Shown here piece by piece: positions 1 through 64,000 of a DNA stretch of 64,000 nucleotides. Each line of letters starts with the position of its first letter. Within the stretch, counting starts at the first letter, position 1. Source of the DNA: Rhynchosporium graminicola. Its lineage: Eukaryota; Ascomycota; Leotiomycetes; Helotiales; Ploettnerulaceae. Both the position numbers and the translations under genes were made by a program. Below the pieces are notes generated by a model. The model saw only the letters and a list, made by a program, of their open reading frames with translations. It was not told the origin of the DNA and searched no databases. The DNA is taken from the NCBI GenBank assembly GCA_900074885.1, contig FJUW01000042.1:62001-126000 (forward strand). The letters are read 5' to 3'.

Positions 1-1373
1 CCTGCGTACGCAGTGTACATCAAGAATGATGTCAAATCGCCAATGCTGATGACTCCACTTTTGACCATCGATCCACCTGAATATAACAAGGCTAGAATTG
101 TCATGTTGCCAAGGAATCCGGAGGAACTGAAAAATGTTGCACTAATGAGCGCCTCCCTCTTGCCCAAAGCAAAAATCTTCTTAATTTGGTGATTATAACG
201 TCCGACTTCTTGGATCTCGCCTGCAAAAGCTTGACTGGTCCGCACATTCCCGAGTCTCTCCTCCGCAATCTTGGTCAAGGTACCAAGGTTCCGCTGAATC
301 TTCCGACTCAAGTTCCGAATTGCTCGGCCGTAGAAGAAAGCACCGATCGCAACGGGTGGGAACATCAAGCAAAGGATGCTTGTCAACTTCAGACTGACCC
401 AAGCCATTGCAGTAAACCCAGCTGCACCACTGACGATTGCCCTTAAGCCATCTGACAAGTTCTGAGTAATGCTTTTGCCGACAATAACAGTGTCCGAGCT
501 GAGACGAGAAAGCAAGTCTCCAACTCGGTTGGCGTCAAAGAATTCGGCATTCTGTACAAAGGTCCGTCTGTAAAGCTGGGATCGTAATCTGGCGACAATT
601 CGCTCTCCAACGATTCGAAGAATAATAATTCGCCCATAATTGGCAGCAGCTCCTAGAGTAAGAACCACTCCCAAGGCCACGTAGAATTGTGTGATTTCCA
701 GGCCGAACAGAGTGCTTCCTTCCGAAGGGTCTTTGGTCGCCAGATCCAGAATCTTTCCAATTGAGAATGGTATCGACATGGTAATACTTGAAGATACGAG
801 CAGAAACACGAAGGCCAATCCTAACCACTTGGCTTCTGGCCTTGCAATCTTGATCAGCCTCCATATTTCACCCAAACCAGCAGAATTACCCGGCGCCTTG
901 TTACTTGACAATCGGGCACTCAGATTGACCTGTGCTGCTTTGGATGCCTTCTCACTCCTCCCAAATCCGTCTTGTTCGTCTTTCAGATCTTCCTCTTCTT
1001 CCTGCCTCTTGGCCTTCTCCTTCTCTAGCAGATCTTGTCGGTCTGTAGTTTTCTGGACTTCTTGTAACTGGGGAGTAGTGGTTAATGGTCGAAGTTGAGA
1101 GACCGCCGAGCTCCATTGCGGCGAGAGACCCAACTTGGACTGTGTAAGAGGTTTGCTTGCGAGAGCTTGGTTCGGCCGAACAGGTAAGGGCGAGGCTCTG
1201 GGGATCTTGTTGAAGCCCGAATTGTGTCGGTTCGTAATCTGGAAAGGGGAGACTGCTGGAATTCGAGGTTTAACCAGCCTATGTATCGGGCTTGGTGTTA
1301 GAATTTGTCCAGTAGCTCTCTCAAATATCGCAGTCGCCCATCCTTGACCTCGAATTACCGTTGTTCGTCGCAT
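1..1373 (-). CDS. Mitochondrial ABC half-transporter, Mdl1/ABCB10 type (3' part outside window)
   Basis: An open frame without visible introns runs from ATG at 1373 to the window edge (457 codons). The N-terminus is rich in Arg and hydroxylated residues with no acidic residue in the first 15, as in a mitochondrial presequence, followed by a charged Glu/Lys linker (about residues 100-125). The ABC transmembrane domain follows. Family-typical pieces are EFFDANRVGDLLSRLSSD (about residue 280), the LSRKIQ..LG..TKIAEERLGN coupling region, and GVISIGDLTSFLMYTAYAG at the edge. The Walker A, signature and Walker B motifs would lie beyond position 1. Mdl1/ABCB10 proteins are inner-membrane half-transporters that act as homodimers; yeast Mdl1 exports peptides from the matrix. 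Mdl2 or another mitochondrial B-type transporter is possible, because the nucleotide-binding domain cannot be seen. The gene is divergent from CDC37. Confidence 0.9.
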   Translation of the reverse strand, partial: MRRTTVIRGQGWATAIFERATGQILTPSPIHRLVKPRIPAVSPFQITNRHNSGFNKIPRASPLPVRPNQALASKPLTQSKLGLSPQWSSAVSQLRPLTTTPQLQEVQKTTDRQDLLEKEKAKRQEEEEDLKDEQDGFGRSEKASKAAQVNLSARLSSNKAPGNSAGLGEIWRLIKIARPEAKWLGLAFVFLLVSSSITMSIPFSIGKILDLATKDPSEGSTLFGLEITQFYVALGVVLTLGAAANYGRIIILRIVGERIVARLRSQLYRRTFVQNAEFFDANRVGDLLSRLSSDTVIVGKSITQNLSDGLRAIVSGAAGFTAMAWVSLKLTSILCLMFPPVAIGAFFYGRAIRNLSRKIQRNLGTLTKIAEERLGNVRTSQAFAGEIQEVGRYNHQIKKIFALGKREALISATFFSSSGFLGNMTILALLYSGGSMVKSGVISIGDLTSFLMYTAYA

Positions 1374-1821
1374 GGTGATTTGATCGTCGCGTCTGATCTG
1401 TATCAGAGCCGCTAATATCACGGGTGTAGGTCAGATCCGTCAAAACTTCTCAGGCCCATTGTCGCACAGTGCGAAATTCTGGTACGTTAGTGGCAATGCG
1501 TATGAAGTTATAACATCGATATCATTAACAGCAATTCATTTGTCCAGTCCCATGTCTAGCCTAGAGCATTTGAGCTAGATAGCTAAGCTTCCGTCATCGC
1601 TGCAATGGGCTCAATTCGTCACAACTTTGTGCACGTGGAATTATGCAGTGCCACGCGAGGGGTCGAGGTCCCGGTCTTGACGTAAAGTGGAGTGAGTGGA
1701 ATCATGAAGAAATTCCCCTCTAACCTGGAACTACTTCCAGATTTAAGAACTTCATTGCGCCGCAACCTTCCTCCGAAAGATAACTCCGAATATCTTGATT
1801 CTAGGATCTATTGCAGCCAAA
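1374..1821. promoter_or_regulatory. Divergent intergenic region between the ABC transporter and CDC37
   Basis: This 448-bp non-coding stretch must hold both promoters and 5' UTRs. I see no clear TATA box. An inverted repeat CTGGAA-4nt-TTCCAG lies at 1725-1740, about 80 bp before the CDC37 ATG. It resembles half of a heat-shock element, but the spacing (4 instead of 2 bases) is not canonical. Position and symmetry are read from the sequence; any regulatory role is inference. Confidence 0.4.
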
Positions 1822-3487
1822 ATGCCCGTCGATTATAGCAAATGGGTAAGTAAATACAGTTCGAGTTCGAAGCATTATTCCTTGACATCCCTCACCCCAC
1901 CAGGCTGAATCTCAAGGCTGACAATACCAGGATGCTCTCGAGCTGAGCGACGATTCCGACATCGAAGTCCACCCTAATGTTGACAAGCGCTCCTTCATCC
2001 GAGCCAAGCAGAATCAGATCCATCAACATAGATTCGAGCGTAAGAATCAGATCGAGACCTACAAGTACGAGCGCATCATCAATGATGGCCTTCTCAAGCG
2101 GATCAACGCTCTCCTTACTGCGTTACAGTCTCATGGCAAAGAAGCCGAAAGTCGCAGCCCGGATGAATTGGTGTTCCAGGCTATTATGGAATCAGTGGGT
2201 GCTTCAGAAGATGGCGATAAGCCCCCTCCTCCACCAGTTGGTGTCCATACACAGGAGAAAGAACTGCCAAGTTATTCCAAGATGATGGCTGCTCTGGTTG
2301 ATCAGGTCAAGGCGAAGGTTGATGAGGATAAGCCCGCAGATTCGGAGAGGTATCAAGCTTATTTGATGGAGATCAAGGCACATCAGACCAAAGTGGAGGG
2401 TCTGCAAAAGCAGCTTTTGGTGGAATTGAACAAGTTGGAGGTGGAAGAGGGCAAGAAGATCACAAGTGAAGGTCTACATGACGGTTTCAACAGTTCGCAT
2501 GTTTCTAAAGCCGATGCGTACACACCACCAGAACCTAAACACACCACGACGAAGAAAGTCCAGGCTGTGGAGGTACTGAACCCACACGCCTTAGCAGCCA
2601 CTGACTCTGATCCACAATCATCCGGCGCTGATGGCGATGTTGATGAGCCCGGTTTAGATAAAGATGACGACGAAGAAGAAATGGAGCCTACAGAGCTGGG
2701 GAAAGCCTTCTCTAAGATAAAAATGGGAGATTATCGTTCATGTCTCCAATACATTTCGGAGCATCCCCAAGTTCTCGCGGAGAGAGAAACAGACGGTCTG
2801 CTAGTAATGGCTTTCAACGCTGCTATCAAAAACGAGCTAGATTTCTCCAAACAATGCGTACATCAAGGTCTCCTATTACAGTATTGCCGAGCACTAGGAG
2901 GACGAGATGGCGTGGGCATGTTCTTCAAGCGTATCACTACTCAAGGACACCAAGCCCAGAAAGTCTTTTTCGATGATGTTAGCTCGACCTTCACGCGTAT
3001 TAGGGTCAGAGCGAAGGAGCTTGAAAATCAGAGAGCTCTGGAGGAAGCTGATGGTAATGGTGGAGTTGAGCAGATTCAACTACATGCTGTGGATCCGGGA
3101 ACTACGATTAATATCAAGATTCCTCCTGCGACGAGTGAGGATCCTGAGGAAGTTGAGGCTAGGAAACTGTTCAATGCTTTCCCGCCTGGTCTTCAGAGAG
3201 CGCTGGAGAGTGGGAGCTTAGATGAGGTTAATAAAGTGTTGGGGAAGATGAGTGTGGAGGAGGCTGAGGAAGTTGTAGGGCAACTTGGCGAGGTGAGTCT
3301 GAGTGTAGCGCTGCTTGTAGGACCGTGCTAATTATACCAGGGCGGAATGTTGTCTCTCGAGGAGCAAATTATTGACGCGACCACCGAGGAAGGGCAGCAG
3401 GCACTGAAGGAATTCGAGGAACAAGAACGAGCCGCTGCCAGGGAGAATGCTGCCTCCACATGCAAGTACTCAGAAGACCCAGAATAG
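1822..3487 (+). CDS. CDC37: Hsp90 co-chaperone Cdc37
   Basis: Three exons: 1822-1845, 1931-3292, 3341-3487. The introns (85 and 48 bp) have GTAAGT and GTGAGT donors, and both are phase 0. The product is 510 aa; yeast Cdc37 is 506 aa. The start MPVDYSKW joins DALELSDDSD, placing Ser14 in an acidic CK2 context, the site whose phosphorylation is needed for kinase-client binding in this family. Then come the coiled-coil client-binding N-domain (to about 190), an acidic linker (DKDDDEEEMEP, about 250-260), the Hsp90-binding middle domain (about 260-390, with GVGMFFKRITTQGHQAQ), and a short C-domain rich in Glu. Cdc37 delivers protein kinases to Hsp90 in the cytosol. Reading straight through the second donor would end the protein early at 3331; splicing restores the family's C-terminus. 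Its 3' end faces the clathrin light chain gene. Confidence 0.96.
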
Positions 3488-3818
3488 CGAAGTTCCAGGG
3501 TGATAGGACTTTTGTGCCGGAACCTTCGAGCGAGAGGCGAGGCATAGTGATGATCTGACGATGTGTTCAATGTATTAGATCTCCATATTGATATCACAAT
3601 CGAGCATTATAGATCCGAGTCCCACGACATAGTCTTGATATGTGCCGTGTATTTTCAACGCCCCGTAGCCCATATCCATGACCCAGGCAGCGCAAAAGAA
3701 AAAAAAAGCCAGCAATGCACGCATTCAAATCTTACAAGTCCTCCCCATCATAGCAGCCACGGAGATCCCTCAGATCATCAAACATCATGAAATAAAGCCA
3801 TCTCGTGTTGATCATCCC
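3488..3818. other. Convergent intergenic spacer between CDC37 and clathrin light chain
   Basis: 331 bp between two converging stop codons. It holds the two 3' UTRs. An A-rich run (about 3699-3709) and several AT-rich patches could serve as polyadenylation signals. I see no coding sequence or repeat. Confidence 0.5.
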
Positions 3819-4714
3819 CTAATAGCCCGTAGCACCTGGCGCCTTCTCATCCTTCTTAAGACTCATCAACAACTCCCTAAACTTGGCCTTCTCACTCCCA
3901 CTCGCACCGCCCTTCGCCCCCTTCCCACTCAAATCCACCAACTTCGCAATCCGCTCCCAGCTCGTTCCACCAGCGCTCGTATCCTCCCTACTCTCCAAGA
4001 ACTGCTCGGCTTCGCGACGTGTCGCAGCAATACTCTTCTCTTTCTTCGAATTGTAGTTCTCGTAAAAATCGTCAATGTTCTGTTGTGCGGCTTTGACGGT
4101 CTCTTCTTTTCGTTCGGCAGATCGGGCTTCGCGTTCTTGAAGGGCGAGGTCCCGACGTTCGCGCCATTGCTTGATTACTTCAGGCTCTTCTTCGTCGGAC
4201 ATGTGGGCTTGATAGGTAGGTTGCGAGGATCGGAAGGGTCCGGTGTTGGTGATGCTGCCGCCTGGTGCTACGCTCTGGGAGGAAGTCAGTGCTGTTTACC
4301 ATTTCCTTTTCCTAATTCGCAATCCTATCTCCATCTCATGTATCGATTACGGGCAACATGGCATACCTCATTCTGTGTATCAATTGATGGGAATGAGCTC
4401 TCAAACTCATTGACCTGCTCATTTCCACCACCCATATCTCCACCTCCAAGCAAGTCGTCATTTCCGTCCTCAACATACGCTGAGTTATCATTGCCCGTAG
4501 CAAATTGATCTGCGTCATCGCCCAACAAGGCTTTCTCGCGACTCAGGAAATCGTTGCCTTCAAAGCCAGACGAGCCTTGAGCTTCTGTTTGTGCTGTTTG
4601 GACTATGTGTTAGTAAAGCTAAGTTCCAGGTGATCGTAGCTACGGGAACTGGAAGTAGATAGGGAGCTTACCACCGGAGTCAAACTCCTCGAGTGAAGGG
4701 AATCGATCTGCCAT
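3819..4714 (-). CDS. CLC1: Clathrin light chain
   Basis: Three exons on the minus strand: 4714-4672, 4602-4367, 4274-3819 (introns 4671-4603 and 4366-4275). The first intron carries a perfect TACTAAC branch point. The product is 244 aa, against 233 aa for the yeast protein. The N-terminus MADRFPSLEEFD is followed by an acidic stretch containing GFEGNDFLSREKALLGDDADQ, the conserved fungal light-chain element. A Gly-rich acidic region comes next, then the heavy-chain-binding helix (EEPEVIKQWRERRDLALQEREA and onward), rich in Arg/Glu/Lys. Light chains coat the clathrin triskelion hub and tune endocytosis and Golgi traffic. An internal Met at 4202 begins a long downstream frame, but the family's N-terminal part lies upstream and is joined by well-formed splice sites, so the 4714 start is preferred. 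Confidence 0.95.
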
Positions 4715-7700
4715 ATTGTGTGGTGTTGTTGTGGTCTTCAACGGAGATGTTTAAGGTTGTCGCAAGGTGATATGGACCTGGTGGATTGCTGGTCTGCACG
4801 GTATGTCAATACAGGGGAGTTCGAAGCGGCCGCTTGTGCTTAGTCTGCTTAGTCAGCCCTCAACCACCCCCTGTTTGCCCTTACATCTACTTGTGACAAC
4901 ATGTCGCAAGCTGGTCCAAAAACAACAACAGATAGACCTGATTGTCTATCAAACTAACACTGTCTGTACCATGAGAATGAGGACATTAAGTTCCAGCCTG
5001 AACATATCGTACCGGCATTGTAGCCTGTGCCAAACAAGCGCTTGCGCAAATTTATCATCATTTCAACTCGTTCTATAGCATGCTTACATGAGCCTCAAAA
5101 ATATTCATTTCCCTTTCTGTTTTTATGTTTGCTTTCTCTTCTTAAATTTTTCTTGTTCAGATTAAGTGTGTTATACAAGTTTTGCTCGGCAGCAACTCAA
5201 AACAAGCAATTCAGAGTTCACAGCCAGGTCTGCGTCGTTCTCGAAGTCCCCAAGGTCAGGAAGTTTGTTGCAATCGTAGTAATTTTACACAATTTCATAC
5301 CGCTAAAGCTGAGAGCTTATAATTTCGGTATTTGATTTCATCACAAACTCAGTCAGTATAGATCATTTCCTTGAAGAAATCTGGCGTTTGAAAACAAAGA
5401 CTTCTACCAACTGCTACATGATGAGACATTCTCTGAAAATAGAACTGAGTTCATTTCTGTACCCCATGTTTGCGCGACAGAATTATTGGAAAATTCAGTA
5501 GCTAAGAAATTTTCTCTAATCTCTGCTCGGGAGCAAGGATCCTCGACAAACCAGTAGTGAGGAATATTTTTGAGAAAGCAGATATATAGGCAAACAGGGC
5601 AATCCTGCAATACCGATATATTTCCACCAGGACGTTGAGGACGAAGTCATGCTTATTTCTGGCAACGATTCCCTGACCGATAATTGCTGCAACCAGAACG
5701 TCAACTTCCTACAATACCACCGCCAAAAATGAGAACACCATGTAGCCACCTCGTTTGTTGGCGCTGGTAGTGTGGTTGCCTTCTTTAAAGATAGGTAAAA
5801 TGGCGCCCCTGCCGCCGAGTGGATATTATAAGAGTGATGTTCTGCTTATGGGGCTGGATCATAGAAGCTTGGCTATACTGACGGCCCGAGGTAACTTGTT
5901 GCTGGGCTGTTGTTGGGATAACTGCGGCTCTATTCGATATGTAGATACTAGGACGGATGATGATGTAAGCAATGTAATATACGTGGTCGGTCAAAGTATG
6001 TACCACTCGTCGAATTGAAAGGCGATTACTAAATAACAATCGTCCGTGGCTCATTGTGCTTCGGACATGTTAGAACACGCAGGCTCCTTGCTGGTAACAG
6101 CACCTGCTAAAATCCCACCAACTGCGAATATCGGACACGACACAGTTAAACAGATCACCTTCATAGAACTATAATCCAACCATCTACTTCACGGTCTCTT
6201 CGAGGATGAATTGGTGGGAGAGGTAAGAGCTCAAACTGTGGCTAGTGCATGTGGCAAAACAAACTATCAACACTCGCTTAACCGTTAAGCGAGTGTAGCC
6301 TCGGTATTATGGTCCTATCAATGTAAATTCCTAGTTGATGGCCCTTGTGATAGAGGGCAAAAGCCGGGAATTCTGGGATCTCTAAGGTCTCTAATACTGG
6401 CTCTTCTCGTAAACTGGACGGGTAGGACTGGCAATTTCAAGCCAGCGACGGGATAACAGAATGTCAATCGTTGTTGCAATATGTCAACATGCAACGCGGA
6501 TCAAATTCTTGGACAGGTGCAAAATCCAGCTCGCTTTCCCTCGCTTTCAATAGCACTTTCAAGACGCCCAACCAAGAATATTGTTGTAGAAGAAGGTCAG
6601 ACTTGTTATTAGGGAGAAGCTCAATGTATTCAGGATCTTGTATTTACTACTCAAGTTGAGACATTTGTAATATTTCTCTGCCTCGATTGGCATCGCCGCT
6701 TCAAATTGGATCCACCTCGGCAGGCGTGTATAGTAGATCTGGTGGAGCGGGACAAGAACGGACGAAGGTCAGGAGCAAGGCCGACCACTCAACACTCCGG
6801 TTGAGAGAACACAGCCCTGGAACCCTCCTGAGTTCACGATATAAGGTCGAATATTTTCTCACTCCCCTACTTCATTTCCAGAAGAAAAGAAAGTTTAAAG
6901 CTTGATAGCGTCAAGAAAGACGAGGAATCAAATTTGGAGGTTGAGGTATCACTCAGTGAAGGTTATAGGCTACTAGCAATTACGGAGAAACTATTTCATA
7001 GAGATAGCTTAACAAAGCTATATTCAGCATGGCAACGGAAGGTTAATCATACTTTGTCTTTCGGCTAGTGAGCTAATCGTCTCACTAGGTGCAAGCCTTC
7101 ATGACAACGCTGTCGATACTGTCGTCGTACAGAATCTCGGTTTTACTAGCCTCCATATTAGCTTCTAAACCTCTGACCAAGTACCTCCAAAGCCACTTCA
7201 CGAGCTCTTCGCGTCCCTACTGCGCCACAGCTTGAGGCAGCCCAGGTCTACGGCTATGGGTAAGGTATCCCGCGTGTGCTCAACGGAGATGTGGAATAAG
7301 TATACGCTGAGCGGCAGAACAAAGCGGTGAGCTTGTACCTTTCCCGACACCTTCGCATGTTATCATGCAAGCCAACGAGAAACCAACAAGGGTCGCCTTG
7401 TAAACCCCCCCACGTCTTCAGGAAGAAGGGTGTCTAACCAATGGGATCTCGTGAACTTCAAGCGACAGGTAGGCAAAGTATGGTCAGGCTTTGTCCTGGC
7501 CCCTTGTTCGTGGTCGTCTACCTGGCTGTCTTACTCGGCGCCCCGGTGGGTATAGTTTTGCTTTGTACATACCAAATTCGACAGATTCATAGAAAGATTT
7601 CCTCCCTTTCTCTGCTTTCCAGTAAATAAAATCATCATAATCATCACTATCATCATCGAAATACAGCTGCTAACGACAAATATCTTCCGTCTGCAAATTC

Positions 7701-7776
7701 CTATTTCATTACTTAATTCCGACAAAACTACCCAGCAATTGCTTGATATCCAAAAGCATTAAGTGCTCAATAGCAC
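4715..7776. other. Gene-poor stretch with no convincing coding sequence
   Basis: About 3 kb upstream of the clathrin light chain gene. Short open frames exist on both strands, none with a family I recognise. On the minus strand between about 5750 and 5400 there is a hydrophobic reading with two internal stops that looks faintly like a decayed membrane protein. At 6270-6296 there is an almost perfect palindrome (listed separately). A 62-codon frame at 7441-7629 has one hydrophobic segment but no other support. Composition is normal and RIP-free, so this is not part of the repeat block further right. Confidence 0.4.
6270..6296. repeat. 27-bp palindrome with 13-bp perfect arms
   Basis: Arms ACACTCGCTTAAC (6270-6282) and GTTAAGCGAGTGT (6284-6296) are exact reverse complements around a single C. 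A 13-bp perfect arm with a one-base centre is unlikely by chance. It could be a cruciform, a binding site for a dimeric regulator, or the closed ends of a decayed inverted-repeat element. No T-run follows, so a Pol III terminator is unlikely. Confidence 0.85.
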
Positions 7777-8133
7777 ATGTGTACGTTCTCGCTTCTACCA
7801 AAGCGACGAAACAAGCAAACGAAATTACTGACTCATATCCCAGTGTCAACGAGCGATACACTTAGTCTCGTCTTCGGTATTGCTACATCACTCCTCGCTG
7901 TCTTCGCAATTCTCGCGACACTCTATCTTCGGAATAGTCGTCTTATTCATGCCTGTAAGTGTGCCACGAAGTTTCTCGGCGGACAGAGTTGACGTCGAAC
8001 AGCGAGAGATGACATCGAAATGCAATCCTTGATACCAGATGGGAACGCACCCACACCCGCATCAGCGACTGAGCACGAGACCGTATTGAGAGCATTGAAG
8101 ATGGTGTTGGGGCTTTTTCAGAGGGGGACTTGA
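7777..8133 (+). CDS. Small single-pass membrane protein, function unknown
   Basis: I do not recognise the family. A three-exon model joins cleanly: 7777-7780 (ATG plus one base), 7844-7954, and 8003-8133. The introns are 63 and 48 bp, with donors GTACGT and GTAAGT, and acceptors CAG preceded by TACTGAC and GTTGAC branch-like sequences. The product is 81 aa: MLSTSDTLSLVFGIATSLL and onward, a single hydrophobic helix (about residues 8-28), then RNSRLIHASRDDIEMQSLIP, a Pro/Thr/Ala linker and a short C-terminal amphipathic helix. An in-frame TAG at 7771-7773 rules out an upstream extension in the same exon. Support comes from coherent splicing and from the fusion at the third exon restoring a protein-like reading. 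The 4-nt first exon is unusual. No homology is claimed. Confidence 0.6.
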
Positions 8134-8779
8134 TCTTGGTCTGGATCTGGCAGTGACTGAGTCAGAGCAGGGACTGTAAGACTGATCTCTCGGAAGAAAG
8201 TCCATGAGTTGAATCGTTTTGAAGTGATCATAATCGTCAAGTCAGCCTACTTGCAACTACTATCAGTAGCCTCTGTGGATCAGATATTTGTCGTAAAGGC
8301 CTTCTGTGCTACACTCTAGATGGCAAAGCACGAGTTTTGGACTTCCACGCATACGGTCGACTAAGCGGCGCTTTGTCACCAAATTACACGACAGCACAAA
8401 ATTACAGCAACGAAGCGATAGCAAGTTCCCGAACATAGAAATACTTAATGATGCTTGTATAATTCACATAAAGAATGAAAATGAAGCCCTCGAGTTTGAA
8501 ATCAGAGATAAAAGCGCAGCGTCGCTCAAATTGCAGGGGGCCGCCGTGCCAAAAGAAGTTGACATGAGCGGGGCTTCAATGCGTGCGCTGGACTTCACTA
8601 AAGCCACCACTTCCCAGCAGAAGCTTCTCTGAAACAATTGTAACATGAACTAAACAGAAAAAAAATCAGTGACAAACCTCTTACATGCGCAAATAAAGCC
8701 GTCAATCGCGAATACAGAAGTGAAAGCGCAAAAAGGTATCTCGTAAGCTAAACGACCAAACCCCATCCGTTTGCACGAA
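8134..8779. other. Spacer between the small membrane-protein gene and the FHIP-like gene
   Basis: 646 bp containing one 108-codon plus-strand frame (8306-8632) without a recognisable domain. Its central part reads smoothly (NIEILNDACIIHIKNENEA and onward), but there is no codon-bias test or homology to support it. It faces the 3' end of the FHIP-like gene. It may also simply hold 3' UTRs. Confidence 0.35.
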
Positions 8780-11762
8780 CTAAACATACCTGACCTCTCC
8801 AAAAAGGCCAGCCCTAACCTGCACCAAAGCCGCCAACTCCAGCAAGAATTCCTGCAATATAATAACATTCGTCAAAACATGATTGACACTAACCATCTTC
8901 TGCTCCGCCCATTTCTCTGGCTCTTGGTAGTCCTCAGATAACATACTATCATCTGCACCTGCCAAACTGCCCTCGTTATTGCTCTCGTCACTTGCAGCTT
9001 TGAGATTCGGAAATGGAATGGCGGGCATCTTGTGCTGGACTAGTGGTTGTGATACCTTCCTCCCGAGGATTGTCTGGTCGATAGCTGCAAATGCCGCGGC
9101 TTGGCTGGCCGGAACACCATTTGTTCCATTCTCGCTATCTCGAAGAGGCCTTGGTGAGATTGCGCGAGAACTGCCTCGAGGAGAATTATCTATACCCATA
9201 GGAAATTGCGGAGGGGGTACAGGAGTACGCGCAGATGTAGGTGTGGCAAAGCCGTAACCGCCGCTTAGACCACTACTTCGTTCCTGACTCTTGCGACCAC
9301 GGGGGGACTTTGAACGTGATGGTGTGCCAAGTTCGGGAAAGATACGCTGGGCCAGGGTATCGAAAGCAGACGGACGATTTGGTGAAACGGACCTTGATGG
9401 AGACTCAGCACTAGACCGTGAAGCTTGTTGCCGAACGGGTATGGGAGTTGCATGTGTTGACGATACTGCTTGGAACGCCTCACGACGCTGCTGAAGAAGC
9501 TCGTCAAACCTCGGTATCTCAGCTCGGTATCTTGAGATCTGGTCAACAAGTACTTTCAGTTCTTTCATTATCATTGGTGCTTGTGATTCAGACCACTTGG
9601 GCGTTCTTCGAGCTTTTCTCAATAGGTGGATTTGTACTTTCTCTTGTGCTTCAATTGGGTCTCCGAGACCTAGAAGTAGTGGATCACCGACACCCTCATC
9701 TTCCTCATCTTCCTCATCTTCCTCATCTTCATCATACACATATTTTGACGGGTCTGTTAGTAGCCAGCCATCAATTCTCATGAAGCCACAAGTGGCAAGA
9801 TCCACAATTGCTCCGGTAAGCGATAGATTGGTCTCGACCGAGTTGACAAAGAAGTTGGTGAGTATGCTGACCAGCGTCTTCAGCATGGGGTCCTCTGGTC
9901 GTAGAGTATGTGATCGGATATCTCGAGGCGCTCCAGGAATGGTTGCTTGTGATCCTATAAATTTGGAAGTACCTCCAGCTGACTTAGGGGCAATTAAAGT
10001 GATTGAGCAGACATGGCTCTCTAGCATACTTGTACAGTCTTTGATGTGGTTTTCGTAAACCTCATCGAAGTTGTCATCACCTCCCACATTTCCTGCAAGA
10101 GTGAGCAAGAAATCCATCTCCATTTCATGGGCTCCAATGGTTCGCTGCGGTTCATTCGCCAGAGACTGACTAGTCCAAAGGAGTGTAGTCACTGCATATC
10201 GATGGTGCTTTCTCAGGATTACTGAGACTAATTGCAGTGTTACCGCTATAGTCTGTTCGTTCTCAGATCGAAGACTGGCCTGAATGAGATCGACCAAGTT
10301 GAAAAGAGCCGGCGTTGATGCTGCCTCAAGTTGGGTCATCATCATGGTTGCAAGGTCCATTGATTTTCTTCTCCTTGCAGCGCTCACAGATGCTCTCGAG
10401 CCCGAGGGAGCCGGAGCTGCATCTGGCAAAGCTAGCAAGTAATGGAGTATGAGATGGATCATGTCGGGGTGGTCCAACGCCTCTAGTATTCTCCGTAGAT
10501 AAGTAAGGACAGCAACGGAAGATCCTCCATCAACATCGGAGGATTCGAGCAATGAAGGATATCTAGAATATCGTTAGGTTGGAGAGCCAAAAGCAAGTCA
10601 CCACTTACAATAATTGCTGGAGAAATATGACCTGGAAATGCTCCAGAAGGGTTTGCTTCACTTCGCCAGATTTGCAATGATTCAAAACATCTTGCCAAAA
10701 CACCAAGTGTGATAAAAATGTCTCCATATGCATTTGATAGTCAGGAGACGACGAGCTGACGATCTCTGACGTGGTATGCGGTTGTTGATAGTCTGACAAC
10801 GCCAGAATTGGAGGTAGCTCTTCCAGAGGATGATCAATGACCAACTTCCGACTGAGCTGACTGTATAGTGCTCCAAGACCAGTAGCCATCAGTGTGGCAA
10901 GATCACTCTCGACGATCCATTGTTCGAGTGCAACCGAACTTGAAGCTGCTTCAATAATGTATAGAAGTCCCGTCCTAGCAAAATCCCCGATCCTTCCTTC
11001 ATGATGGATGTAGTCTATCAGAAGATAAAACAACGGGAAATCCTCCTTATGTGTTTTCCCCGTGAACTTCTCATGGGCGTCTTGCCCTTGCTCCCTGTCA
11101 TCGCTCCTCTCCTGGGCCGTGAACCACGCAGGTAAAATCTCCGGATCAAGCCTGATCTTTGTGGTGATGTTGAATGACAGCTCGACCACCTCGACCTCCG
11201 TATCTGACCCTAGGCGTATACTGTTTGCCCCAGTTATCCTTACCAGCAAATTCATGAGACTGCTCGAAAAGATATCATTTTCCACAAAGTCCTCCTCCTC
11301 GCTGTCGATCAGTGTCGCAAAAAAGGCCACTCCTTCCCGAATGATCCACTCATTGTATGAGGTAGTAGCAATCTTGCCTATGGGGACATATATCTGCTTC
11401 GCAGATGCAAATGTGATACATGGATGTGGTAGAGGACGTCTCGACTCATCACTTATAATTGCTGTGAGTTGCTGAAGGCTGTCTCGAATGTTTTCGGCCG
11501 CCTCGTGATCCCTGGATAAATTCGAAGCACCTCGCCATATTTGCTAAACAGCTATTAGATCGAACTTCCCCACGAAAGCTGGCGTACGAACCAAAAGTTG
11601 GCTGTATTCCTTCTTGAAGCGTGCCAGACGCTTCTCTGGGTTATTCGTAGAGGCCTTTTTGCCAGCTGAGACAAGGGAAGTGCCCGCTATCAAGCGTGAC
11701 CACTAGGATGACAATTAGCACTACTCAATATTGATATTTGGGATGATTCTTACAAAGTCCAT
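8780..11762 (-). CDS. fhipA: FHIP/RAI16-like protein, subunit of the FTS-Hook-FHIP early-endosome adaptor complex
   Basis: Five exons on the minus strand: 11762-11754, 11702-11592, 11543-10609, 10562-8894, 8851-8780. The product is 931 aa. The start MDFWSRLIAGTS spans the first junction; the first exon is only 9 nt. Family landmarks are FPLFYLLIDYIHHEGRIGDF (about residue 210), FLQQLLYPSLLESSD restored across the third intron, an acidic run DEDEEDEEDEEDE, a Ser/Pro/Arg-rich disordered region, and the C-terminal LAALVQVRAGLFGEVRY block. In Aspergillus, FhipA with HookA and FtsA links early endosomes to dynein for movement along hyphae. An in-frame Met 33 codons upstream (11861) is possible, but the family begins at MDFW. 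The last intron is 42 bp, in frame and stop-free, so retention would only add 14 residues. The symbol is by homology. Confidence 0.88.
9695..9735 (+). repeat. 9-bp tandem repeat inside the FHIP-like gene
   Basis: CTCATCTTC is repeated four times and followed by a partial copy. On the coding (minus) strand it encodes the alternating Asp/Glu tract of the FHIP-like protein. Such a tract is likely to vary in length between strains. Confidence 0.85.
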
Positions 11763-12079
11763 GGCTGCATAGGAATCATCATTTTCCTGCTCGCAATGAG
11801 GTAATACTGGGTTCAAACGCGCGGGTAGCGCTTCATGTCTCTCCAGCGTCAGGGGTTGCATATCAGCACGGTCCACCACAGCCACAGGCCAAGCCACATT
11901 TATTCGCTCGAATATATCCTCATTTTTGTTTCAAAGTGCCCATCCACTATTGCTTGAAACTACGTCAACTTCGGTTTGTTATTTGCACTCCAATAGTCGT
12001 GGTAACGTGCTCAGCGCACAACTGTCTTACTTGAATCGAAACTTTTGGCCAGAAACCATTTAAGAAAAAACACTCAAAC
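11763..12079. promoter_or_regulatory. Divergent intergenic region, FHIP-like gene and small unknown gene
   Basis: 317 bp between the MDFW start of the FHIP-like gene (-) and the start of the next gene (+). The first 100 bp also form an in-frame open extension of the FHIP-like gene up to an alternative Met at 11861. No recognisable operator was seen. Confidence 0.4.
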
Positions 12080-12499
12080 ATGTCAACTCCGATCAAGATC
12101 CAAGTGCCTGAAGGCACCACGTCGATGTACCTTACAGCATTGTCTCTTCACCAAGGCCGCTCCCAAATCGCCGTCAACTGGTCTGATGGAAGTGCCAACT
12201 TTGGAGCGACCTTCATCGGTCCGAACCCCCATTATGTCCTTGCCGACAAAGTCTTCGGACTGCCTATCATCTCGCTTAACGATTCAGTTCCCAAGGAGCT
12301 TTCAGTATGCTTCAAGTTCCACAACAAGATATGTACAGTCTCCAGCCCAGAAACGAAGAATGTTGGGCCCCAAGGAAACGGAACTCAAATCCAGCTCAGT
12401 GCGTACACGTCAGAGGATAAGAAGCAGGAGAAACCCACAACAGTCACGATTCTTTTCCAGAGCCATCTTCATGGTTTGAAGAAGTCGACCGTCACCTGA
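12080..12499 (+). CDS. Small conserved-looking protein of unknown function
   Basis: A single-exon 139-aa frame beginning MSTPIKIQVPEGTTSMYLTA, with an A at -3 (AAACATGTC), a good fungal start context. The sequence is rich in alternating hydrophobic and Thr/Ser residues, as in a beta-sandwich, with no signal peptide, membrane helix or known catalytic motif. Central and C-terminal pieces (ATFIGPNPHYVLADKVFG, TTVTILFQSHLHGLKK) look like ordered strands. A shifted frame at 12045-12479 overlaps it, but lacks a comparable start context and reads as Ser/Arg-rich shadow. It is divergent from the FHIP-like gene, which is all the context says. I do not recognise the family. Confidence 0.65.
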   Translation: MSTPIKIQVPEGTTSMYLTALSLHQGRSQIAVNWSDGSANFGATFIGPNPHYVLADKVFGLPIISLNDSVPKELSVCFKFHNKICTVSSPETKNVGPQGNGTQIQLSAYTSEDKKQEKPTTVTILFQSHLHGLKKSTVT

Positions 12500-13334
12500 G
12501 ACAAGTAAGGAGTGGTCACGATGTATTATCTCTGGCACTGGCGATTACAGACACGCGTTTCCAAGACGAAGTTCCTGGGTTCAAAGATCAGCTGGCCTGG
12601 CCAACGGTCCTTTTAGGACTGGACTAGCCAGATCCCTGGTTGCAATGCATTTAGTGCGGAGCAAGATTTTGGCTAGTAGAGAATGGCCATCGTTGACAAT
12701 GCTATCAAATTAACCATTTGGCTTTCGTGACACTAAAAGCAGCCATAGGTAGCTATGCTTTGAATCGAAGCTGGATATTCATAATTCAAGGGCCCAGTGA
12801 ACTTCTGTGTTACTGTCAAATGCCAACTCATACCGCGGCAACCACTGCTGAAGTTCAAGAAATACTGCATCCAAGTTTTTACAACAACCCTCTGGATTTC
12901 CTTGCGAGGGTTGAACGCGCATATTGAGAACACTGGCGGTGATGTACGTGATGGTGCTAAGCTAGCCATTAAGCGAGCAAACTCAACAAACCGACAGAGG
13001 AATGTTGCTTCCTCACCAAATTGCAACACATCTGAGCAGGCGAAAGATTTAGGAAATTTAAAGCTCGGCATCTTGCGTCTCAGCAATTCCATTTCAGAAC
13101 ATATTTTGCAAGCTACTCGGGGCTTGGATGGGTCAATTCTTGCACATCAGTGGAATCTGTAAAATCCATAACTGTGGAGCCGAGCAGTTGCTGGACGCTC
13201 AAAGCGCATCGTAAACTCCAGGCTTACAAGGTCTAACACAATAACTAATCCTTATTATGATGATATGGAACATGAAAAGACCACTGTTAACAATCTTCAG
13301 CTTGACCCGAAGTACGATTGTGAAGTCCACATCT
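12500..13334. other. Intergenic spacer, nothing recognised
   Basis: 835 bp between the small unknown gene (+) and the stop codon of the alpha/beta hydrolase (-). Two overlapping frames on opposite strands (12733-13162) have no recognisable content and are mutually exclusive. The stretch probably holds the two 3' UTRs. Confidence 0.4.
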
Positions 13335-14368
13335 TCAAATCCTACTTCCTTCATCACGACTCAAATTATCCAAAATCCCCCTTAGTTCACTAGCCACCAG
13401 TCTCGGATCGTCCTTATAAACCCGGTGTCCGCTTCCCTTCGCAAAGACCAACTCCTTCCTGATTTGAGGGTGGGTAAGTCGTGTCAAACCCTCACAGTAC
13501 TCCGTGTACGCAGGCTCGCCATAAACGTCCAATACACGCTTGGGTATTCCGAGCAGCTAATTTAAAATCAGCTAGGCACCTCTTCTGAGGTATATGGTTA
13601 ACTTACCTTATTCATTTGCCGGGTATTTACAACGGGATCGTGCTGCACGACAGTGATATACGGTGTTCTTGGGCCCGGTCCAAGAAGTGGCGGTGCATCA
13701 GAAAATGGCAGTAGTATACCGAGATTCCCTCTCCACAAACCTTCTGTATTCGGAGCATCTAGATGATACACTCTCCCCAGTCTCTTCCTTCCTATTTCCA
13801 AGTCCTGCGGCGTAATACCATTCGTTAGATCCTCGGGCCTAAAGTCTGGTGCGTCTGGGTCAGGAAATACGGAAACGATATTTGAGCTCGCGAGCACCGA
13901 GTTTAAGAACAGGCATCCAGTGACTGTTTCTGGATATTCTGCCGCATAGAGTCTTGCGATCGCAACACCTATCGAAGCAGCGACGAGAACAATGCCTAAA
14001 CTATCGATGTTGTCCCTGTCGATACCCAGCCGAGACTTCCCAACTTTCTTAATCAGCTCTCTCAAGTCATGTGCGGCTTCAAGACAATCCCTTCCATGGC
14101 CCTGCAGTCTAGCGGTGACGTCTTCGTTCCTGCTAAGTGTGTTCCCCTGACCAGGTCTGTCGTATGCGAGGAACGGCGTCGAATACGGCCGTCGGCGTGG
14201 TTTCAGCAGCGAATCTATTGCAGGAGACCATTGCGATTTCGAGCTATCGATACCGTTGAGGAACACAATCAAGGTGTCTCGTGGAGAAGATCGTTCTGGA
14301 GGGGAAAAGAATGAGCATGCAAGTCGGATTCGTGGATCTCGATCTAGCGAGACAAGGAATTTCTCCAT
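13335..14368 (-). CDS. Alpha/beta hydrolase
   Basis: Two exons, 14368-13607 and 13556-13335, separated by a 50-bp phase-0 intron (GTAAGT..TTAG). The product is 327 aa. Fold landmarks are strand beta3 with an oxyanion-type turn (FLNGIDSS, about 36-43), YDRPGQG (69-75), a nucleophile-elbow position at LVAASIGVAIARLYAAEYPE (Ser132), and a C-terminal GSGHRVYKDDP with the likely catalytic His298 supplied by exon 2. The elbow reads A-A-S-I-G, not the usual G-x-S-x-G, so the first small residue is Ala. An acid is expected near VVQHDPVV but cannot be fixed by eye. No signal peptide is present, so it is probably cytosolic. The substrate is unknown. Without splicing, the protein would lose its His. Confidence 0.88.
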
Positions 14369-17300
14369 ATTGGAACAAGCCTCATGAAACTCCCAAGTAA
14401 GCCGCGGAAGGAAATATCATGGGAATGGAGTCAGATATGTACCTCGACTCAAGGATGATAAATCTGAAGGATGCAGGTTGTGACGGGCCGTAAGCTAGCA
14501 AAGCTTATTATGGATACAGTAATGGCTGTAGCAGGAAGTATTGTCCCTGGCCGACACATCGACCTACAGCATACAGAGCCGCGTGCTTATATATGCGAAT
14601 AATGGAACGCTCACAGGGTCTTCTGTAAAGTGCCAGCGGTGGGTTTTGCAAACCAAAATTCTTTAACAAACTCAAAAATAGCTCGAGAAACTGCTTTCCC
14701 GCCTTTTGTTATCCATTAGCGAGTAGAGCAAACACGCCCAATCCAAAGATTTTGCGCCTATTTTCGTCTATTCAACATCCTAAAGATCACTGAAAATCGG
14801 GTAACACAGATAGAGACCTATGAGAAGTCGAAAATGAGTTTTGGAGAGAAGAAAAGATGACAAATGTGTTGAATGGGCTTGTTGAACCTCACCGTTATCC
14901 CTCCAGATTGAGCGGTCAAGCATGCTGACGCCAAGATCTTTTCATGCTGGGAAAGCGGACCCCAACATCTGCTTAGTCAAGAAACGAACCGGAATAATTG
15001 GATTGCCACTCAGCTGATTACACGAAAAGGACTTGTCCGGGTTGCTGCTGTCCAGTCAAGGTGTTGGATTGGTTATTTGTAGAAGGAGGCGGCGGCGCTC
15101 ATTTAGTTTTACTGTGCTGTGATGACCTTTATGTCTTTGCTTCAGCTTGGTAGTTTCTGTTCACTGTGCAGGTAGCTGACTGCTGACTGATATTTCTAAG
15201 AATACGAAAGACAGTGTTCGTGATCTGTATCGAGAAAGTGGCTGTTGTGTGGCTGCTCGAAGCCTTGCCTTCGGATCTTCGGAGGTTGAGTTGCGGTATG
15301 TGATGAAGACAGCTACTTCCTCAGAGAATATGTATTAAGTGAGCGGAAAAAAATTCTGATAGCCTCAAACCCACTTGTATACTGATTGCGGCTCTCTATC
15401 CAAGAAGCATAGTTGTCAAATGTTGAATCATTTTCAGGGCGTTGCTGTGGAGACGTACTGGCGAGGAAAACAAATGAGGGCCATATGCATATATCATTAA
15501 GAAGATCTCGAAAATATCTCGTAAAAGACATCTCGCAAATTTCTTTGCTTCAAAAAAGGGTTTCTCGACTCAAGCTTGGAGTAAATCTTGAAAAATCATC
15601 TCAAAAACAAAAGTAAAAAAAATATTCTCAAGCCAGTCTCGTATAATATCAGTCAAGGGAAGGAATTTGACTTACGATTGAGCGCGGAGCAAACTTATCA
15701 TTCCACACGTCTCGTTTCAACTACCATCCGCAAGTGACAATGAGAACCATTGTCTGCCTGTCAACATTGTGGGATGTAACCACGTCAACTACGAGGTCCT
15801 GTGATAGCTGTTCGGTTGACTTTTTAAAACCCACCCAAACGCCCCCAATTGCGGTAGGGTTAATAAATAGGTGGGGTTGTGTAAGGTGTCGTCGAAGTGC
15901 TACTAATAATGGTTTGCCATTAGGATTCGCACAACGGGACTACTGCAAACAAGTTAGCTAGACCGGAGTGCGGTACTTACACGGGACGAGTCCCTGGCTG
16001 TAGGGCCAATAGTCCTTTGCGGGGACCAGCCAATCTGAGCTTTGCGGGCCGGGATGGGGGATAGTTCTCGCTTTTGGTTTGGGATCCTGTGTGTTCAGAA
16101 CTGCAAAGTCATGTTAGTAGTGGTCGATAGAACAAGATTGTTGAAACGAGACTGGCTTGACTTGCGCACCAATTGCGAAATGATGGCACGGAATCGCCTA
16201 TTTTATTACCTCAATGTGGCGGCTGGTGGGAAAATTCTGGGGGTTTTAGTGGGGCTGAAGCGAGAATGTAAGGTGAAGTCAACAAACACACAGATGCGCC
16301 CACCCCGACCCACAACGCGCGGCTAGAAAGCCATCGCAGGGCATGAGACCTTCTTTATATAATTCTAATCCCTTGTGCCCCTTGGTTCTAGGAGCATCAT
16401 CGAACCGGAAGCGTGGTTCTGCGCATTGTGTTGCCCTCGTCGTGAAATGGCTGCATCACTTCATGATATCATCAGAACCGAGAGGGATAAACCACAAAGA
16501 AAGTTGCACATCTAAGGCAGCCACGGACTAACCATATCTACTACTTGTCTAGGTTCATGTGTGTCACTGATATGTAAATCTGTATGGACAGGCTCTGTCT
16601 CTACTCCTGCAACCCTGGGCCTCCAAGCCACTGATGGACTTCCACACAGAGTCGCGTATGAGGTTGAATCGGAGTCGTGGATAACATGGCAATTCTTAGA
16701 TTGTCTGGTCAAAAGTCGTCAAAGGGATGTGTAGAACGAGGACGAATGAGAAATTTCAAAACCCACAAGGTCAAGCACGACTCTTGATCATCAAGATGAT
16801 TGATTGCATTACGGATGAACATAGTCATCACTTTCTTCTTGCACGCTGTTTATGTGTATCTGCACGCCTTTCAGATCTCACTGAAAAAGTAAGCGTTTCA
16901 TCGAGTCCACACTCCTCGTGCCACTTCGCGGCACAAATGTATACCAGTGCTCCAAATATCCAGGCGCTCATGAACAGACTCCGTCCAGGCCCAGCCCAGC
17001 TCCATAGACCAGAGGCTGGATTGAAATTACATAAAGCCGTAGACGCCATGCAGTGTATAAAATGAGGATGCCGATGCCAAGTAGTGCAGACTTCCAGTGT
17101 ACACATATCCCACCAATGTCATTCATACTCCATAACGCCAATTCCTATGCAGATGCCTCTTTCTGTCGTATTCGTTTCGTTGTTCCGCTGGTATGGAACG
17201 GTGGTATCATATCGTGATATCATGCTCGCGGTCATAGGACCATGTAGCTGTATAATTATATTCGAGTCAACTGGGATGAGGCGATGTGGGTTCTTGGGCA

Positions 17301-17386
17301 TAACTTGGCTTGGACTCGGCGTGTAATAATGCTTCATAAGGCACCCATGTACGGTTATCCAACCAAGATCGGAGAGGTAGGACTTT
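14369..17386. other. 3-kb stretch without a supported gene
   Basis: The stretch lies between the alpha/beta hydrolase start and the 3' end of CDC27. Several 60-110-codon frames occur on both strands. The most protein-like are on the minus strand at 17106-16828 (one hydrophobic segment, SLFMSAWIFGALVYICAA) and on the plus strand at 16042-16326, but neither has a domain, partner exon or start context I can defend. Composition is normal, without RIP. It may contain a lineage-specific small gene or non-coding RNA. Confidence 0.35.
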
Positions 17387-19920
17387 TCATCCCATCATAC
17401 TTGTCTCCTCATCATCTTCTTCCAAAAGCTCTATTGCTTCCTTGATTTGCTGGCTAGCCTGTTAAAAATGTTAGCTTGCTTCACAACAGGGATGAGTGAC
17501 CTGAAAATTACCTTCGGGTCCAAGTTCAATGCAACCGTGAAGTGATGCACAGCCTCTCCACGCTGCTTGAGCTTCTTGTAAAGCTGCCCAAGGAGGAAAT
17601 GAATCATAGCCTCATCTGGAGCCAAGTTCTTCAAAATGGTCAACTCTTCGAGGGCGTATTGAAGCTCGTTGATCGCCATCAGTGTTCGAGCCTTCTTGAA
17701 TCTCGTCAATGCCGAGCGAGGTGCCAGTTCTGTGGCCTTGCTGAAGTAAGAAAGCGCTTGCCGGGGCTGCTTCTGCTTCTCAAGGACGGTACCGATACAG
17801 CAAATCAAGACGGCGTTGGTGGGATTGATATTGGAAGCAGTCTTGAAGTGATTTATAGCCTTGTCATAACTTCCAAGCTTCTCATATACACGGCCAACAC
17901 CATACCATGCATTATAGTGGCGTTTGTCAGCAGCCATTCCAGATCGGTATGATATCAATGCCTTGTCATATTCTTCATTGGCAACATGTTCGTGTCCCTG
18001 AAGAGTAAAGGCATACGCAAACTTAGGGCTTAACTGTGTTGCTCGTTTGAAGCAACGAAGTGCTGACTCATGATCTCTAGCCAAGGACCACGAATTACCA
18101 AGCGCGCACCATGCCTGTGGCGATTGCCATGTTGCATCAATTAGCTCGTGAGCTAGGAATGCGAGATCCGTCTCTCGCTTCAGATGCCAGAGAATAGTAG
18201 AGTATATTTCCATATCCTCGAACCGGGTTGGCGCAACCTGACGAATTCTTTTGTAGTACTTTTCAGCCTCCCCATAAGCTGCTTGCTCATAAAACGCACG
18301 GCCCATTTGTGCCAAAACCCATGGTGTTTCCTGTTGTGTGCGAGGCAAAGAGCTGTAGATCTGCAGAGCTTCTGAACAAGAAAAGCGGGATAAGGCGAAG
18401 TAACCACTACCGAACTTCTTGAAAAGCTCTAGGAGGAAGCGAACAGCCTCTTCCTGGCGTGACATGTTTTGTTCGACTGATCTTTGAGATGGCTTATTTG
18501 TGACAGTACCGATCCAGGATCGCGCTTGTGTCTCGTTGTGGTCAATGTCCATTGTATCCTCAACGGGTTTCCGGTTCCCACTGACTTGACGGCCGACTGT
18601 TGACATACTGGAGCTTGGTCGTATGATTTTAGAAATCGGCGGCCTGGCCTTCTTCAACTCTCTCCCTGGAGCGGGTCCTATATTGGGAACATGACTGGAT
18701 GATTTGGTGCTGGTAGGCCTTATTTGGTTGAACAACCTCACACTTCTTCTCTGTGGTGCCCCAGGATCTTCGGAAGTCTGCCGGGGGACAGCTTGCCCAG
18801 ATACCGTCCTTTTACGATCCGGAGCAGGAGGGACTAAATTACTAGTCCGTAAAGCTTGAGTTGCTGCGGACTCTTCGATTGGTTCAGGTTGTCTCTGAGC
18901 CCGTTTCGATGAGACTGCTCGGCTCATTTTGGGTGCATCCATGCTAAAATCCATTCCCAGTCCAGGTATTGTTCGTGTCTTCCGAACTGGTGCCGGCGGA
19001 GCCTCGCTTGTGTATGAAGTCAGGCCAGGATCTCGTCGATTTTGTACCGCCGCCACATCTAATGATGCGCTCGGCCCAGTAGGTGTCTCCATCGCTTCCG
19101 AGCCAATTCCACCACCTCCTGCAGCTGGCAGGTTGGTTGAACTTGGATTGCTCTCATTCAGCCTCTGCGAGATACCCAGGGTACCAAAAAGCCCTCCGCC
19201 AAACGCTCGTGATGGGACATTGTTGAATGGGTCTGCTACATCGCTGACAACAGTCGTAGGCCGGGCTCCAGGACGACACCGATCGGGGTCGTTCCTGTGG
19301 AGAGGTTGATCTCTCGACTGAGACTCGGAGGGCTCAGACGCACCAACTTTAAGAGCTGCCTCCATCTCAGGGTTCATCTTGAATATATTCGGCACATTGA
19401 TCTTGGTACCAGTTTCGCAGAGATTCGTGAAGGCATCCCACATGAAAGGATTGAGCTTTAATGCCTCCTCAAAACAGCTTATAGCCTTGTGTGGGTTCTC
19501 GTAACCATTGTATAGCTTCCCCAGCAGGCAGAGGATCGCAGCGGCGTCTGGCAGCGGTTGCCTTGAAGATGACGTGTGTTTCCCAAAGCTGTTCTTCCCT
19601 CCCCATAGTGCCTTGCTCTTTTCTAAAGCTGTTATACCATCCTTGTGTCTTCCCAAATCCAAACATGCTTGAGCAAAAATGTATGCACAACCTAGATTCG
19701 TCCCTCTTGACCCCGCGGCTTTCGCAAACTCGTAAGCTGATGCACTGTCTCCGAGTCTGAAATGGCAGAGAGCGAGTAGGAAGTGTGATTCAGCGTTTCG
19801 GTGGTCGTAAGCTACCAGTCGTTCGGCATAGAAGAGGGCGTTCTTGAGGAGGTAATTATCGATGTTGTAGTGAATGAGTTGCCGTAGCTGGCTCGCGACG
19901 CAGGTTGTGGAGGGTGCCAT
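17387..19920 (-). CDS. CDC27: Anaphase-promoting complex subunit Cdc27 (APC3/BimA/Nuc2), TPR protein
   Basis: Two exons, 19920-17512 and 17458-17387, with a 53-bp phase-0 intron containing GCTAAC. The product is 826 aa. The N-terminal TPR block (about 1-190) starts MAPSTTCVASQLRQLIHYNI and includes YAERLVAYDHRNAESHFLLA. A disordered Ser/Pro/Arg-rich middle (about 200-470) follows, then a long C-terminal TPR array (about 490-800, e.g. WCALGNSWSLARDHESALRC and YNAWYGVGRVYEKLGSYDKA), and an acidic tail EEDDEETSMMG restored by the intron. Cdc27 forms the V-shaped TPR dimer of the APC/C that docks Cdc20/Cdh1 through their IR tails for ubiquitination of cyclins and securin. The open frame continues 139 codons upstream to 20337, but that part is compositionally unlike the family; Met at 19920 matches the Cdc27 N-terminus. 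Confidence 0.95.
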
Positions 19921-20929
19921 GATGGCAATCTGCGAAGGTGGGAGATGTGTAGATCGAGTATGAGGCTGGTTATGATGGTCTAGCCATGTAGTCGGTAACG
20001 TTGTATTGAGAGTTGCAAAGTCGAGGTTGGATCTGTGTCCAAGCGTGCAGCTCCCTCGTCGTTCCTTCCACGACCGAGTTATGAGTTGATTTGCAAATCT
20101 ACGAGCAGTCGCTATTGCTCTACAGCGGACCTTACATATAGATGTAAGAAGGTATCTTATTTTTATCGATTTCGACGCGATTTGGCGGGACCAACAGGTT
20201 GGCTTTCCTATTGAGCTATAATAACAAAGGTCGGCGGCAAGGTCTGGGAGCGACGGTCGGATAACGAAGGCGAGAAGTGAAGGTGGACGCGACTCTACGC
20301 AGACCAATGCAGCGTTACCGGGTCGAAAGCAACGCAAGCAGTCAAAGAATGTAGGTCGGCAGGGTCTGTCCGGATCGTGAATAGAGTATTATTGGAGAGG
20401 CTGGCGATGTCAACAATGATCCCCGTTATGGGTGCCGCTCGCGCTGATGTTTTGCTGCAGCCGGTACATAGCATTTGATTGGTCGAGCTCTGGCATCAAC
20501 AATTTAACGATGAGTCAGCAGACTCGATACATGTCAGCTGATGATATCGTTTGACGACATGTTGTACTTAATTTTGTGGAGGAGCAAATGTAGCTTATTT
20601 GATCGTGCTAGCATGAAAAAAAGTGCAAAGACCGCTCGGGTCATGCATTATGCGCTCTATAAATAAATTGAAGATTTGATTCAAGTTTTCGCTCTACATC
20701 TCAATATCAGATCAAAGTATATTGTGGTTTCATGCCAAGGACAATGGGTCATTTATCGGTCTGTGACACAGTTTTGAATAAAGTGTGCTAAATGTTGAAG
20801 TGTACCTGTCGATTCATCTGTAGCTCTTCTAGCACCGTAAGTGCAGATTATCTTCTTTCCCGCAATATTTACTGTGAAGCAAGGAGACGCAGCTCACAAC
20901 TTCACAACTTCACAACTCCATAGCTCAGA
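19921..20929. promoter_or_regulatory. Upstream region of CDC27 / downstream of the DUF3605 gene
   Basis: 1,009 bp. The part next to CDC27 (to 20337) stays open in frame with CDC27 but is not protein-like. The remainder is AT-richer, with no gene. A short tandem CACAACTT x3 occurs at about 20895-20918. It should contain the CDC27 promoter and the 3' UTR of the next gene. Confidence 0.4.
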
Positions 20930-21853
20930 TCATCTCTCCTCCAACCTACCAGGCTCTCCAGTCCAAAACTTCAAATCCTCCTTACTCGCCCCTCTTACCA
21001 AAACATGAACATGTTCCAACGTCCGAACACTCTGCAAACTAACCCAATTCTTAAACCACACCACTCTCTCGATCGCACCCCCTCCCTCTTCAGCCAACCT
21101 CTGTCCAAAGACCCTCTTCACAAACTCCTCGATAATCCCCCTACTTTCCTCCGTAACATCGCCCGTTTTCTCATCAACAGGAATAAGCGTCTTACTCCAG
21201 ACGACAATATGCGTGATATCATCAGCAAGACCGTATGGCCAGTCATTGACCAGAATTCTGTAATCTGAAGGAGACGAGAATGGGCTTGTCGAGATAGGGC
21301 TGAAGGGTGGCTGGCCCCAGGATGAGGGAAGGCGGTTTTGTAGGATGTAGGCGCTCATTGAGCCATATTCAGCCTTAGTGGCGGATGTCCAGGAAATGTA
21401 TTTCCGGAGCGCCGAGGGCTTGCGTTTAAGGGTTTCGAGTTTGTTCGTTGCTGGGAATAATAGACGAGGTAAGTGAGATGCAATACATATAGTGACGTGA
21501 TCGCTAAAAAGACAACTTTCGCAGTTGTATCACTTAGATGTGATGAGCCTTAATTGGCCCAAACTGGTACACATGAAGCTATTCCGAGACCAGGAACACT
21601 TTATGCTCAACTCAGACAAATGTATCAGAACATCCAAGCTGCGCCGATGATAATATCTGACAAGCAGAGGACATAGAGAGAATAGCAAAAGCAACTGACC
21701 AATGATCTCCTTCAACTCGTCCCAATCATGCAAATGGAATTCCTCATCTGTCTGTGACAACACCCACCTATCCACATCCGTCAGAGGAAATGGATGATCC
21801 TCTTCCTCAGACCCCACCTTTTCGCAACCTTGAGTTTGATCGTTCTCACCCAT
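20930..21853 (-). CDS. DUF3605 protein, N-acetylglucosamine-induced protein 1-like
   Basis: Two exons, 21853-21700 and 21450-20930, with a 249-bp phase-1 intron (GTCAGT..CCCAG). The product is 224 aa. Family landmarks run in order: PLTDVDRWVLSQTDEEFHLH, DWDELKEII joined by splicing to ATNKLETLKRKPSALRKYIS, WTSATKAEYGSM, SDYRILVNDWPYG, DDITHIVVWSKTLIPVD, and the C-terminal WFKNWVSLQSVRTLEHVHVL. Proteins of this family are widespread in fungi; one Candida member was described as induced by N-acetylglucosamine, but the biochemical role is not known to me. Frames inside the exons begin at internal Met codons and miss the N-terminal half. A Tc1/mariner element starts 77 bp upstream of the start codon, so the native promoter is probably displaced or lost. 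Confidence 0.9.
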
Positions 21854-21929
21854 CTTACATATGGGTCTCAAATTTAGATTGGGGCATAAGTTGACGATCG
21901 CGGTTTGACCAACGAAGCTTGTTTGTGTA

Positions 21930-22790
21930 CAGTAGGGTGCAAAAAGTCTTCGCACCCTCCCCCTTGTAGCCAAGGGCGACTTACCCGATTAGGACGTGTA
22001 ACTCTTGCTGCTTTTTTACGCGCCTCTTACTAAAAACACTATACTTTTACAGGTAAATAAGATGCCTCGACTTAAATTATAGCCTCAAATGCGTGCGCGA
22101 ATCGTTAAATTATCTTCTGAGTACTAGTCAGCCTCTCTAATTTATCGTAAATACCCTGAAATACCTCTTTTAACTATCTGATCTACGCTTAAGAATTACC
22201 CTTTCGGTACGACTGATTTTACGTTAAAACTACGAACTAGAAGGCCTCGAGCCTTAACTAAAGAATAACGCGATTATATATATATTACTATAAATCATTC
22301 GAACTCTTATATTAAGATATGCGACTTACTATAAGAAGTAAACGATGATTATAAGAAGTAGTATATATAGAGCCTTCTTCGCTCGATGGATAAGAAGAAG
22401 TAGCTATAAAAGAAGAGACCTTTTATTACCTCGGTATACGCAGAAGCTCGTCTCGAGTAGGTAATCCGGTATCAGGCATATACCCTTAACGATTAGATGA
22501 AGGTCTTGTGGTCTAATAAGTATATAATTAAACAAGGAGTAGGAATAAAGCCGATTTAGACTTATACTCGCCCTCGAGATTAATACTACGAAGTAGATAT
22601 ATAACTAGTTCGGTACTCAGAGAAAAGAGTAAAGAAGATACTCTAAGCTATATTTAGCTATAATAAAAGGATAGGTTTAATACCTCTCGATAGAGATCCT
22701 CTTGCTGCTCATGGAGGGGTTACTTCGTAAGTTATACGGAACTTATATAAGGCGTTTCTACTAGATATAATAGTCGAAGGAGGAGAGTTT
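21930..22790 (+). mobile_element. Tc1/mariner element, 5' part (terminal repeat plus transposase N-terminal half)
   Basis: The element begins CAGTAGGGTGCAAAAAGTC directly after a TA dinucleotide (21928-21929), the target of this superfamily. The end contains GGGTGC (21935-21940) facing GCACCC (21952-21957). A transposase frame opens with ATG at 22062 (MPRLNYSLK), then shows a helix-turn-helix reading (SASLIYRKYPEIPLST) with RIP stops. It stops at 22790, where the family B Gypsy element is inserted with target duplication AGTTT (22786-22790 and 53000-53004). The remainder continues at 53005. Confidence 0.9.
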
Positions 22791-22972
22791 TGTAATGGGT
22801 CTGTGCGCCTAGTGCCTCCTACTCCTGTATTTCAGAATTGGAGAGGAAGGAAGAACCTTCTCTCCTTAGCAATTAGTTTCTATATTAACTAGATTATTAC
22901 TAGCGAACCTCTAGCGACTATTCTACTATTCTATTATACCTATTTACCTTAGCGTACTAAGTGATTATTATA
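22791..22972 (+). repeat. 5' LTR of Gypsy family B (182 bp)
   Basis: Starts TGTAATGGGTCTGTGCGCC and ends GTGATTATTATA (a RIP-altered ..CATTACA), so the ends are the inverted TGTAA/TTACA. Matched over its whole length by 52818-52999. Confidence 0.93.
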
Positions 22973-23313
22973 TTCTAATTACTTTTACTTAACGTTAGCC
23001 TAAATAGTTATAATAGCTTAAAGCGGAGAATCCTCTACTACGTTAACCCGACCTATACTCTAAGACGACTCTATCAGGGCCTAGATAATACCTAGCGATA
23101 TACTAGTAGACGACCTTTTAGTTCTATAAGAGAAACTCTAATCGCTAAAGAAACGGAATAATATCCTAGATAACCTTATAGTTAAGTGCTAACGAATATT
23201 CGGCGAAGACCTTACTTAATACCCTCCGGAAGCTACTATAAGAACACGACTCTACTAAGCTCATATATCCGAAGACTTTACTCTAAGTATAGAGAGAGAT
23301 ACTAGTCGATTAG

Positions 23314-23518
23314 TATTAGTATCACTCTGTCGTAGTACGTATAATCAAGTAGTCTGCGTGAGCCAAAGTATAGTGATAATAGTAGTGGTATTATCTGTTG
23401 TATCGTGGCTGTCTTTCCTAGGTAGTCGAGACTCCGTAAGGGAGATATATCTGGCCGGCTAAACCCCGGCGCAGATACTCGACTAATACGTGACTATAGA
23501 CTAATATATGGACTAATA
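23314..23518 (-). repeat. 3' LTR of the Copia element (205 bp)
   Basis: Contains an unusually intact core (about 23330-23480, with CTGGCCGGCTAAACCCCGGC) shared with 29355-29559. The two copies differ mainly by C/T and G/A changes. Confidence 0.92.
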
Positions 23519-23799
23519 CTAGGAGTACTTTAAAGTAGCTCTAAACTATCTACTTCTCCGTATGAAAGCAACGCTTTTTGCCTTCTAATAAGAGTAGTAC
23601 CGTAGTACTACTCGTGCAGAAGTATTATATAGTATATAGGTTTCCACGTGATTAGGTCTAAAGATTCTGCTTAAAAGATAACTGAACTAAACGCCTTATA
23701 GGCTCTCTTCCGGCTTCAAGTTATCTAAATTCCCTCTATCTACCTATTCTATAGGCTTAATAACTAATTGATTTATATATAATAGCTCCTTCAGAGCTC

Positions 23800-26700
23800 T
23801 ATTGCAATTTATCTTAGTTATCGTATCCGCAGGGTTATCTGGCCCTACTACCTAAATTACCTCCGATATCTCCTTTCTTTCGTACGCCTGACGTAGATAT
23901 ATAAGGTTAATTATTAATCTCTTCTCTCTTATAGTATTAAGTTGTACTACGTAGTCGTATAAAGACTTAGAGTCGGTAATTATAACTAAAGGTAGTACTA
24001 TGATCTCTATGATCTGTTTAATAGTAGTCTTAATAGCACTAGCTATATTAAAACCTTCTGATATAGCGTATAGTTCAGAGGCTAGTATAGATCTGGTAAC
24101 TCTCTTATAGTATACCGAAGACTAGTGAATAACGTTTACCTTATTATACTTATCTATAAGTATATAGACGTAGCTAATTTGAGAGTAGAAGTCTTTCAAA
24201 TTAGTAAATAAACTATTAGTAAATACGATAAGTTTCAGAGACTTCTTATCTAATTTGACGTATCGGATCGAGACCTTTACTATAGTTGAGCTTTTGCTAT
24301 GAGATTCTCTTATTTAAGAGCTTAAAGTCTTTCTCTATCGGATTCATAGTTTATATAGCAAAAGAGATATCAAACGATACTTCCGGCTAAGAAATAGTTA
24401 CTAGGTATAAACCTCTAGCTCTCTAGGCAGTAAATTACTCGATTTAGGTAAGACCTTATTATATACCTCCACGGGAGTTAGTGAGATTAACTAGTTCTTT
24501 CTTAATTATTCTTAGTATCTTATCGTACGATTATTAAGACAGTCGAATAGAGCTATTAGTTTCTAAGGTAATATGACCTCTATTAAAGTTAATTAGGTAT
24601 AAAGTAGTTAATTACTCTCTCTCGTTCGGCTTAAATCTAGCTTTCTATAGCTCTCTTTCTTCTGCGTCTATAAAGGTCTTATTACCGACGAAGAAGGTAT
24701 TATTAATCTGAAGACTAAGAGCTCCTATACTAGCTTTATTACCTGAAACAGATAGTAGACACGTATCGAACGTCGATAGTACTATATGGAGCTTCTTAAC
24801 CTTATATCTATAGTATGTACCGAACTAATAGTTCGCTGACTTTAGTATACTATACATAAGCTTAACGTACCGTAAAACTAATATAGCTAAGTCAGAATCT
24901 CCTTTAGAGAGCGCACGAAGAAGTCACGTATTAGGTATAACGTAGACTGAGTATAAGCTTATATAATATTATAGCTATATACTTTAAACTCAGGGTATAT
25001 AACTGCGTATACTAGTAGTAGTTATTAGCTGACTTATTAAATAGTCGGTAACGTAGTAAGTACTTAGTTCTTTCTAGAGTTATTATATACTTATATAACT
25101 AGTCTAGACTTCTCGTAGGCTTTCAATATACCCTTAAATTTAGTCTAGTTGATAAATTTAGCGTTAAAAACCCTAGCTCTAGCTAGTAATTCGTCTTTAT
25201 AGACTAATTTAAAGATCCTTATAGCGATTAGACCGTTAATCTCTTTATATCTTAACGCAGCGTATTAAGGTTCTACTACTAGAGAACTAATAAATAATTC
25301 GTTATTATCTCTGAATCGAATTAGCTTTCGTCGATCTCGATAAGGTTACTTCTTTAGTACTAGTATAGGTCGATTTGGCTTAGTAGTACTAAGTGATAGT
25401 AAGAGTATAATTTCAGGTAAAATACCCTCTAGTTCGTCAGAATCGATTTCTTCTTTATACTATAGTTTAATCGACGTAGAGCGAAAGGTTATTAGTCTAC
25501 TATCGATTTCTATTACGTAGTTCTCTCTATCCGTAGAAATAAGTAGCTAAGGTCTATCCCAGAAGCCTTTCTCTCTCTAAACTAGTACTAGAGAGTTCAA
25601 TAGAAGGTCTCTTACTACTATAGAACTTAGTCTATTCCGAGTATTCAGGGCGTTATTAACTTGCTGACGACTCTATAGCTTGCGAATCTCTTCTATAGCC
25701 TTATGAAGTGTAGCAGCTCGTTAGGAGACTGATAGTAAAGGGGCGTCTATCTCTACTATTCTGGAGTATACTCTAAATACTAGTAAAACAGGTATAATTC
25801 CACTAGGTCCAGAAATATAGTTAATCACGTGGAATACTATCTATAGTGCTATATCTTAACTAAGGTATAGCAACTCCTTCCGAATTATCGTATAAGCTCT
25901 CTTCAGAGGGCTGTAGTATCTCTCTACCTTACTAATAGAGTAGTAAGCCTCTATAGGTATAACTTTAACTATAGAACCTTCTGTCTTAGTACTCTATACG
26001 AATTCTTTTAACTTAAATTACGTACCTGCGTCTATAACGATAAAATCAGGTAGTCTAAGGTAAGTATCTATCTATACCTACTTAAATCGGTTCTATACGT
26101 GCTCTGCAGATATATTAGTAAGAAAACCTCTGTTCTGGAAGGTAGTACCTTAATCGACTATATATAAGACTTATCGACCGTCTAGTTATATGATATCGAT
26201 TACGACTTCGTAATTGAAGTATATATTATTAGTATTATAGAGCTTAAACTTAAATCTGCCTAGTAATCTTCCGTATAGCTAGTAGTACTTATAGAGCTTA
26301 GTAAGCTCCTTTAGTACCCCTGAGTTATGCTTATAACCGGCTTATTATAGTAAATCTTCTAGCTTTCTTACTAAGGGGTATCCGAATTAGTAGTAAAGTC
26401 GATATAAATCCGTCTCCGTAAGTACTTTTATATTCGACTAGAAACACTCTGTAATATATATCTTAAGTAACTTCTTCTAGAGTAAGAAGAGGTAGCCGAA
26501 TCTGCGTATAACTAGTATATCTCCCTATAGTATAACGAGTATATTACGAAGATTATCTAATATAACTCTGAGCTTATCTATATCATCTAAATAGAGTAGA
26601 AATAGGATATCTATAGCTATAACCTTAAATTATATCTTTCTAATTAGAGAAAGTATAATTACTATACTAATAGAAATAGCTTTACTAATACCGAATTTGA

Positions 26701-28900
26701 CGTTTATTCCACGGGAAGGCAAGAGTTCAGCCTTATATAGAGCCTTATAGGCTTCGTATTGACCTTTACTTACTATAGATACCTTTACTACTCTAGTATT
26801 AATTATAATTCTATGGAAAACTAACGAATTATATCAGGGGCTGCTTATTACTATCTCTAGGGTCCGGTCCTCTTCCGTGGCTTCTTCGGCAGTATCTATT
26901 AGGTGCTTAAAAGCCGTATTTACTAGGGTTTCTATTATTAGCTATACGGCTTCTACTAAGATAAGTCCTATAGAAGTTATAAATAGAGCTTCCGGCTTTT
27001 CGTCGTCGGAATCGTAGTCTATATCGCTCCCGGCTTCGTATAAGGTAAAGGCAGTAGCTATATATTCGTCTTCTATACTTTCGTACTCTGCGATATATTA
27101 TCTATATACTTTCTTAAAGACTCTTCTAAAGTTACCTTTAAACTTAGAAGAGTTCTTCGCTTTGAACCTCTCCTTAGCTTTCTCTCTTTCTTCTACTATA
27201 TAGTCGAAGGATATGTAATCCGTAGTATTATATACCTAGTACTTCTTAGCGTTACCTTCCTTATCTAGCGTATTTATCTTCTTCTCTCCTTATATTCTGA
27301 ATCGCCTTTTACTATCTCTCTTCTCCTTCTCTCCGTATACTTATCCTTTATCAGAATCGCTTCGGAATTTTCGATTAGTATAGAAGGTAGTACTAGTTAT
27401 AGGGTATACGTGTTCGTAGTTAATGATAGAGGTTCTAATAGAAGTAATCGTCTTTTTAGTAGAAGTTATAAGTTAAGCTAGAGTAATCTAGTAAGCTTCC
27501 GAGCTTTAGTAAGTAGTAATAATCTTATTTATAATAAACTTCTTATAGCGTAATTTAAAGGGTATACTATAACGTAGCTCTCTAATCTGCGTAGAGAGTA
27601 TATTAAAGCACTCTGAAGTCGCCTTTCTAGGGTTCTTTTCCTTAATCGATTTAAGAGTAAGAAGATTCCATATAGTTAGAGAAGATCTAGTAAACTTCTC
27701 GCTCTTAAACTAATCTATTATATTCTTTAGTATAGTATCGAATTTAATAATTAGAGAGGTTCCAGGGATACTATTTAGACTATAATAGTAGTATTAGAGA
27801 GTAGCGCCTTTTAGTATTAATAGAAACGCTTTACTATACTCCTTAGGTGGAATCTCGGCTCTTAAGCAGGCGTCGTAGAATATTCTGACCTTACTACTGA
27901 AGCTATCTCTATCTCCCTTGAATTTCATTTCTTCTAGAAATATATAGGAGAAGCTAGCGATCTCCTTTCTATACGACTTCTCTTTCTCCTTCTATACTAT
28001 ATTATAGTACTCTCCCTCTCCTCCTCTAGCTCCTTAGTAGCTATCTCCTCCTCCTCCTTCTCCTTAGTAGCCTTCTTCTCCTTAGTAGCTATCTCCTCCT
28101 TAGTAGCTTCCTCCTTCTCTAGCTCCTCCTTCTCTACTCCCTGTATTCTTCAGTATACGCTTTCTATAGTATTACTGCTCTTCTCTATTCTGATCAGAGG
28201 AGGTCTCTTTATATTACTATATTCCTTCGGTAGAATCTCGGTCTTATTATAGAGGTTCGTAGTATTCTTTATCAAAGTCGAATTCGCTGATAGGAGGTAA
28301 GCCGAGTGTAGTATAGTATCTTTATCGTAGTCTATAGAACTCTTTCTTTGATCTCTTATACTCTAATTCGTCTTATTAAGTAGCTATATTATTTATTATC
28401 TCCTTCTCTCTCTTATCTCGCTATTACTGTGTAGATATCTGCTTCTCTAGTACTAGTAGGTTTAATATTATATATTATAGCTATATAGAGAGTATCTTCT
28501 CTCTTACTATATTCTCTAGCTCCTTTAAAGTCTAACTACTACGTATAGTATCCTATGGAGTATATAGAAGCTTATATAGCTCCTGCGCAGGTTCGTCGCC
28601 TTCTTCGATAAATATACCTTTAGTACGTAGGGTGAATATAAGGTTATTATTTAACGATTTCTTAATAGATTTGAAAGAGTCTATTATCTAACTTTTATAT
28701 ATCTTCTTAAATAAGGAGTATAAGGGTCTATCTACGTAGTTAGAGCTCTTAATTTGTCTAATAAGACCTTCTCCCTGTTTTTATATAGTCTCCGGGTCTA
28801 GTAGGTCCTTGCCGGAGTTCATAGGTGTATCGAAAGCACTGACCTCGGGGGTATTATTATCTCTTACTATATTAAAGGTCTGATTCGTATAAGTGTTTTG
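23800..28900 (-). pseudogene. Copia gag-pol remnant
   Basis: On the minus strand near the left end there is a Copia RNase H: KLIVFTNSLFTNLKDFYSQI (about 24235-24130), ITDSKSLYDYVVQLNT (about 23990-23900) and LRQAYERKEISEVI..DNPAD (about 23895-23805). These are the classical C-terminal landmarks of the family. Reverse transcriptase, integrase and gag should follow to the right in that order (about 24.3-28.9 kb), but RIP stops make exact limits unreadable by eye. A Glu/Lys-rich low-complexity stretch occurs at about 28000-28160. Confidence 0.85.
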
Positions 28901-29050
28901 GTGCTATTCCGAGGTTGTTTAGAATAGTAGTTATAGAGTTATTCTTAAGTATTATATAGCGCTAGCGTAGCGCGTTTAAGTTTGACTTCGAGTTTTCAGC
29001 GGAACTTAAAAGCGCGTTAAGTCGGGTTGCCGTGGTAATCGAAGTATATA

Positions 29051-29102
29051 GAAGGTAGGTACGTAGAAGGTAGGTACGTAGAAGGTAGGTACGTAGAAGG
29101 TA
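29051..29102. repeat. 15-bp tandem repeat in the Copia leader
   Basis: GAAGGTAGGTACGTA is repeated 3.4 times without a mismatch, between the 5' LTR and gag of the Copia element. Confidence 0.9.
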
Positions 29103-29354
29103 ATAGTAGTATAATATGCTAGAATTCGAATCCTTTAATCGTATCGCAGGTAGAATCCAGGTAAATTATCTTAGTAATTCAAGTTAAATAGTAAAGAGGA
29201 GACCGTGTCTTCTCTAGTACTTGAGCTATTGCTATAGTAGATATCTCTACTCTTTAAGATTTAATAGCGCGCTCTTTTCAGTAGTCGGAATTCTTAGAAT
29301 CTAAGAATTTAACTGCTTTTAAAGAGTGAAATGATCTATACGTCTATTGATTAA

Positions 29355-29559
29355 TATTGGTATTACTCTGTCGTAGTACGTATAATCAAGTAGTCTGCGT
29401 GAGCTAAAGTATAGTGATAATAGTAGTAGTATTATCTGTTGTATCGTAGCTATCTTTCCTAGGTAGTCGAGACTCCGTAAGGGAGATATATCTGGCCGGC
29501 TAAACCCTGGCGCAGATACTCGACTAACACGTGACTATGGACCAACATATGGACTAATA
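29355..29559 (-). repeat. 5' LTR of the Copia element (205 bp)
   Basis: Same length as the left copy, ending ACATATGGACTAATA before the target duplicate ATTAG. It keeps CACGTG and CCAACA where the left copy has TACGTG and CTAATA, so RIP hit the two LTRs unequally. Confidence 0.92.
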
Positions 29560-29564
29560 ATTAG

Positions 29565-32500
29565 TAGCTCCTGAAGAATCGCTAATTCCTCGCTAGGATA
29601 AAAGTAAATATATGATTCTACTGGAATACGAGGGCAGGAGCTAAAGAGAGCTTACTAAGTACTTGTAGGCTTATAACCGAGTCTTCGACTACGATACTAA
29701 AGGGTACTTAACTAATCTCGTTAAGATTAAATAGGTAGTAATACTACTTTATAAGGAACTAGTGAATATCTAGGAAAGGTTCAGGAAGTATACTCTAGAT
29801 ACCCTTTACGAGATAACCTGGGAAAGTTATAAAGAGTTCTTAGCGAATCTCTAGCTACTTTTTATCTTATGAAGAGTAGCTAACTTATAGGCCTATAAGA
29901 ACGCTCGCTAAAAGCTAAGTTAACTAATTAGGAAGTTTATAAATTACCTTAAAGAAAAAGAGGAATAACTCGAACCTTTTATTAAGCGCTAATTATAAGA
30001 TATCTTATTTAATAAGATCCGCTTAGAGATTCGCTAGAAAATCGTCGAGAATAGCTAAGCTAATAGACTTTAGACCCGAGACTAAGTTATTTCTGCTATT
30101 ACTTTTTAAGAGACTTATATCTTATCTAGAGGTACTAATAGTAATAAAAGATAAAGGGAACTTAAAGAGCAGAAATATAAGGAGTTAAACGCGAAGAAGG
30201 ACGACTCGTATAAGCACTAGCGAAGAACTAACGATTAATAAGATAAGAGCTAATAAAAATAAGAAAGAAAGAAAGATCTAAATAGTATACTTATTAAGGA
30301 TTAGCTAATAAGATAGGATATCTTTAAGGTTTAGTACTACTCTTATAATAAATATAGATATATCTCTCTGAACTATCTAAAATCAAATACTAGTAATACT
30401 AAAGATAAATACTAAGGAAAGCTATAACTTATAGTATCTTCTATATCCGGATTAAGTTTACTAGATAATAAGATAGAAATCTAAATAAAGATTCTATCCT
30501 AAGGTAAGTAGAAATCGATAATTGCTCTTATTAATAGTAAAGCAGAAGATAACTTTATATTAAGACTAGTTACTAAAGAATACGAGCTTAAACTTATTAG
30601 TAAAGGACTAAGGACTTTCTAGATACTTTTATAGAATAAAGGCGTTATCTTCGGTACTATAGTCGCTCAGGTAGAGATAGCCGATTCGATTAGATAGACT
30701 AGAGTCGATACTCTTCAGCTAAGAGTTATTAATATACTAGGTATAGACCTGATATTAGAGTAGCTATAGTTAGAGAATATAGATCCTCGGATTAGCTTTA
30801 AGAATAAGTAGTAGAGGTTCCCTTATAATTTGAAGGACTCTGATAGCCTTAATATTATAGTACCTCGAGCTTTTACGACTCTTATTAACGTATAGAAATC
30901 TCTTATATATACTATAATACTTAACTTGCGTATAATACGCTAGATAGATACTAGCGATACGCTTACTATTCCCTTCGTATATAGTGACTTTAAGGATATA
31001 TTCTCTAAGGAGAAAGGAAGCGAGCTACTCCTATTAGAGGGCTATTAATATGCTATCGAGTTAGAACTAGGATTAAAGATACCTTATTCTCTAATCTATA
31101 ACCTCTCTAAGAAGGAACTAGAGGTTCTCTAGGAATACCTCGACTTATTAGAAGTAAAGGGTTAGATAAGGAAGAGTAAGAGTCCTATAGGTATATCTAT
31201 TCTTTTTATACTTAAGAAAGATAGTAGCTTTCGATTATATATCGATTACTAAGCTCTAAATAAAATTATAATTAAGGATTAGTACCTTCTGCTATTAATT
31301 AGCGAAACGCTAGATAAGCTCTAGGATACTAGAGTATTTACTAAACTAGACTTATAAAACGCCTACTACTATATCCGAATTCGCTAAAGTAATAAATAGA
31401 AGACTGCATTTCGTACTCGATATAGGTATTACGAGTATTAAGTTATACTATTTAGATTATTAAATATACTAGCGACTTTCTAAGTATTTATTAATAATAC
31501 GCTAGCGGGCCTTGTTAATATTACTTATATTATATATCTTAATAATATCCTAATCTATTCTGCTAACTTATTATAATATGAATAATATATCCGCTAAATA
31601 CTAGAGAGACTTCGGTATATAAACCTCTTTATTAAGTTATTAAAATGCTCTTTTAATACTAAAAGTATAGAGTTTCTAAGATATATTATCTCTTTAGCTA
31701 GTGTTTTAATAGATATAAGCTAGATAAATACTATTAGGGAATAGCTAGAGCCTGAAAGTATTAGAGATATATAAGTCTTTATCAGTTTTATAAACTTCTA
31801 CTAGCGATTTATCGTAAGGTTCTTAGCGATTACTTAACTTCTAATAAGTTTAATAGAAAGTAAGAAGAAAAGGTAACCTGCTTCTGCTTTTAGATAAAGT
31901 ACTATAGAAAGGGAAGCTTTTAACGTGTTAAAAGATATATTTACTATAGTACCTTTTCTTATATACTTCGATCTACTAAAGCTGAGAAAGCTAGAGATTA
32001 ACGCTTCTAGGTTTACTATCGCGGGAATTCTCTCTTAGCCTAGAAATTAGCTAGCGAAAGAAAGGGAAAAGGCTATCTAGCACCTTATCGCGTTCTTTAG
32101 TAAAAAGCTAGAACCTACTAAGTTGAATTATGAAGTATATAACTAAGAACTCCTTATAATTATTAAGTATTTTATATACTAGAGGTATTACCTTAAAGGT
32201 AGTATAGCTCTAGTTAAGGTATTAATAGACTATAGTAACTTCTGTCACTTTATAACTATAATAGTATTAAGCTAGCGATAAGCTAGATAAGCTCTAGAGC
32301 TATCTAAGTATAACTTTATATTAAGTTATAGATAAGGGAAAAATAATCCCGCTAATAGACTATCGAGAAGGCCTAACTATAAGCCGGCGAAAGATAAGGA
32401 AAATATCATACTCCTTACTTTATAAAATAAGCTACGAAGTATAATTAAAGATAAGTTAATCTATATACTTAGTAAAGCTAATAATATGATAGAGAGTAAC

Positions 32501-34365
32501 CGGCGTCCGAATAATAGTATATTATACTAGTTAACTCAGATTCTATAACTTACTAATAATACTTCTTTAAAAGGAGTATCGATCGAGGCTATAGATACGA
32601 CCTCTACGCCTAACTAGCGATATATACTTATAAAACTTAATAGTTTATAGAACTTATTTGGAGGTCTAGATACCCTCTTAAGAGGCGCTAGCGAGAAGCT
32701 AGGCGCTAGCTAGTATAGCTATAGATATACTATACTATAGTTCTTTATAGCGAGTATTATAAGAATCGAAATAGTAAACCCTAAGTCGAACTTACTTCTC
32801 TTAACGCTTATAAAGCTATAGAAAAGGGACGCCTTTACTATTAAGAAGTTAGCTAGATTATAGAAAACTAGAGATATAGATTAGAGTATCGATAGCGAAG
32901 GACTACTTAGATACCGGCGAAAAGCTTACGTTCCGCTAGATAAAGCTATCTATACTGAAATCATAAAGATATACTATAATAATCTAACTATAAGCTATTT
33001 TAGTTAAGATAAGAGACTAAAGCTTATCTAGCGAAAGTACTATTAGTAGAAGATAAAGCTAGATGTTAAAGAATATATTAAAAGTTATAATATTTATTAA
33101 AAGATAAAAGTAAGAAGAATAAAGATAGCCGGCGAGATATAAGCGCTTAGCTAGCTAAGTAAGCCGTTTAAGTCTATAACTATAGACTTTATTATAGATC
33201 TACTACCTTATAAAGGGAGCTCTATAGGAAGAATCTCCGATAGTTTACTAGTGATTATTAATAGATATACTAAAGATATAGAGTATATTCCTTACTTAAA
33301 GACAATTAATACGCTAAGCTTAACTTAGCTATTTATCGACTATTAGTTTAAGGACTATAGATTACCTATAGTTATTATTACTAATAGAGGCTCTATTTTC
33401 ATTTCCAAGTTCTAGTAAAAAGTATACTTCTATCTCCGAATAATAAGAGGTCTTTCGATAGCGTTTTACTTATAAACTAATAAGTAAATAGAACGATAAA
33501 ACTAAGCTATAGAAGTATAGCTATAGTATTTCGTATGCTATCTTTAAGACAATTAGGTAGACCTATTACCTATAGCGAAGTTCGCGTATATAAATATATA
33601 TTATAAGACTATTAGAATAAGTCTAAATAAGGCTAAGTATAGAATTACGCTAGATAGTTACTAAGGTATCGAGGACGATCCTATAAGAGAGGAAATACTT
33701 ATTACTAAAGAAAGAGCAGAAGAAGTAGTTAAGAAACGCTAAGAGCTAGAGAATAGCTAGCGAAGAACTAAAGAAACCTAAGCGAAGTAATTGTAATGGT
33801 CACGTGGTAGTCGATTGTATATGTACGGTGTTAAGCGTATACTGCTTGCGCAGTATATTGTGATCTTTTGGTCCAGATGGCGTAGTTGGTGAGAGCTTAA
33901 CCTCAACCCCGTTATAGTAATATAAGAAGAACTATTAATTAGTTAAATTTAAAATAGATTAATAAGTCTTACTCTTAGTAAAGAATATCAAAACTATTCG
34001 ATCGAGCAAGAAGCTAGACTATTAATTTCTAGGGCTATTTAAGATTAGTAAAAGAATTAGAAAGTAAGTATATTAATTAGATTTACTTACTAAGTATAGT
34101 TAGCTATATAATATCTTCTATATCTTACTATTAGAACTATACTAGTAAAGGCCCGGCGAGTTATCAGAGGTTATCTAACCTAACCTTATCGATAGCGAAG
34201 AATTATAAGAGGTCGAGTCCTTACTAGACTAGCGAGTAGTTAGAGGGAGAGAATAATTCCTAGTAAGATAGAACGAGTTTACTTCTACTTATGATTCTTA
34301 AGAGCTAAAAGAAAACCTCTAGGGACTCTAAAAAGAAATTAAAGCTTTAAAAAATTAAAACGCTA
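29565..34365 (+). pseudogene. Gypsy family B gag-pol remnant
   Basis: The gag part begins left of the Copia insertion (about 22973-23313) and resumes at 29565. Visible domains: gag (to about 30450, e.g. EITWESYKEFLANL), protease near 30515-30560 (ALINSKAEDNFI, the Asp of the active site changed to Asn), reverse transcriptase (about 31150-31700; the YxDD box reads YLNN near 31535, and ESKSPIGISILF-like pieces precede it), RNase H (about 31930-32300), integrase (about 32900-33790, LPYKGSSIGRISDSLLVIIN), and, after the 125-bp insert, a chromodomain at about 34195-34330 (EVEKVLDKRVVRG, FLVRWNEF). Many TAA/TAG stops and D/G-to-N/K/R changes are consistent with RIP; it is inactive. Confidence 0.88.
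33792..33916. mobile_element. 125-bp solo LTR-like insert in Gypsy family B pol
   Basis: Begins TGTAATGGTCACG and ends CCCCGTTATA (RIP-altered ..TTACA), flanked by the 5-bp direct repeat GTAAT (33787-33791, 33917-33921). It splits the integrase frame: pol resumes immediately after. Unlike its surroundings it keeps CA and TG. It contains a perfect hairpin TATACTGC-TTGC-GCAGTATA (33838-33857) and a stretch TGGCGTAGTTGG that fits the Pol III A-box, preceded by GGTCCAGA as in a tRNA 5' end. No internal region or partner LTR was seen, so it is a solo LTR of a small element, or less likely a SINE. Confidence 0.8.
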
Positions 34366-34399
34366 TAGAAAGACTAGCGAAACGCTAGCGAAAGTGAAA

Positions 34400-34841
34400 T
34401 AATACTTATAAAAAAATATATATCTTTCTATTTTTTCCTATAGGGTTTTATAGTTTTAAAAGTATATTAGAGATTATAAATCTAGTAGAAGTCTAAAAGG
34501 AAAAAGAGGTTTTATTATCTATACGGATCACTAGTAAACTAGCTCTCGCTAGATAAACTCTGAGATATTACTAAAGAAAGTTTACTTAGTAACCTCCTAA
34601 TTAGTAGTATCTATATCTCTATCCGCGACTTTCTCTCTATTAACCTCTAGCTACGTATCTAGTAAAGCTACCTATAGAAAGAATCTAGTATGAATAATAC
34701 GAAAGTCTTTCGCTAAAGATTAGTAAGGAGCTCGCTAGAGAGAGTGATTTATATTATACGGAGACTACGAATTTCCTTCAGAAGAGTAGTATTTATAATA
34801 TTAATAGTAGTAGTAACTTTAGCTATAGAGCGCAGCGTATA
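34400..34841 (-). pseudogene. Antisense reading frame of Gypsy family B (C-terminal part)
   Basis: Continuation of the 52565-51820 minus-strand frame. With the GTATG target site counted once, the codons for SRHTLRSIAKVTTTINIIN run through the junction without a shift. The reading continues to about 34400 with only TAA/TAG interruptions (for example ITLSSELLTNL, RKTFVLFILDSF). In total the frame is about 1.1 kb, some 380 codons. It runs towards the end of pol, which is on the opposite strand. Confidence 0.55.
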
Positions 34842-35109
34842 TGTGACGACAGCTCACCTGAATATCACATGAGAAGAAGGATAGATAATAGGGCCTAAGT
34901 TCATAAGTATCCCGGCAGAACTAGTATCTGACCTGATATAGTATCGGACTAATACTAGTATATATATATAAGGTACTTTATACTCTATCTCTCTTCTTTT
35001 TCCTTTCTTATCTTTTTATTTCTTTCGTAGTAGACTATATAAGATCGCTCTTAGCTTCCTTACTTATTTATTCTTACTTATATACTACCTTAAGTCTTAT
35101 ATTATTATA
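34842..35109 (+). repeat. 5' LTR, Gypsy family A copy 1 (268 bp)
   Basis: Starts TGTGACGACAGCTCACCTG and ends ..TCTTATATTATTATA, followed by the leader TTAAATAAAAAGATTAAG. The same 268-bp unit recurs at 37694, 46622, 51552, 53303 and 56424. Confidence 0.95.
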
Positions 35110-35127
35110 TTAAATAAAAAGATTAAG

Positions 35128-37688
35128 ATAGCCGGAGATAGCTTACTATAATATCTTATTACTAAGTTAGTTATTCGATAACTACTTATATATAGCCGAG
35201 ATACTAGAGATCTCTCGGATAACTATAAATTAGAGTTTAATTTAGCTTATCGCAAATAATATAATAGAGGAGGTCTTCGCTAACGCTCCTTTAATAACTC
35301 CTTTAGTATAAAGGAATTATAGATAGATTTTAAAAAAAGTATAATAAATACCCCGGAACTTTAACTTTTACGTATCGCTACTGAAATAGCCTTAATATAC
35401 CCCTTTTTAAGCTACCGGAATAGCTCCTAACTAATAAACTAGAGACCTCTCTAGTTCTAGAGGGACCTGACGCGACCTCTTCCGCTCTACCTCTAAACCT
35501 AATCTATTATATCCTTCTTTACTCTAAATATCTCTTACCCTAGAGAATATTAATACCTTATTAAGGAAGTACTAACTAAGAGGAAAAGGAAAACAAAAGC
35601 GAAATTCACTAGGAGTATAATCGCTAAGTACTCTTATTACTATAAGTGACTCGAACCTGATCTATTCCCTCTTATAATAATTAGCAGACTAGAAGAAGAA
35701 GAATAACTCTCTAGAAGATACTATAAATAAACTAATCTCTATATAAGATAAGTTCCTTATAAGAGTCCTTTACTTATCTTCGACTCTCCTACTAGAACTA
35801 ATACTATAATCTCCGCGTATAGCAGAGTTTAATAAGCTAATAAACTCTATTCCGATACGTAGTACTAAGAGAGAGGATACTATTTCTAATAAACTATCTC
35901 CCTCTATTAGCGCCGAATTAGTAGAATCACGCCCTAGGAAGTCTTATCTTACTAAGAAGATCCTGCCCTTAGATAATAGGTCGGATTCTACTTTCCTCTA
36001 ATAGAGAGTATTAATACGAGACCAGCTAGCTATAAACGCTAACTACTACCCTATAGACTTCTCTTAGCGCGTTCTCGTATAGGGACTAGTTATTAGATTA
36101 GCTAAAGAGTATCTTATACCTTAGTACCTTACTAACGAGTTTAAGACTAGTAATAAAATAATCTCTTTACTAGAAGAGAACTTCCTTACTAGATTAAAAG
36201 AAGATAACTATTATAATACTTTCTACTACTTAGAAATATAATAACTTAGCTATATACGCGAGACTTTCACTAAGTTTCGTAATCGATTTTAAAGCGCTAT
36301 TATCTAAAGTAAAGTTAAAAAGAAGAAGTAGTTCTTCTATATATAGAATAAGATTATACTATCCTTACGCGCTTTAACTCTTATTATTAAACTTATATAG
36401 AATAAGGATTACGCTTCTATAGTTAGATCCTTATTTTCTTTTAATACTAAATATCGCTATAACTCAGAACGTATCTATCCCGAGAAAGCTATTACTCTAG
36501 TATAATATCATAAGCTTACTATTACTACTACGACTTCTACTAGTTCTACTTCTTACCGGTCCCTAAGCTTAGCTCCTTAATAAACTACTCTTATACTATA
36601 TATACGTACTTCTACCCTAGTATAATCTAGTACTCCTTCCGCGCTAAAACGCCTTACTACCTCGACCGGAGAACCCCTTAAGTATTACAGTTATAGATAG
36701 CTCAGTTATATTAAGCTAGACTACCCTAACTCGCCTAAGGTTTAATTAATTAACGAATTTCCGGAAGAGGATTAAATAACTAAAGAAGTAGTAGAAAATA
36801 TACCCTCCGAATCTAGACTAATACTAAAGGGAAATAATAAGGCTTAAGTAAAAACTCCTTCCTAAGTCTATATAGATATAATCTCTCTAATCTAGACTTT
36901 AATTCCTTAATAAGAGATAAGTAATTTATATACCCGACTATAGTTAGTATAAATAGACTAGGAGTCTCTATAAGTAGCTTAATCGATACTAGAGCGAATA
37001 GTTATCTGTTTATTAATCGTACTCTTACTAGATAACTATTAAGGGCCCTTAGTATTAAAATCGAGCTACTACCTTATTCTATTCTAATATATAAGTTCTA
37101 ATAGTCTATTAGAACTTATATTATTTATTTTATACGTTTATACTTTTCTATTAATAGTAAGTATATTTATAACTACTTTTTTATTCTCCTCGATTTAGGA
37201 TAATAAGATATAATTATTAATATCAAATAGATATAACGATTTCAAGTTAAGCTAGATACGCTCTACTATAAGCTTCTATAGCCGGAACGCTATTTAGCTA
37301 CTCTCTGATATAATAAGGAGATAATTATAACTTTACTGCCTTATAAACCTAGTATTAATCGATCTTACTAAATCGATACTAACGCGCGGGACTTAGCTAT
37401 AAACTAGCTCGACTAATAGCGATTATACTAAATAGTAGCGATATAGTATATTAACGTATTATCCCTATTATTTAACTTATTTCCGCTTATTACTAAGGAA
37501 TCCGAACCCTTTCTTACTCTGAATTTATCGAGAAAGGTACTTGCGCTAAAACCTTATTATAAGTACTCCTCTTAACCTCTAAGGATCTAGAAACTAGTTC
37601 TAATTTACTAAATTAGTATTATAGCTTTTTACTTTAATTTAAAACGTAAAAGCTCCGAATTATTCTTTATTAGTATCTATAAGATAAA
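35128..37688 (+). pseudogene. Gypsy family A copy 1: gag and protease remnant
   Basis: A frame starting near 35128 (ATA where ATG is expected) reads AGDSLLQYLITKLV-like sequence with RIP stops. A CCHC zinc knuckle (C-x2-C-x4-H-x4-C) is recognisable at 36683-36724, with all three Cys and the His now Tyr (TGC/TGT to TAC/TAT, CAC/CAT to TAT). A retroviral-type protease follows near 36975 (LIDTRANSYLFIN; the Gly of DTGA became Arg). The frame is cut at 37689-37693 by copy 2 (target site CTGCC) and resumes at 46895. Confidence 0.88.
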
Positions 37689-37693
37689 CTGCC

Positions 37694-37961
37694 TATAACG
37701 ATATAAGACTCAAGGCGGTATATAAGTAAGAATAAACGAGTAGGGAGGCTAAGAGCGATCTTATATAGTCTACTACGAAAGAAACAAAAAGATAAGGAAG
37801 GAAGAAGAAGAGAGATAGAGTATAAGGCACCTTATATATATATGCTAGTACTAGCCCGATACTATACCGAGTCAGATACTAGTTCTGCCGGGATACCTAT
37901 GAACTTAAGCCCTAGTATCTATCCTTCTTCTCATATAATATTCAGGTAAGCTATCATTATA
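37694..37961 (-). repeat. 3' LTR, Gypsy family A copy 2 (268 bp)
   Basis: Reads TATAACGATATAAGACTCAAGG on the plus strand, ends CTATCATTATA, then TTA and a C-run (the polypurine-tract complement). Confidence 0.94.
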
Positions 37962-38399
37962 TTACCCCCCCCCTAAGAAGAGCTTAACCCTAAGCTCAGA
38001 AAGTTATAGTTTATACTAGAATTAGTCTTTATTATAACTATTTTCGTCGATATTCGCGTAATAAGCGCTAGCCGCTCTTTAGTAGTAGTAAATTCTTTAT
38101 CAGGTTCTAACTAGTTACGTCGCTATAATAGTATTATATTAGTTATAGCTTCCAAATCGGGCGGTAAGTAGTATTTACTTTATCTATTTATAGTAGGAGT
38201 CGAGTTTAAGTAGAGCATAAGGTATATAAAGGAAAGGGTTTATTAATATTAGAGCCTTTCCTTTTCAACCGCGATAACTACTTTAACTTATAAGTTTACT
38301 CTCCTTAGACTACGATACGGCTCCTATAGTAAGTATCGTTACTAACTACTATAGTAGTCTACTATAATCTTATATATCAATCGACCTAATTAACTCTTC

Positions 38400-39417
38400 T
38401 CTTAATATAAGTAAGTTTCCTATCTTAGTTTTAGGGATAGTCCTTAAGTGTAGTACAGGAGTTTCACAGATCTATAACGCTAACTCCTATAGTACTTTTA
38501 CTAGTTCCTACTAGTGCTCTTTCAGCGGCGTATTATATATATTACTTACGATATATTCGCGCTTTCCTTAAGATAAAGTATAATAATACTCCTATTTTAG
38601 AACTCTTATACTTATTTAATAAGCTTAACTCTAAGCTTTATAAGTATTATTCGGTATTAAAAAGTAGTTATAAGCATATAAGTTACTTAAATATAAATAT
38701 AGTTATATATACTAACGCGTTATAGTTACCTAATTATATTAATATAAAGTATACTATTTTATCCGGTTTACTTCCTAGTAGCGAAACTAAGGACGCGAAG
38801 CTAAATCAGGGTAATATTATAGCTACTTATAAGGCTATTAATCAGATCTATCGTCTCGCGAAATCTACTACTCCTACTACTACGTTAGAGATTACTACTA
38901 TATAATTAGCGGAGACTTAAGCTTTAAGGCGTTCTATAGAGAAAGTATTTAAGGAGTTAGAGTTTATTAAAGCAATAAGTTATAATCTTAAACCCTTAGA
39001 TACTAGTATAATACTAATACGATATAAGATTTAGATCTTCTAATAATCGATTCGGCGAAGTCTAGGTTAATAGCTAAAATAGTATTAAAGAAGATAAAGG
39101 AATTAAATAGTATTATATAGGAATTTATAAAGAAAGCTATATTTAAAGCTACGATATCTAATACTAAGGGAAAGAGGAATTTGCCTTCTAGTTTAGAGAA
39201 AGCGTTAGATCTAGATACTCCCGGACCCTCTCTAAAGAAGAAAGCTTATAGGATTAGCTATTACACTTAGTCTACTACTAGAGCTACGTTAGTAAGTTTA
39301 AGTAAGGAGTTAGATATAGTAGTTCCGGTTCTAGATATTTTAGATTTACTAGAAGCTCCGGAGAACTTAGGAGAGAAAGCTAATAAAGTAGAAGTAGTTA
39401 AAGAAGTAGAGTTTTAG
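38400..39417 (+). pseudogene. Antisense reading frame, Gypsy family A copy 2
   Basis: Plus-strand frame opposite to pol of this minus-strand element. From about 38465 it reads through AAYYIYYLRYIRAFLKIKYN, LLYLFNKLNSKLYKYYSVLK, LPNYINIKYTILSGLLPSSE, NIIATYKAINQIYRLAKS and ALRRSIEKVFKELEFIKA. Near 39030 it changes frame (an intron or indel) and goes on through KIVLKKIKELNSII, KKAIFKATISNTKGKRNLP and LDILDLLEAPENLGEKANK to a TAG at 39415-39417. The few stops are TAA/TAG where Gln or Trp would be expected before RIP. Helical, Lys/Leu-rich, with no recognised domain. I recall extra genes being described in Botrytis Gypsy elements, but I cannot check identity here. Confidence 0.6.
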
Positions 39418-42400
39418 ATATAGTATTATTATAGAATATAATCAGGAGATTATTCCTAGTAATAAATTCTAATACTAGTAACTATAATAGCTTATTATCC
39501 TCTAAGTAACTATAGTTATCTATTCTATCTTCTTAGGCCTTAATCTACTAATCTAGTCTATATAGAGGTTTAGGTTTACTTAGGTTAATAGCGTAGAAGT
39601 CTCTAAGCTTATACGGAGTACTTATTAGGTCGGAAGCGTTATACTAAGTTAGGTCCGGGTCGTAGCTTAATTAGCTAACTTAATACTTTAGATTACCTCT
39701 TAAGAGCCGTATAGCGAGTATATCTTATAACTCCTACTCTTCTTAAGTAGCGATAACCTCCGGGAGTAGGTTTAGTAACTCCTAGCCTAGTAATAAGTTA
39801 TCCGGGTCCTTAAAGAGTAATTCGGAAGTAAATATATCGTAAATAGAAGATCCCGGGGGTAAATCTAGCTTATAGGAGTATCCGATCTTAGCTAGGACCT
39901 AGTATAGTCTTACTTAGAGACTAGATAGCTTCTTACTTAGCTAGTAATTCTTAAGGTTCCTTATAGAGAGAAATACCTTATCTCTAACTTCCTAGTTAAT
40001 AAAAAGCTATTTCGAGTCAGTTATAGCGCTTATCTTATACTAAGTAGCTAGTATATTAGCTTTTATAACCTCGATAGTAGATTTAGCACGTTTAGCTAAG
40101 GATTTAGTATTAGTATAATTAAGCTTCTCTTATAATATTAATCCGGTAGGTTACTTCTAGTCCTAGCTATTCCGTAGTAGTATATCGTATTTAAAGGTAT
40201 ATAGCGCTATACTAATAGAGTCGTAAAGCAAAGTTACTTAAGCGCGGTCTATTATTAGTAGTAGTTCGCTCTAGTTACTCTAGTAGTAATTAACGAAAAG
40301 TCTAAGGCGTTAGTTAATATACTAATTTATAATCTCTATTTATCTATTAGTTTACTAATAGAAAGAGGTAAAGAGCTTAACCTTAACTCTAATTATATAG
40401 TAAAACTCTTACTAAAAGAATAAGATTAACTAAGCTCCTTAGTTAGATATAATTAACTTAAGAGTATATCCGAAACGATATATCTATTAAATAAATAATA
40501 TTATTATCCCGCGGGTATCGATATTATAGTAGTATAGTATTAATACGGAGTCTTTCCCTAGGTAATCGATAAATACTAATATCTTATTAAATCCTTAGTT
40601 ATTAGGCGGGAAGTCCTTAAAATCTATAGCTAGGTACTATATAAAGTAGCTAGGTACTAGTAATAAGTAAAGGAATCCTTACTATTTCGTTTACTTCGGA
40701 TAAGAGTACTAATAGGAGCGGTAATTATAAGTATACCGTTTTATATCTAATACGAGTCCTTTCTAGTAGTAATAGGTAGAAATTATTTCGGCGGTCTTAC
40801 GAGTATTCGGATAAGTAGAGGAAACTTAATTATAAACTTCGCTAATTAAATAGGTATATAGCGGGATATAGCGTTATACGTATAAATAACTATATAAAGT
40901 AGTAAACTATTATTAATAGTATAGCTATCTCTTAATATATTCCGTTTATTAGAGAATAATTCTTAGTTAAATTAGTATAGTTTCTCGATTAAATTAAAAG
41001 AGTTATATATAAGTTCTAGTAGCGTATTAGTCCCTAGCGATATTAGGTATATATAACTAATTTAATTAATATAATACTTAGCTAGTTCCGCGTTAATCTT
41101 AGGGTCTAAGTAATCTAGAGGTAGTAAAACCCGAGATCTACTATCCTATTTCTATTATTCCTATATCCTTAGATCTTATTCCTTATAGCTAAGGATATTA
41201 GCTTTAGCGTTATTTTTACTAAGCGTATATATAATTTAAAAGTTAAATTCGGAAAGGAATTCTATCTATCTAGCTTACTTACTAGTTAGGACCTTAGTAG
41301 TTATAAAGTATTCTAAGGATCGATAGTCCGTATATACGCTAGTATAATATTATAGAGATATAAGTTCTAATCTCTATTTCTAGAAAGACTTAATAATAGC
41401 GTATAGCTCCTTATCGTAGATCTCTTAGTTTAGTTTATATCTATTAAGAATATAAGAGTAGAATCTAATTAGATACTACTAGTTATCTTTATATAATTAG
41501 GAGATAACTCTAGCTATTATACTATCGGAAGTATTAGTTTCTAGTTTAGTTTATAATTTAGGGTCGAAATAGTATAGTTTCTATACCGATAGTAGCTATT
41601 AATATAAATCATCGAAGGACTTCCTATAATCGTTAGTGAAATTCTATAGTACTATAGGCCGAGTAAGTACTAAGAGAGGTTTAGCGATAAGGCCGAAATT
41701 CCGAATAAATTAATAGTAGAACCTATAGAATCCTAAGAAGGATTTTATAGCTATTACCGTTTCGGGGTACTTCTAATCTACTAATAGTACTACCTTCTCG
41801 GGATCTAGCTCGATTCTGTTAATAGTAATAATATATCTAAGGTATTTAGTCCGAGTAATATAGAATTCGCTTTTCTTAATATCTACATAAAGTCAAGTAT
41901 CTATTAAGTATTATAGTACTAATTTAAAATATTACTTATATTCCTAGAGCGTTTCCGAGTATATAAGAATATTATCTAAGTAAGCTATATAGAAATTATC
42001 TAAGTAATCTAATAGTATATTATTTATATATCGCTAGTATATATTAGATCTATTATAGAGCCTAAAAAGTAGTACTTTATATTTATAAGATCTGAAGCAG
42101 GTTCGGAAGGTAGTATACTCCTTTGATTCAGGGTCTATATAGATATAGTTAAATACTACTTAGATATCTAGTTTAGTAAAGATTACTACTTTAGATATAC
42201 GAGTTAAGAGCTTATCGATCCTAGGTATTAGGTATAAATCCTTTCGAGTGATTATATTAAGCTTACGATAGTTAATATAGAAGCGTAATCCTCTATTAGC
42301 CTTTTTAATAAATAGTATAAGTAATATAAAGGGACTTTAGCTAGATTCGATAAATCCCTTATCTAAGTTCTCTATAAGATACTCTTTAGTTACTTGTAAT

Positions 42401-43199
42401 TCGTCCGTAGATTACTAATATAAGAGCGAATATACGTTAAGTAATAGTTCTTCTAGAATAATTTTATAATCGTATAAGCGATATAGCGGAAGAATATTAG
42501 AATCCCGCTTAGAAAAGGCTTCCTTAAGGGTATAGTACTATTCCGGTAGCTTTTTAGCTATAAGTCGTTCGGTATCGGGATCCTCAGGAGAGTTACTATT
42601 TAGATAGTCTTATAAGAGGCAGTCTATCTTATAGATACTAGTAAAGAATAATTCGGAACCTTTATATTTTATATTAAAGTAAAAAGCTATAGTACTAATT
42701 TAGTAAATCGGAACTAGTTTCTAGATCCTCGGAGGTTAAGAGGAGCACTTATAGTAGAGTTTTAGCGCAAGTACCTTTCTCGATAAATTCGGAGCGGAAA
42801 GGAGTTCAGATTCCTTAGTAATAAGCGGAAATAAGTTAAAAGGTAAGGATAATACGTTAATATACTATATTACTACTATTTAGTATAATCGGCGTTAGTT
42901 TAGCTAGTTTATAGCTAAGTCCCGCGCGTTAATATTAATTTAGTAAGATTAATTAATACTAGGTTTATAAGGCGGTAGAGTTATAATTATCTCCTTATTA
43001 TATCAGAAAGTAGCTAGATAGCGTTCCGACTATAATAGCTTATAGTAGAGCGTATCTAGCTTAACCTGAAATCGTTATATCTATTTAATACTAATAATTA
43101 TATCTTACTATCCTAAATCGAGGAGAATAAAAGGGCAGTTATAAATACGCTTACTATTAATAGAAAAGTATAAACATATAAAATAGGTAATATAGGTTT

Positions 43200-46038
43200 T
43201 AATAGACTATTAGAAACTACGTATTAGAATAGAATAAGGTAATAGCTCGATTTTAATACTAAGAGCCCCTAATAGTTATCCGGTAAGAATACGATTAATA
43301 AATAGATAACTATTCGCTCCGGTATCGATCAGGCTATTTATAGAGACTCCTAGCCTATTTATACTAACTATAATCAGGTATATAAATTACTTACTTCTTA
43401 TTAAGGAGTTAAGGTCCAGATTAGAGAGATTATACTTACGTAGACTTAAGAAGGAGTTTTTACTTAGGCCTTATTATTTCCCTCTAGTATTAATCTAGAT
43501 TCAGAGGGTATATCTTCTACTACTTCCTTAATTACTTAATCCTCTTCCGGAAATTCGTTAATTAATTAAACCTTAAGTAAGTTAGGGTAATCTAGCTTAA
43601 TATAACTAAGCTATCTATAACTATAATACCTAAGGGGTTCTCCGGTCGAGGTAATAGGGCGTTTTAGCGCAGAGGAAGTACTAGCTTATACTAGGGTAGA
43701 AATACGTATATATAGTACAGGAGTAGTTTATTAAGGAGCTAAGCTTAAGAACCGGTAAGAGATAGAACTAGTAGTAATCGCAATAGTAATAGTAAGCTTA
43801 TAGTACTATACCTAGGTAGTAGCTTTCTCGGGATAAGTATATTCTAAGTTATAGCGATACTTAATATTAAAAGAAAGTAAAGATCTAACTATAGAAACGT
43901 AATCCTTATTCTATATTAGTTTAATAATAAGAGTTAAAGCGCGTAAGGATAATATAATCTTATCTTATATATAGAAAAACTACTCTTTCTTTTTAACCTT
44001 ACCTTAGATAATAACGCTTTAAAATCAACTATAAAACTCGGCGAAAGTCTCGTATATATAGCTAGGTTATTATATTTCTAAGTAGTAGAAAGCGTTATAG
44101 TAATTATCTTCCTCTAAACTAGTAAGAAAGTTCTCTTCTAATAAGGAGATTATTTTATCGCTAGTTTTAAACTCGTTAGCGAAGTACTAAAGCGTAAGAT
44201 ACTCCTTAGCTAATCTAGTAACTAGCTCCTATACGAGAATACGCTAGGAGAAGTCCGTAGGGTAATAGTTAGCGTTTATAGCTAGCCGATCTCGTATCGA
44301 TACTCTCTATTAGAGGAAAGTAGAGTCTAATCTATTATCTAAGAGCAGGATCTTCTTAGTAAGATAAGACTTCTTAGGGCGTAACTCTACCGATTCGGCG
44401 CTAAGAGAGGGAGATAGTTTATTAGGAATAGTATCCTCTCTCTCGGTACTATATATTAGAATAGAGTTTATTAAGTTATTAAACTCCGCTATACGCAGAG
44501 ATTATAGTATTAGTTCTAGTAGGAGAGTTAAAGATAAGTAAGGAACTCCTATAAGGAACTTATCTTATATAGAGATTAGTCTATCTATAGTATCTTCTAG
44601 AGAGTTATTCTTTTCCTTNTAATAGACTATTAGAAACTACGTATTAGAATAGAATAAGGTAATAGCTCGATTTTAATACTAAGAGCCCCTAATAGTTATC
44701 CGGTAAGAATACGATTAATAAATAGATAACTATTCGCTCCGGTATCGATCAGGCTATTTATAGAGACTCCTAGCCTATTTATACTAACTATAATCAGGTA
44801 TATAAATTACTTACTTCTTATTAAGGAGTTAAGGTCCAGATTAGAGAGATTATACTTACGTAGACTTAAGAAGGAGTTTTTACTTAGGCCTTATTATTTC
44901 CCTCTAGTATTAATCTAGATTCAGAGGGTATATCTTCTACTACTTCCTTAATTACTTAATCCTCTTCCGGAAATTCGTTAATTAATTAAACCTTAAGTAA
45001 GTTAGGGTAATCTAGCTTAATATAACTAAGCTATCTATAACTATAATACCTAAGGGGTTCTCCGGTCGAGGTAATAGGGCGTTTTAGCGCAGAGGAAGTA
45101 CTAGCTTATACTAGGGTAGAAATACGTATATATAGTACAGGAGTAGTTTATTAAGGAGCTAAGCTTAAGAACCGGTAAGAGATAGAACTAGTAGTAATCG
45201 CAATAGTAATAGTAAGCTTATAGTACTATACCTAGGTAGTAGCTTTCTCGGGATAAGTATATTCTAAGTTATAGCGATACTTAATATTAAAAGAAAGTAA
45301 AGATCTAACTATAGAAACGTAATCCTTATTCTATATTAGTTTAATAATAAGAGTTAAAGCGCGTAAGGATAATATAATCTTATCTTATATATAGAAAAAC
45401 TACTCTTTCTTTTTAACCTTACCTTAGATAATAACGCTTTAAAATCAACTATAAAACTCGGCGAAAGTCTCGTATATATAGCTAGGTTATTATATTTCTA
45501 AGTAGTAGAAAGCGTTATAGTAATTATCTTCCTCTAAACTAGTAAGAAAGTTCTCTTCTAATAAGGAGATTATTTTATCGCTAGTTTTAAACTCGTTAGC
45601 GAAGTACTAAAGCGTAAGATACTCCTTAGCTAATCTAGTAACTAGCTCCTATACGAGAATACGCTAGGAGAAGTCCGTAGGGTAATAGTTAGCGTTTATA
45701 GCTAGCCGATCTCGTATCGATACTCTCTATTAGAGGAAAGTAGAGTCTAATCTATTATCTAAGAGCAGGATCTTCTTAGTAAGATAAGACTTCTTAGGGC
45801 GTAACTCTACCGATTCGGCGCTAAGAGAGGGAGATAGTTTATTAGGAATAGTATCCTCTCTCTCGGTACTATATATTAGAATAGAGTTTATTAAGTTATT
45901 AAACTCCGCTATACGCAGAGATTATAGTATTAGTTCTAGTAGGAGAGTTAAAGATAAGTAAGGAACTCCTATAAGGAACTTATCTTATATAGAGATTAGT
46001 CTATCTATAGTATCTTCTAGAGAGTTATTCTTTTCCTT
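43200..46038. repeat. Identical 1,419-bp tandem copies separated by one N (assembly artefact)
   Basis: 43200-44618 and 44620-46038 read identically wherever I compared them, including RIP mutations, with a single N at 44619 between them. The second copy is continued by sequence that makes sense for the element (46039 onward), the first is not. Deleting one copy brings the element to the length of its sister. Confidence 0.93.
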
Positions 46039-46621
46039 CTAGTCTACTAATTATTATAAGAGAGAACGGATCAGGTTCGAGTCACTTATAGTAATAAGAG
46101 TACTTAGCGATTATACTCCTAGTGAATTTCGCTTTTATTTTCCTTTCCCTCTTAGTCGGTACTTCCTTAATAAGGTATTAATATTCTCTAAGGCAAGAGA
46201 TATTTAAGATAAGGAAAAATATAACAGATTAGGTTCAGAGGTAGAGTAGGAAGGATCGTATCAGGTTCCCCTAGAACTAGAGAGGTCTCTAGTTTATTAG
46301 TTAAGAGCTATAATAGTAGCTTAAAAAAAGGTATATTAGAGCTATTTCAGCGGTAATACGTAGAGATTAAAGTTCCAGGGTATTTATTACACTTTCTTTA
46401 AAATCTATTTATAATTCCTTTATACTAAGGGAGTTATTAAAAGAGTATTAGCGAAAACCTCCTCTATTATACTATTTACGATAAGCTAAATTAAACCCTA
46501 ATTTATAATTATCAAAGAGATCTCTAGTATCTAAGCTATATAAAAGTAGTTATCGAATAACTAACTTAGTAGTAAGATATTATAATAAGCTATCTCTAGC
46601 TATCTTAATCTTTTTATTTAA

Positions 46622-46889
46622 TATAATAATATAAGACTTAAAGTAATATATAAGTAAGAATAAATAAGTAGGGAAGCTAAGAGCGATCTTATATAGTCTA
46701 CTATAAAGGAAATAAAAAGATAAGGAAAGAAGAAGAAGAGAGATAGAGTATAAAGTACCTTATATATATATACTAGTACTAGCCCGATACTATACTAAGT
46801 CGGATACTAGTTCTGCCGGGATACCTATGAACTTGGGCCCTAGTATCTATCCTTCTTCTCATATGATATTCAGGTGAGCTGTCGTTATA
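46622..46889 (-). repeat. 5' LTR, Gypsy family A copy 2 (268 bp)
   Basis: Starts TATAATAATATAAGACTTAAAG and ends almost unmutated GGTGAGCTGTCGTTATA, then the target duplicate CTGCC. Confidence 0.94.
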
Positions 46890-46894
46890 CTGCC

Positions 46895-49800
46895 TCTTAT
46901 AAGACTATCTAAATAGCGATTCTCCTAAGGATCCTGATACTAAATAACTTATAGCCGAAAAGCTACTAGAATAATACTATACTCTTAAGGAAGCTTTTTC
47001 TAAGCGGGATTCTAATATTCTTCTACTATATCGCTTATACGAATATAAAATTATTCTAGAAGAACTATTACTTAATATATATTCGCTCTTATATTAGTAA
47101 TCTATAGACGAATTATAAGTAACTAAAGAGTACCTTATAGAGAACCTAGATAAGGGATTTATCGAATCTAGCTAAAGTCCCTTTATATTACTTATACTAT
47201 TTATTAAGAAGGCAAATAGAGGATTAAACTTCTATATAAACTATAATAAGCTTAATACGATAACTCGAAAGGATTCCTACCTAATACCTAGGATCGATAA
47301 GCTCTTAACTCGTATATCTAAAGTAATAATCTTTATTAAACTAGATATCCGGGTAGTAATTAATTATATTTATATAGACTCCGAATCCGAGGAATATATT
47401 ATTTTCCGAACCTGCTTCGGATCTTATAAATATAAAGTACTACCTTTTAAGCTCTATAATAGACTTAGTACGTACTAGCGATATATAAATAATATACTAT
47501 TAGATTACTTAGATAATTTCTATATAGCTTACTTAGATAATATTCTTATATACTCGGAAACGCTCTAGGATTATAAGGAATATATTAAATTAGTACTATA
47601 ATACTTAATAGATACTAGACTTCAGGTAGATATTAAGAAAAGCGAATTCTATATTACTCGGACTAAATACCTTAGATATATTATTACTATTAATAGAATT
47701 AAGCTAGATCCCGAGAAGGTAATATTATTAGTAAACTAGAAGTACCCCGAAACGGTAATAGCTATAAAATCCTTCTTAGGATTCTATAGGTTCTATTATT
47801 AATTTATTCGGAATTTCGGCCTTATCGCTAAACCTCTCTTAGTACTTACTCGGCCTATAGTACTATAGAATTTCACTAATAATTATAAGAAGTCCTTTAA
47901 CGATTTATATTAATAGCTATTATTAGTATAGAAACTATATTATTTCGACCCTGAATTATAAACTAAACTAGAAACTAATACTTCTGATAATATAATAGCT
48001 AGAGTTATCTCCTAATTATATGAAGATAACTAATAGTATCTAATTAGATTCTACTCTTATATTCTTAATAGATATAAACTAAACTAGAAGATCTATAATA
48101 AAGAGCTATACGCTATTATTAAGTCTTTCCGGAAATAGAGACCGGAACTTATATCTCTATAACGCTATATTAGCGTATATACGGACTATTAATCCTTAGA
48201 ATACTTTATAACTACTAAAGTCCTAACTAGTAAGTAAGCTAGATAGATAGAATTCCTTTCCGAATTTAACTTTCAAATTATATATACGCTTAGTAAAGAT
48301 AACGCTAAAGCTAATATCCTTAGCTATAAGGAATAAGATCTAAGGATATAAGAATAATAGAAATAAGATAGTAGATCTCGGGTTTTATTACCTCTAGACT
48401 ATCTAGACCTTAGGATTAACGCGGAACTAGCTAAGTATTATATCGATTAAATTAGTTATATATACCTAATATCGCTAGGGACTAATACGCTATTAGAACT
48501 TGTATATAACTCCTTTGATTTAATTAAGAAACTATACTAATTTAACTAAGAATCGTTCTTTAAGGAACGAAATATATTAGGAGATAGCTATACTATTAAT
48601 AATAGTTTATTACTTTATAATAGTTATCTATACGTATAACGCTATACCTCGCTATATACTTATTTAATTAGCGAAATCTATAATTAAGTTTCCTCTACTT
48701 ATCTAAACGCTTATAAGACCGCCGAAATGATTTCTACTTATTACTACTAGAAAGGACTTATATTAGATATAAAATAGTATACTTATAATTACCGCTTCTA
48801 CTAGTACTCTTATCCGAAACAGACGAAATAGTAAGGATTCCTCTACTTATTACTAGTACTTAGCTACCTTATATAGTACTTAGCTATAGATTTTAAGGAC
48901 TTCCCGCCTAATAATTAAGGATTTAATAAGATATTAGTATTTATCGACTGCCTAGGGAAAGACTCTATATTAATACTATACTATCGTAATATTAATACTC
49001 GTAAGATAGTAATATTATTTATCTAATAGATATATCGTTTCAGATATACTCCTAAGTTAATTATATCCGACTAAGAAGCTTAGCTAATCTTATCCTTCTA
49101 ATAAGAGTTTTATTATATAATTAGAGTTAAAGTTAAGCTCTTTACTTCTTTCTACTAGTAAACCGATAGATAAATAAAGATTATAAACTAGTATATTAAT
49201 TAACGCTTTAGACCTTTTATTAATTACTACTAGAGTAACTAAAGCGAACTACTACTAATAATAGATCGCGCTTAAGTAACTTTACCTTACGATTCTATTA
49301 GTATAGCGCTATATACTCTTAAATATAGTATATTACTACAGAATAGCTAAGATTAGAAGTAACCTATAGTATTAATACTATAAGAGAAGCTTAATTATAC
49401 TAATACTAAATCCTTCGCTAAATATACTAAATCCGCTATCGAGGTTATAAAAGCTAATATATTAGCTACTTAGTAGAAGATAAGCGCTATAACTAACCCG
49501 AAATAGTATAGTATCGACTAGGAAGTTAAAGATAAGGTATTTCTCTTTATAAAGAACTTTAAGAATCACTAGCTAAGTAAGAAGCTATCTAGCCTCTAGG
49601 TAGGACTATACTAAGTCCTAGCTAAGATCAGATACTCCTATAAGCTAGATTTGCCTCTAGGATCCTTTATATATAATATATTCGCTCTCGAATTACTCTT
49701 TAAGGACCCGGACGACCTATTACTAAGCTAGGAGTTACTAAACCTACTCCCGGAGGTTATTACTACTTAAGAAGAGTAAGAGTTATAAGATATACTCGCT

Positions 49801-50040
49801 ATATAGCTCCTAAGAGATAATCTGAAGTATTAGATTAGTTAGCTAAGCTATAACTCGGACTTAACTTAGTATAATACTTCCGATCTAATAAGTACTTTAT
49901 ATAAGCTTAGAGACTTCTACGCTATTAACTTAAGTAAACTTAGATCTCTACGTAAACTAGATTAATAGATTAAGGCCTAAGAAGATAGGATAGATAACTA
50001 TAGTTACTTAGAAGATAATAAGCTATTATAGTTATTAGTA
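46895..50040 (+). pseudogene. Gypsy family A copy 1: RT, RNase H, integrase and chromodomain remnant
   Basis: Reverse transcriptase spans about 46950-47720; its active-site box reads YLDN near 47530 (YxDD damaged) within AYLDNILIYSETL. RNase H is about 47930-48340 (ASDNIIARVISQLYEDN-like). Integrase is about 48550-49500, with a core near FIDCLGKDSI (about 48935) and TPKLIISD (about 49050). A C-terminal chromodomain-type segment lies at about 49780-50030 (LRDFYAINLSKLRSLRKLD, DNYSYLEDNKLL). The arrangement is that of chromoviral Gypsy elements of filamentous fungi. Dense TAA/TAG stops show it is dead. Confidence 0.9.
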
Positions 50041-50095
50041 TTAAGATTTATTACTAAAGATAATTCCCTGATTATACTTTATAATAACGCTATAT

Positions 50096-51080
50096 CTAAA
50101 ACTCTACTTCCTTTACTACTTTTACTTCCCTAGCTTTCTCCTCTAAGTTCTCCGGAACTTCTAGTAAGTCTAGAATATCTAGAACCGGAACTACTATATC
50201 TAACTCCTTACCTAAATCTACTAATATAGCCTTAGTAGTAGACTAAGTATAATAGCTAATCCTATAAAGTTTCTTCTTTAGAGAAAGTCCGAGAGTATCC
50301 AGATCTAATACTATTTCTAAACTAGAAAGTAAATTCCTCTTTCCCTTAGTATTAGATATCGTAGCTTTAAATATAGCCTTTTTCGTAAATTCTTATATAA
50401 TACTATTTAATTCTTTTATTTACTTTAATACTATTTATACTATTAACTTAGACTTCGCTGAATCTACTATTAAAAGATCTAGATCTTATATTACGTTAGT
50501 ATTATACTAGTATCTAAGGATTTAAGATCTTAACTTATTACCTTAATAAACTCTAACTCTTTAAATACTTTCTCTATAGAACGCCTTAAAGCTTAAGTCT
50601 CTGCTAATTATATAATAATAATCTCTAATATAGTAATAAGAGTAATAGATTTCGCAAGATAATAGATCTGATTAATCGCCTTATAAGTAGCTATAATACT
50701 ACTCCGATTTAGCTCTATATCCTTAGTTTCGCCGCTAGGAAGTAAACCGGATAAAATAATATACTCTATATTAATATAATTAGGTAATTATAACACGTTA
50801 GTATATATAACTACGTTTAGGTTTAAGTAACTTATATACTTATAACTACTCTTTAACGCTAAATAATACTTATAAAGCTTAGAGTTAAGCTTATTAAATA
50901 AGTATAAGAGTTCTAAAGTAGGAGTATTATTATACTTTATCTTAAGGAAAGCGCGAATATACTATAGGTAATATATACGATACGCTACTGAAAGAGTACT
51001 AGTAGGAACAGGTAAAAGTACTATATAAGTTAGCGTTATAAATCTATGAAACTCTTATATTACACTTAAGGACTATCTTT
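50096..51080 (-). pseudogene. Antisense reading frame, Gypsy family A copy 1
   Basis: This is the minus-strand counterpart of the better readable frame at 38400-39417 in copy 2. It lies after pol and before the 3' LTR, and reads towards pol. See that entry for content. Start and internal frame change are approximate. Confidence 0.5.
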
Positions 51081-51524
51081 AAAACTAAGATAAGAAACTT
51101 ACTTATATTAAGAGAAGAGTTAATTAGGTTAATTAATATATAAGATTATAGTAGACTACTTTAGTAGTTAGTAACAATACCTACTCTAAGAGCTATATTA
51201 TAATCTAGGGAGAATAAACTTATAAGTTAAAGTAGTTATCGCGGTTAAAAAGGAAAAGCTCTAATATTAATAAACCCCTTCCTTTATATACCTTACGCTC
51301 TACTTAAACTCGACTCCTACTATAAAAAGATAAAGAAAATAAAACTTACCGCCCGATTTAGAAGCTATAACTAATATAATACTATTATAGTAATATAACT
51401 AGTTAGAATCTAATAAAGAATTTACTATTACTAAAGAGTAGCTAGCGCTTATTACGCGAATATCAACGAAAATAGTTATAATAAAGACTAATTCTAATAT
51501 AAACTATAACCTTCCGAGCTTAGG

Positions 51525-51551
51525 GTTAAGCTCTTCTTAGGGGGGGGGTAA
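51525..51551 (+). other. Polypurine tract before the 3' LTR, Gypsy family A copy 1
   Basis: CTTAG followed by a long G-run and TAA abuts the 3' LTR at 51552. The mirror-image C-run lies next to the left LTR of copy 2 (about 37965-37972). This is the expected plus-strand primer of an LTR retrotransposon and fixes element polarity. Confidence 0.8.
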
Positions 51552-51819
51552 TATAATAATAGCTTATCTGAATATTATATAAGAAGAAGGATAGATAATA
51601 GGGCCTAAGTTCATAGGTATCCCGGCAGAACTAGTATCTGACCTAGTATAGTATCGGACTAGTACCGGCATATATATATAAGGTGCTTTATACTCTATCT
51701 CTCTTCTTCTTCTTTCCTTATCTTTTTATTTCCTTTATAGTAGACTATATAAGATCGCTCTTAGCCTCTCTACTCGTTTATTCTTGCTTGTATACTACCT
51801 TGAGTCTTGTGTCGTTACA
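51552..51819 (+). repeat. 3' LTR, Gypsy family A copy 1 (268 bp)
   Basis: The first half is RIP-mutated (TATAATAATAGCTTATCTG). The last 50 bases are nearly intact (TTGAGTCTTGTGTCGTTACA). The target duplicate GTATG follows. Confidence 0.95.
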
Positions 51820-52565
51820 GTATGCCTAGATACCTTAGAGATCGCCGATATAATACTAAAGGATAGCTTAGTATTAGAATTAATAACTAGCTTCTAAGGA
51901 GATTTAATAGCTATAGTATTACTAACTTTAGAAGTATAATTAGCCCGCTTCTTCTCTATATTAAAGAATACCTAAGTAATCTTTAATACTTCTACAAAAC
52001 TCTCACCTATTACTACTTTTAAAGCTATATCTTATAGTTAGCTAAGAATACTTATCAGGATAGCTAGAACCTCGCTAGCTATTAGCTAAGTATTCGCTAG
52101 AGAGAGGAAATTTATACTTATATCCTCGTAAGATTTACTCTTCTTAATATAATCTATATATTTACTAGTAATAGAGTTAGAAGCTAAAGTATACTTTAAC
52201 TTAGGGAATAAAGTATACTCGCTAGCGTATCGTAAGTAAGTCTCCGGACGCAGTATCTTCTTATTTATCTTAGTATAAGCCTTCGACTTTATCTGCGTAT
52301 TCTTTCGACTAGTATAAAGGGTCTTATCGTAATAAGCAGAAAGGCTATTATCTTAGCTCAGCTCGCTTTTAATATCCTTATTATTATCTTCAGCTCGCTA
52401 GCGCTTAGTCGATAACCCGCTAGCGACTACGGTTTTTCCCTTATTAATAGGAGTAAAAGTATTACTAGAAAGAAGAGTATCTTTAAGCGAACTACTAGCG
52501 GCGCGCTTACGAAGGTTCTTCTTAGGAGCTAAAAGGTTAAGTTAGTACTACTTAATACCTTATAT
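51820..52565 (-). pseudogene. Antisense reading frame in the 3' region of Gypsy family B (N-terminal part)
   Basis: On the minus strand, opposite to pol, a frame reads from about 52565 (LNLLAPKKNLRKRAA) through SNTFTPINKGKTVVASGLST, EYTLFPKLKYTLASNSITSK and KLSFSIISAISKVSRH. It is interrupted only by TAA/TAG codons at positions where Gln is expected after RIP. It continues in the same frame across the family A insertion into 34836-34400. Basic and Ser/Thr-rich at first, helical later. I do not recognise the protein. No comparable opening exists on the sense strand. Confidence 0.6.
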
Positions 52566-52817
52566 TTATAACTTACGTATAGTTACTATTATTATTATTA
52601 GTTATTTAAGAAGAGAGAGAAGAGAAAAAGTTAAGAGTTATATAGAGGAGTTACCTAGTACTATACCCTATATTCTAGCCTTACTAATAATAAAGAAGAA
52701 TCAGAATAAAAGTAAATCCTGAAAGGAATACCTCGCCGGCGCCTCGCTGAAGTATCGCTAGCTAGAGCATTTTAACGCCTTTACTTCTAAGATAGAAGTA
52801 TTTAAGAGAGGAGATAT

Positions 52818-52999
52818 TATAATAGGTCTATACGCCTAGTGCCTCCTACTCCTATATTTCAGAATTAGAGAGGAAGGAAGAACCTTCTCTCCTTAGTAAT
52901 TAGTTTCTATATTAACTAGATTATTACTAGCGAACCTCCAGCGACTGTTCTACTATTATATTATGCCTATTTACCTCAGCGTACTAAGTGATCATTACA
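52818..52999 (+). repeat. 3' LTR of Gypsy family B (182 bp)
   Basis: Same length as the left copy. Its 5' end is RIP-mutated (TATAATAGGTCTATACGCC) and its 3' end is nearly intact (AGTGATCATTACA). The target duplication AGTTT follows at 53000-53004. Confidence 0.93.
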
Positions 53000-53004
53000 A
53001 GTTT

Positions 53005-53302
53005 ATATACGACGGCGCAAGTCTATACCGAGGGAATATTATTAAAGAGATACTTCAGGAAATAAATATTCGAGTTATAAGCTAGCTTTTATACTCTCCT
53101 GATTTAAATCCGATCGAAAACCTCTAGGCTTTAATAAAAGCAGAGCTTTATCGACTATACCCTGAGCTCGAGCATGCTCCTAATACTAACGATACACTTA
53201 ATACTTTAGTACAAGGGGCGTAAGAAGCGTGGTATACAATTGATAATAGAATTTTATATAGATTAGCTACTACTATAGACTATCGAGTACAATCTGTAAT
53301 TA
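53005..53302 (+). mobile_element. Tc1/mariner element, 3' part (catalytic C-terminal half of the transposase)
   Basis: This continues the frame of the 21930-22790 piece. Across the excised insert the reading has EGGEF followed by IYDGASLYRGNIIKEIL, then YSPDLNPIENL, KAELYRLYPELEHAPNTN and EAWYTIDNRILYRLA. From the Asp of DGA to the Glu of NPIE there are exactly 34 residues between, the DD34E signature of the Tc1 family. With the 5' part, the frame totals about 342 codons, the usual transposase length. The 3' terminal repeat is missing here because a family A Gypsy LTR begins at 53303; it should lie beyond the window. The pseudogene is disabled by RIP stops. Confidence 0.9.
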
Positions 53303-53570
53303 TATAACGACATAAGACTCGAGGCGGTATATAAGACAGAATAAATAAGTAGGGAAGCTAAGAGCGATCTTATATAGTCTACTACGAAGGAAATAAAAAG
53401 ATAAGGAAGGAAGAAGAAGAGAGATAGAGTATAAGGTACCTTATATATATATGCTAGTACTAATCCGATACTATACCGAGTTAGATACTAGTTCTACCGG
53501 GATACTTATGAACTTAAGCTCTAGTATCTATCTTTCTTCTTATATGATATTCAGATGAGCTATTATTATA
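53303..53570 (-). repeat. 3' LTR, Gypsy family A copy 3 (268 bp)
   Basis: TATAACGACATAAGACTCGAGG to GAGCTATTATTATA, with exactly the 268-bp length of the other copies. Confidence 0.93.
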
Positions 53571-54048
53571 TTACCCTCCCCTTAAGAAAAGCTTAACCTT
53601 AAGCTCGGAAAGTTATAGTTTATATTAGAAATTAGTCTTTATTATAACTGTTTTCGTCGATATTCGCGTAATAAGCGCTAGCCGCCTTTTAGTAATAGTA
53701 AATTCTTTATTAGGTTCTGACTAGTTATATCGCTATAATAGTACTATATTAGTTATAGCTTCTAAATTAGATAATAAGCTATATTTACTTTATCTATTTA
53801 TAGCGGGAGTCGAGTTTAAGTAAGGCGTAAGATATATAAAGGAAAGAGTTTATTAATATTAGAGCCTCTCCTTTTTAACCGCGATAACTACTTAAACTTA
53901 TAAGTTTACTCTCTTTAGACTACGATATAGTTCTTAAAGTAAGTATTATTACTAATTACTATAGTAGTCTATTATAATCTTATATATTAATCGACTTAAT
54001 TAACTCTTCTCTTATTATAAGTAAGTTCCTCGCCTTAGTATTAAAGAT

Positions 54049-55235
54049 AGTCTTTAGGTAAAGTATAAGGGTTTTATAGATCTATAATACTAACTCCTAT
54101 AGTACTTTTACTAGTTCCTACTAGTACTCTTTCAGCGGCGTATTATATATATTACCTGCGATATATTCGCGCTTTCCTTAAGATAAAGTATAATAATACT
54201 CTTATTCTAGAACTTCTATATTTATTTAATAAGCTTAATTCTAAGCTTTATAAGTATTATTTAGCGTTAAAAAGTAATTATAAGTATATAAGTTACTTAA
54301 ACCTAAATATAATTATATAAGCTAACGTATTATAGTTATTTAATTATATTAATATAAAGTATACTATTTTATCCGGTTTACTTCCTAGCGGCGAAGCTAA
54401 GGATATAGAGCTAAATCGGGGCAGTATTATAGCTACTTATAAAGCGATTAATCAGATCTATTATCTCGCGAAATCTGCTACTCTTATTATTACGTTAGAG
54501 ATTATTACTATATAATTAGTAGAAACTTAAGCTTTAAGGCGATCTATAGAGAAAGTATTTAAAGAGTTAGTGTAACGACATAAGACTCAAGGCGGTATAT
54601 AAGCAAGAATAAACAAGTAGGGAGACTAAGAGCGATCTTATATAGTCTGGTACGAAGGAAACAGAAAGATGCAGAGCTCTAAAAGAGTCTGCACCTTCTA
54701 TATATACAAGGAGGGTATGCCTAAGGCACCGATACTGGCCCGTATCTGCCACGTATACTATGCGCCGTCATAGTTAGAGTATATTAAAGTAATAAGTTAA
54801 GATCTTTAAATCTTTAGATACTAATATAATACTAATATAATATAAGATTTAGATCTTCTAATAATAGATTCGGCGAAGTTTAAGTTAATAGTATAAACTA
54901 TATTAAAGCAGATAAAGGAGTTAAATACTATTATATAGGAATTTGCAAAGAAAGCTATATTTAAGATTATAATATCTAATACTAAGGGAAAGAGGAATTT
55001 ACCTTCTAGTTCAGAGATAGTATTAGATCTAGATACTCTTAGACTCTCTCTAAAGAAGAAAGCGCGTAAGATTAGCTATTATACTTAGTTTATTACTAAG
55101 GCTATATTAGTAGATTTAAGTAAAGAGTTAGATATAATAGTTCTAGTTCTAGATATTTCAGATTTACTAGAAGCTCCGGAGAACTTAGGAGATAAAGCTA
55201 ATAAAGTAGAGGTAATAGAGGAAATAGAGTTTTAG
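54049..55235 (+). pseudogene. Antisense reading frame, Gypsy family A copy 3 (split by a solo LTR)
   Basis: Homologous to the 38400-39417 frame of copy 2, including ALRRSIEKVFKEL-like and LLEAPENLG-like segments, ending at a TAG at 55233-55235. The 202-bp solo LTR with GTTAG duplicates interrupts it at 54570. Limits are by alignment to copy 2. Confidence 0.5.
54571..54772 (-). mobile_element. Solo LTR of the gag-only element family (202 bp)
   Basis: TGTAACGACATAAGACTCAAGG to TATGCGCCGTCATA, flanked by GTTAG (54566-54570, 54773-54777). The pre-insertion site is preserved in copy 2 (GGAGTTAGAGTTTATTAAAG, about 38954). It is the least RIP-mutated stretch of the stack, so it is recent or too short to be efficiently targeted. 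A 61-codon minus-strand frame inside it is accidental. Confidence 0.93.
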
Positions 55236-56423
55236 ATATAGTATTATTATAGAGTATAATCAGAGGATTATCCTTAGTAATAAATTTTAATACTAATAAC
55301 TATAATAGTTTATTATCCTCTAAGTGATTATAGTTATCTATTCCGTTTTCCTAAGCCTTAATCTACTAATCTAGTTTATATAGAGGTCTAGGTTTACTTA
55401 GGTTAGTAGTATAGAAGTCTTTAAGCTTATATAGAGTACTTATTAAGTCAGAAGCGTTATACTAAGTTAGATCCGAGTTATAGCCTAGCTAGCTAACTTA
55501 ATACTTCAGATTACCTCTTAGGAGCTATATAGCGAGTATATCTTATAACTCTTACTCTTCTTAAGTAGCGATAACCTCTAGGGGTAAGTTTAGTAGCTTC
55601 TAGCTTAGTAAAGGGTCGTCCGAGTTCTTAAAGAGTAATTCGAGAGCGAATATATTATATATAGAAGATCTAGAGAGTAAATCTAGCTTATAGGAGTATC
55701 TGATCTTAGCTAGGACCTAGTATAGTCCTATCTAGAGGCTAGATAGCTTCTTACTTAGCTAGTAATTCTTAAGGTTCCTTATAGAGAGAAATACCTTATC
55801 TCTAACTTCTTAGTTAATATTATACTATTTCGGGTCAGTTATAGCGCTTATCCTCTACTAAGTAGCTAGTATATTAGCTTTTATAACCTCGATAGCAGAT
55901 TTAGTACATTTAGCTAAAGATTTAGTATTAGTATAATTAAGCTTCTCTTATAGTATTAATATAATAAGTTACTTCTAATCCTAGCTATTCCGTAGTAGTA
56001 TACTATATTTAAGGGTATATAGCGTTATACTAATAGAATCGTAAGATAGGATTACTTAAGCGTAATCTATTATTAGTAGTAGTTCGCTCTAGTTACTCTA
56101 GTAGTAATTAACGAAAGGTCTAAAGTATTAATTAATATACTAGTTTATAATCTCTATTTATCTATTAGTTTATTAGTAAAAGAAAATAAAGAGCTTAACT
56201 TTAACTCTAATTATATAGTAAAACTCTTACTAGAAGGATAAGATAAACTAAGCTCCTTAGTAAGATATAATTAACTTAAGGGTATATCCGAAATAATATA
56301 TCTATTAGATAAATAATATTATTATCCCGCGGGTATTAATATTATAATAGCATAATATTAATATAGAGTCCTTCCCTAGGCGGTTAATAAATACTAATAT
56401 CCTATTAAACCCTTAGTTATTAG

Positions 56424-56691
56424 TATAACGATAGCTCATCTGAATATCATATGAGAAGAAGGATAGATACTAGGGCCTAAGTTCGCAGGTATCCCGGCAG
56501 AACTAGTATCCGACTCGATATAGTATTAGACTAGTACCGGTATATATATATAAGGTGCCTTATACTCTATCTCTCTTATTCTTCCTTACTTATCTTTTTA
56601 TTTCCTTTATATTAGACTATATAAGATCGCTCTTAGCTTCTCTACTTATTTATTCTTACTTATATATTACCTTAAGTCTTATTTTATTATA
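56424..56691 (+). repeat. 5' LTR, Gypsy family A copy 4 (268 bp)
   Basis: TATAACGATAGCTCATCTG to TCTTATTTTATTATA; same length and order as the other family A LTRs. The left part keeps AATATCATATGAGAAG. Confidence 0.93.
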
Positions 56692-59600
56692 TTAAATAAA
56701 AAGATTAAGATAGCCGGAGATAGCTTACTATAATATCTTACTACTAAGTTAGTTATTCGATAACTACTTATATATAGCTGAGATACTAGAGATCTCTCGG
56801 ATAGCTATAAATTAGAGTTTAATTTAGCTTATAATAAATAATATAATAGAGAAGGTCTTTACTAACGCTCCTTTAATAACTCCCTTAGTATAAAGGAATT
56901 ATAAATAGATTTTAAAGAAAGTATTAATAAATACTCTAGAACTTTAACCTCTATGTATCGCTACTGAAATAGCCCTAATATACCTCCTTTTAAGCTACTA
57001 TTATAGCTTCTAACTAATAAACTAGAGACTCCTCTAGTTCTAGGGGACCTTAACGCGATCCCTCTCGCTTTACTTCTAAACCTAATCTATTATACTTTTC
57101 TTTATCTTAAATATCTCTTATACTAGAGAATATTAATATCTTATTAAGGAAGTACTAACTAAGAGAGAAAGAAAAATAAAAGCGAAATTTACTAGAAGTA
57201 TAATCGCTAAGTACTTTTACTATTATAAGTAACTCGAACCTAATCTATCCTCTTTTATAATAATTAGTAGACTAAAAGAAAAAGAATAACTCTCTAGAAG
57301 ATACTATAAATAGACTAACCTCTATATAAAATAAGTTCCTTTTAGGGGTCCCTTACTTATCTTCGACTCTTCTACTAGAACTAATATTATAATCTCCTCG
57401 TATTCTAGAGTTTAATAAGCTAATAAACTCTATTTTAATACGTAGTACTAAAAGAGAGAATACTATTTCTAATAAACTATCTCTCTCTTCTAGCGCCGAA
57501 TCGGAAGAGTTACGCTCTAGGAAGTCTTATCTTACTAAGAAGATCTTACCCCTAGATAATAAATCAGACTCTACTTTCCTCTAATAGAGAGTATTAATAT
57601 AAGACTAGCGAGCTATAAATACCGACTACTACCTTATAGACTTCTCTTAGCGCGTTCTCGTATAGAGACTAATTACTAGATTAACTAAAGAGTATCTTAC
57701 GCTTTAGTACTTAGCTAATAAGTTTAAGACTAGTAATAAAATAATCTCCTCATTAGAGGAGAACTTTCTTATTAATTTAGAAGAAGATAACTATTATAAC
57801 GCTTTCTATTACTTAGAGATATAATAACTTAGCTATACCTACGAGACCTTTATTAAGTTTCGTAGTCGATTTTAAAGTACTATTATCTAAAGTAAAGTTA
57901 AAAAGAAAGAGTAGTTCTTCTATATATAGGATAAGATTATATTATTCTTACGTACTTTAACTCTTATTATTAAACTAATATAGAATAAGGATTACGCTTC
58001 TATAATTAGATCCTTACTTTCTTTTAATACTAAGTATTACTATAACTCAGAGTATATCTATCCCGAGAAAGCTACTACCCTAGTATAGTACTATAAGCTT
58101 ACTATTACCGCTACGACTACTACTAGCTCTACTCCTTACCGGTCCCTAAGCTTAGCTCCTTAATAAACTACTCTCGTACTATATATACGTACCTCTACCC
58201 CGGTATTAGCTAGTACTCCCTTCGCGCTAAAACGCCCTGCTACCTCGACCGGAGAACTCCTTAGATATTATAGCTATATATATTAAGCTAGACTGCCTTA
58301 ACCTGCCTAAGGTTTAATTAATTAACGAATTTCCGAAAGAGAAAAGAATAACTAAAGAAGTAATAGAGGATATACCCTCCGAATCTAGACTAATACTAGA
58401 GGGAAATAATAAGGCTTAAATAAAAACTCTTTCCTAGGTCTATATAAGTATAATCTCTCTAATCTTAACTTTAACTCTTTAATAAGAGGTAAGTAATTTA
58501 TATACCTGATTATAGTTAGTATAAATAAGCTAAGAGTCTCTATAGATAGCTTAATCGATACCGGAGCGAATAATTATCTATTTATTAATCGTACTCTTAT
58601 TAGATAACTATTAGAGGCCCTTAGTATTAAAATCGAGCTATTACTCTATTCTATTCTAATATATAAGTTCTAATAGTCTATCAGAACTTATATTATCTAT
58701 TTTATACGTTTATACTTTTCTATTAATACTAAGCGTATTTATAACTACCTTTTTATTCTCCTTGATTTAGGATAATAAGATATAATTATTAGTATTAAAT
58801 AGATATAATAATTTCAGGTTAAGCTAGATATACTCTACTATAAGCTATTATAGCCGGAACGATATCTAGTTACTTTCTGATATAATAAGAAGATAATTAT
58901 AACTCTATCGCTTCGTAAACTTAGTATTAATCGATCTTATTAAATCGATACTAATACGCAGGACTTAGCTATAAACTAGTTAGACTAACGCTAATTATAT
59001 TAAATAGTAGTAATATAGTATATTAATATATTATCTCTATTATTTAACTTATTTCCGCTTATCGCTAAAGAATCCGAACCCTTTTCTACTTTAAATTTAT
59101 CGAGAAAAGTACTTATACTAAAACTCTATTATAAGTGCTTCTCTTAACCTCCGAGGATCTAGAAACTAGTTCTGATTTACTAAATTAGTATTATAGTTTT
59201 TTACTTTAATATAAAATATAAAAGCTCTAAATTATTCTTTACTAGTATCTATAAGATAGATCGCTTCTTATAAGATTATCTAAATAGTAACTCCCCTAAG
59301 GATTTTAATACTAAATAACTCGTAGCCGAAAAGCTACTAGAATAGTATTATACCCTTAAGGAGGCCTTTTCTAAGCGGGATTCTAACATTCTTCTACTAT
59401 ATTAATTATACGATTATAAAATTATTCTAGAAGAACTATTATCTAATATATATTCGCTCTTATATTAGTAATCTATAGACGAATTATAAGTAACTAAAGA
59501 GTACCTTATAAAGAACTTAGATAAAGGATTTATCGAATTTAGCTAAAGTCTTTTCGTATTACTTATATTATTTATTAAGAAGGCCGATAGAGGATTACGC

Positions 59601-59983
59601 TTCTATATCGACTATTATAAGCTTAATATAATTACTCGAAAGGATTCTTACTTAATACCTAGGATCGATAAGCTCTTAACTTATATATCTAAAGTAGTAA
59701 TCTTTACTAAACTAGATATCCGGGTAGTGTTTAATTATATCTATATAGACCTCGAATCAGAGGAGTATACTATCTTCTGAACCCGCTTCGGATCCTATAA
59801 ATATAAAGTACTACTTTTTAGGCTCTATAATAGACCTAGTATATACTAACGATATATAAATAATATACTACTAGACTACTTAGATGATTTCTATATAGCT
59901 TACTTAGATAATATCCTTATATACTCGGAAGCGCTCTAGGAATATAAGGAATATATTAAATTAGTATTATAACGCTTAATAAA

Positions 59984-60185
59984 TATAGCGATATAAGACT
60001 TAAGGCGGTATATAAGCAAGAATAAACAAGTAGGGAGGCTAAGAGCGATCTTATATAGTCTAGTACAAAGGAAACAGAAAGATATAGAGCTCTGAAGGAG
60101 TCTGCACTTTCTATATATATAAGGAGAGTATACCTAAGGCACCGATACTAGCCCGTATCTGCCACGTATACTATGCGCCGTTATA
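59984..60185 (-). repeat. 3' LTR of the gag-only element (202 bp)
   Basis: TATAGCGATATAAGACTTAAGG to TATGCGCCGTTATA; same length as 61987-62188 and as the solo copy 54571-54772. Confidence 0.93.
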
Positions 60186-60329
60186 TTACCCTCTTCTAAG
60201 ATAAAGGCTCGCCCTCGAGCCTTTAAGGTAATAAGAAACGAAAGAAAAGAGAGTTAAATCCAGTCGAATTCTAAATAAAATCTAAGTAATTATTAATCTA
60301 AAGCATAAGATATAAATCACTTCTTCTTT

Positions 60330-61965
60330 ATCTTTAATATTAGATAATCGCCCTTATAGTAACTTTACTTCTTATAGTAGTAATACTATACTTCCTCGAT
60401 AGGTATTAAGAGCTTAGAAGACGTACTAACTATCAGTAGAGCTAGAGTAGCTCGAGGTATTAAAAGTAATCGAGAGAGTTCTAAATCAAGTACTATAAGA
60501 GAAGAGACTATAGCTAAATAATCAGTCTTCTAAGAGTACTTAATTAAAGCGGCAGCTATACGTAGCTATATAGTAAGCTTTAGCTAGAGGTAAAAGTATT
60601 ACTCTAATTCAGCTATACCTCTAAGAATTACTAAGCTTTAGAACTTTATATAGAATTAGAAAAAAGATTCCTTTTTTATTAAAAGCTTATGAAATTCGGT
60701 CTAATACTACTCTGTTTCGAGTCCGGAAAAGTAGTAAGAAGCGAGTATTAAAATTATCTCTTTAGTAGAAGAGAAAAGCGTAATTTCCGAGAGATATTAT
60801 AATTCTAAGTAACCTCTTATAAAGCTAGAAGTAGAGCTCTAGACTAGCGCTTTATAAGTACGCGTAATTAGATATTAATCTAAATTAACTTCTAGTTAAT
60901 TCTAAATAGAAATATACTATTAGCTAAAAGATAAGTTAATCCTTATATTAAGATTATTAATACTTTTAGTTAGTTACGACTTACTAGAGGTCTATAAATT
61001 ATTAATTAAAGAGTATTTAAGAGTAAGTTCTATTAGTAATTATAATATTAAGTTTATTAAAAGTCTAAGGTTTACTAAAGGTCTAGAGTTTATCGATTAT
61101 ACTTAAGTATATAAAAACTTAGTAAATATCTATTCGATATAACTAATACTAATAGAAAGCTCCCGAGTAGTTAATTCTATCTATAATTAATAGTCTTTAA
61201 TCGATTAAAGTAATTCTATAGTAAGTACGGAATTAGAGGGACTATAAGAGTATTCTGATAAAGCTATAGGAGCTAGCTAAGCTTTCTTAAGAGGTATAGT
61301 ATTAGGTAAGCGAGGCTAAGCGAAAGTAATAGAATACTTAAAAGTTATAAAAGAAGCGAAAATCGAAATCGAATTCTAAAGAAGCTAAAAGATTAAGAAG
61401 AGTTAAATATCTTTATTAAGTAGATATAGAAAGTATTAAATTAAAAGCTCTAGTAGAAGAAGGTCGATTCTGCTAAAAGGGATAAATTATACTAGAGTAT
61501 AGGGATTATTAGTCGAATTCTAATAATTTCCGCTAGAGTAATAAGCTACTTTATCTTAGCTTAAAAGTAAGGTTTTTCGCTATTAAAGCTACTTTCGGAA
61601 AGTTGAAGTTAAGTAAGGAGATAATAAATATTAGGGCTTATAAGGAAGTTTCTACTTAAAATTCGTTTACTATTTTATTTCGTACGTACGAAAGAACGAG
61701 TTTCGAAGTATCTAAGAGTAATTTCGTAGTAATACTAATACTTCTAAAGCTAAATTATATTTAAATTCCTAGCTATCCGAGAGATCTCTAGAATCTTAGC
61801 TCTTTTGAAAACCTAACTATCGAATTCGTAATTAATAATACTAATTATTTCTATATAATTCCGAAAATCTAAAGTAAGTAGAGATAACTTAGCGAAAAGC
61901 TCCCTAGTAGTTATATATACGAATCGAGTTTTCTAGGTAAGATATTATTTAATACTATCCTTAGT
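60330..61965 (-). pseudogene. Gag remnant of the non-autonomous element, with CCHC zinc knuckle
   Basis: On the minus strand a frame near the 5' LTR reads FVYITTRELFAKLSLLTLDF-like sequence with only RIP-type stops. At the far end, 60385-60344, the spacing of a C-x2-C-x4-H-x4-C knuckle is intact, but each Cys and the His is now Tyr, followed by KGDYLILKIKKK. The knuckle identifies a retrotransposon Gag C-terminus. The early segment shares the LEISR block with Gypsy A gag. There is no pol downstream before the LTR. The middle of the frame is too mutated to read continuously. Confidence 0.7.
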
Positions 61966-61986
61966 AGTCTTAATCTTTCTATTTAA

Positions 61987-62188
61987 TATAACGATATAAG
62001 ACTTAAAGTAGTATATAAGTAAGAATAAATAAGTAGGAAAGCTAAGAGCGATCTTATATAATCTAGTACGAAAGAAATAGAAAGATATAGAGCTCTAAAG
62101 GAGTCTGTATCTTCTATATATATAAGGAGGGTATACCTAAGGTACAAATACTGGCCTGTATCTACTACGTATACCATGCGCCGTTATA
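61987..62188 (-). repeat. 5' LTR of the gag-only element (202 bp)
   Basis: TATAACGATATAAGACTTAAAG to CATGCGCCGTTATA. More strongly RIP-mutated in its middle than the solo copy. Confidence 0.93.
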
Positions 62189-64000
62189 ATAAATACTAGA
62201 CTCTAGGTGAATATTAAGAAAAGCGAGTTCTATATTACCTGGACTAAATACCTCGGATATATTATTATTACTAATAGAATCGAGCTAGATCCTGAGAAGA
62301 AAGTACTATTAGTAGACTAGAAGTACCTCGAAACGGTAATAGCTATGAAATCTTTCCTAGGATTCTATAGTTTCTACTATTAATTTATTCAGAATTTCGG
62401 CCTTATTACTAAGCCTCTCTTAATACTTACTAGGCTTATAGTACTATAGAATTTCACTAATAATTATAAGAAATCCTTTAATAATTTATATTAATAGCTA
62501 TTATTAGTATAGAAATTATATTATTTCGACCCTGAATTATAGACTAAACTAGAAACTAATACCTCTAATAGTATAATAGCTAGAGTTATCTCTTAATTAT
62601 ATAAAGATAACTAGTAATATCTAATTAGATTCTACTCTTATATTCTTAATAGATACGAACTAAACTAGAAGATCTATAATAAGGAATTATATACTATTAT
62701 TAAGTCTTTCCGGAAATAGAGACTAGAACTTATATCTCTATAACGCTATACTAGCGTATATATAGACTATCGATCCTTAGAATACTTTATAACTATTAAG
62801 GTCTTAACTAGTAAGTAAGCTAGATAGATAGAATTCCTTTCTGAATTTAACTTTTAAATTATATATACGCTTAGTAAAGATAACGCTAAAGCTAATATCC
62901 TTAGCTATAGAGAATAAGATCTAAGGATATAGGAATAATAGAAACAGGATAGTAGATCTCGGGTTTTATTACTTCTAGACCGCTTAGACCTTAGGATTAA
63001 CGCGGAACTAGCTGAATATTATATCGATTAAATTAGCTATATATACTTAATATCGCTAGGGACTAATATACTATCGGAACCTGTATATAACTCCTTTGAT
63101 TTAATTAAGAAACTATACTGATTTAACTGAAAATCGTTCTCTAATAAATAGAATATATTAGGAAATAGCTATACTATTAATAATAGTTTACTACTTTATA
63201 ATAGTTATCTATACGTATAACGCTATACCTTGCTATATACCTGTTTAATTAGCGAAGTCTACGATTAGGTTTCCTCTGCTTATTCTAATACTCGTAAGAC
63301 TACTAAAATGATTTCTACTTATTACTACTAGAAAGGACTCGTATTAGATATGAAATAGTATACTTATAATTACTACTTATACTAGTACTCTTATCCGAAA
63401 CAGATAAAATAGTAAAGATTCCTCTATCTACTATTAGTACCTAGCTACTTTATATAGTGGCTATAGATTTTAAGGACTTCCCGCCTAATAACTAAGGATT
63501 TGATAGGATATTAGTCTTTATCGACCGCCTAGGGAAAGACTCCGTATCGATACTATATTATTATAATATTAATACCCGCGGGATAGTAATATTATTTATC
63601 TAATAGATATATTATTTCGGATATACCCTTAAGTTAATTATATCTTACTAAGGAGCTTAGTTTATCTTATTCTTCTAGTAAGAGTTTTACTATATAATTA
63701 GAGTTAAGATTAAGCTCTCTACTTCTTTCTACTAGTAGACTAACGAATAAACGGAGATTATAAACTAGTATATTAACTAACGCTTTAGACCTTTTATTAA
63801 TTACTACTAGAGTTACTAAGGCGAACTACTACTAATAATAGACCGCGCTTAAGTAACTTTACCTTACGATTCTATTAGTATAGCGCTATATACTCTTAGA
63901 TATAGTATATTACTACGGAATAGCTAGGATTAGAAGGAACTTACTATATTAATACTATAAGAGAAGCTTAATTATACTAATACTAAATCCTTAGCTAAAT

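What the first reader, a model, noticed from the sequence alone, without database searches (positions are those of the whole stretch)
59984..62188. Gag-only LTR element that shares its R-U5 and leader with Gypsy family A
A complete 2.2-kb element with a CCHC knuckle but no pol must borrow enzymes. Its LTR shares about 105 bp at the U5 side and the adjoining leader with Gypsy A, but has a distinct U3, as if it had swapped promoters. The purine tracts of both end GGGTAA before the LTR. This resembles the plant TR-GAG class; such elements are little described in fungi.
Basis: partly seen in the sequence, partly recalled or inferred. Interest (0 to 1): 0.75.

Follow-up and report, generated by a model that had tools for sequence, protein, structure and literature searches.

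The report
Gag-only retrotransposon riding on Gypsy A
A short, heavily mutated jumping element in a Rhynchosporium-like plant fungus carries only a capsid gene, and its RNA front end is almost identical to that of a larger resident element that probably supplied the enzymes it needed to copy itself.

Summary
59984-62188 is a complete LTR element on the minus strand: 202-bp LTRs, 5-bp target duplication ATAAA, gag remains ending in a CCHC knuckle, no pol. It is a family: 28 of 81 scored matches cover at least 2,000 of 2,205 bases; 24 of 27 copies checked have exact 5-bp target duplications.

New here:
(1) It looks self-primed, as in Tf1. The first 12 nt of R complement the PBS exactly in less mutated copies. 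One base pair covaries: C:G in 57 of 60 element sites, T:A in 15 of 15 Gypsy A sites.
(2) The match to Gypsy A starts at that R start: purine/pyrimidine identity 14-15/30 upstream, 98/99 downstream.
(3) Its gag is a distant relative of Gypsy A's, 32-39% identical, so it is no recent Gypsy A deletion.
(4) In a non-random sample, 23 of 28 3' LTRs end interiors that lack gag's CCHC end; no Gypsy A interior adjoins any of 41 LTRs in the way expected of a pol-bearing relative.

Best reading: a non-autonomous Ty3/Gypsy parasite sharing Gypsy A's RNA 5' end, later silenced by RIP. Mobilisation in trans is inferred. New variant, not a new kind.

The parts
59984..62188 (-). complete gag-only LTR element, 2205 bp
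   Evidence: LTR pair, target duplication, 28 of 81 scored genome matches (window copy included) covering at least 2,000 bases
61987..62188 (-). 5' LTR (U3 62087-62188, R-U5 61987-62086)
   Evidence: 202 bp; TATA-like box 62114-62124; presumed R start 62086
62075..62086 (-). R start / presumed self-primer (ATCTTTCTATTT here, ATCTTTCTGTTT in less mutated copies)
   Evidence: in L033 the only LTR 12-mer with a 12/12 reverse complement in the leader; covariation
61973..61984 (-). primer-binding site (AAATAGAAAGAT here), 2 nt after the LTR
61937..61986 (-). leader stretch shared with Gypsy A (includes PBS)
   Evidence: blastn 83-93% to Gypsy A copies together with R-U5
61747..61801 (-). second leader patch shared with Gypsy A (55 nt, palindromic AGAGATCTCT)
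   Evidence: 84-85% to two Gypsy A copies, 73% over a longer stretch to a third; its stem alone is not better than shuffles
60317..61297 (-). gag remains (about 327 codons, RIP stops); end points transferred from copy L033
   Evidence: homologous to Gypsy A gag, score 185-244 against a shuffle maximum of 72 (copies L033, L031, L026)
60344..60385 (-). CCHC knuckle codons (C/H read Y after RIP)
60206..60221 (-). 3' hairpin GGCTCG-AGGG-CGAGCC before the purine tract
   Evidence: 9-10 bp stem in L026/L031, 0 of 1000 shuffles each; Gypsy A has a different stem with a GGG-containing loop at the same place
60186..60196 (-). polypurine tract GAAGAGGGTAA
59984..60185 (-). 3' LTR
   Evidence: 87.4% to the 5' LTR
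59979..59983 (.). target duplication ATAAA (left)
62189..62193 (.). target duplication ATAAA (right)
56421..64000 (+). Gypsy A copy into which the element inserted (runs past the window end)
   Evidence: self-alignment breaks at 59985/62187
54573..54772 (-). solo LTR of the same family, inside another Gypsy A copy
   Evidence: 92% to 59986-60185

Best explanation
A non-autonomous Ty3/Gypsy-type LTR family in a Rhynchosporium-like genome. Its RNA begins with nearly the same R-U5-PBS-leader as the pol-bearing Gypsy A, and it keeps its own U3 promoter and its own diverged gag. Shown: anatomy, copy number, target duplications, gag homology, R/PBS complementarity with a covarying pair, the sharp junction at the R start, absence of pol in the full copies compared, and heavy RIP. 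Inferred: (a) reverse transcription is primed by the RNA's own 5' end, as in Tf1; (b) Gypsy A's enzymes acted in trans, because both RNAs carry the same priming and leader signals, near-identical LTR 3' ends and the same purine-tract/hairpin layout; (c) the shared R-U5-leader was captured by template switching between co-packaged RNAs, the first strand-transfer joint lying at R; (d) internal deletions then gave elements without the CCHC end, or any, of gag that also spread; (e) RIP silenced them.
For: Family and ends. R/PBS complement and covariation: 57/60 C:G (3/60 C:A) against 15/15 T:A; the fold holds at least 8 R:PBS pairs in 50/60 and 9/15, and the duplex appears in all three segments. 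Junction: 14-15/30 upstream against 98/99 downstream in purine/pyrimidine space, 90-91/99 exact. Older Gypsy A relative A2: U3 differs from A by 8-10 transversions in 163, whereas R-U5 element:A differs by 1 in 100, like A2:A at 1 plus an indel in 101, although the element's U3 does not align convincingly to A's. Gag homology; transversions by codon position 0.27-0.33, 0.19-0.27, 0.43-0.48. Gypsy A has RT and RNase H above Pfam cut-offs. No Gypsy A interior attached at 41 LTRs in 32 loci. 27 near-full copies have only 12 purine/pyrimidine columns with a minor state in 2 or more copies in the regions counted, which fits a recent burst.
Against: No expression, particle or mobilisation data. Pfam did not find an integrase in the Gypsy A piece searched, only a sub-threshold Tf2-1-like SH3 match, so the helper's integrase is inferred. 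The R:PBS fold is not more stable overall than shuffles (z -0.99, 0.23, 1.19); the MFE lacks the duplex in 10/60 and 6/15. Constraint alone also keeps R-U5 similar between A and A2. Gag could be a passenger: forms without its CCHC end are commoner in the sample. No Pfam domain and no database homologue (E 0.01) was found for the element's gag.
Confidence: 0.7

Rival explanations
1. Plain deletion derivative: an autonomous Gypsy with the same U3 and gag lost pol by internal deletion, and that parent still exists or only recently died out.
For: Every gag-only element must descend from some gag-pol element, and further internal deletions with short overlaps at the joints are visible in the family. 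Only the best 40 candidates of 1431 were scored, and one search tested only Gypsy A sequences for an attached pol.
Against: No Gypsy A interior adjoined an element-type LTR in the expected place at 41 LTRs in 32 loci; 28 show the family's own 3' end and 12 its own leader, 1 shows neither. The pol-bearing family compared, Gypsy A, has a gag only 32-39% identical.
Confidence: 0.22
2. R-U5 and leader are similar only through shared descent and strong constraint on the RNA 5' end; nothing was swapped.
For: A and A2 also keep R-U5 (1 transversion and 1 indel in 101) while U3 drifts (8-10 in 163). Patches of U3 (TATATATA.AAGGTGC) may be distantly alike; the alignment score is -46, the mean of 300 shuffles -74.4 and their maximum -43.5.
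Against: Element and A are near saturation at gag third positions, and their U3 does not align convincingly, yet R-U5 differs by 1 transversion in 100. The element shares A's TTTATTCTT, whereas A2 has TTTTATCCCT.
Confidence: 0.25
3. Gag is a dead passenger and the family is simply a TRIM/LARD-like set of non-coding hitchhikers.
For: 23 of 28 sampled 3' LTRs belong to forms without gag's CCHC end. Within-family polymorphism is too low to show selection on gag after loss of pol.
Against: 28 of 81 scored matches keep at least 2,000 of 2,205 bases. An initiator ATG and a 16-codon (48-nt, frame-keeping) deletion are seen in L031. Codon-position bias since the split from Gypsy A gag, though part of that is the Gypsy A branch and the protein-guided alignment favours it.
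Confidence: 0.2
4. The likeness to Gypsy A is a RIP or base-composition artefact.
For: The region is strongly RIP-mutated, (CA+TG)/(AC+GT) 0.17 in the element.
Against: RIP leaves purine/pyrimidine class unchanged: 98/99 downstream, chance level upstream. Reversed-pattern controls give 0 against 1692 sites.
Confidence: 0.01

Closest known systems
TR-GAG elements of plants (PMC8704663, passages read; original description recalled as Chaparro et al. 2015)
   Same: LTR pair, single Gag reading frame, no pol, presumed enzymes in trans
   Different: Fungal; self-priming type PBS; shares R-U5-leader but not U3 with the partner; forms without gag's CCHC end outnumber it in the sample; RIP-mutated
Tf1/Tf2 and Tj1, self-primed Ty3/Gypsy elements (PMC7175516 and PMC4600332, passages read)
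   Same: First 11 (here 12) nt of the RNA complementary to the PBS next to the 5' LTR
   Different: No pol here; priming itself not demonstrated
crapaud of Podospora (PMC10787394, abstract and sections 8 and 12 read)
   Same: Fungal LTR family under RIP, with U3 diverged and R/U5 conserved between subfamilies; template switching proposed
   Different: crapaud subfamilies share a largely homologous interior; here a non-autonomous and a pol-bearing family with diverged gags share R-U5
Non-autonomous fungal LTR elements in general (PMC3248453 passages: related autonomous/non-autonomous pairs are common; PMC7175516 passage: Tca1 of Candida, 5.6 kb, no ORFs)
   Same: Fungal LTR elements lacking their own enzymes
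   Different: Those passages do not describe a gag-only, self-priming element with a named helper
Soybean autonomous/non-autonomous pair with LTR swapping (Du et al. 2010; seen only as a reference-list entry in PMC5668417)
   Same: By its title, partner elements exchanging LTRs
   Different: Plant; not read here
TRIM / LARD non-autonomous LTR elements (definitions recalled)
   Same: The gag-less derivatives: LTR, leader, purine tract, no coding capacity seen
   Different: About 1.3-1.74 kb in five complete examples, between the usual TRIM and LARD sizes

Membership tests
TR-GAG | two LTRs with target duplication | tested here: met
   24 of 27 copies exact 5 bp, plus the window copy
TR-GAG | one Gag reading frame with CCHC, no pol | tested here: met
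   the three copies translated are RIP-broken, so an intact frame was not seen
TR-GAG | Gag recognised by domain profile | tested here: not met
   0 Pfam families at E up to 10; Gypsy A's gag also gives 0, so the profile is insensitive here
TR-GAG | mobilised by enzymes in trans | not testable with these tools
   needs living, non-RIP copies
Tf1-type self-priming elements | RNA 5' end complementary to the PBS | tested here: met
   12/12 and unique in the LTR of L033, covarying pair
Tf1-type self-priming elements | RNA actually starts at that position | not tested
   no RNA data; a TATA-like box lies 38-28 nt upstream
Tf1-type self-priming elements | RNase H cleavage producing the primer | not testable with these tools
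   biochemical
Deletion derivative of Gypsy A itself | U3 and gag near-identical to Gypsy A | tested here: not met
   U3 does not align convincingly, gag 32-39%
Ty3/Gypsy superfamily | homology to the gag of a Gypsy-type element | tested here: met

The most novel reading that the evidence does not exclude
A capture module for self-primed retroelements: a gag-bearing parasite took over its helper's whole RNA 5' end (R-U5-PBS-leader) at the natural strand-transfer joint, because primer and PBS must match. It kept its own promoter and Gag, then spawned second-order parasites without a complete gag. The covarying R:PBS pair is the footprint.
Probability: 0.4. Interest if true: 0.68.

Novelty: new variant of a known kind. 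Interest (0 to 1): 0.5.

Why it matters
My searches found TR-GAG only in plant papers (12 of 12 listed) and their listings showed no fungal gag-only description (open-licence papers only, top rows only where many matched). If right, this is a fungal helper/parasite/second-order-parasite chain in one genome, and a natural test of which cis signals a self-primed retroelement must share with its helper: R, U5, PBS, leader patches, 3' hairpin and purine tract are shared in sequence or layout; U3 and gag differ.

Tried and rejected
Within-family codon test: 27 aligned copies have only 12 purine/pyrimidine columns with a minor state in 2 or more copies in the regions counted, so selection on gag after loss of pol cannot be tested. 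tRNA priming: not tested against tRNAs, but the PBS strings counted all begin AAA after TT, where RIP of TGG would be expected to leave TAG. Gypsy A U3/R pattern: I left out one T, so its 0 hits mean nothing. Third covariation from A2: 8 loci (9 LTRs) fetched, none followed by a PBS. First R:PBS counting script had a faulty pattern and returned 0, corrected. Database homologues of the element's gag: none at E 0.01 among 1807 candidates. The stem of the shared 55-nt leader patch is not better than shuffles (218 and 284 of 1000). The leader alignment printed was forced end to end and is not used. Dropped rows: 2 of 5 Gypsy A loci (L073, L074), whose CCHC my pattern did not recognise, 2 of 77 sites of unassigned family (both C:G), and 194 R-start sites were seen of which 77 had a recognised PBS and a distinct sequence, 3 of 27 copies had no exact target duplication (L010, L015, L027).

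Full report
What is there. The interval 59984-62188 is one LTR element read on the minus strand. Two 202-bp LTRs (TGTGACAG...GTTACA in less mutated copies) enclose a 1.8-kb interior; ATAAA is duplicated on both sides. It sits in a plus-strand Gypsy A copy that starts at 56421 and runs off the window, so it is younger than that copy. The window from about 24 kb on is strongly RIP-mutated. The host is a Rhynchosporium or close relative: a gene in the unmutated part is 98% identical to R. agropyri.

It is a family. In its own genome, 81 matches were scored and 28, the window copy included, cover at least 2,000 of 2,205 bases; the tool scored only 40 of 1431 candidates, so this is a lower bound. 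Of 27 other copies checked (25 of the 2.15-2.2-kb type and 2 deletion forms), 24 have exact 5-bp target duplications. 27 aligned near-full copies differ almost only by transitions: 12 purine/pyrimidine columns have a minor state in 2 or more copies in the regions counted, as expected of a recent burst followed by RIP.

Gag. Frames of L033, L031 and L026 show about 327 codons (311 in L031) starting at MPPKKAQLAP (L031) and ending in C-FY-C-KKHG-Y-YKGD-C, a CCHC knuckle whose histidine reads Y, as RIP would leave it. The protein aligns to Gypsy A's gag with scores of 185-244 over 9 pairs against a maximum of 72 in 200 shuffles per pair, and at 32-39% identity over 181-275 codons in 6 pairs. Transversions, which RIP does not make, are commonest at third and rarest at second codon positions in all 6 comparisons. 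A protein-guided alignment favours that pattern somewhat. Both lineages were therefore probably coding for much of the time since they split; this does not show selection after pol was lost. Pfam finds nothing in either gag. Gypsy A's pol gives RT and RNase H above cut-off and a weak, sub-threshold Tf2-1-like SH3 match, but no integrase core.

The RNA 5' end. LTR position 103 begins ATCTTTCTGTTT in less mutated copies; 2 nt after the LTR comes its exact complement AAACAGAAAGAT. In L033 no other 12-mer of the LTR reaches 12/12. Among 77 distinct LTR sites with a recognised PBS, 60 element sites are C:G (57) or C:A (3) at the diagnostic pair and 15 Gypsy A sites are all T:A; 2 unassigned are C:G. 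The C/T difference in R is not in a CpA context, so RIP is an unlikely cause. The predicted folds hold at least 8 R:PBS pairs in 50 of 60 and 9 of 15, but total stability is no better than shuffles. This is the arrangement described for Tf1 and Tj1 (PMC7175516 and PMC4600332, passages read).

The junction. Aligned without gaps at the R start and scored as purine/pyrimidine, element and Gypsy A agree at 14-15 of 30 positions upstream (chance) and 98 of 99 downstream; exact identity downstream is 90-91 of 99 (one element LTR against two Gypsy A LTRs). Similarity goes on through the PBS for about 48 nt and resumes in a 55-nt patch. At the 3' end both have a hairpin with a GGG-containing loop just before a purine tract ending GGGGGTAA in the copies printed. 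The stems differ in sequence (GGCTCG/CGAGCC against GAGCTTA/TAAGCTC), which suggests that the structure, not the letters, is kept; 0 of 1000 shuffles match in three of four cases, 22 of 1000 in the fourth.

Capture or constraint. An older Gypsy A relative, A2, gives a yardstick. A2 (one LTR) and A (two LTRs) differ by 8-10 transversions in 163 nt of U3 and 1 transversion plus an indel in 101 nt of R-U5. Element and A do not align convincingly in U3 and are near saturation at gag third positions, yet have 1 transversion (and 7-8 transitions) in 100 nt of R-U5. Constraint clearly acts, but alone it should have left more change. Capture by template switching is my favoured reading. It is inferred from few sites.

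Second-order derivatives. Of 28 3' LTRs in loci chosen by LTR or U3 likeness, 5 end an interior that runs unbroken into gag's CCHC end and 23 one that lacks it. In these loci 41 element-type LTRs were seen (32 loci): 28 are preceded by the family's own 3' end, 12 followed only by its own leader, 1 shows neither; no Gypsy A interior is attached where a pol-bearing relative would have it. Only Gypsy A sequence was tested, and many loci show only about 700 bp on either side. Five gag-less elements with both LTRs in view measure about 1.3-1.74 kb. Some short forms keep pieces of gag (L080, L087), so they derive from gag-bearing ones. The sample is not random: it holds the best U3/LTR matches to the window copy.

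Abundance. An R-U5 pattern occurs 1692 times (at most 1 mismatch, reversed control 0) and the element's own U3/R junction 472 times, a lower bound, since some of its LTRs read GAGCTCTG there. I have no valid count for Gypsy A's junction, because one search was mistyped.

Known and new. TR-GAG elements (12 papers listed, all on plants), Tf1-type self-priming, and U3-diverged/R-U5-conserved LTR families in a RIP fungus (crapaud, PMC10787394, abstract and sections 8 and 12 read) each cover part of this, and fungal non-autonomous LTR elements as such are known (PMC3248453 and PMC7175516, passages read). The combination, a gag-only self-priming fungal parasite sharing its helper's RNA 5' end with a covarying primer pair, was not seen in the listings of my searches, which cover open-licence papers only. 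I file it as a new variant of a known kind.

Noticed in passing
43197-44629 and 44617-46049: A 1.43-kb direct duplication inside a Gypsy A copy, 99.65% identical although other Gypsy A alignments in the window are 86-92%: recent duplication or assembly artefact.
   Followed up: no
34846-37690 / 37694-46889 / 46892-51820: One Gypsy A copy interrupted by a second, inverted Gypsy A copy (nested insertion).
   Followed up: partly
about 49700-51500: Gypsy A seems to carry more than 1 kb after a stretch that looks like a chromodomain by eye (Pfam did not report one) and before its purine tract; content not identified.
   Followed up: no
L108, L110-L117: A2, an older Gypsy A relative seen here only as LTRs; none of the 9 LTRs in L110-L117 is followed by a PBS.
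   Followed up: partly
23308-23518 / 29349-29559 and 22790-22970 / 52817-52997: Two short repeat pairs at 94% and 93%, unidentified.
   Followed up: no
L043, L044, L042, L037: The same internal deletion joint (interior 1316|1654, about 10-bp overlap), removing the C-terminal gag part and CCHC, in four loci; L043 and L044 have their own target duplications, so this deletion form itself transposed.
   Followed up: partly
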